A stretch of DNA of 31,615 nt from positions 1 through 31,615 of the IMG/VR virus record IMGVR_UViG_3300021405_000041; one strand, 5' to 3'. Position 1 is the stretch's first letter; each line of letters starts with the position of its first letter. Positions 1-31,615 of this stretch are shown here, piece after piece. Below the pieces are notes generated by a model. That model saw only the letters and a program-made list of their open reading frames with translations, did no database searches and was not told the origin of the DNA. Position numbers and translations under genes: made by a program. The DNA comes from a virus.

Positions 1-159
1 TGGGCACTGCATATTTCCTGTGCAGACAAGGTGAACAGCGATGCAGGCTGGACATGGCGCGATAGTTTCGAGGCATGGGGCACCGAACACCTACGCCGTT
101 GCGGCTGGAAACTTCCCGAACACCCAATGTGCCGGGCTGGCGCTGTAAAGGCAGCATAG
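1..159 (+). CDS. 3' end of a gene of unknown function (partial)
   Basis: Frame 1 is open from the window edge to a TAG at 157-159, giving the last 52 residues of a protein that starts WALHISCADK and ends GAVKAA. The fragment is rich in Trp, Cys and His. It ends one base before the ATG of the next gene, so the two are probably co-transcribed. I recognise no family from this fragment. It may belong to the early or replication block that would lie upstream of the integrase. Confidence 0.6.
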   Translation, partial: WALHISCADKVNSDAGWTWRDSFEAWGTEHLRRCGWKLPEHPMCRAGAVKAA

Positions 160-369
160 ATGGCAACCTATCGAAACGATCGCGAACTTGCTCAATTGGT
201 TAAGGCCGCAATCGGCCACAATGGCTCACAGAAGCAGTGGGCGGACGACGTGGGAATATCAGCGGCTTACCTTTCGGACTTCCTGCGGGGCAACCGCGGG
301 GCAGGGCCGGCCATCCTAAAGGCGCTCGGGTTTGAGACCTCACCCTACTACCGGAAAGCCGAATCATGA
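160..369 (+). CDS. small helix-turn-helix (XRE/Cro-like) DNA-binding protein
   Basis: This 69-aa protein has a single recognisable element at residues 22-58: GSQKQWADDVGISAAYLSDF followed by LRGNRG and a hydrophobic helix. That is the usual order of a Cro/C1-type helix-turn-helix, with 'S-x-x-x-x-A-x-x-x-G-I-S-x-x-Y-L-S' spacing. AAAGG lies 8 nt before the ATG. Its stop overlaps the integrase start in an ATGA junction, so it is translationally coupled to the recombinase. Phage genes in this position often act as excisionase-like or lysogeny regulators. The DNA-binding fold is well supported; the specific role is inferred. Confidence 0.75.
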   Translation: MATYRNDRELAQLVKAAIGHNGSQKQWADDVGISAAYLSDFLRGNRGAGPAILKALGFETSPYYRKAES

Positions 370-1421
370 ACCTCCGCACCCTAATGCAAACCTACCGCAG
401 CGACCCAATATCGGGTTTCTACAAGCTCGAATATTGCACGCGGCGCTATTACAACCGGCTGATGGATCAGCTTGCGCGAACGTGGTGGATCGCTGAGGAT
501 AGTTACGATTGCCATTGCGCAGCCTTTACGGATATCAGCACCATCAACGGTCGTCGCGTCTTTTCATGGCATCGCCAGTGGACAGGCGGCGACCAGAAAA
601 TCTCCATGGGCCACGCGCTGGTCGGGATGCTGCGCACTCTGGTCAACTTCGGCGACTACGCGCTGGACGACAAGGATTGCGAGCGCGTCGCCAACATCCT
701 GCACAAGATGCGCTTTGCCAACGGCAAGCCGCGCACCGTCCAAATTACTCGCGAGCAGGCGACCGCGGTTTGCAATCGCGCTCGCACGACTCTGCCGATG
801 GTTGGGCTCGCTCAGGCTCTCCAATTTGAGTGTAGCTGGCGACAAAAGGATGTGATCGGAGAGTGGCTGCCAGTGGACGAGCCGGGGCTGTCGGATGTTT
901 GCTCCATGCACCCCAAAAAAGGGCCGATGAAATGGCTAAAAGGTTTGCGCTGGGAAGAAATCGACGCGGAGTTCATCGTCCACCACGTCACCAGCAAGCG
1001 TAAGAAGCTTAGCGAGCCAGACCTAAAACTTGCACCCCTAGTTATGGCCGAACTGGAATATCAATGGCCGGGCTGCGTTGAACGTCGCGACGATAAGATC
1101 ATTGTTCACCGCGATCTGTTGCCCGCCAAAGGCTCCGTGATAGTCGATGAATACACCGGCTTTCCATACAAGGCGGATGATTTTCGGGAGGAATGGCGCG
1201 TGATCGCCACCGAATGCGATGTGCCTTTGAACGTCCAAAACCGCGACAATCGAGCCGGTGGCATTAGCGAGGCCATTGCGATGGGTGCCAAGGCCGAACA
1301 CGTGCGCGACATGGCAACGCATTCCGACGTTTCACAGACGATGGACTACAGCCGCGCCAGCCGGGAGAACACCCATACTGTACAGCGGATGCGGATGGAA
1401 AAGAGTGGGAGCGCAGCATGA
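366..1421 (+). CDS. int: phage tyrosine integrase/recombinase
   Basis: This 351-aa protein carries the catalytic pattern of tyrosine recombinases. There is a box I Arg in CSWRQKDVIGE (R159), a beta-hairpin Lys in TSKRKK (about K211), a box II Arg in QNRDNRAGG (R296), a late His in MATHSDVSQ (H319), and the nucleophile Tyr nine residues later in MDYSRAS (Y328). The His-to-Tyr spacing of nine is the family norm. The usual first His of the HxxR box is Arg here (R293). The family catalyses site-specific integration and excision of the phage genome. No tRNA gene or attachment-site core could be recognised nearby. The start overlaps the helix-turn-helix gene (ATGA), and the stop overlaps the next small ORF in the same way. 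Confidence 0.9.
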   Translation: MNLRTLMQTYRSDPISGFYKLEYCTRRYYNRLMDQLARTWWIAEDSYDCHCAAFTDISTINGRRVFSWHRQWTGGDQKISMGHALVGMLRTLVNFGDYALDDKDCERVANILHKMRFANGKPRTVQITREQATAVCNRARTTLPMVGLAQALQFECSWRQKDVIGEWLPVDEPGLSDVCSMHPKKGPMKWLKGLRWEEIDAEFIVHHVTSKRKKLSEPDLKLAPLVMAELEYQWPGCVERRDDKIIVHRDLLPAKGSVIVDEYTGFPYKADDFREEWRVIATECDVPLNVQNRDNRAGGISEAIAMGAKAEHVRDMATHSDVSQTMDYSRASRENTHTVQRMRMEKSGSAA

Positions 1422-1642
1422 CCAAAACACCGGCCTATAGCCCCGCATTAATCCAGGAATATTTGGAAGCCTTCAAGGCAGCCAATACCATGGCAGAGGT
1501 TCCCCAGATCACCTATTCGGATGGCCACTACATCTTCAAAACATCCCGTGGGTATCCGCAAAAGTATCGACGTGCGGCAGTCGAATCCATGCGCGATGTT
1601 TTGAGAAAGCGGATGGAAAAGAGCAGCGAGAAGGTGGCGTGA
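1418..1642 (+). CDS. hypothetical small phage protein
   Basis: This 74-aa basic protein starts inside the integrase stop (ATGA overlap), which makes translational coupling likely. Its middle contains ITYSDGHYIFKTSRGYPQKY, a probable beta hairpin, followed by a charged C-terminal helix (RRAAVESMRDVLRKRMEKS). I do not recognise the family. Its position directly behind int suggests an accessory of the lysogeny module, but that is only positional. Confidence 0.65.
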   Translation: MTKTPAYSPALIQEYLEAFKAANTMAEVPQITYSDGHYIFKTSRGYPQKYRRAAVESMRDVLRKRMEKSSEKVA

Positions 1643-1932
1643 TGGTTACGGACAAAGAAATTGCAGATGCCGAGGCCGTTCGTAACGCGGCGCGCACTGT
1701 CTACAAAGAAGCCGAATACAAGGTGGAGCGCCTGAAAGAAACGCAAGCGTGCGAGAAATACAAGGTTGGCATCGGCATGATTGTTGTGGACAAAAACGGC
1801 CGTAAGGGCGTCGTCGTCCGCATCAATCCCTCGTATGGCGGGAAACCATGGGTCTACGCGAAGCAGATTAAAAAAGATGGTTCGCGCGGTGAGCGCGAGC
1901 TTTCAATGTACTCTGATTGGATGGTTGTCTAA
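1642..1932 (+). CDS. hypothetical small phage protein
   Basis: This 96-aa protein has an N-terminal charged helix (residues about 3-36, rich in Ala, Glu and Lys) followed by a compact beta-rich part: VGIGMIVVDKNGRKGVVVRI, then KPWVYAKQIKKDG. The ATG at 1642 shares bases with the preceding TGA (TGATG). A GTG one codon earlier is the alternative start. The C-terminal part looks like a small SH3-like or KOW-like barrel, which is a guess from the pattern only. Confidence 0.6.
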   Translation: MVTDKEIADAEAVRNAARTVYKEAEYKVERLKETQACEKYKVGIGMIVVDKNGRKGVVVRINPSYGGKPWVYAKQIKKDGSRGERELSMYSDWMVV

Positions 1933-1965
1933 TCGACTTATGCGTCGACAACAGGGAATTGCACG

Positions 1966-2256
1966 ATGACCGACATTGTCGAGCGCCTACGGGCCAGCCT
2001 TAGCTATGACACCCCAGCGCGGTATCCCGAAATGGTCACCGAGGCGGCTGACGAGATTGAGCGGCTGCGAGAGCAGTGTAGAGGCATGGCCAATGCGGCG
2101 CTCAATAATGGTCAAGGGCTTCTGATTTACGAACGCGCCCTTGAGCAGATCAAAGCGCTCTCCTATAGCGAAGATGGCGAGCCGCTAGATGACGCAATAC
2201 AGATTGCGGAAACGGCGCTTGCCTTCAAGGCACCTGAACTAAAATTCGGGCGATAA
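1966..2256 (+). CDS. phage accessory protein with EAADEIERLRE helix
   Basis: This 96-aa protein begins MTDIVERLRA and contains EAADEIERLREQ, an arrangement common in small accessory proteins of proteobacterial phages in the early left arm. The rest is predicted helical. The start follows the recurring leader GACAACAGGGAATTGCACG directly, one of the start-associated sequences of this region. No enzymatic motif is visible and the function is unknown. Confidence 0.7.
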   Translation: MTDIVERLRASLSYDTPARYPEMVTEAADEIERLREQCRGMANAALNNGQGLLIYERALEQIKALSYSEDGEPLDDAIQIAETALAFKAPELKFGR

Positions 2257-2268
2257 CACGGGGTTAAC

Positions 2269-2907
2269 TTGAAAAAGATCGCCGCTCTTTTTGTCGAAGC
2301 CGATGGCATCTACGCAGGATTGCCGAACGTGGACCTGTGGCCGATTGAGCGCGACGCCCGCATGTATGCTGGCCCGTGGCCGGTGGTAGCTCATCCCCCT
2401 TGCCAGCGGTGGGGACGCTTCTGGCATGGCTCCACGCGCAAGCCGCACCAATTCAAGCTGGGGGATGACGACGGCTGCTTTGTCTCTGCGCTGCGCTCCG
2501 TCTGCGAATGGGGAGGCGTTCTGGAACACCCTGCCGACAGCCAGGCATGGGACGCTCACGGGATCATTAAACCGCCCCGCAGCGGCGGGTGGGTTTGGTC
2601 CGGCGAACGGTGGGGCGGTTGGACCTGCTATGTCGAGCAGGCTCACTACGGCCACATGAGCCGCAAGGGGACTTGGCTGTTCGCCAGAGGCGTCGATTGC
2701 CGGGCGCTTCACTGGGGCCGCAGCGAACAGCGCCTACACCCCGTCGCGCTGGCGAAGCACGGCTACGCAAAGGCCAGGCGCATTGGAATGATGGCGATGG
2801 TCGGCGGCAAGGACAAGACGAAGATCAGGAATGCGACGCCGCTAGAGTTTCGCGACTTGTTGCTCGATTTGGCGGACTCGACGCGACCGCTCGCAAACGC
2901 AAGTTAA
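2269..2907 (+). CDS. C5 cytosine methyltransferase-like phage protein
   Basis: This 212-aa protein has a PPC motif in VVAHPPCQRWGRFW (residues 39-52), matching the catalytic Pro-Pro-Cys loop of C5 DNA cytosine methyltransferases. It also has GVLEHPADS (83-91), which sits where those enzymes have ENV/ENP, and the segment VEQAHYGHMSRKGTWLFA (122-139). The N-terminal ALFVEADGIYAGLPNVD could be the cofactor-binding edge. It is much shorter than a full methyltransferase (usually over 300 aa) and lacks a visible target-recognition domain, so activity is uncertain. I chose the TTG at 2269 because CGGGG lies just upstream and the protein pattern begins there. DNA modification against host restriction is a possible role. 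Confidence 0.6.
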   Translation: MKKIAALFVEADGIYAGLPNVDLWPIERDARMYAGPWPVVAHPPCQRWGRFWHGSTRKPHQFKLGDDDGCFVSALRSVCEWGGVLEHPADSQAWDAHGIIKPPRSGGWVWSGERWGGWTCYVEQAHYGHMSRKGTWLFARGVDCRALHWGRSEQRLHPVALAKHGYAKARRIGMMAMVGGKDKTKIRNATPLEFRDLLLDLADSTRPLANAS

Positions 2908-2922
2908 CAGGACGTTAGCGCC

Positions 2923-3114
2923 ATGAAGACGATTGGAAAAGGACTAGGGCCTAATCGGCAGATTGAACTGCAAGACGCGCGTCGCGGCGTCAAGGATGCC
3001 GAGCGGCATGTGCGAGACTTGAACGATCAGCTATCCGATGCCGCCAGCGTCCTAAAGACAGCCAGGATGCGACTGGCGCGAGCACAAACGGCCGCCGAGA
3101 GAAACCCGCGTTAA
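2923..3114 (+). CDS. hypothetical coiled-coil protein
   Basis: This 63-aa protein is almost entirely a charged amphipathic helix. Heptad-like spacing of hydrophobics runs from about residue 15 to 57 (ELQDARRGVKDAERHVRDLN onward). It lies between two GTTAAC boxes: one holds the stop of the upstream gene at 2903-2908 and the other holds this gene's own stop at 3110-3115. It resembles the coiled-coil protein at 4739-4921 in composition. The function is unknown. Confidence 0.6.
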   Translation: MKTIGKGLGPNRQIELQDARRGVKDAERHVRDLNDQLSDAASVLKTARMRLARAQTAAERNPR

Positions 3115-3138
3115 CCGCCGAACAGCATGGAGACGACA

Positions 3139-3336
3139 GTGACGATCAGATGGATACAGCTTTGGTTAATATGCGGACTGATCGTCACGTCAGCTTGGGA
3201 TCGCAACGTCGAAAACTACTGTGGACAAAAATACGATGCCCAAAAATTTATATTGGTGTCAGCGATATTTTGGCCGCTGGCTTTGTTTGGTAACATAACC
3301 AACGCCAAGCCAAGTGGCTGTCGCGGTCCCGGTTAA
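3139..3336 (+). CDS. hypothetical small membrane protein
   Basis: I chose the GTG at 3139 because GGAG lies 6 nt before it, in a leader (ACAGCATGGAGACGACA) very like the one before 4947. An in-frame ATG at 3127 is the alternative. The 65-aa product has two hydrophobic stretches, WIQLWLICGLIVTSAW and FILVSAIFWPLALFG, separated by a short polar loop. This suggests a membrane hairpin. The stop lies in a GTTAAC box (3332-3337). The role is unknown. Confidence 0.5.
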   Translation: MTIRWIQLWLICGLIVTSAWDRNVENYCGQKYDAQKFILVSAIFWPLALFGNITNAKPSGCRGPG

Positions 3337-3360
3337 CCCGTCCAATACAGGGAAAATGAC

Positions 3361-3546
3361 ATGCGCGATGATGGCAGCTACGAGATAGGGAGGGAGCCGA
3401 TCGTACCCAGAGCATCGCGGCAGCCTCACAAAGTCATGACGCCAGACGAATACCGCTGCATGGTAATTGTCGGATGGCATGAGGTCTGCCGAAATGTCGA
3501 TGGCTGCGGCGGCGTTGGCGTGCGGTTTTTAGGTACTGATCAGTAG
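3361..3546 (+). CDS. hypothetical small phage protein
   Basis: This 61-aa protein is preceded by ATACAGGGAAAATGAC, a clear copy of the start-associated sequence with good Shine-Dalgarno spacing. The C-terminal half contains YRCMVIVGWHEVCRNVDGCG, with three Cys and one His that could form a small metal site. I recognise no family. Confidence 0.55.
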   Translation: MRDDGSYEIGREPIVPRASRQPHKVMTPDEYRCMVIVGWHEVCRNVDGCGGVGVRFLGTDQ

Positions 3547-3555
3547 GATGTCACC

Positions 3556-3699
3556 ATGAACTTCATCGGCCACTTGCTTTTTATTGCTCCCATCCCGTGG
3601 GCATGGAAGCGAAGGGTTGCGGAGCGGATCGGCACGCGGTGCAAACATGGCTGGATGGTCGGACTAAAGGTTCTTATCTGTTCCGACGATTGGCAATAG
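3556..3699 (+). CDS. hypothetical 47-aa basic protein
   Basis: A short ORF starts with ATG after AGGATGTCACC (AGGA, 7 nt spacing) and ends in TAG at 3697-3699. The product begins MNFIGHLLFIAPIPWAWKRR and ends LICSDDWQ. A hydrophobic N-terminus is followed by an Arg-rich segment, which could be a membrane anchor. I preferred it over a competing 65-codon frame at 3597-3794, which lacks a ribosome binding site and runs through the start of the next gene. Confidence 0.5.
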   Translation: MNFIGHLLFIAPIPWAWKRRVAERIGTRCKHGWMVGLKVLICSDDWQ

Positions 3700-3729
3700 A
3701 CACATACATCACAACAGCAGGGAACTCAA

Positions 3730-3936
3730 ATGTCTCGGACCATCGAAGAAGTGAAACACGAGAACGAAATGATGCGGAAGGCTCGCATGGCTGAGAAAGA
3801 TCGCTGCTTGAAGGAAATTGCGAAGTGGAGTTCGAGCGGCCATATTCTGCTTCACGCCGGCGAAATGACCGCGGGTGAGCTTCGATCGGTCAAAGCCGTC
3901 ATTGGTGCAATCTATACCGCCGTGCAAGATTGTTAG
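3730..3936 (+). CDS. hypothetical helical protein
   Basis: This 68-aa, highly charged, helical protein (MSRTIEEVKHENEMMRKARM and onward) has a short Gly/Ser break near residue 35. It is preceded by ACAACAGCAGGGAACTCAA, one of the best copies of the regional start-associated sequence. No domain is recognised. Confidence 0.6.
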   Translation: MSRTIEEVKHENEMMRKARMAEKDRCLKEIAKWSSSGHILLHAGEMTAGELRSVKAVIGAIYTAVQDC

Positions 3937-3966
3937 CGGTTAAACCCCCACAAGCAGGCAGCCCAT

Positions 3967-4164
3967 ATGTGCGATCGAGATAAATTCGACAAGGCGGCTA
4001 GTTTTCTCGTTGAAGAACACATTCGCATCCACGACCAGATGGTTCCTCACCCAGACAAGATCAAAGATGCCATTGCCAAAGAATTGAGAGATACTTGGAA
4101 CGAGGCTATCCATGCCGCGATCGCGCGTGCAAATTCAATTCTGATCTATGCGAATAGGCGCTGA
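3967..4164 (+). CDS. hypothetical small phage protein
   Basis: This 65-aa, mostly helical protein contains two His-rich patches (EEHIRIHDQMVPH) and a C-terminal helix NEAIHAAIARANSILIYANR. The leader ACAAGCAGGCAGCCCAT is a slightly diverged copy of the start-associated sequence. Upstream there is a GTTAAA variant of the GTTAAC box. The function is unknown. Confidence 0.55.
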   Translation: MCDRDKFDKAASFLVEEHIRIHDQMVPHPDKIKDAIAKELRDTWNEAIHAAIARANSILIYANRR

Positions 4165-4166
4165 CG

Positions 4167-4385
4167 ATGACTATGTCGGCAGAAGATTGGCGGACGGACA
4201 TTGAGAACGCGCCGAAGGACGGCAGCGATGTTCTATTCCCCATCGAGTTCGTTGGTCGCGCCTATTGGTGCGGCGACTTGAAGCGATGGGTGCTATCCTA
4301 CCCGCTGCACATGGAATACATCAGCCACCCAACGCGGTTTCGATTGCCGCGCACTGACGCCGAGACAGCAGGAGAAACCAAATGA
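4167..4385 (+). CDS. DUF551-like small phage protein
   Basis: This 72-aa protein has the pattern W-x-x-D-I-x-x-A-P-K-D-G (residues 8-19) followed by aromatic beta strands (RAYWCGDLKRWVLSYP). This is the typical layout of short phage proteins of the DUF551 type, whose function is unknown. It starts two bases after the preceding stop and overlaps the next gene's start by four bases. A second in-frame ATG at 4173 is possible. Confidence 0.65.
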   Translation: MTMSAEDWRTDIENAPKDGSDVLFPIEFVGRAYWCGDLKRWVLSYPLHMEYISHPTRFRLPRTDAETAGETK

Positions 4386-4567
4386 GCTACCACGACTTCA
4401 CACCGGAAACTCACGAAGGTCGCATAGGTCAGACGATCTATCTTAAAGCTTTAGATGATCGCAGGGGATTCCGCTACGATCAGGTTGGCATTGATGATGA
4501 CGAAATCTGGAAAGAGATTTTTGAGGACATCGGAAAAGTGGCGATACAGGCGGTTAACGGGCGCTAA
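4382..4567 (+). CDS. hypothetical acidic small protein
   Basis: This 61-aa acidic protein (MSYHDFTPETHEGRIGQTIY) overlaps the previous gene by ATGA. It is also preceded by ACAGCAGGAGAAACCAA, a start-associated sequence that lies inside the coding end of the upstream gene. A GTTAAC box sits near its 3' end (4553-4558). No family is recognised. Confidence 0.6.
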   Translation: MSYHDFTPETHEGRIGQTIYLKALDDRRGFRYDQVGIDDDEIWKEIFEDIGKVAIQAVNGR

Positions 4568-4590
4568 TCCCTGACAAGTAGGAGAAAACC

Positions 4591-4737
4591 ATGAACCGCT
4601 GCACTTGCGGATTGGATCGAGAAGGATGCTGCTACCCTCGTTGCCCGCAGGGCGAATATGATGAGGCTCTTTGCTCCGCTATAGAGCGCGACAAAGATGA
4701 GAAGCGCGGCATTAATGTGCAGACAGCAGGGAAATGA
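4591..4737 (+). CDS. small cysteine-rich protein
   Basis: This 48-aa ORF starts at ATG 4591 behind GACAAGTAGGAGAAAACC, a strong Shine-Dalgarno within the start-associated sequence, and ends in TGA at 4735-4737. The first 32 residues hold six cysteines (MNRCTCGLDREGCCYPRCPQ, then ALC), so a small zinc-binding fold is likely. The next gene's start-associated sequence (ACAGCAGGGAAATGAA) forms its own last codons, an overlap that argues the two are coupled. Confidence 0.55.
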   Translation: MNRCTCGLDREGCCYPRCPQGEYDEALCSAIERDKDEKRGINVQTAGK

Positions 4738-4738
4738 A

Positions 4739-4921
4739 ATGTTTGAAATTGGCGGGAGTGCCCTGGACGCGGCAAAGCCGGCCTCCGAAAGGCTTGCTGA
4801 CGCGCAGCGTCAAGTCTGGAAAGCAGAGAAACAGATCAAGGCGTGGCAAGACGAATTGGACAAGGCGAGAAACGAACTTGTCAAACTGGACGTTTGGCCG
4901 CGTCCCGAAGGTTGGTATTGA
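4739..4921 (+). CDS. hypothetical coiled-coil protein
   Basis: I chose ATG 4739 because CAGGG lies 9 nt upstream. An in-frame ATG at 4697 would overlap the cysteine-rich gene and lacks a ribosome binding site. The 60-aa product is an amphipathic helix (ASERLADAQRQVWKAEKQIK onward) with the C-terminal tail VWPRPEGWY. Composition and length resemble the protein at 2923-3114, so the two may be diverged paralogues. Confidence 0.6.
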   Translation: MFEIGGSALDAAKPASERLADAQRQVWKAEKQIKAWQDELDKARNELVKLDVWPRPEGWY

Positions 4922-4946
4922 TAAGCGATTAACATGGAGAACCACA

Positions 4947-5342
4947 ATGTCTTTGACCGCAACCCAAATGAGCATGATGCCGGATCGCCGCCGCCTTCGA
5001 GCAGAGACCGTGGCCCACCAAATCCTCTTTGCTCTTGAGGTCTGGATTGACCGCTACGAGCGCCTTGAAAGGCATATCGAGACCGAAGCCAAGGACAACA
5101 AGGAGGATTATAGAGGCAATCCTCACGTCCGGCGCGACTTGTACCGAGAGATATTTGCCGCGCTCTATGCAGTCGGCGTCGAAGTCATCACTGACGCCGA
5201 CCGAGCCGCCGCCGGCTTGGAATGGCGCAACGAAAAGGGCATGACCGAAACCGAACTGCGCGCTATGGATGCTAGGCTGACTGAGACACTCTACAGCACC
5301 AAGCCCCTGAATATCAGGATCGAAGATACGCCGCTCGCGTAG
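4947..5342 (+). CDS. hypothetical helical protein
   Basis: I chose ATG 4947 (131 aa) because of the leader ATTAACATGGAGAACCACA with GGAG 7 nt before the start. A longer frame reaching back to 4734 runs antiparallel to no known signal and covers the previous gene. The protein is charged and helical (LFALEVWIDRYERLERHIET) and ends IEDTPLA. I recognise no domain. Confidence 0.65.
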   Translation: MSLTATQMSMMPDRRRLRAETVAHQILFALEVWIDRYERLERHIETEAKDNKEDYRGNPHVRRDLYREIFAALYAVGVEVITDADRAAAGLEWRNEKGMTETELRAMDARLTETLYSTKPLNIRIEDTPLA

Positions 5343-5377
5343 CAACCGACATATGGCCAACGAGCAGGGGAATGACG

Positions 5378-5626
5378 ATGGGTTGTCCAGTTCCGGTTTT
5401 TTGCAAGCATTGCGGTGATGCTCTTGACGTGTACGAGCCGCCTGAGCGCCGGTTCTGTTCTGAGGACTGTGCGATGGAATACATCCTCTACGCGCCTGAG
5501 GCGCAGCTACGGGCCGATGTAGCGGCAGAGGGAAAGGATTGGGATACCGAAGTTGCAACGGCAATGACGTGTTTTGAAATAGCCCTAGCCGACGCCCTGT
5601 TTGATGAGGCGACAAAAGAAAAGTAA
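5378..5626 (+). CDS. zinc-finger-like small protein
   Basis: The 82-aa product has CKHCGD near the N-terminus and RRFCSEDCAMEY about 16 residues later. The four cysteines (C-x2-C and C-x3-C) look like a treble-clef or FCS-type zinc site. I prefer ATG 5378 to ATG 5372. The Shine-Dalgarno AGGGGA abuts 5372 too closely, while spacing to 5378 matches the other copies of this leader. The C-terminal half is an acidic helix. Its function is unknown, but nucleic acid or protein binding is plausible. Confidence 0.6.
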   Translation: MGCPVPVFCKHCGDALDVYEPPERRFCSEDCAMEYILYAPEAQLRADVAAEGKDWDTEVATAMTCFEIALADALFDEATKEK

Positions 5627-5650
5627 CAAGAGATATTTCGGGAGAACAAC

Positions 5651-5890
5651 ATGGGCATGTGTTTGGATTCGACGCCCGAAATGGGCGAGTACAGCGTAGA
5701 GGTCCGCCGCGAGTCGTTCTACTTGCGCGGAGAGGATTCCTACTTCGAAGAGAGACGCCACGCCATCCAGGTCTACCCAAGCTCGGAAGGGCGGCACAGC
5801 CAAGGCACCGTAGAAATTCTGATTGAGGATATTCCGAAGATCAGAGCGGCACTCGATGCCGTCGAAAACTACCTGTTAAACAAGAGCTAA
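5651..5890 (+). CDS. hypothetical small phage protein
   Basis: This 79-aa protein has GGGAG 5 nt before its start (CGGGAGAACAACATG). It looks like an alpha/beta fold: strands around YSVEVRRESFYL and HAIQVYPSS, then GTVEILIEDIPKIRAALDAV with a C-terminal helix. The last part (strand, then a helix covering 'I-x-x-A-L-x-A-V') resembles the pattern of the passenger-type ORFs at 19954 and 21778, though only weakly. The family is unknown. Confidence 0.6.
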   Translation: MGMCLDSTPEMGEYSVEVRRESFYLRGEDSYFEERRHAIQVYPSSEGRHSQGTVEILIEDIPKIRAALDAVENYLLNKS

Positions 5891-5902
5891 CAGGGACCGC
5901 AG

Positions 5903-5989
5903 ATGCCGTGGCATGAATGGCTCTTAGTAGGACTGATTGTGCTGGGCGTGGCCCGATTTATCTACTGGCAATGGACATGGGGAAAATGA
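5903..5989 (+). CDS. 28-aa single-span membrane peptide
   Basis: This very short ORF (MPWHEWLLVGLIVLGVARFI, then YWQWTWGK) lies behind AACAGGGACCGCAG, a start-associated sequence. It is one hydrophobic helix flanked by Trp residues, a typical membrane-interface pattern. The next gene starts inside its stop (ATGA overlap). The leader, the overlap and the composition together make it more credible than its length alone suggests. Confidence 0.45.
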   Translation: MPWHEWLLVGLIVLGVARFIYWQWTWGK

Positions 5990-6189
5990 TGGGCGATCCG
6001 AAAGACGAACCGCAGCGCCTAACAATCGATGAGATTGAGGCGCTTTTGAATTCCGATACTGACATCGAACTCGACATTTTGCCGAATGGCGAAATACGCG
6101 CGAACAAATCAAAGGAGAAGGTGGGGCCGTTCAAGGTCCTGACCATGCGCGAAAAGCTCGGCGGGGAATACGGGTTCTCCCGACAGTAG
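5986..6189 (+). CDS. hypothetical small phage protein
   Basis: I chose ATG 5986, which overlaps the TGA of the 28-aa peptide. Upstream starts in this frame would cover that peptide. The 67-aa product contains LTIDEIEALLNSDTDIELDI followed by a beta-turn PNGEIR and a basic tail. The TIDEIEALLN helix is a common protein-interaction pattern. The function is unknown. Confidence 0.55.
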   Translation: MMGDPKDEPQRLTIDEIEALLNSDTDIELDILPNGEIRANKSKEKVGPFKVLTMREKLGGEYGFSRQ

Positions 6190-6214
6190 ACAAGTTAACA
6201 CGAAGGAGCTGGGA

Positions 6215-6637
6215 ATGAGCGTCAAAGAAATCACAGCAGAAGAAACCGGCAAGATCGCCGGCATTCTCGAAACCAAATGGTCCGAAATGTCATCGGACAA
6301 TACGCGGCTAACTGCTGAAAATGAGTCGCTGAATGTCTCGCTCGATTTAATGACGCAAGACCGTAATTACTGGCGGGAGCGTGCCGAAACGCGCGAAAGG
6401 GAACGGGACCGCGCGCGCACTGAGCGAGAATATATGTTGCAGCAGTGGCTCGGAGTAATCGCCATTGCCGAGGAAACCAAGAACGAAGTATTGAGCGGAC
6501 GAATCTCGCGGACGGGAGCGGAACAAAAATCGGCCACGTTAACAGATGCCGCTGAAAGTGAATTGAAACGGCTGGGAGCGAAGTATGGCGGGAACAACAA
6601 TCCTACCGCCGCCTTGGTTGCCACTATTCCTTTGTAG
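6215..6637 (+). CDS. hypothetical coiled-coil protein, end of early operon
   Basis: This 140-aa protein follows GAAGGAGCTGGGA (strong Shine-Dalgarno). Residues 25-80 form a long charged coiled coil (LTAENESLNVSLDLMTQDRN, then repeated Arg/Glu). The C-terminus ends in a hydrophobic tail. A GTTAAC box lies at 6194-6199 just upstream. It is the last plus-strand gene before the convergent late operon and overlaps the zinc-ribbon gene on the other strand by 14 bp. Confidence 0.65.
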   Translation: MSVKEITAEETGKIAGILETKWSEMSSDNTRLTAENESLNVSLDLMTQDRNYWRERAETRERERDRARTEREYMLQQWLGVIAIAEETKNEVLSGRISRTGAEQKSATLTDAAESELKRLGAKYGGNNNPTAALVATIPL

Positions 6638-6791
6638 GCTTCAACGAATAGGTCACCGACTTAACCACACGCTCGCACTTCGGACACCAGAAATTCTGAA
6701 TCGCAAGATCAGCGCGGCTCGGGTGAAGATCGATATCCGATTCGACAATCTTGCCGTGGCACACCGGACAGGTGCCGTTGGGGAGGCGCAT
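6624..6791 (-). CDS. C4 zinc-ribbon protein
   Basis: This 55-aa minus-strand ORF begins at ATG 6791, six bases after the stop of the preceding gene. It encodes MRLPNGTCPVCHGKIVESD, then WCPKCERVVKSVTY. Two CPxC knuckles about 29 residues apart make a zinc ribbon very likely. It is the last gene of the late minus-strand block and its 3' end overlaps the convergent gene ending at 6637. Zinc ribbons of this size in phages are often of unknown function; nucleic-acid binding is a reasonable guess. Confidence 0.6.
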   Translation of the reverse strand: MRLPNGTCPVCHGKIVESDIDLHPSRADLAIQNFWCPKCERVVKSVTYSLKPTKE

Positions 6792-6797
6792 AGCGGT

Positions 6798-7235
6798 TCA
6801 CGGCGGCAGCGCCGGCGAGTTTCTTCTTGGTGTAGCGTTATTGTTATCGATGATGATCAGCGCCGCCGCTATTTGCCGGTTGATGTCAGTGATCTGCGCC
6901 TGGATCAGATCGATCCGTTTGTCGGTGGCTGTATTGATGGCGTCGATTGTTTTTTGCTCGACCGGTTCGTGAGCAAGCCGCGGAGCGATGATCCTCAATT
7001 GCGATTCAAGGCCATTTAATCTGTCTTTTAATTCCGTCGAACTGCGGATCAAATCATCGCGGTTCGTATTGTAATAGAGAAGGGATTGATTGCGATCCGC
7101 TGTCGCCACGTCCTTAACGCTGGAAAATTCGTTCTGAAAAATAGTCCAGCCAGCGCCCGCTAAAGATATGCAGATAGCAGCGCCGCCAACAACCGTTGCC
7201 CAAGACAGTTGAAGATCACCCCTCCCGTCAGCCAC
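6798..7235 (-). CDS. membrane-anchored coiled-coil protein (spanin-like candidate)
   Basis: This 145-aa protein has one N-terminal membrane helix (about residues 12-31, WATVVGGAAICISLAGAGWT). A long coiled coil rich in Asn, Asp, Gln and Leu follows, then a Pro-rich tail. An inner-membrane anchor plus periplasmic coil is the layout of inner-membrane spanins, and the gene lies downstream of the endolysin. No partner lipoprotein with a lipobox was found, so this is a candidate only. The start is the GTG at 7235, just behind the upstream TGA. Confidence 0.5.
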   Translation of the reverse strand: MADGRGDLQLSWATVVGGAAICISLAGAGWTIFQNEFSSVKDVATADRNQSLLYYNTNRDDLIRSSTELKDRLNGLESQLRIIAPRLAHEPVEQKTIDAINTATDKRIDLIQAQITDINRQIAAALIIIDNNNATPRRNSPALPP

Positions 7236-7236
7236 A

Positions 7237-7704
7237 TCACGGCCCGACTATTTCAAACGGCACTGGCGGCTGGGTGAACACTTTGGTTTTGATCGGATTG
7301 ATCTGATAAACGCCCTGGAACACATAGTTGTACTTTCCCGGCGCAAGGTCGCGCGGCAACTCGACGGGACGATCATGTTTGGTGCAATTGATTCCGGGAT
7401 CAATATAGTTGCCGTTCAAAAAGTGCATGAAGCCGCCCGTTCTATCTCCGCTCGGAACGATAGGGCCAGCAATCATGCGAATGCCTGTCCCTGGAACGCC
7501 GGGACGTATCTGGCAGACATCGACGTGCAAGGTGATAATGTCGCCCGAACGATGAGGCACATCCGGAAGAAGCATGATGCTGTGAACGACGACGGGATCG
7601 GGATCGTCAAAGAATTCCCAATAGACCGTCACGCAAACAACAATGATCCAGCTTGCCGTTGCTGCCGGCGTGAGGCGATGAAGCCATTTCAGCAAGCAGG
7701 TCAT
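7237..7704 (-). CDS. membrane-anchored periplasmic protein, unknown
   Basis: I chose ATG 7704 because it overlaps the preceding stop as ATGA. Two longer in-frame starts exist at 7728 and 7794. The 155-aa product has a membrane helix (TASWIIVVCVTVYW) near residues 16-30, then a beta-rich soluble domain with two Cys about 40 residues apart (VDVCQIRP and GINCTKHD) and the ending VPFEIVGP. A disulfide-bonded periplasmic domain is likely. It sits in the lysis/host-interface block. I recognise no family. Confidence 0.6.
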   Translation of the reverse strand: MTCLLKWLHRLTPAATASWIIVVCVTVYWEFFDDPDPVVVHSIMLLPDVPHRSGDIITLHVDVCQIRPGVPGTGIRMIAGPIVPSGDRTGGFMHFLNGNYIDPGINCTKHDRPVELPRDLAPGKYNYVFQGVYQINPIKTKVFTQPPVPFEIVGP

Positions 7705-7934
7705 TTCCCAATGTTGCTCGTGATCCATGCCCAGGATTTGAGTATACCACCGATGCCTACGAAGACCGCGCCGAGAACCCAAACGAGCCTCCAAATCAAT
7801 TGGCCGGCTTTGTAAGCATCCATGATCGGTTTGGCCTCTTTCTGAAACGCCTCTAACTCATCGAGACGTTCGTCGATAGACTTTTGGTGAGGCATCCAGC
7901 TTCCCAGCGCAGCAACCGCAGTGTTCACGTTCAC
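7701..7934 (-). CDS. holin-like small membrane protein
   Basis: This 77-aa protein starts at a GTG behind AGGAATCAGGT. An N-terminal charged helix (KSIDERLDELEAFQKEAKPI) leads into one hydrophobic helix (LVWVLGAVFVGIGGILKSWA). I know this arrangement from small phage proteins next to lysis genes in alphaproteobacterial phages. A single membrane span with an N-terminal coiled helix is compatible with a class III-like holin or a lysis accessory protein. The role is not proven. Confidence 0.55.
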   Translation of the reverse strand: MNVNTAVAALGSWMPHQKSIDERLDELEAFQKEAKPIMDAYKAGQLIWRLVWVLGAVFVGIGGILKSWAWITSNIGK

Positions 7935-8029
7935 ACCTGATTCCTACAATCGTACCATGACGAAAGGACTCCCCACTCTCATCCTTAAGTACCATTACAC
8001 AGGTTTGGTTCAGTACGAAAGTATGGGCC

Positions 8030-8710
8030 TCACTTATCCGTAAGCATATATCCCGCCAGTACGTCCGCACGAGAGGCGCCAAGCGAATGTCCTGTGATGA
8101 CAATTTCTTCGGTATCCTTCAAAAGAGGTTTTATCACTGCCCAGGTCTCATCCATGCCGAGCAGAAAACCACCCCACATTGGACCAAAGGTCGGATGACT
8201 GACGGCAGGCGCAAATCCGACCAGGTCGCGGAGCCAATCGAGCATGGTGTAGGAGCCGCGAAAAACCACATAGGCGATTGTTCGGGTGTTGCCGACAGGA
8301 CCACCAAAGCTGATGCCCCAGGCGACGCCGGTCGTGTCCTGTCGCTCATCCCATACGAAAGGAGGGTCGCCGGGATAGGCATAGATCGCCCTGCAAAGGG
8401 CGGCAGCGTGACCATGCTGTGCGGGTAGCCCTGCCGCGCCTTCATCGTAAAGACGCATATGGTGCCATGCGAAGAGGCCAAGCGGGTCGTTATCGTCGGG
8501 TTTAGCACTGACAAACGAAAGCACCGTGGGATGGACAAAGTTCAATTTCAACGCCGGAATAGTGATCGGCAAATCCGTTACGCGGTCGTGTTCAAGCGGC
8601 CCGGTGCGATTGCAGTAGCTCACGCTTTCCGTAAGCGAGCCGAGAAGCCCGGCGAATCTTGCTTCGCCGGGCTTCGGTTCGCCGAACACGATGCGGCGGA
8701 TGAGGGGCAT
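8030..8710 (-). CDS. class-3 lipase-like protein, truncated after the nucleophile motif
   Basis: I chose ATG 8710 because it shares a base with the stop of the upstream gene (TAATG). The 226-aa product has a lipase class-3 core: AYVVFRGSYTMLDWLRDLVG (oxyanion-side strand and helix), then EEIVITGHSLGASRADVLAG with the GHSLG nucleophile elbow near residue 210. The protein stops only about 15 residues later. Family members continue with strands bearing the catalytic Asp and His, and these are absent here. No other frame downstream to 7935 restores them. It may be a decaying moron gene or a non-catalytic relic. Confidence 0.7.
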   Translation of the reverse strand: MPLIRRIVFGEPKPGEARFAGLLGSLTESVSYCNRTGPLEHDRVTDLPITIPALKLNFVHPTVLSFVSAKPDDNDPLGLFAWHHMRLYDEGAAGLPAQHGHAAALCRAIYAYPGDPPFVWDERQDTTGVAWGISFGGPVGNTRTIAYVVFRGSYTMLDWLRDLVGFAPAVSHPTFGPMWGGFLLGMDETWAVIKPLLKDTEEIVITGHSLGASRADVLAGYMLTDK

Positions 8711-9522
8711 TATAGACCGAAGTCGTAGCTCAGCCGCGTCCAATACTGCGTGCCGAGATTGGCGCCGGCACCGAACGTGAGCGGAGCGCCGTTGGTGGCA
8801 AACACGTTGCCCATGCTAAAACCCTTGACGGGGAACGCGATGCCGGCAGAGGCGTCGATAGCGCCGCCGTTGGGCTTGCCGTTGGTACCGAGCGTTGGCC
8901 AGATGAAGCCGCCCGTGACCATCGGATAGACGCCGACTGTGGTGCCATTGGCCATGCCGAACGAGCCGCTGACCCCGGCTTCCTTGAGGCCCACACCGAT
9001 GTATTGCTTGGGTGTCCCCACCGGGACAGTCGGGGTGATCGGCGTGATGGTCGGAAACAAGTTGACGTTACCGAGCGTAGGAAGGGCCGCGAGGACGCGC
9101 TGCAGCCACTCGACGCCGATATCGAATTCCTGCGTCGAGGACCACCGGCTTGCGATTGACGCGCTGGCGGCGCTTGTGGTGGCCGTGGCGCCTACCGTGT
9201 TGGTGCCCGTGATGTTCTGCCAGGCGCCCGTGAACTTACCCCTGCACCAGCCGATGGCGCAGTTGCCGATGTAGCCGAATTCACCGCCCACAGCGCCGCC
9301 GGTTGCCGTGAGATTGCCGGATGCGAAGCTCGTGGCGAAAACGTTGGTGCCACTCACATTGGCTTGGGCAACGTCGGCTTCGGTCAGGATGCCGACGTAC
9401 CAGCCGGAACCGGCCGTAGCCGCCGCAGGAGCTTTGAGAAATGGCACAGGCATATCCGCCGCCATCGCAGCGGTCGAAGTCAGGAGCGCGAGGCCCCCGA
9501 GGATTCCAAACAGTTTGCGCAT
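8710..9522 (-). CDS. secreted outer-membrane beta-barrel-like protein
   Basis: This 270-aa protein has a clear Sec signal peptide (MRKLFGILGGLALLTSTAAM, cleaved after AMA). The mature N-terminus ADMPVPFLKAP is typical of alphaproteobacterial outer membrane proteins, and short alternating strands run through to YWTRLSYDFGL. Cysteines in GNCAIGWC may pair. CGGAG lies 8 nt before the start. It follows the lysis genes and a 340-bp repeat-containing spacer, and its TAATG overlap couples it to the lipase-like gene. A lysogenic-conversion or superinfection-exclusion porin is possible; a virion role cannot be excluded. Confidence 0.65.
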   Translation of the reverse strand: MRKLFGILGGLALLTSTAAMAADMPVPFLKAPAAATAGSGWYVGILTEADVAQANVSGTNVFATSFASGNLTATGGAVGGEFGYIGNCAIGWCRGKFTGAWQNITGTNTVGATATTSAASASIASRWSSTQEFDIGVEWLQRVLAALPTLGNVNLFPTITPITPTVPVGTPKQYIGVGLKEAGVSGSFGMANGTTVGVYPMVTGGFIWPTLGTNGKPNGGAIDASAGIAFPVKGFSMGNVFATNGAPLTFGAGANLGTQYWTRLSYDFGL

Positions 9523-9603
9523 GATCTTCTCCGATGAGTTGAACTTTACGCAGACTGCTCTAGCAGATTCAGTTGTGGCTTTGCTGCAACATACCGGATT
9601 AGT

Positions 9604-9666
9604 TTTGTTTGGTTAGCTTGGCTACCTTGGCTCTCACACCACCGAGAGGGTTTTACGGCCATAGAG
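9604..9666 (+). repeat. dispersed repeat copy A
   Basis: This plus-strand copy matches the reverse complement of copy C exactly for 24 nt (9608-9631 against 22074-22097). It matches again at ACGGCCATAGAG (9655-9666), with the middle diverged. The middle here contains CTCTC, an 8-nt loop, GAGAG and then GGGTTTT. That could form a weak hairpin terminator on the plus strand. Confidence 0.6.
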
Positions 9667-9674
9667 TCTTGCAA

Positions 9675-9791
9675 TCACCCGAGATATATCTTCGCGCCAA
9701 TGAGAACCACCCACATTCCAACGCCGACAATTGCGATGGCGCGTATTGTTTGTTCAATTGGTCCACACTCCTTCCACGGCGTCATCTTCAT
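9675..9791 (-). CDS. 38-aa single-span membrane peptide
   Basis: This ORF starts at the ATG at the inner edge of repeat copy B and ends in TGA at 9677-9675. It encodes MKMTPWKECGPIEQTIRAIA, then IVGVGMWVVLIGAKIYLG, i.e. one membrane helix preceded by a short charged segment. The Shine-Dalgarno is weak (GAG within TTCGAGAAA). It lies among lysis genes, so a small holin or lysis regulator is possible, but coding status rests on composition and position only. Confidence 0.4.
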   Translation of the reverse strand: MKMTPWKECGPIEQTIRAIAIVGVGMWVVLIGAKIYLG

Positions 9792-9861
9792 TTTCTCGAA
9801 CCCCAATGGCCGTAAGAATCTCACAGAACTTTTGAGAGACTAGGTAGCCAAGCTAACAAAC
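9787..9861 (-). repeat. dispersed repeat copy B (72-bp type)
   Basis: Over 71 aligned bases this copy is identical to copy C at 65. Both lie a few bases beyond the stop codon of a late minus-strand gene and both end at an ATG (GTTCGAGAAAATGAA). The shared block runs from GTTAGCTTGGCTACC through TTCTGTGAGATTCTTACGGC to that ATG, reading on the minus strand. Confidence 0.8.
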
Positions 9862-9865
9862 AAAT

Positions 9866-10183
9866 TCAGTACTGATCCGCCGCCGATATCGCCGGACCTT
9901 TGCCCAAAATGCCGATGATGATCTGAACGTCCGAATCGAGTGTCGGCAATTCAGCGAGCGCTTGCGCGATCAGTGGCTTTGACTTTTCATAAAGCGCTTG
10001 GCTCTGAGCAAGCAACGGCTTCGCATTTTCGTAGAGCACATCCCACTGTTGAAATAGCGGCGCGTTCTCCCGCAGTGTATGCACCAACGCGGCGATGCCC
10101 GGCGCGTCGGCTTCGAGCTTGGCGATTTGCGCGTCGCTCAAACCTTCCGCGTGGCCTGCCATTTCCAGGAGGAAGTTGCTCAT
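9866..10183 (-). CDS. hypothetical helical lysis-region protein
   Basis: This 105-aa soluble helical protein begins MSNFLLEMAGHAEGLSDAQI and contains two similar segments (VLYENAKPLLAQSQALYEKS and KPLIAQALAELPTL) that suggest a short internal repeat. The ATG overlaps the stop of the upstream membrane protein by one base (TAATG), so the two are probably made together. It could be a regulator of the neighbouring holin candidate; that is positional inference. Confidence 0.65.
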   Translation of the reverse strand: MSNFLLEMAGHAEGLSDAQIAKLEADAPGIAALVHTLRENAPLFQQWDVLYENAKPLLAQSQALYEKSKPLIAQALAELPTLDSDVQIIIGILGKGPAISAADQY

Positions 10184-10518
10184 TACGCGGCCTTTTGCGC
10201 GACAGCTTGCGCCGCTGCAATCGTACCCACCACCTTCTCGCTCGGCGTAGCCGCTGCAATGGGCGGCTCAGTCAAAATGGCCTTGACCTGCGGCAACGAT
10301 GCCGCCGCGTCGATACGCGCTTGGCTACCCATACCCATGCCACTGATGGTGGTATTAACAGCAGAGCCGATAAACGCGATGATGCCGCACCACGCAGCAA
10401 CTATCGGAATCCAAGCGGGCGGAATGGCGTTCGTAAGAACGAGTGTTCCCTGACTTATACCGATTGCGATGGTGACGATAATGCTGATCGTGAATCGCCA
10501 TTTCGGGTCGATGCTCAT
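10183..10518 (-). CDS. putative holin (two-span membrane protein)
   Basis: This 111-aa protein follows a strong Shine-Dalgarno (GCAGGAGGAATAAC). Two membrane helices (about residues 8-30, FTISIIVTIAIGISQGTLVL, and 35-56, WIPIVAAWCGIIAFIGSAVN) are followed by an Ala-rich soluble tail. Its position directly after the endolysin with an ATGA overlap, its small size and the two spans are the usual profile of class II phage holins, which open the inner membrane at lysis. Confidence 0.65.
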   Translation of the reverse strand: MSIDPKWRFTISIIVTIAIGISQGTLVLTNAIPPAWIPIVAAWCGIIAFIGSAVNTTISGMGMGSQARIDAAASLPQVKAILTEPPIAAATPSEKVVGTIAAAQAVAQKAA

Positions 10519-11099
10519 GTTATTCCTCCTGCCGGAATCATCTTGACCGCGTCGTTACCAATTTCAACCGAACGTCGAATCCAGTCTTTGCCGAAATACT
10601 GAAAGCCGCGCAGCGCCTTGTAGTAAGCCTCACGCTGCGCAGTGAATGCGCTGATAACCGCGTAGGAGTTTGTGACACCCTTCACCGCCGCCTCAGTCTG
10701 TGGCCCCCATACACGATCCGCCGTGATGCCGAGCGCACGTTGCAAGATCAGAGTGGCCGCACCGGGCCCGGCATTCACCGCCTCATCGAAAAACTGCAAG
10801 TCCAACCCTGGCGGCAGTTTCGGGCATTCCGGAAGCCAATAGGAATTGTAATAGATGTCCGCGCCCTCATCGCGGCTGATCTTGCTCACATCTTGCAGCG
10901 GCAGACCTTTGCCTTTGCGATAGGCGTCATACTCGCGCTGGATAATGCCGCACATCGTCTCGCCGCCCGGATCGTGAGCATCGTTTGAGAAGTTACGGCG
11001 ATTGCTCCAATCGTTTGGGAGAGGACATTCCTGAATCAAAGTGAAAGGCCAGCACGCGGCGAAGCGCGGATCGGCAAGTGCTGTTGCTGCGTCGGTCAT
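10515..11099 (-). CDS. endolysin, GH108-like muramidase with peptidoglycan-binding part
   Basis: This 194-aa protein shows the glycoside hydrolase family 108 layout. FTLIQE has the candidate catalytic Glu at residue 24, followed by NDAHDPGGETMCGI, then EGADIYYNSYW and FFDEAVNAGPGAA. LQRALGITADRVWGPQTEAA then matches the attached peptidoglycan-binding part. It would cleave the glycan strands of host peptidoglycan at lysis. Relative to the usual E-G-G form, about a dozen residues separate Glu24 from the DPGG motif. No signal peptide is seen, so export needs a holin. ATG 11099 overlaps the preceding stop (ATGA). Confidence 0.85.
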   Translation of the reverse strand: MTDAATALADPRFAACWPFTLIQECPLPNDWSNRRNFSNDAHDPGGETMCGIIQREYDAYRKGKGLPLQDVSKISRDEGADIYYNSYWLPECPKLPPGLDLQFFDEAVNAGPGAATLILQRALGITADRVWGPQTEAAVKGVTNSYAVISAFTAQREAYYKALRGFQYFGKDWIRRSVEIGNDAVKMIPAGGIT

Positions 11100-11278
11100 G
11101 GCTTCAAAAACCACACATAATAACCGTGAGCCACCATCACGCTCAAAACCCCACTTGCGACAACTCCGAGCCCGAGAATGACGCGCTGAAACCCCGTCAA
11201 CCTTTCCTCAAGCGGATCGTTGACCGAGTCCGGTCTTTCAACCTGCACAACGGGAGCGTGACCAAAATGCCTGCTCAC
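11096..11278 (-). CDS. small single-span membrane protein before the endolysin
   Basis: This 60-aa protein overlaps its neighbours on both sides by ATGA. An N-terminal polar half (RPDSVNDPLEERLTGFQ) precedes one membrane helix (RVILGLGVVASGVLSVMVAH) and a short aromatic tail. It lies directly upstream of the endolysin, so it is a second holin or antiholin candidate. I recognise no named family. Confidence 0.55.
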   Translation of the reverse strand: MSRHFGHAPVVQVERPDSVNDPLEERLTGFQRVILGLGVVASGVLSVMVAHGYYVWFLKP

Positions 11279-11502
11279 GAATTCAATCCCTTTATCTGCT
11301 CAGGAGTCGCCTGGGGAATCCCACCATGCGCATCGGAAATCAGAATAGCACCGCGTTTCGTCAAGTGCATCCCCGCATTGAGCGCCGTCCACATGCCGAT
11401 GGAGAGAATCTGTTGCGTCGGCTTCCCCTTATTCACGATCACGCAAACACCTTCGACGCCTTCCATGAAGCCAACCCAGACATCTTCGACGGAAAGGACC
11501 AT
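11275..11502 (-). CDS. hypothetical small phage protein
   Basis: I chose ATG 11502 (75 aa) because CAGGA lies 8 nt upstream. The longer frame to 11547 adds a basic N-terminus without a ribosome binding site. The sequence MVLSVEDVWVGFMEGVEGVC and KRGAILISDAHGG suggests a small alpha/beta fold. It is coupled to the membrane protein behind it by ATGA. The function is unknown. Confidence 0.55.
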   Translation of the reverse strand: MVLSVEDVWVGFMEGVEGVCVIVNKGKPTQQILSIGMWTALNAGMHLTKRGAILISDAHGGIPQATPEQIKGLNS

Positions 11503-11556
11503 TGCGTAATTCCTGATTCTATCACGCTTGACCCTGACTCCGCGCACTACATCACG

Positions 11557-11805
11557 TCAAGACTTCGGCCCTTGTTTGCGCAGATTATTGACGATTCCCA
11601 CAAGTTGATCGCCAGCCATCGGAGCACCGTGACGCCCACGACCAAAGAACTGATCCGCGTCGATTTCAGTTGAACGCCTGCGGCCTTTGCGCGGATTGTC
11701 TTTCGGTCCCCAGTAGCAGACAATTTCGATGAGCGATGGCCATGTCTCATCGGCTTCGATGGATTTGACGCGCGCGAGGTCGCCTGAGAGCTCTGGTCTA
11801 GGCAT
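11557..11805 (-). CDS. hypothetical small phage protein
   Basis: The start ATG 11805 has AAAGGA 6 nt upstream and overlaps the end of the large ejection-type gene by 8 bp. The frame extending to 11871 reads through that gene and is rejected. The 82-aa product has an N-terminal segment WPSLIEIVCYWGPKDNPRKG and a basic C-terminus ending LRKQGPKS. I recognise no domain. Confidence 0.55.
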   Translation of the reverse strand: MPRPELSGDLARVKSIEADETWPSLIEIVCYWGPKDNPRKGRRRSTEIDADQFFGRGRHGAPMAGDQLVGIVNNLRKQGPKS

Positions 11806-14521
11806 GATGGTCCTTTGCGGTTTTGTTTGACTCATTCTCTCGCAGCGCAGCCTTCGACTCAGCGCGGTCACCCAATCGCTTCAACAAAACAGCTTCATTG
11901 TGCGGATAAGGTTTCTTGTACAAGTCCGGCGGCGGACGCTTGGGATGTTCGTGTTCGATATGAGAAAGCAACCCGTCCATCACTTCCTCGTAGTTGTCCC
12001 AATTCAATCCGCGAGCCTTTACCATCGCACGCTCTGCCGCCGTACCGTCTTCGGCGTGCGCTTTCTCGTAGGACTTTCCCGCGCGCATCGCCTTGTGTTC
12101 TTCACGCTCGTGTTCGGCAAGAAACTCCGATGGGTCGATTGACTCGTAGCCTTTTCCATTCGCGCGCTTCACTGCGATTCGCGTGGGCACGCGGCGATCA
12201 ATGTAAACGGTTTTATCGTCGTCGGACGATCCAGCGAGGTAGGGCACGTCGTATTTGCGATTGACGCTTGATTTATCGGCGGATTTGGATTCTACTTGTC
12301 CTTTATGCCCCGATTCACCCCCCACCTTGCCGCCCGTGGCGCGCTGTTGCTGTACGCGACCGCCTGTTTTCTGTGCCTCTACTGGCCCTGGAACGGGCTG
12401 CTGCTGGTTCTGGGCGCCCGCGCCGCCTGTAAGCTGCAAAACCGAGGGAGGCAACGTGGTGGCCTCCCTAGCCCCAGCCATGGCAGCGGCCCGCGACCCA
12501 GTTTCCCGCAAAGCCTGACCAATCCGAGGATTTGAGGAAGCCGCCGACAACCCACGCGCGATATCCGCCGGGTTGCTGGTCGTAAGTAGTTCCGCCACTC
12601 GTTTTGCTGTATTACGATCCACATAGCCCAAGGCCGAACGGAACCCAGCCGTAATCGCTTCCGGCGCGATGCGCCGCGCTCCCATGCCCCCTAGGAACCC
12701 CTCACCAGCACCACGCCAATCGCCCGTGAGATAGCCCCCAGCGGCACCTCCAGCCAAACCGGCCTCGATCATCTGTCGCGCCGTCGTGGAATTGCCAAGA
12801 GCTTTGCGGACCGCGTCGAACACCCGTTCACGGTCCACAAAGGCCCCTAGGCGGTCTGCCGCAGGCTGTCCCAATACCGCCGCTATCCGTTGTCTTTCCT
12901 GCGGTGAATTGTAAATTCGATTTGTCACGTCCTGATTGTCGGAAACACCTTCCGCCTTGCGTGCCATGGCGTCGGCATAGGACTCCTGAAAAATCTCCCG
13001 CTCCGCAGGCTTCATCTGAGCCATCGTGCGTTGCAAATCACGCACGTCACCCTTGAAATTCAACGCCTGCTGTCCAGCTTCGATAGCGTTGTTGCCACCA
13101 AAATACCGCGCGGCAATACCACGAGCATCGGCAAATTCCGGAACCTGCTTGTCAAGCTCCGCTTTGAGTTGTTGTTCCAAACCACCGTAAAGAGCAGCAT
13201 CCGTGTTATTCCCGGCACGGCGCGCTTGTGCTGCCATGCCAGACAGATTACGTGATGCATAATCCCAAAATTGTAAATTCGGATAAGGCAACATTCCCTT
13301 ACCCGGCAAGAACTTTAACTGTCCATCGGGTGTCACATTGACGGGCGGATTCATCGCACCGAATCCATCCTTCACCTGAAAATCCTGCCAGCGATTCACA
13401 GCGCCGCGTATCGCACCCGCGACGCTTGGCGCCGACGACAGCCTTTCTAATTCTGGCGACCAAATAGGGCGGTCGCCAGCTTGATAGGCCGCACCGTAAG
13501 CACCACCGCGTTCAAGATCATATTCCGCTTCAAGTTGAGCTTTGGTCTTAGCAGTATCGGCACCGCCGGAAACCAAGCCACGGATCGTCGAACCAGCCCG
13601 ATCATTCTGTTCGGCAAACCGATCGGCAACCGTACTCTGAATTAGGGCGCGACCTTCCGGCGATGTATTCGCCGCGGAGCGCAGTAAAGCACGCGTCGTT
13701 TCGCCGCCCAAGTCCGCAGCCATCACAGGCTGGCCCGCAGCGTGCGCAGCCACATATTCTCCAGGCGTCAAGCCCAAGGTTTGACCGGCCGCCACCTGCG
13801 GAGCGTCGGTCGTCAAGGCACCGTAAACCCGGCGGGCCGCTTCCTTCGCCGGGTCGATCATCCCGCGAACTGCGGAAGCGATAGGACGCCCATAAAGGTC
13901 GTAACCGAACTGGAGTCCCTTTCCAATCGCGCTGCCGCCTAACTCACCCCCGGCACCACCTAAGCCACCCTCGATACCACCAGTCACCGCGCCAATAGCC
14001 GCTCCCGGCAATCCACCCTCTCGCGTACCTTCCGCAGCGCCCGTGACGGCACCATAGCCGGCACCAATTTTAGCACCCTGGACAAGACGCGCCGGCAACC
14101 CAGCCACCTGCCCTATAGGCAAAGCTGCCATGGTCGCACCAGCGCCGCCTAGTTCACCCGCGCCGTAATAGTAAGGGTGTTGCACCTGCGCCGCGTCGCG
14201 CTGCCTTTTTGCGTCGTCGCGAGCCGAATGATAAATGCCAGTCAAGCCGCCAGACTTGTTGATTTGGTCTTCGTAATCTTGCACCTGATCCGGCGGCACA
14301 TAGCCGCGCGCTTCCGCAGCGCCAACAGCCGCCATAAGGCCGGTTATCTCGTCAGACCATCCTGCACTGGCGCCAGACTTTAAGCCCTCCCAAGCCGCGC
14401 GAGCACCTCCGACCTGCGGAGTAGTAGGAGTTGCATTTGCAGGATCAAAAGGCGGCGGCGACTCTGCACCAACAGGTGTCGCCGCTGTCGGATCAAAGGG
14501 AGGTGGTGCATCGTCTGCCAT
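11798..14521 (-). CDS. large internal virion (ejection-type) protein with C-terminal HExxE domain
   Basis: I chose ATG 14521, with GGG six bases upstream, two bases after the previous stop. A TTG at 14527 is the alternative. The 907-aa protein starts with two PPPFDP repeats. It has Gly/Ala-rich stretches at about residues 110-210 that resemble glycine-zipper membrane segments, then a long helical middle. The last 150 residues form a separate domain opening YDVPYLAG, then KTVYIDR, then a HERREE-like motif (H804-E805-R-E-E808-H809) and a conserved AHAEDG/AERA helix. I know this domain from Hyphomicrobiales phages as a presumed metal-binding peptidase-like unit. Such large proteins are often ejected with phage DNA. 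Exact functions are inferred. Confidence 0.7.
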   Translation of the reverse strand: MADDAPPPFDPTAATPVGAESPPPFDPANATPTTPQVGGARAAWEGLKSGASAGWSDEITGLMAAVGAAEARGYVPPDQVQDYEDQINKSGGLTGIYHSARDDAKRQRDAAQVQHPYYYGAGELGGAGATMAALPIGQVAGLPARLVQGAKIGAGYGAVTGAAEGTREGGLPGAAIGAVTGGIEGGLGGAGGELGGSAIGKGLQFGYDLYGRPIASAVRGMIDPAKEAARRVYGALTTDAPQVAAGQTLGLTPGEYVAAHAAGQPVMAADLGGETTRALLRSAANTSPEGRALIQSTVADRFAEQNDRAGSTIRGLVSGGADTAKTKAQLEAEYDLERGGAYGAAYQAGDRPIWSPELERLSSAPSVAGAIRGAVNRWQDFQVKDGFGAMNPPVNVTPDGQLKFLPGKGMLPYPNLQFWDYASRNLSGMAAQARRAGNNTDAALYGGLEQQLKAELDKQVPEFADARGIAARYFGGNNAIEAGQQALNFKGDVRDLQRTMAQMKPAEREIFQESYADAMARKAEGVSDNQDVTNRIYNSPQERQRIAAVLGQPAADRLGAFVDRERVFDAVRKALGNSTTARQMIEAGLAGGAAGGYLTGDWRGAGEGFLGGMGARRIAPEAITAGFRSALGYVDRNTAKRVAELLTTSNPADIARGLSAASSNPRIGQALRETGSRAAAMAGAREATTLPPSVLQLTGGAGAQNQQQPVPGPVEAQKTGGRVQQQRATGGKVGGESGHKGQVESKSADKSSVNRKYDVPYLAGSSDDDKTVYIDRRVPTRIAVKRANGKGYESIDPSEFLAEHEREEHKAMRAGKSYEKAHAEDGTAAERAMVKARGLNWDNYEEVMDGLLSHIEHEHPKRPPPDLYKKPYPHNEAVLLKRLGDRAESKAALRENESNKTAKDHHA
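11821..11880 (-). repeat. 60-bp patch shared with 26642-26701, copy 1
   Basis: Reading on the minus strand, this patch begins AGCGATTGGGTGACCGCGCT and ends GAGAATGAGTCAAAC. The same two flanks occur at 26642-26701 with a diverged middle. Here it encodes the C-terminal residues LGDRAESKAALRENESNKT of the large virion protein. Confidence 0.55.
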
Positions 14522-14523
14522 CG

Positions 14524-17500
14524 TCAACCCTTTTGTGGGCTCGGGTCATTGTACGAACCGTCAGGTTGCAACTTGTAAATCCATCCGTTAGATCGCATAG
14601 CCGGCGGCTTCGTGGTGGCTTGCGGCACGCCCGCATTTTGACCACCGGGAGCACCCGCAGTCGGCATCGTAGTCGCCGCAGGCGCGCCCTTACCACTGAT
14701 TCGCGATAAAATAGCTTGCCTTACAATCTCTGGCGCAATCTTGGCCGCTTCCATTTCCTGCCCCATTTGCTCCAAAGCGGCCTGAATACCTTCATGCCCG
14801 GTCGCTTTTGCAAGAAGATCATGAGCGGACTGTTGAGCAAACACCGAGTTGGTTCCCGTTCGCGACATCGCTTGAGAGTAAGCCGTCATCGCACCTTGGA
14901 GCGCGGTATTATAACGAATATAACGCGGGTCGCTCGTGCCGGACTGAACCATCTGTTCAAGTTTATTGATCGGGACCCAGTCACTACGCGGCAACGCCGC
15001 GGAAGCCTGTAGCGCAAGCGGGAATGTTTGTTTTGCTTCTTCAACCGCAGCATCAACGTTAGCCGAACGTTTCGCCGCCGTCGAAGCTGCCGCTGATTGA
15101 CTCGTAAAGTTTGCTTTTGCCGCCGCCAAGTCCGCCCCGCTCCATCCCTCAGTTGCAGCGCGTTCCGCCAGACGGTTTTGAATACGCGTTAGATTCTGAC
15201 CGGTCTGCGCCCCGCGACCGAGATTTTGCAATGCGGACGGATCACCCGCGTGGATACGATCAACCGCCAGATTCACCGCGGCGTCAGTCATAAGGCCACT
15301 GTCGTTTGTAGCTATGGTCTCGCCAGTTTTTGGATTAACCAACTCTTGACCAGGAGTCATCACTTTCGGAGCATTCAATTGACGCTCCAATTCGTCTTGT
15401 TGATGTTGTAGTGTCGCCTTCTGATACGGCGTCATTTGCGTTTGAGTGAATTTCTGTGCGCTCTCTTCCAACTGATTGCGTTTCGTTTCTTGCGCAATCC
15501 GATCCTGCTCAGCCTTCGCCGCCTGATTCAACTGCTTCACTTTCAGGTCAACATCCTGATCTTGTTTCTTCAACCCGCTATAGGTCTGCAAGCCTTGCAA
15601 GCCGCCCTCTCCGATAGCCGTTCCCAGGAAAGGCGACCGCGAAGCCATCATGCCCAAGCCCGCCGCCATGAGCGACTGATAAAAATTAGGAGACAGCCCG
15701 AGCAATCCTTTCTCCTGCGAACGAGATTCCGCAGGCGCACTGGTGACCGAGTCCGGTGGCACAACAGGCGCAGCGTTGCGTGACCCATCATCCGAAAAAG
15801 CAAGTGCAGACGATCCGAGCCCAGCCTGCGGCGCAGACGTTCCTTGCGTAATTTCGGGAGGCAACGCATCGGCCAAACCGGGCCGTGATCGCGGCAGCGG
15901 AACATCGTCACCTTGCGGCGCAGGAGCATAAGGAGAACTTTGCCCGTAAGTCTGAAACTTCAAAATATTCTCAAGAGGATTCGCTTCACCTGCACTGTTA
16001 TTATACAACCCCGCAGGAACAGACGGCTGGACAAATCGATCAGACGGAAAATTAACGACATCGCCATCATCGTCGGGAGACCCACCAGATGCAAACCGTC
16101 GCCGCGGCATGAACGACGCCATTCCAAGCCCGGCGCGCACGGGCGCACCACCACGTTTCAACTGAATCCTGTTCGTCTTCGGAAAAACCAATCCACCATG
16201 GGCATAAAGTGCGGTATCGCTTGACGTAGGCGGCATCACAGCCGAATCCATACTCCCGAAAGCATCCAGCGGCAGACTATTATTGCCAACACCAGAAACC
16301 TGCGGAGCAATATTCATCGGCGCTCCAGGCTGCGCAGGCTTATTCGGAAACGCTTTCTTCATCGCATCAGAAAATCCAGCAGCGTTCTGCGCCATCTGTT
16401 GCGGCGTTTGGACTTGCTGTTCTGGAATCTTTGGAGGAGACGGTAAATCCTTACCATGCGGCATCTGTCCGGGCGTCAACCATGGATTGCCCGGAAGGCC
16501 GGGAGAAAACCCGAACCCCGACGGCACACCACCATCGGCTAAACCTTGAACGCGCCCGCCAAAATAACGACGTGCAGCGCTCTTGGTCGCCTCATCGTAA
16601 TCGACGTGTTTGAATCCGTTCACTTCATGCACGGCATCGGGATTAACCTTCTCGACATCCTGCGCCAACAAACCGATACGAGTCTCAGGATCGCCTTTGT
16701 AGTTGAATCTATAAATATGCTGACCATCATTGAGCGAACCGATCTTTCTGATATTCTCTTTCGCGCGCTTGTCGGATAGTGCTGCTAATCCGGCAATGCC
16801 TTGCGAACCGCCCGCTTGTCCTGCGGCACCGAGCCCAGCAATACCGAGTCCCAAATACTGCGCCAACGGATTCGGCGCTGGCCCCGTCGTGCTTGACGTT
16901 CCACCTTCCTGCGATCCCACACCCGTCAACAGCGGCAGTTCCCAACTCAACATGCTTTCCGGCATGAACTGCTGCTGCATGAACTGCTGATAAGCCGCCG
17001 TGTCTTGCGCCTGCTGTGTTTGTTGTTCAAGCGTGCCGGCTCCAACTTGCGCGTTGGCGCCAGTGAGCGCGGCATTCTCCAGTCCCTGACCCGTACTGGC
17101 GATACCGTAAGCGGCCTGTTCGGGATTCTGTTGGAACTGCTGACCGGCCGTTTGCAGAGCTTGCGTGTAACCCTGATTTTCCAGCCCAGCAATGACCGGC
17201 GCTTCTTGCGCCGATTGTTGTCCGGCAAGAACGGATTGTGCAACGGCAGTCCGATCGCCACCCAATGCACCTTGCGCGGCAGCATTCCCTAAAACTTGCT
17301 GCTGTTGAATCGCGTTCTGATTGTTCATTTGTTGTTCGGTCGCCTGAACAACATCCTGCGTATAGGGCGATTGGTATTGTTGAATCTGTTGCTGCGTCAA
17401 CGGCTGCGCAGCGTTCTCCTGCAAGCCAGCGGCCTCCTGCATATAAGGAACACCAGCCAGCGCGTACTGGTCGATGTTACCAATGCCGCTCTGCTGTTGT

Positions 17501-17643
17501 TGATTTACACCCGCAGTCAACTCGCCGCCGTATGGCGTGTAAGGCGTCGCGGCGACGTTTTGTAACTGCCCAATCGCCTGCTGATACTGCGGGAGTGCAG
17601 TCGGCGATTGCGAAGTTGTCGTCGTGTTCGAGCCCTTGGACAT
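14524..17643 (-). CDS. large virion protein with internal S74 autoprotease/chaperone motif
   Basis: This 1039-aa protein opens with about 230 residues rich in Gln and Ala, then a Gly-rich linker. At residues 290-350 it carries LSDKRAKENIRKIGSL, YRFNYK, TRIGLLAQDVEKVNP and GFKHVDYDEATK. This is the order of the peptidase S74 intramolecular chaperone, including the Ser/Lys pair five residues apart (S290, K295). In well-studied cases (bacteriophage endosialidase tailspikes) this domain is at the C-terminus and cuts itself off. Here about 700 residues follow, with Pro/Gly-rich linkers, a GLLGLSPNFYQSLMAAGLGM hydrophobic stretch and helical segments. It probably belongs to the ejection or tail machinery. 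Confidence 0.75.
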   Translation of the reverse strand: MSKGSNTTTTSQSPTALPQYQQAIGQLQNVAATPYTPYGGELTAGVNQQQQSGIGNIDQYALAGVPYMQEAAGLQENAAQPLTQQQIQQYQSPYTQDVVQATEQQMNNQNAIQQQQVLGNAAAQGALGGDRTAVAQSVLAGQQSAQEAPVIAGLENQGYTQALQTAGQQFQQNPEQAAYGIASTGQGLENAALTGANAQVGAGTLEQQTQQAQDTAAYQQFMQQQFMPESMLSWELPLLTGVGSQEGGTSSTTGPAPNPLAQYLGLGIAGLGAAGQAGGSQGIAGLAALSDKRAKENIRKIGSLNDGQHIYRFNYKGDPETRIGLLAQDVEKVNPDAVHEVNGFKHVDYDEATKSAARRYFGGRVQGLADGGVPSGFGFSPGLPGNPWLTPGQMPHGKDLPSPPKIPEQQVQTPQQMAQNAAGFSDAMKKAFPNKPAQPGAPMNIAPQVSGVGNNSLPLDAFGSMDSAVMPPTSSDTALYAHGGLVFPKTNRIQLKRGGAPVRAGLGMASFMPRRRFASGGSPDDDGDVVNFPSDRFVQPSVPAGLYNNSAGEANPLENILKFQTYGQSSPYAPAPQGDDVPLPRSRPGLADALPPEITQGTSAPQAGLGSSALAFSDDGSRNAAPVVPPDSVTSAPAESRSQEKGLLGLSPNFYQSLMAAGLGMMASRSPFLGTAIGEGGLQGLQTYSGLKKQDQDVDLKVKQLNQAAKAEQDRIAQETKRNQLEESAQKFTQTQMTPYQKATLQHQQDELERQLNAPKVMTPGQELVNPKTGETIATNDSGLMTDAAVNLAVDRIHAGDPSALQNLGRGAQTGQNLTRIQNRLAERAATEGWSGADLAAAKANFTSQSAAASTAAKRSANVDAAVEEAKQTFPLALQASAALPRSDWVPINKLEQMVQSGTSDPRYIRYNTALQGAMTAYSQAMSRTGTNSVFAQQSAHDLLAKATGHEGIQAALEQMGQEMEAAKIAPEIVRQAILSRISGKGAPAATTMPTAGAPGGQNAGVPQATTKPPAMRSNGWIYKLQPDGSYNDPSPQKG

Positions 17644-17644
17644 T

Positions 17645-18253
17645 TTAAGCCCTACCCGCCATCTGCAACGGCATCATCAAGGTCGTGGCAACCGCTGTTG
17701 CCAAGTGAGCCGCTAGGCCGTTCTCTTTTTTCGAGTCACGTCCACGCGTGTGGACCTTCCACAGATCGAAATTCTGCGCGCGCTCGAAATATTCCGGGGG
17801 CGCTCCGCTGACAAAAAATGCGCCGGACGGCATCCCAAAATGGCGGCGGTACTTTCTCACCTTTGCTTCCATTCGGCTTGAAGTGCACACGCCAATCACC
17901 AAAGGAATGCCCAAGGACTTTTGACAATGATCAGCGTACTTCAATAATATGTCAGCGTAATTCGTCCTGCGGAATTCTGGCGACACAAAATTCCACAACT
18001 CTTCCAAGTGAAGTTGCCAAGTATAGTAATAGCGGGTGATCAATAGCCCCAACATCGCGCGAATGTCCCCTGCCGGCCCTTTTATAAGACCAATCACACC
18101 TTCCTTCTTTTGAACTGCGCGATTGAAAGTATCGACAACGCATCCTTCATCAAGTTCAAAGAGTCCGTTTTCTTGGTGCATGATTTTGAACAGCCGCATG
18201 AATTCCGGAAGATCAGAGAGAGTCGCACCGATGACTATGGGATTCTCACTCAT
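17645..18253 (-). CDS. GNAT-family N-acetyltransferase
   Basis: I chose ATG 18253 because it overlaps the upstream stop as ATGA. The frame extending to 18319 lies inside that gene. The 202-aa protein has the GNAT order: an N-terminal strand and helix (IVIGATLSDLPEFMRLFKIM), central strands GVIGLIKGPAGDIRAMLGLL, then helix RTNYADILLKYADHCQKSLG and a late strand IPLVIGVCTSS. GNAT enzymes transfer an acetyl group from acetyl-CoA to an amine. Copies in phage structural operons are common, and their substrate is unknown. The canonical Q/RxxGxG loop is not obvious. Confidence 0.7.
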   Translation of the reverse strand: MSENPIVIGATLSDLPEFMRLFKIMHQENGLFELDEGCVVDTFNRAVQKKEGVIGLIKGPAGDIRAMLGLLITRYYYTWQLHLEELWNFVSPEFRRTNYADILLKYADHCQKSLGIPLVIGVCTSSRMEAKVRKYRRHFGMPSGAFFVSGAPPEYFERAQNFDLWKVHTRGRDSKKENGLAAHLATAVATTLMMPLQMAGRA

Positions 18254-19281
18254 GATTTTACCGGCGGCTTTAGACCCTTGAGCGTGCGGATATGGTCCTT
18301 TCGGAGTGACATTACCCATTGGTCCAGAATCTTGTGGCCTCTCTTGATATCACCATCGCCGATTCGCGCTACCACGGAAGGGTCTATTATAAATTCGCCG
18401 CCTGCGGTCACAACATCAACCGGAGTCCCACTTCCTTCGCCCCGAGCCCCACCTTTGTCGCCGGGGATTCCCATCATCCGCGGCGGCTTCGGAGCGCCAG
18501 TACCGTGGCCCATTGGTCCGGCACCAAACATATTCGTTGCGATCTTCATCCCCGCCATCGTGTTCGATTGACCGAGGTGTGAAATCGTCTCTGCGGGCAA
18601 AACATAAGAGCCCGATGGCACTGCCATGTTATGCCGATCGGTGCGTCCAGGCACTGCCGACATGATAGGACCAGTGTGAGTCAAGCCGCGCGCCTCTTGC
18701 TTTGCGAACCACGGCATCTGCCCCAACCCCGCCATCCCACCGGACGCCATCCCCGCAGGATTTGCCTGCATCATCCCATTGACCATCTGCATATTATTCT
18801 GCGGCGCGATTCCCGCAGTAGGTTGCGCACCAACAAAAGAATTTCCCGACGCAACTTGATTCACTGCGGGGTTAGCGCTGCCGAGTCCCGTGTTTGCTGG
18901 CGCTGAATTGAACCCTGCGGGATTCTGCGTTGGCGTCGGAGTGGGCGCTGTTGCGCCGGCTGGCGTAGCGACGGGCGCGGCAGCGAACGAGGCTGGCGTT
19001 GGTGACGCTGAATTCATGCCGGCATTGCTTGCGGGGCCTGCAACTTGGTTCGATCCGCTTTGCAATGCGGAAATTACGGCCGTCACAGGATCAGTCGCGC
19101 CGCCTGCGTCGTAGCCTTTGACTTTGCCGCCGCGCTCGCGCTTGGCTCTATTTTTGATGCTGTACGCAATCGCGAGGGCTTGGCTTTTGTCCTTCACATG
19201 CGGTGATACGCCGCGTTCTTTCATCAACGTCGAAATGTTTGCTTTGAAAGCCGAAGGCGATGACGAATGTTGCAGCGGCAT
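18250..19281 (-). CDS. phage structural protein, unknown (343 aa)
   Basis: AGGA lies 8 nt before ATG 19281. The N-terminus (residues 9-50) carries the pattern SPHVKDKSQALAIAYSIKNR, common in phage proteins with a Lys/Arg-rich, Gly-Gly tail. Then comes a Pro/Ala/Thr linker, the segment VPSGSYVLPAETISHLGQSN, and a C-terminal domain with VVTAGGEFIIDPSVVARIGD and RGHKILDQWVMSLRKDHI. I know this architecture from tail-region genes of alphaproteobacterial phages. The function is unknown. It overlaps the acetyltransferase gene by four bases. Confidence 0.7.
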   Translation of the reverse strand: MPLQHSSSPSAFKANISTLMKERGVSPHVKDKSQALAIAYSIKNRAKRERGGKVKGYDAGGATDPVTAVISALQSGSNQVAGPASNAGMNSASPTPASFAAAPVATPAGATAPTPTPTQNPAGFNSAPANTGLGSANPAVNQVASGNSFVGAQPTAGIAPQNNMQMVNGMMQANPAGMASGGMAGLGQMPWFAKQEARGLTHTGPIMSAVPGRTDRHNMAVPSGSYVLPAETISHLGQSNTMAGMKIATNMFGAGPMGHGTGAPKPPRMMGIPGDKGGARGEGSGTPVDVVTAGGEFIIDPSVVARIGDGDIKRGHKILDQWVMSLRKDHIRTLKGLKPPVKS

Positions 19282-19290
19282 TGTTTGTTC

Positions 19291-19644
19291 CTAAGAGGAA
19301 GCCGGCAGCGAAGTCCACGCCGACGCGCCATTGGTATTGACATAAACCCGCGTCGTCGCCGATGAAGCATCAAGTCGCAGATAGAGCGAACTGGTAGCCG
19401 CCGCGAGCGTCGGCGTTCCGGTCCCGCCGAACACCCCGAAATTCGGCGTCGAGAAAAACACAAATCCCGCGCCCGCTGTCCCTCCCGATGGCGGCGCTGT
19501 CGTCCCGAGTGCCCGGATCGAACCGCTATAACTTACTAGCGTCCCAAACACCTGCGGCAGCGCGTTGCTCAAAGTCTGTGCGATGTTGCCGAGGTTGGTC
19601 ACCCCGTTTTTTAGATTTGAGACTAGATCGTCGATTGAGGCCAT
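19291..19644 (-). CDS. small fibre-like protein with shared C-terminal module
   Basis: This 117-aa protein has an N-terminal helix (IDDLVSNLKNGVTNLGNIAQ) and a C-terminal 55-residue module with GTGTPTLAAATSSLYLRLDA and RVYVNTNGASAWTSL. The same module closes the 540-aa spike protein at 26689-28311. Such modules are typical of fibre, collar or neck-whisker proteins. A helical trimerisation stem with a receptor-side cap is a reasonable model. Confidence 0.65.
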   Translation of the reverse strand: MASIDDLVSNLKNGVTNLGNIAQTLSNALPQVFGTLVSYSGSIRALGTTAPPSGGTAGAGFVFFSTPNFGVFGGTGTPTLAAATSSLYLRLDASSATTRVYVNTNGASAWTSLPASS

Positions 19645-19654
19645 GGGTTAGGCT

Positions 19655-19942
19655 TTAAGATTTTGGGTCACGAGAGGGCGTACCGTTTGCATCGCCGGAC
19701 TCGGTCAACTTACCATCGTTTTTAGCGTCTTCGGGACCTATATCTCTGACTAACCCTCCAACCCCAATCTCCCCGCCAGCCATTTCGACAGAATCAGTGA
19801 CCGGCACCCCCGCAGTTTCGGCAGTCCACCCTTTTTTGGGAGCGTCCCCAGGGAACCGCTGAATCCTGTGATCAGCGGGGATGGCCGGGTTAAGTTTAGG
19901 CGCTTGTGGCACGGGACCGTTAGGGTCGTATTCGTTCGATAA
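19655..19942 (-). pseudogene. 3' remnant of a phage gene interrupted by the insertion
   Basis: On the minus strand an open frame encodes SNEYDPNGPVPQAPKLNPAI, continues through DHRIQRFPGDAPKKGW and ends GTPSRDPKS. It stops just before the fibre-like gene. No ATG or good Shine-Dalgarno precedes this coding-like part. Extending the frame upstream runs antisense to the inserted gene at 19954. It therefore looks like the C-terminal 95 codons of a late gene that lost its 5' end. The alternative is a small gene using a rare start. It contains one arm of a 28-bp inverted repeat. Confidence 0.45.
19729..19756 (+). repeat. left arm of 28-bp inverted repeat (26/28)
   Basis: The arm reads CTTCGGGACCTATATCTCTG and continues ACTAACCC. 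It matches the reverse complement of 20645-20672 at 26 of 28 positions. It lies within the coding-like remnant gene, where the minus strand reads GLVRDIGPE. Confidence 0.75.
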
Positions 19943-19953
19943 CGGAGATTGAA

Positions 19954-20196
19954 ATGGGAATTTCCTTTGATGATTCTCCAAATGAACCACTATTCGCCAG
20001 ATTACCGAAGTCAGAACCATCGCTAGACGGCGTAGTGGCGACTGTGAGCGTAGACGTTGACGGGCTTCCTCGTTCCACTGTGCTCGTTCGGCTTGTGTTG
20101 GAACCCGAGGACGCCCGCGAACTGGCGCAAACCCTCCAGATAAACGCGAATGTCGTGGATTTGTGGCGGAAAAATCGAGTTGAGAATCAAGCATGA
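19954..20196 (+). CDS. passenger-type small ORF 1 (80 aa)
   Basis: CGGAG lies 6-7 nt before ATG 19954. The product is acidic with strands (GVVATVSVDVDG, TVLVRLVLEPEDA) followed by a helix (RELAQTLQINANVVDLWRK). The strand-then-helix ending resembles the ORF at 21778-22017 (VEFLVPAHAMKALIEDLTEA), so the two may be distant relatives. It is coupled to the next ORF by ATGA. Its function is unknown. Confidence 0.55.
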   Translation: MGISFDDSPNEPLFARLPKSEPSLDGVVATVSVDVDGLPRSTVLVRLVLEPEDARELAQTLQINANVVDLWRKNRVENQA

Positions 20197-20447
20197 CCAT
20201 CACACCCAAACTCACCACGCTGCCCCAAATCTCGGAAGCCAACTACGAAGCCGTCAGGCGTGTCCTCAAACGCAGTCTCCCGGCCACCCACCGGGAATGG
20301 CTCGATCTCCGCGCGCAGTGGACTGCGGACTATCCCAACCACGTCTTCGTGGATGTAGACCCGCAACAGTTCGCCAGGTTTTTTGGGACGAGCAGGCGCG
20401 GAGACGACATCCAAACCCTCTTCGACTTTGTGTGGGTAAAGCCCTAG
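20193..20447 (+). CDS. passenger-type small ORF 2 (84 aa, possibly cut short by TAG)
   Basis: It starts inside the stop of ORF 1. The product has a helix-rich first part (ISEANYEAVRRVLKRSLPAT, HREWLDLRAQW) and ends TLFDFVWVKP at a TAG. The same frame stays open for a further 39 codons after this stop, with coding-like third-position GC. The original protein may therefore have been about 124 aa. No family is recognised. Confidence 0.5.
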   Translation: MTITPKLTTLPQISEANYEAVRRVLKRSLPATHREWLDLRAQWTADYPNHVFVDVDPQQFARFFGTSRRGDDIQTLFDFVWVKP

Positions 20448-20567
20448 GGCGCAGCACCATTCCGGTTGAACCTTCGCCCCAAGCCGGATGCCTATGCGAA
20501 CGTTTTCCGCCAGAGCGGCAATTTCCCCATCGGGCAAAACAAAATCGGCGACTTGACTGCCGGCTAA
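20448..20567 (+). other. in-frame coding-like extension after an amber stop
   Basis: Directly after the TAG of the 84-aa ORF the frame reads PFRLNLRPKPDAYANVFRQS, then GNFPIGQNKIGDLTAG, and stops at TAA 20565-20567. About 70 percent of third positions are G or C by my count. No good independent start or ribosome binding site lies at its head. The remaining bases to 20644 show no gene. Confidence 0.4.
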
Positions 20568-20644
20568 ATGTTTTTGGGCCAGAAGCCCGTTTTCACAGAC
20601 TAACCCCCCCAAGCGACTCTGCGGACTCACCTTTTGGCGCTTTT

Positions 20645-20672
20645 GGGTTAGATAGAGATATAGGTCCCGAAG
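20645..20672 (+). repeat. right arm of 28-bp inverted repeat, candidate IS left end
   Basis: The arm reads GGGTTAGATAGAGATATAGG and continues TCCCGAAG. It lies 85 bp before the transposase start and just upstream of its promoter, which is where an IS left terminal repeat would be expected. The partner arm at 19729-19756 is in the opposite orientation but on the wrong side to enclose the transposase. Confidence 0.7.
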
Positions 20673-20675
20673 GGC

Positions 20676-20704
20676 TTGACAGACGCCAATTCTAGGCCCA
20701 TTAT
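20676..20704 (+). promoter_or_regulatory. sigma70-like promoter of the transposase
   Basis: TTGACA at 20676-20681, a 17-bp spacer and CATTAT at 20699-20704 (4 of 6 to consensus) form a plausible promoter. AGGGAG follows at 20718-20723 and the transposase ATG at 20730. The TTG sometimes read as a start codon here is the first half of the -35 box. Confidence 0.55.
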
Positions 20705-20729
20705 GAACCCACAATTCAGGGAGCCGAAG

Positions 20730-21617
20730 ATGCAACATTTTGAAAGCCTCATTGACCTTTTCCGGGCATTTCCGAACGAGGATGCCTGCGTTAAACACCT
20801 TCGGGCAACCCGCTGGCACAACGGCGAATATTGCCCGCACTGCGGCCACGATAAGGTTTACCCACTTTCCAAGCGCCGTCTTTTCAAGTGCGCCCAGTGC
20901 CGCATTAACTTCTCTATCAGAGTCGGAACGATTTTTGAAGACTCCAAATTGCCCTTGCAAAAGTGGTTCGCTGCGATTTGGCTTATCACCAATCACCCCA
21001 AGGGCATCGCCTCTACCACGCTCGCCAAGGATTTGAAGGTCACGCAAAAAACCGCATGGTTTATCCTGCACCGGCTGCGCCACGCTTCGCGGATCAAGAC
21101 TTTCGACAAGCCGCTGTCCGGCATTGTCGAGATTGACCAGACTTTCGTGAAGGGTGGCAAGCCCAACAAGGCGCGGAAGGACGGCCACGTCGGCGTTATC
21201 GGCGCAGCCGAGCGCAAAGGCCACGTGGTTGCTCGCGTGGTTCCGACCGGGCTTGGCTGGTCTGAGGCCCAAAAGTTTATCCGCGACGTTGTGGCGCCGG
21301 ATGCACAGGGTTTGATGACGGATGGCGCCCACGTATTTCACGGCATCAGCGATTATCCGCAGCACGAAATGATTAACCACCGCAAGGAAGGTCACAAGCG
21401 GGGCGCTGTCCACACCCAAACGATTGAAAGCGTATGGGCGCAGTTGAAGCGCCAAATCGTCGGCATTCATCACTGGGTCTCGCCGAAACATTTGCAAAAC
21501 TACGTCAACGAAATGGCGTGGCGCATGTCGCGCCGTGATCTGACCGCGACGGATCGGATGAACTCGTTGTTTGTTCACGTCGAAGGCAAACTCACATACA
21601 AGGCGCTGATCGCATGA
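20730..21617 (+). CDS. IS1595-family transposase
   Basis: I chose ATG 20730 (295 aa) because AGGGAG lies six bases upstream; the frame continues back to 20676. The N-terminal zinc ribbon CPHC (35-38) and CAQC (54-57) sits behind the typical RW-x-x-G-x-x-CP opening. A helix-turn-helix region (STTLAKDLKVTQKTAWFILH) follows. The DDE-type core has EIDQTF (D136), MTDGAH (D198) and HTQTIESVWAQLKR (E233), then GIHHWVSPKHLQNYVNEMAW, a hallmark of the family. Length and motifs look complete, so the enzyme may be active. The family moves DNA by cut-and-paste-like transposition with short target duplications. Confidence 0.9.
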   Translation: MQHFESLIDLFRAFPNEDACVKHLRATRWHNGEYCPHCGHDKVYPLSKRRLFKCAQCRINFSIRVGTIFEDSKLPLQKWFAAIWLITNHPKGIASTTLAKDLKVTQKTAWFILHRLRHASRIKTFDKPLSGIVEIDQTFVKGGKPNKARKDGHVGVIGAAERKGHVVARVVPTGLGWSEAQKFIRDVVAPDAQGLMTDGAHVFHGISDYPQHEMINHRKEGHKRGAVHTQTIESVWAQLKRQIVGIHHWVSPKHLQNYVNEMAWRMSRRDLTATDRMNSLFVHVEGKLTYKALIA

Positions 21618-21781
21618 ACCCGAAAGGTGCAAAGCTAGAACCCAAACTGACAATCGCGTTGCCGTTTGTCGAAGCCCTGCAACGCTTTTGCGAATTGAAA
21701 ACCGTTCCCTCCGAGCTTCCACATCGGATTCGCAAGGCCGCAAAACGAAAGCGTCGAAAGTCGCTGCGTAAGCCATTATGA
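21614..21781 (+). CDS. passenger-type small basic ORF 3 (55 aa)
   Basis: It starts inside the transposase stop (ATGA) and ends inside the start of the next ORF (ATGA). The product begins MNPKGAKLEPKLTIALPFVE and ends with a very basic tail (RIRKAAKRKRRKSLRKPL), suggesting nucleic-acid contact. Coupling on both sides supports that it is translated. The family is unknown. Confidence 0.5.
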   Translation: MNPKGAKLEPKLTIALPFVEALQRFCELKTVPSELPHRIRKAAKRKRRKSLRKPL

Positions 21782-22017
21782 CCAGCAAACTCCACAGTTA
21801 CGAGTTCACATCTATACCGGAATCAGAACAACTTGGATTCCGCTTCCAACTACGCGACGAACAGCAATCGGTCGAGTTCTTAGTGCCCGCTCATGCGATG
21901 AAAGCCTTGATCGAGGATTTGACGGAGGCTCAACGTCGGTACAAACGCGCCAGGGACCAACATATTCGGAATCGGAAGAAACAGATTCGCGTCGTTGTGA
22001 AGGACGATGACGTTTAG
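21778..22017 (+). CDS. passenger-type small ORF 4 (79 aa)
   Basis: This 79-aa protein has strands LGFRFQLRDEQQSVEFLV followed by helices AHAMKALIEDLTEAQRRYKR and a basic tail. A minus-strand frame over the same bases (21812-22027) opens at the ATG of repeat copy C. I prefer the plus-strand reading because of the ATGA coupling and the protein-like pattern. Repeat copy C begins six bases after its stop. Confidence 0.5.
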   Translation: MTSKLHSYEFTSIPESEQLGFRFQLRDEQQSVEFLVPAHAMKALIEDLTEAQRRYKRARDQHIRNRKKQIRVVVKDDDV

Positions 22018-22022
22018 ATTTT

Positions 22023-22097
22023 TTCATTTTCTCGAACCTCTATGGCCGTAAGAATCTCACAGAACTGTTGAGGGCCAAGGTAGCCAAGCTAACCAAA
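22023..22097 (-). repeat. dispersed repeat copy C (72-bp type)
   Basis: It lies between the end of the inserted genes (22017) and the stop of the nozzle gene (22102). It is 65/71 identical to copy B in the same orientation. Its first 24 bases (22097-22074) match copy A exactly in inverted orientation. A CTCA/TGTGAG imperfect hairpin is possible in the middle. It may be the right end of the inserted element or a phage-specific intergenic sequence. Confidence 0.8.
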
Positions 22098-22101
22098 CCC
22101 T

Positions 22102-24357
22102 TCACCTTCTCCCCGAAGGCGCATACCTAAACCTGATTCTCCCAAGCCGCCAAAAACTCCCCTGATCCAACGACTGAATCTGTATAGCCATCTGCCGCCC
22201 CCTCATTCTCTGGTCGATTCTCTCTGTACCTTGAACCACAGTAAAAGGCCCAAACACCCGAGGCGTATCCCCAGGATAATCGACAAGGAAGAACGTAAAC
22301 AACAGACTAGCACTCCCCGTCCCCGGATATAAGCCCCATTTCATGTCGGGTATAACTTGGTCCACAACCGCGAAATCCTCGCCCTCCGCGATCATGAAGT
22401 ATCCCGTGTTGAACGAGGCATTCAAAGCCGAACCATTGGCGTCGGGCGTGGTTTCCTGCAAATAGATGAAGCCCCCGGCATCCGCTCCGATCGGCATCCC
22501 AAGTGCCGTCTGGTCCATCCAAGCCGTTCGATTGATCGACCCATAGTCCCACGGCGCATTGGGCTCCGTGATATTCATCTTGACGTAGGAATCGCATTCT
22601 CCCGTAGTCGAAGCTTTCGACGGAAACAACCATCCCGCCTCATTGAACGGCGTGTTCGGCATGGAGCGGACATTCTGCACAAAACTCGTATTCAAATTCT
22701 GGAACACAAAATCCCACACCGGACAGGGAAGAACATTCACCCCGCTCCCCGTGAAGGCGTAGAAGTTGTTGTTGCCCATCCAATAGACGTTGCCGCGCAA
22801 CTTCTGCACCGAATGCGAAGAGATAGCCCCAGCCCCTGCGCCAATCGTATTGAAGCCGAACACAAAAGGAGGACCCTGATAGTTCATCGCCCAGCAATCG
22901 AGGTCGGTCCAGATCAAATCCTGCTGCGCAACCGCCATGCCAGCCATGATCTTGGAGCCGATAGGAATTCTGAAACTGCCAGCTTGATTGGTCGCCAACA
23001 CCTGAAACTGCGTATAATCCCCAACCGTGGACCACTTCACCAGCATCGGGTCTTGCTCAATCCCGATGTTCTGGCTTTCCGTCGATCCCCAACAAATCAA
23101 AATCTGCTGCGAGTTTGAGACAAAGATTCCGCCGTTGAGCGGCGGCGCTGTTGGTACGAGTCCCGCATTGGAAAAACCTCCTGTAGGATCGAACTGATAA
23201 ACCCCACCTCCCATCGGACACGCCAAAAGAATCTCGCCCCAATTGTCCTGTGTCCAATCCGTCGCCGTGATCGGCGTTCCAACTTGAGACGTACCGCCCG
23301 ACGTTCCAAATCCATAAAGCCCGGCACCATAATTACCAAGTCCATAGCCTTGTCCCGCGAGCGTCGGACCCAAGTTGATGTAATAGAGAATCTGCGCAAG
23401 CCCGCCATTCATCAAAAACGAGCCAGTCGCCGTCGCTTGTGTGCTGACAATGATCTGAAAGTTATTCGCATCGACCACGTCAACGACCGTATGATTAGAC
23501 GAAATCGTTACGCCATTCGCCGTCGTAGAGACTGGAAACACAACCGTCGATCCGACCGACAGCCCATGCCCCACCAGAAGAACATTCACTACGGCCGAAT
23601 TGAGCGTCGTCGTAAAATAAGGAATGCTGCAAAACACGATGCTGTCGCCCGAACCTACACCGGACGCCGTGGCGTTGTTGGTCATCAACACCGTAGAAGC
23701 CGTGGAAGATGTGGCAATCGTATTGGGCGGAATAGCCGTCGTAGACGTAATATCGAAGACCGCCATGCCGCTGACCAGCCACGAGGGCGTTGCGGCAAAG
23801 TGTAGAGTGGGGTTTCCTGCGGCCGTCGTTGCATTGGTCGTGGTTGGATTCGCAGCCGTCACATTCGCGTTATTTGGTGCCGTGATCGTGTAAGACGTTG
23901 CATTTACAATAGTCTGAATCGGAAAGATTCCCGACAGCACCAAACCGCCGATGGACAAAGGGGTTTGGATATAGATCGAATCGAACGTGGTCACATTTGA
24001 GATATTAGGATCGACAATCGTGACAGTCGGAGAATTTCCGACCGTTGAAAGATTGGGCACCGTGTCGGACACCAATTGCTGCGGCGTGACGACATTCAAC
24101 GCGCCGTTGGTGATGATGGACAGTCCATTTGTTGCTCCAATCGACAGATGGTCGTTGTTTTGCAGATCGACCCATCCGTGCAGGTCTCTCGGTATGGTCG
24201 TTGTCGCGAAGGGATAATAAAGTTGCCATCCGCCGTATTTCTGGATCAGGGAATCCTTATAGCGAATCAATTGCGACTGACTGACACCCGCCTCATTAAG
24301 AGTCGGAGTCCGCTCAGTATTGACACCGGGGATGAGTTTGACTTCGCCGAACGGCAT
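22102..24357 (-). CDS. tail nozzle protein (P22 gp10 / T7 gp12-like)
   Basis: This 751-aa protein opens with GEVKLIPGVNTERTPTLNEA, then SQLIRYKDSLIQKYGGWQLY. I recognise this start from nozzle or 'packaged DNA stabilisation' proteins of short-tailed phages. Long beta-rich Thr/Asn/Val stretches follow, then ILICWGSTESQNIGIEQDPM and a C-terminal beta domain ending RIRFRYAPSGRR. Nozzle proteins form the lower tail tube that closes the DNA channel until ejection. ATG 24357 lies 6 nt after the upstream stop. It is the gene next to the insertion. Confidence 0.75.
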   Translation of the reverse strand: MPFGEVKLIPGVNTERTPTLNEAGVSQSQLIRYKDSLIQKYGGWQLYYPFATTTIPRDLHGWVDLQNNDHLSIGATNGLSIITNGALNVVTPQQLVSDTVPNLSTVGNSPTVTIVDPNISNVTTFDSIYIQTPLSIGGLVLSGIFPIQTIVNATSYTITAPNNANVTAANPTTTNATTAAGNPTLHFAATPSWLVSGMAVFDITSTTAIPPNTIATSSTASTVLMTNNATASGVGSGDSIVFCSIPYFTTTLNSAVVNVLLVGHGLSVGSTVVFPVSTTANGVTISSNHTVVDVVDANNFQIIVSTQATATGSFLMNGGLAQILYYINLGPTLAGQGYGLGNYGAGLYGFGTSGGTSQVGTPITATDWTQDNWGEILLACPMGGGVYQFDPTGGFSNAGLVPTAPPLNGGIFVSNSQQILICWGSTESQNIGIEQDPMLVKWSTVGDYTQFQVLATNQAGSFRIPIGSKIMAGMAVAQQDLIWTDLDCWAMNYQGPPFVFGFNTIGAGAGAISSHSVQKLRGNVYWMGNNNFYAFTGSGVNVLPCPVWDFVFQNLNTSFVQNVRSMPNTPFNEAGWLFPSKASTTGECDSYVKMNITEPNAPWDYGSINRTAWMDQTALGMPIGADAGGFIYLQETTPDANGSALNASFNTGYFMIAEGEDFAVVDQVIPDMKWGLYPGTGSASLLFTFFLVDYPGDTPRVFGPFTVVQGTERIDQRMRGRQMAIQIQSLDQGSFWRLGRIRFRYAPSGRR

Positions 24358-24363
24358 GGGACA

Positions 24364-25917
24364 TCAGCACATGAGTTCGATTAATTCGACAGTGCTATTC
24401 ACAGTCGTTGAAAATACCGTGCCGCTTCCAACGATGATCGTGCCACTCGAACATTTGGCAAATATATAGTAGGATTGTGCAGAGACAACTCCAGGCTGAT
24501 CGTAAGCAACAACAGGAGCGCTGCTTACAATACCGCTGCTAGAGACACCACCGCCGCCGCTTGTCGTAGGACTTCCGACCAACGTCGGCGACGTTCCTCT
24601 GGACCACTGCAAAATCGCATTCGTTGATCCCTGTTGGACGTAAACAATACCGCGAGCGACGATAAGATTCGCTCGGCTCGATGGTGTGATGCTTGCTGTA
24701 ACGGCAGTCTGCGTATTCGATTGGCCCACCGTCGTCGGCGTTGAAATCGTTGCGGTGATATTTTGCAAAGCGTCGCCAGGCTTCTTTACGCCCGGACCAA
24801 AGAGACGAACAAATGTCGGCGCGTTATTATAGGTTCCGGCCGTGACGAGTCCGGTTTCGTAGGTCAGATAACCCAGAATCCTGATCACGCTTGAGGCAAC
24901 CGATGTTCCATTTGCGCAATAGAACACGCCAGCAGACGTTGCGCCCGCACTCATCTGTGTTGGTGTGACCGCAGAACCCGCTTCATCGAGCGAAGTGATT
25001 CCCCCACTGAGCGTCGAACAATTGATCAGTCCCAGAGCCGGCGTTCCACCATTGGAATACAGCACCACCCAAAACCGAAACGGCGTGCCATTTTGCGATC
25101 CGAGGGTGGCGCCTACGATTGTTGAAATCGACAATGCGCTGGTAATATTAGAGGTGGTCGGAGTCCCAATAGCGCCTGTCCCATTCTGGAAAATCACCGT
25201 GACCGGATTGCCCACCGTGGGACTCGCCACTGTATTGGCCGCGAGCAAAGACACCGTGAGAATATTCGATCCAACCGTCGCCGATAGCGCGAGATTTTGC
25301 GCGGTATTGAACCCAGGCTGTCCCGCAACATTGACCCACTGCGCCGTGCTCGCAGTTCCTGTCGTCGTGCACAGATAGAGTTGCCCGGCGTTGAAATCGG
25401 CCGCGAGCGAAGCATTGACGTTCGCCGCGCCAGCCGTTCCCGCAAGCTGCGTGTTCGGGCTTCCAGACACCGCAGGCACCGACGCTGGGAGGCCTGTGTT
25501 ATCGTAGCCAACGTTAAGTGTATCCGAATAGAGCGCACACGCCTGCCCCTGTGGTACTGTCACAACGCCCGACGTGGCATTAGCTGCGGCCGTCTTCACG
25601 CTGAGCTTATGCGCGTTGCTGGTGTTGTTGATGACGATGAATTTTCCGCCGACTGCAACTGTCGTTGAATTGGTAGAAAACGGCAGGATCAAACTGTGAT
25701 CCCCGGTCAATGCACCATTGACGATGAAGATTGCGTTCTGAAATTGCGTGGTGGTCAGGGTCACATCGACAGAGGTAATCGACGTGGAAAAGTTGGAGCC
25801 GAGGATGTTGTCGAGCGCCCCAATAACCCCGTTATTAAGGATTGTCCCCCACGTTCCACTGTCCCCGCCTTGCTGCGGCTGAATCAGCGCCAGATTATTC
25901 GTTAACGCGTCGGCCAT
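24364..25917 (-). CDS. tail fibre-type protein
   Basis: This 517-aa protein begins MADALTNNLALIQPQQGGDS, then GTWGTILNNGVIGALDNILG. This is the N-terminal pattern of many phage fibres that start with a short neck region. The rest is low-complexity Thr/Ser/Val/Gly beta structure, with a Gly-rich hinge (TSGGGGVSSSGIVSS) near residue 450 and the ending VELIELMC. It probably mediates host contact or decorates the tail. It follows the adaptor gene by one base. Confidence 0.7.
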   Translation of the reverse strand: MADALTNNLALIQPQQGGDSGTWGTILNNGVIGALDNILGSNFSTSITSVDVTLTTTQFQNAIFIVNGALTGDHSLILPFSTNSTTVAVGGKFIVINNTSNAHKLSVKTAAANATSGVVTVPQGQACALYSDTLNVGYDNTGLPASVPAVSGSPNTQLAGTAGAANVNASLAADFNAGQLYLCTTTGTASTAQWVNVAGQPGFNTAQNLALSATVGSNILTVSLLAANTVASPTVGNPVTVIFQNGTGAIGTPTTSNITSALSISTIVGATLGSQNGTPFRFWVVLYSNGGTPALGLINCSTLSGGITSLDEAGSAVTPTQMSAGATSAGVFYCANGTSVASSVIRILGYLTYETGLVTAGTYNNAPTFVRLFGPGVKKPGDALQNITATISTPTTVGQSNTQTAVTASITPSSRANLIVARGIVYVQQGSTNAILQWSRGTSPTLVGSPTTSGGGGVSSSGIVSSAPVVAYDQPGVVSAQSYYIFAKCSSGTIIVGSGTVFSTTVNSTVELIELMC

Positions 25918-25918
25918 C

Positions 25919-26638
25919 TTACGTCCTCGGCGGCGTTGCCAGCGGCGCAGGTGCCTTTGACGACCAACCCTGCGACGTGAATTTCTTCATAGCCTCTTCG
26001 GTCTCTGCGGATTTCAAGAGGGTTTGTAGATGACTTTCCCAGTTGGTTGCCATCGCGGGATTGTCTATCGCGCCAGAGGCACCAAAGTTTTGTTGCCATC
26101 CCGCCGCATAGACCATGCTGGCAGCAATCAAGCAGTCCGGAAAATAAGTCGATAGGAGCGTTGTCGGGTTTGTGGACGAAATCGGTATCGGGCGGATAGT
26201 GCCCACCACTTCCGCTTGGTATGCTTGATCCGGCCACGGTCCTACGATGTAGGAATTCTGCGTGGTTGGTGCAAAGTACGCCGGCACGCCGGAACCTGCC
26301 GAACTCGGAAATAGCGCATCGATGAAAGACCGCGACGCAGGCGTGAGATAGTTGTGAGTCCCTTGATCGGGATTCACCGTGCCAGCAGGCGTAATCGCAT
26401 AGATCGAATCGACCACATAGAACGTGCCTTGTGCGGATGGCAGATTGAAGGTGCGGGTGTTCGTCGTGAACGCAATCGAGGAATCCCGGACCACGGTATT
26501 GAGAAGCTGCAACTCGCGATAAAGTCTCTGCTCCGCGTCGTCGATGATGTTGAGCAATGCGCCCTGGAAATCTGCATTGGTGGAGGACACCACGAGATTG
26601 TTGGCGAGACTCTGAACGTATGTGGTGTAGTTGAGCAT
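25919..26638 (-). CDS. head-tail adaptor protein (SU10/T7 gp11-like)
   Basis: This 239-aa protein starts MLNYTTYVQSLANNLVVSST and contains ALLNIIDDAEQRLYRELQLL followed by beta strands. It then has PAYFAPTTQNSYIVGPWPDQ and YFPDCLIAASMVYAAGWQQN with a C-terminal helix that includes KKFTSQGW. I know this sequence of elements from head-tail adaptor proteins that join the portal to the tail. It lies between two fibre genes. Exact family assignment is from memory and needs a profile search. Confidence 0.7.
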   Translation of the reverse strand: MLNYTTYVQSLANNLVVSSTNADFQGALLNIIDDAEQRLYRELQLLNTVVRDSSIAFTTNTRTFNLPSAQGTFYVVDSIYAITPAGTVNPDQGTHNYLTPASRSFIDALFPSSAGSGVPAYFAPTTQNSYIVGPWPDQAYQAEVVGTIRPIPISSTNPTTLLSTYFPDCLIAASMVYAAGWQQNFGASGAIDNPAMATNWESHLQTLLKSAETEEAMKKFTSQGWSSKAPAPLATPPRT

Positions 26639-26641
26639 GGT

Positions 26642-26701
26642 TTAGGTTTGACTCATTCTCGCGTCTTCGCTTGCGTATCTCAGTGCGGTCACCCGGTCGC
26701 T
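26642..26701 (-). repeat. 60-bp patch shared with 11821-11880, copy 2
   Basis: It lies in the gap between the spike stop and the adaptor start. Minus-strand reading begins AGCGACCGGGTGACCGCACT and ends GAGAATGAGTCAAAC, matching the two flanks of copy 1 with a diverged centre. In one frame it reads DRVTALRYASEDARMSQT and then a stop, which looks like the tail end of a vanished gene. Confidence 0.55.
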
Positions 26702-28311
26702 GTTAGCCCGACCCATGTGCTGCCGCCGTTGGTATTGATATAGAGCCGCGTTGTTGAACTCACCGCGTCGTTGCGGAGATAGAGGGCGCTTGTGGCGGCC
26801 GTGAGAGTCGGAACGCCTGTGCCCGCGAACATTCCTAGGTCTGTGACTGAGAAGAACGTGTAGCCTGCGCCGGTCGTACCACCTGACACTAGCGGCGTTG
26901 CTGCGAGCACTGTCGCGGAACCATTGTAGTTTGCAGCGCCCGCGTCCGAAAGACCGCCATTTGATACACTGCCAGCAGTCATGCCAGAAGGCCACGTTAC
27001 TGTCGTATCTCCCGTAATAATTCCACCATTGGCAGCAAAAAACCGCGGGCCACTGATCGATGCGGTATTGCCCGTAAAAGATAGGCCGTTAATACTGATG
27101 GTGCCTCCCCTTGTCGCCTGCGCGAAAAACGAAGAGATAACCGTCGTGCCGGCGACATTAAGCGCGCTTCCCGCACTTATACTTGCCTCATCCGATACTT
27201 GAAAAAATACACCAGTGCTTCCGTTTATGGAATTTCCAGATTGCAAGTTCATTCGTGAGTTTTGAGAAGCACCAATATTAACTCCACCATTTCCGTTATT
27301 TCCGAAATTACAATTTGCCACATCAACAATAGCAAACTGACCGCCCGATATGAATGTGCCCCCTGATGTTCCGCTACAACTGAATCCAATTCCCTGAAAC
27401 ACTACTCCATTATAATCAAAAATATTGGCTGCTATTTGCCCATTACCTATTTGCCATTGGCAGTTTGTTGCGGTGGAGGTATTGCCTATCACCGACACAA
27501 TAGTTACCCCAGGAGGCATGGCGCCAGAGACAGACAATTGTTCCGTGATTGCTGTTGTCGTCGTCGTTGGCAACTGAATAACTACGCCGGCACCCACCTG
27601 AAATACTTGCTTTTGTATAACGCTGTAAGCGTTTTGAATCGTCGCAAACGCCCCAGCGCCACCACCGTTGCTTAGCCCATCGTTTGCCGAACTGTCGCTA
27701 CCATTGACATTATCGACATTGAATTGTGTCCCAGCCGGAACGACCCACGGCTGCACAGCAGGCCATAGTTTCCAAACATTACTGTCATTAAAAATTTGGA
27801 CTGTCTGGAGCGGCCACAAGATGAAGGTAGCAACGCCGTTCGGCGCTATTGCCCAACCGCGCGACACACCTTCATTATAGACGGTCACAATGAAGTTACT
27901 GGTATAATTGCTGGTCGTCGCAAGCGACAGCGTAAATGGGGCTGCGGTGCCCGGACTTCCTCTTAGATCAAGCAGCAGATTCATATCTGTCGTCGCGACG
28001 GTATAAGACGTTAAAATTCCGCTTCTTTTGAGTCCAGGAAGATCAAGCGGCACCAGCGCGCGAAATGTCGGCGTCGCTGTTGCATTACCGAACGCCGGCC
28101 CCGCCAAAACTGTATTTGGACTCTGCGGAGAACTCGTAACCAGTGCTGCAAACTGCGTCGCAGCCTGTTGCGCCGTCACATTGTAATTGATCCCCGCTGT
28201 CGCGTTTCCAGGAGCAACAAGCGGAAACAACTCACCACCCGTGAAGGCAGCGGTATAGTTTTGCAGGCTAGTGATCCTGCCGTCGCTCGGATATGTGTTC
28301 GGGTTAGCCAT
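26689..28311 (-). CDS. tailspike/fibre with probable beta-helix and shared C-terminal module
   Basis: This 540-aa protein has an N-terminal fibre-type segment (ITSLQNYTAAFTGGELFPLV). Next comes a sandwich-like part, then DNVNGSDSSANDGLSNGGGA followed by AFATIQNAYSVIQKQ. That order (N-G-S-D-x-x-N-D-G, then ATIQ) opens many right-handed beta-helix spikes. Repetitive Gly/Asn/Ile strands follow (residues 290-440). The last 55 residues (GTGVPTLTAATSALYLRNDA, then RLYINTNGGSTWVGL) match the end of the small protein at 19291. It probably binds or degrades a host surface glycan. ATG overlaps the upstream stop (TAATG). Confidence 0.7.
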   Translation of the reverse strand: MANPNTYPSDGRITSLQNYTAAFTGGELFPLVAPGNATAGINYNVTAQQAATQFAALVTSSPQSPNTVLAGPAFGNATATPTFRALVPLDLPGLKRSGILTSYTVATTDMNLLLDLRGSPGTAAPFTLSLATTSNYTSNFIVTVYNEGVSRGWAIAPNGVATFILWPLQTVQIFNDSNVWKLWPAVQPWVVPAGTQFNVDNVNGSDSSANDGLSNGGGAGAFATIQNAYSVIQKQVFQVGAGVVIQLPTTTTTAITEQLSVSGAMPPGVTIVSVIGNTSTATNCQWQIGNGQIAANIFDYNGVVFQGIGFSCSGTSGGTFISGGQFAIVDVANCNFGNNGNGGVNIGASQNSRMNLQSGNSINGSTGVFFQVSDEASISAGSALNVAGTTVISSFFAQATRGGTISINGLSFTGNTASISGPRFFAANGGIITGDTTVTWPSGMTAGSVSNGGLSDAGAANYNGSATVLAATPLVSGGTTGAGYTFFSVTDLGMFAGTGVPTLTAATSALYLRNDAVSSTTRLYINTNGGSTWVGLTATG

Positions 28312-28748
28312 TACGACGTTGCCGCATTGCCCATCTGGATCGTGGAAAGTTCAAGCGAGAAAGATTTCGTCGGCTGTGCCGTGTTCGCCACCGGCTGCGC
28401 CGCCGCCATCGTCGAGGCTTCCAGATAAAGCGGCAGCGCGTTATTGCCCCCAGAATTTGTCGCCAATTCACACATGATTTCCCATAGCTCGTCGATCGGA
28501 TACACTTCCGGCCGCGCGTTCGGAATAGACACCGGATCAGGCGGCAGAATGATCGTGCCAAGCTGGCGCTGATACTGATCAAGCTCGTCTCTTGAGACGA
28601 GAATTCTCTTATTTATCAATTGGGTTCCGGCCCAGTCAAATTGCCAGACCAAATCCCTTTGATTGGAAATCATGCCGTTGCGGTCACTCGTTCCCCAAGC
28701 GGACGGATCAGTTGCGTTCGTTCGGGCACGTCGCGGGTGAGGGCGCAT
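28311..28748 (-). CDS. phage structural protein, unknown (145 aa)
   Basis: The protein begins MRPHPRRARTNATDPSAWGT, then SDRNGMISNQRDLVWQFDWA, and later RQLGTIILPPDPVSIPNARP. I recall this opening from a conserved gene in tail regions of Hyphomicrobiales phages. Some members have Cys pairs at the SDRNG and LVSRDELD positions that could bind zinc; here those residues are not Cys. The gene overlaps the spike gene and starts four bases after the gp4-like gene. Its role is unknown. Confidence 0.65.
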   Translation of the reverse strand: MRPHPRRARTNATDPSAWGTSDRNGMISNQRDLVWQFDWAGTQLINKRILVSRDELDQYQRQLGTIILPPDPVSIPNARPEVYPIDELWEIMCELATNSGGNNALPLYLEASTMAAAQPVANTAQPTKSFSLELSTIQMGNAATS

Positions 28749-28751
28749 GGT

Positions 28752-29468
28752 TTAATTCCGGTAATAACTGCTGAGTGCTGGAGCGAGAGTCATCGGCACA
28801 GGTTCGGTATCCTGCGTCGCGGCTATCTTCCAAGAATCCTCGGCATCGTCCTTGCACAATTTTCGGAAAGCTAAGGCATCGTATCCGGGAGGCGTCGGAT
28901 AGATTCGGGAGAACCGCGAGACCAAACCACTGACCAGCGCATCGAGCCAGCGGTAAGGCACATTCGGCGTTTCCCCACCGGGAAGATTCGCATCCTGAAT
29001 CTGCGTACAGGAAAAGTAATCGAATGTGTACGGACCATTTGAATCCGGCACCGGATAGAACGTGAGCGTCGGAGCAATCAAACGATCCATCCACCAGACA
29101 GTCGGGGCACCAGGAGTCTGCTGATTCGCGTAACTCAGATATTCCGTGCGCGAGATCGGGGTGATGTAACGCCGCGATTCGTTCGAGGTGCCGAAGTTCA
29201 AGACAATTGAAGCGTCAAGCACAAGCACCGTCTGCGGCGGCAACGCAATCGTCGCCACGCCAGGCGTAAGGGCTACTTGATTGCGAACAACGAGCCAGAG
29301 ATTGGGTTGGCGATTCGACCATTCGACGAAAAGAAGATTCAACTCGCGCCGCGCCGTGAGCATGTGCTCCTGACGCAATTCCGGCGCACGGATATAGACG
29401 CGCTCAAATGCAGCGAGCACGCATTCGCCATTCGACGGTCCGAAGTTATAAGTGCCGCTCGAAGTGAT
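28752..29468 (-). CDS. head-tail adaptor (P22 gp4-like), start codon probably ATC
   Basis: The core (ELRQEHMLTARRELNLLFVE, WWMDRLIAPTLTFYPVPDSN, PYRWLDALVSGLVSRFSRIY) matches the helical adaptor that joins portal to tail in P22-like phages. The usual family N-terminus, SGTYNF then an ER helix, is present as ITSSGTYNFGPSNGECVLAA. It lies upstream of the first normal start, a GTG at 29420 that has no Shine-Dalgarno. Going upstream there is no ATG, GTG or TTG before a TAG at 29480-29478. AGGAG sits six bases before an ATC at 29468-29466. I therefore annotate 238 aa from ATC. A sequencing error or a mutated ATG is the alternative. Confidence 0.6.
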   Translation of the reverse strand: MTSSGTYNFGPSNGECVLAAFERVYIRAPELRQEHMLTARRELNLLFVEWSNRQPNLWLVVRNQVALTPGVATIALPPQTVLVLDASIVLNFGTSNESRRYITPISRTEYLSYANQQTPGAPTVWWMDRLIAPTLTFYPVPDSNGPYTFDYFSCTQIQDANLPGGETPNVPYRWLDALVSGLVSRFSRIYPTPPGYDALAFRKLCKDDAEDSWKIAATQDTEPVPMTLAPALSSYYRN

Positions 29469-29503
29469 CTTACTCTCCTACGCCGCTGTGACCGCACGGA
29501 CTC

Positions 29504-29614
29504 TCAACGACAAAACGCGACGATGATCCCCACAATAACAACCCAACCCGCAAGAGACACCGCGAACTTCGTCCAATGCAGCGACGGCGTCCCGCCCAAC
29601 GGAAAGACTCTCAT
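29504..29614 (-). CDS. 36-aa single-span membrane peptide
   Basis: ATG 29614 overlaps the stop of the preceding fibre gene as ATGA. The ORF encodes MRVFPLGGTPSLHWTKFAVS, then LAGWVVIVGIIVAFCR, and ends in TGA at 29506-29504. One hydrophobic helix with a short amphipathic head is evident. The overlap with the upstream gene is the main support for coding; a longer frame to 29908 is antisense to nothing but lies inside the fibre gene. Confidence 0.5.
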   Translation of the reverse strand: MRVFPLGGTPSLHWTKFAVSLAGWVVIVGIIVAFCR

Positions 29615-30267
29615 CTTCGCCTCCGCGCCTGCATCACACCATAAACCGAAGCCGTCGAAGTTGCAAAAGCAAACGACCCATTGAGGAACGCTGTCCCCGC
29701 TGCCGCGAGGCTCACCCTTGCAGGTCCGACATTCACCGCCGTATCCACTATTCCGGTCAACCCTGCGCCTAATCCTATTTGTGTCTGCGCTCCCGACGTA
29801 AGCCCAGGCAATGCCGTGTTCGACGCCACACTGATTCCGACCGTCAGCGACGTAAAGACCGTAATCGCCGCCCCAGCATGAACGATTCCTTGACCCCACA
29901 CGTCCCAATCGCCAGCAGAAAGAGGCAGCGAAACAATTCCCGTGGCCGCACCAGTCGAGATTGCAAACGCAGAACCGGACACCAGTGAGGTACTGAGGTA
30001 TTCACCGATGTTTCCGGCGGACGCTGAATCATTCGTCGCTGATCCTGGAATCTGTCCCGCGACCGCAGTCCCCGCGGGACCGATAGCAACGCCACCGCTC
30101 TTTGACACGGTAGGATTCGGGAACATTCCCGAAAGATCGCCGCCTGCGGTAGCACCACCTACGATTGGAAGGCCGCTATTGGTCCCTGTAGGATCAGCTG
30201 CCTGCGCAGACTCGATAAACCACGGCAGGAACGGAAGCCCAAACAGAAACCCACGTCTTTGATTCAT
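29611..30267 (-). CDS. secreted-like fibre/tip protein with GDLSGxxPNPTV motif
   Basis: I chose ATG 30267 (218 aa) because it follows the upstream stop directly and gives a signal-peptide-like start (MNQRRGFLFGLPFLPWFIES, then AQAAD). The frame back to 30318 overlaps the previous gene. GGDLSGMFPNPTVSKSG at about residues 42-58 is a widespread motif of phage fibres and collagen-like tip proteins. The remainder is beta-rich Ala/Gly/Ser/Val sequence ending MQARRRR. A signal peptide is unusual in a virion protein, so export to the host envelope is also possible. Confidence 0.6.
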   Translation of the reverse strand: MNQRRGFLFGLPFLPWFIESAQAADPTGTNSGLPIVGGATAGGDLSGMFPNPTVSKSGGVAIGPAGTAVAGQIPGSATNDSASAGNIGEYLSTSLVSGSAFAISTGAATGIVSLPLSAGDWDVWGQGIVHAGAAITVFTSLTVGISVASNTALPGLTSGAQTQIGLGAGLTGIVDTAVNVGPARVSLAAAGTAFLNGSFAFATSTASVYGVMQARRRR

Positions 30268-30274
30268 CTGATTC

Positions 30275-30535
30275 TCACAAGAGCTTAAACAAGAACGATT
30301 TCTGCGTGGGAGAACCACTGTTGAACGTGAAGAGCAGTTGGTTCACCGCACTTTCGGCGTTCGTTACATCCTGCGCCACAATGTCGGTTCGCGCGCCTCC
30401 CGACGTAAAATAACTTGGAATCAGCGTGGCATCCTGCACGATTCTATCGTTCAACTCTTGCAGGGTTTCCAAGTCATTCACCAGATTCTGCACAGTCTGA
30501 AAGTACAGATTTCCGAAGGATGCTGCGTTTGTCAT
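30275..30535 (-). CDS. small phage structural-type protein (86 aa)
   Basis: The product is helical in its first half (FGNLYFQTVQNLVNDLETLQ, ELNDRIVQDATLIPSYF). It ends with VAQDVTNAESAVNQLLFTFN and a short hydrophobic tail. It lies between two fibre-type genes. I recognise no named family; a chaperone or connector for the neighbouring adhesins is possible but unproven. Confidence 0.6.
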   Translation of the reverse strand: MTNAASFGNLYFQTVQNLVNDLETLQELNDRIVQDATLIPSYFTSGGARTDIVAQDVTNAESAVNQLLFTFNSGSPTQKSFLFKLL

Positions 30536-30545
30536 AGGGTTTCCT

Positions 30546-31565
30546 TTATGGTGCTCCCGTTGAGTCTCGCCAAGATATTACCCAGATTTCACCGCGACCA
30601 CCTGCTCCACCAGCACCGGAAGTCTGCGTGCTAATCGCTGCGCCACCACCACCGCCACCACCACCGGGAATGCCGCCAGAGCCCCCAGCGCCGCCTATGG
30701 CGGTTATGCTGGACGCTCCACCACCACCACCTGATCCTGCCCAGCCGGCACAGCCAGAGTTTACGCCGTTGCTTCCTGCAATCGTGCCTCCTGCGGTGCC
30801 GCCGTTACCGCCTGTGAATTGAGAGGATATGCCGCCGGCACCGCCGTTTTCTGCGGTGACAGTAGAAATAGAGCCGCCGCCACCGCCGCCCGCACCGCCC
30901 CTAATGGCGTTGCCACCCGCAGGGCCAGCAATTGTGTTCGCGTTACCTGCGCCACCACCGCCACCGCAGATATTAGTGTTTGCCGTTCCCGCACCGTTTC
31001 CGGTATTTCCCGCAACGCCGCCGTTTGCGCCCGCCGTTCCCGCAGTATTTGTTGAAGTCGAACCTCCCGCACCGGCCAAACCCGCACCGCCGCCACCCGC
31101 CGAAGCTCCATCCGTTGCTAGACCGCCGGCTCCACTTCCACCAGCGTAAGCTGTCTGGGTCTGCGAACCACCGCCGCTGTTCGATGAGGCCGACCCGGTG
31201 GCACCGTAATTAGTTATTGTAAATGTTGAATTTGTTGACGGCGTAATCGCACCGCCTGCCGTACCAGCAGTGTTCGCACCTGACACACCAGCGCCACCAT
31301 TGGCGCCGACCCCGACTGTGTAAGTCTCAGTTGAACCAAACCACCAAGATGGAAAGGTTTGGTCGATTAAAGCGGCGCCGCCGCCGCCAGAACCCGAAGA
31401 TGCCGACGATGCTGCTGTCCGTGATGCTCCAGCCCCACCACCTCCACCACCCCCAGCCATAATCAGCCGAATATGCGTGGCCCACGGCTGTTTGATCCAG
31501 GTCGCTGCCGTGCCTGTGGTGAACTTCTCGACTAGGACGTTCGGATATACGGCTGTGAGGCTCAT
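30546..31565 (-). CDS. glycine-rich tail tip adhesin
   Basis: This 339-aa protein has an N-terminal 35-residue beta segment (VLVEKFTTGTAATWIKQPWA). Glycine-rich runs follow (GGGGGGGAGA, GGAGGGGGG and others) separated by variable Thr/Asn/Ser patches, and it closes with GRGEIWVISW. This is the composition of phage glycine-rich adhesins that fold as packed polyglycine helices and present variable loops to receptors. The start overlaps the stop of the upstream gene, whose own ending is also Gly-rich. Confidence 0.75.
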   Translation of the reverse strand: MSLTAVYPNVLVEKFTTGTAATWIKQPWATHIRLIMAGGGGGGGAGASRTAASSASSGSGGGGAALIDQTFPSWWFGSTETYTVGVGANGGAGVSGANTAGTAGGAITPSTNSTFTITNYGATGSASSNSGGGSQTQTAYAGGSGAGGLATDGASAGGGGAGLAGAGGSTSTNTAGTAGANGGVAGNTGNGAGTANTNICGGGGGAGNANTIAGPAGGNAIRGGAGGGGGGSISTVTAENGGAGGISSQFTGGNGGTAGGTIAGSNGVNSGCAGWAGSGGGGGASSITAIGGAGGSGGIPGGGGGGGGAAISTQTSGAGGAGGRGEIWVISWRDSTGAP

Positions 31566-31615
31566 TCGGATATCACGACAACGATGCCGCCCCCTCCGTT
31601 GCCGCCTGCGCCGCT
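31562..31615 (-). CDS. 3' end of a second glycine-rich adhesin-type gene (partial)
   Basis: Only the last 17 residues are in the window: SGAGGNGGGGIVVVISE, then TGA at 31564-31562. The ending resembles the C-terminus of the neighbouring adhesin (a Gly run, then a short hydrophobic strand), so the genes look like tandem paralogues. The stop overlaps the next ATG (ATGA). Confidence 0.6.
   Translation of the reverse strand, partial: SGAGGNGGGGIVVVISE

Follow-up and report, generated by a model that had tools for sequence, protein, structure and literature searches.

Inverted repeats bound single-gene cassettes at shared sites in one group of tailed phages

The repeat present in three copies in a 31,615-base stretch of phage DNA (hereafter the window) forms the ends of single-gene cassettes in one phage group; this assignment and the anatomy of the cassettes are well supported. 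Each cassette is made up of a 5' inverted end, with a leader, a ribosome-binding site and the ORF start, followed by one ORF and a 3' inverted end. We consider it probable, though well short of certain, that the resident inverted ends act as sockets for single-gene exchange, most likely by homologous recombination, and double as leader and trailer of the gene between them.

The window, taken from IMG/VR, is identical throughout to G003:35604-67218 of a 67,252-base contig. Its late genes are on the minus strand and most early genes on the plus strand. The repeat copies are termed A, B and C. Copies B and C are 91% identical across 74 nt, whereas the arms of A are 97% complementary to those of C across 30 nt and 89% complementary to those of B across 28 nt. 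In a BLAST search within the window, C matched B with E=2.6e-25 and A with E=3.8e-13, so that the similarity of the three copies is far beyond chance. The first-pass annotation, made from the sequence alone, had described such a repeat with A inverted relative to B and C, and these values confirm it. The copies and their neighbours are as follows.

8710-9522, minus strand: downstream co-directional late gene (270 aa), its start codon about 80 nt past copy A; from the ORF list and neighbour test
9604-9679, plus strand: copy A, a 3'-type inverted end with its outer edge at 9604, reading inward on the plus strand; nhmmer profile match, E 1.9e-18
9609-9635: sub-repeats of copy A, 9-nt units TTGGTTAGC/TTGGCTACC/TTGGCTCTC, then TTTTACGGCCATAGAG
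9675-9791, minus strand: cargo ORF between A and B, 38 aa (MKMTPWKECGPIEQTIRAIAIVGVGMWVVLIGAKIYLG) with one hydrophobic stretch
9790-9865, minus strand: copy B, the 5'-type inverted end of the same cassette as A; nhmmer match
9866-10183, minus strand: upstream co-directional late gene (105 aa), stopping at the 5' end of the cassette; from the ORF list and neighbour test
22026-22101, minus strand: copy C, a 5'-type inverted end without a partner, directly after the stop of a 751-aa virion gene
22102-24357, minus strand: gene of a virion structural protein (phrog_3287, 751 aa), upstream of copy C

Much as had been noted at first pass, minus-strand copies B and C each start directly past the stop of a late gene (9866-10183 and 22102-24357, respectively) and finish at an ATG, and A and B bound a 262-bp unit that holds the 38-aa ORF. 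The outer edge of B abuts the stop codon of the upstream gene, and its inner edge holds both the start codon and the ribosome-binding site for the cargo. No relative of the cargo ORF was found, tblastn of the contigs giving no match. The site of copy C is occupied by a complete cassette in another contig (G002, 19344-19720). The 12.4 kb noted earlier between A and C is correct as arithmetic but carries no meaning; we rejected A and C as a 12.4-kb recombination pair because A pairs with B, C being the 5' end at another cassette site.

Pattern scans of viral contigs, to which a relaxed last pattern added none, found the repeat in 16 related phage contigs, two of which duplicate viruses represented by others of the 16. 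All are metagenome contigs. An iterated profile yielded 65 copies in them. The 65 copies comprise 29 pairs, all of them convergent, and seven singles, with no direct or divergent pair. The carriers are one group of tailed phages, with contigs of up to about 67 kb. A pattern search of 84,980 bacterial and archaeal species genomes (GTDB) gave no copy, none was found in GenBank phages or plasmids, and 33 relatives that have a homologous virion protein and were not collected through the repeat contain none either.

The ends are about 76 nt long, and the pairs span 146-1177 bp. The outer part of an end contains three 9-nt sub-repeats (TTGGTTAGC TTGGCTACC TTGGCYCTC), and the inner part contains TTACGGCCATAGAG. 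Every filled pair encloses one main ORF of 38 to 365 aa, whose start in nearly all cassettes lies either at the 5' end or just within it. The ribosome-binding site is part of the 5' end, which usually adjoins the upstream gene's stop codon: a co-directional upstream ORF stops near it in 24 of 28 cassettes, mostly at a distance of -3 to +13 nt, whereas the opposite-direction control gave 16 of 28, with distances that were scattered or with the stop inside the end itself. In all cassettes tested, a co-directional downstream ORF starts no more than 150 nt away. About half of the cargo ORFs terminate inside the 3' end and have the tail ..MAVK.. (SMAVK.., e.g. SMAVKPKQNNRQPR). The cargo ORF is read in the direction of its neighbours and often takes its stop codon from the 3' inverted end. 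The cargo families assigned with Pfam are DUF5131, HMUDK_hel, HTH_3 and DUF551, and the other cargo is of unknown family; the MazG-like cargo was assigned by eye only and has no Pfam match. In contig G012, two ends stand back to back as a cargo-less pair. Among the explanations offered at first pass, ends of a small element is supported by this anatomy, A and B delimiting a single-gene cassette that has many relatives.

The repeats could be purely regulatory leaders and trailers that act as promoters or in RNA processing or translation and have no part in exchange, with sites and genes varying by other means. The 5' copies hold a ribosome-binding site and the start region; in G006 and G011, a resident gene that in G007 is preceded by a short plain leader has a solo 5' copy as its leader; class-2 copies, described below, are mostly solo and intergenic; and the start-associated sequences of mycobacteriophages provide a precedent (PMC3203893). 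However, scans of the window copies for sigma-70 promoters and terminators gave nothing relevant, phage-specific promoters being outside the reach of the scan, and the sole terminator-like site (21989-22013, plus strand) lies outside copy C. No curated Rfam family matched in the window, and alifold scores near those of shuffled columns (z -0.3 to -2.0) give no convincing conserved RNA fold. The published 13-nt SAS repeat (GGGATAGGAGCCC) is absent from the aligned 5' ends; these do finish at or near the start codon, but, unlike in SAS, an inverted partner follows the gene. The inverted 3' copy, the invariably convergent pairs and the unrelated genes bounded exactly by the ends at one site are not explained by regulation alone, which we think improbable as a complete account. 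The earlier suggestion of a phage-wide regulatory leader holds insofar as 5' copies lead cargo ORFs and solo copies lead a resident gene; promoters or known RNAs were not detected.

Searches with flanking sequences placed cassettes of different phages at homologous sites, and across phages these sites carry unrelated cargo (DUF5131, HMUDK_hel, HTH, MazG-like and orphan ORFs). At site G, class-1 cassettes, i.e. those with the ends described above, are present in eight phages with four kinds of cargo (DUF5131, HMUDK_hel, MazG-like and an orphan ORF), and a ninth contig, G014, has a class-2 pair. Between G003 and G004 the flanks are 89-90% identical, the 5' ends 88% and the 3' ends 83%, and the cargo is without similarity; six more pairs likewise show unrelated cargo. 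Accessory gene content between the repeats differs at conserved places, in keeping with the shuffling proposed for the PeSL modules discussed below.

The 5' ends track the site rather than the cargo. Compared within the same phage pairs, those that share a site but not a cargo are closer than those at separate sites in 27 of 35 cases (p=3e-5), and a permutation test of the site effect gave p=2e-4. In the former test, the G002 cassette at 55127-55477 was used in its corrected 5'/3' orientation, which had been reversed in an earlier comparison. At site G, the likeness of 5' ends is 0.90 for different cargo versus 0.84 for equal cargo, and that of 3' ends is 0.82 for equal cargo versus 0.74 for different cargo. 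The 3' ends follow the site weakly (paired test, p=0.07); they are more alike for the same cargo and therefore move in part together with it. G014 and G002 hold homologous cargo at two separate sites, where the 5' ends are dissimilar (0.47). G009 encodes, without ends, a DUF5131 protein 90% identical to that of the G007 cassette, the DNA homology of the two extending from the start codon up to the beginning of the 3' end.

As far as sequence comparison goes, gene exchange between resident ends appears to fit these data better than movement of whole elements. We propose that the ends would remain at particular intergenic sites, the sockets, while the gene between them is swapped between phages. 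The likeliest means would be homologous or relaxed recombination of a resident with an incoming cassette through the ~76-nt ends and the flanks. As the ends are inverted and not direct, recombination within one cassette would not delete the gene. Exchange may run via flanking homology as well as via the ends; that the ends take part, which enzyme acts on them and how ends first came to a site are matters of inference. For the recombination sites suggested at first pass, cargo exchange between homologous sites would be the form that agrees with the data; a 12.4-kb inversion between A and C is not.

A second repeat, class 2, is 62 nt long (TTTGGGTCACGAGAG..CCGGACTCGGTCAAC), and the contigs hold about 70 copies of it. 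Most stand alone between genes, but some form convergent pairs that enclose an ORF. With the pattern used, the GTDB genome collection gave no match. Three copies are in the window.

11212-11271, minus strand: solo class-2 copy, after a late-gene stop
15735-15792, minus strand: solo class-2 copy
19658-19714, plus strand: class-2 copy at the left edge of an insertion that ends at copy C; nhmmer E 1.7e-13

At site A, the gene enclosed by a class-2 pair in G007 is a homologue of the class-1 cargo in G010. Other convergent class-2 pairs enclose the ORF of a DHHA1-domain protein in G011 and that of its homologue in G009. The phages may even possess a dedicated system of fixed paired inverted sockets, in which a putative phage or host protein would bind the 9-nt sub-repeats, single genes would be picked up exactly between their start and stop codons and traded among phages, and at least two independent end classes (1 and 2) would share one design; we regard this as possible but rather doubtful.

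Alternatively, the cassettes might be non-autonomous DNA transposons, MITE-like and with a passenger gene, mobilized by a transposase in trans such as the IS1595 transposase of the window.

20703-21617, plus strand: gene of an IS1595-family transposase (NCBIfam NF033547, 172.8 bits at a cut-off of 75; PF12762)

The 29 convergent pairs of ~76 nt are terminal inverted repeats as in DNA transposons and MITEs, their outer 9-nt sub-repeats resemble protein-binding sites, and there are several copies per genome. Family searches found IS1595 transposase genes in five of 22 contigs, one of them 0.4 kb from copy C. Genes related to the window transposase were seen in G006, G007, G008 (two) and G012. 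On the other hand, no transposase gene found is flanked by paired ends, and no autonomous relative that combines these ends with a transposase was found; moreover, the gene is absent from G002, G009 and G011, which at 64-67 kb are near full length and have 2-9 ends each. Pfam and PHROG scans of the 77 G003 proteins listed no transposase, the true frame being masked by a longer overlapping frame. Transposition with target duplication was rejected, no direct repeat of at least 5 nt being present at the edges of any of 28 cassettes. The tracking of site rather than cargo by the 5' ends, the reuse of the same sites in many phages and the lack of copies in bacterial genomes and plasmids also speak against transposons, which we judge an unlikely explanation; the link to the nearby insertion proposed at first pass is unsupported in view of the unpaired transposases, the missing duplications and the near-full-length carriers of ends without the gene.

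The window transposase is probably an independent insertion. Its gene is in the late operon, on the opposite strand, within an insertion of about 2.4 kb (19658-22101) that is absent from G009 and is possibly the reason why C has no partner. A 79-aa ORF without family match (21778-22017, plus strand) lies between the transposase and copy C. The sequences at 19729-19767 and 20634-20672 form an inverted pair (CTTCGGGACCTATATCTCTNNCTAACCC), the single pair of its class, with nothing comparable elsewhere in the contigs fetched.

A site-specific recombinase might instead recognize the ends and swap or insert cassettes in an integron-like manner, and the window does encode a candidate.

366-1421, plus strand: tyrosine recombinase-like gene, whole in G002, G003, G009, G011 and G012

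Single-gene cassettes and a cargo-less pair invite this comparison. Yet G001, G006, G007, G008, G010 and G016 retain only the first and/or last codons of the gene, with about 90-97% DNA identity and other sequence between, and nevertheless have cassettes. The cassettes are dispersed and do not form the integron-type array with attI/attC sites next to a dedicated integrase, no serine recombinase was found in these phages, and the gene is more simply read as that of an ordinary prophage integrase; we consider this explanation very unlikely. The remnants at the first and last codons themselves resemble exchange at gene ends. Where a small gene has its 3' end (window 1606-1645), 36 nt (GCGGATGGAAAAGAGCAGCGAGAAGGTGGCGTGATG) recur in part at the end of the recombinase gene and are kept in most relatives, one or two times each.

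The carriers were not found to have a recombinase in common. If exchange between resident ends is homologous, the recombinase would be host RecA or an unrecognised one, since neither a RecT nor an Erf gene turned up in these phages. Lambda-type phage recombinases work on about 30 bp and at 78% identity (PMC3945230), and ends of 76 nt with ~80-88% identity would therefore suffice for comparable activity; no recombinase corresponding to the Lambda type was identified in these phages.

Several known systems resemble the cassettes in part. Integron cassettes are single-gene units in an array, each with an attC-like site, next to a linked integrase; the cassettes described here would similarly be exchanged as single-gene units, but they form no array, have no single attC-like site each, and most carriers are without a linked integrase. 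PeSLs are units of an early promoter and a stem-loop and are not known to be arranged as convergent pairs around one gene. The PeSL cassettes of T4-type phages (Arbiol et al. 2010, as described in PMC3950731) are repeated intergenic modules before genes, proposed for regulation and the shuffling of accessory genes, features they share with our cassettes; here, however, 76-nt inverted copies stand on both sides of a single gene, and no promoter was detected. The SAS and ESAS of Cluster K mycobacteriophages, a 13-nt repeat and 17-bp inverted repeats found upstream of the start only, are likewise conserved repeats directly before the start codons of a subset of genes and kept at particular genes, but have no second copy past the gene and no exchange of cargo at fixed sites (PMC3203893). 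MITEs and TIMEs are also small elements with inverted ends and without a transposase (PMC4133298), whereas for the cassettes neither target duplications nor an autonomous partner were found, their ends are tied to the site, and the ORF is bounded from start to stop. In Campylobacter group II phages, modules are bounded by repeat units of 72-86 bp, some of which enclose genes, but arrays there reach 18 units per arm and modules 28-55 kb (PMC4546147), compared with one copy on each side of one gene here. The cassettes are comparable to PeSL (PMC3950731) and SAS (PMC3203893), but their paired inverted design is distinct.

Single-gene mosaicism of phages with joints at gene boundaries is an old question, for which boundary or linker sequences have been proposed, although few clear cases have defined ends. 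In the phages described here one can name the ends, their sockets, a pair that lacks cargo, a gene with and without ends, and varied cargo per socket, and end-mediated exchange is therefore directly testable. The ends also provide a handle for locating accessory genes in this phage group.
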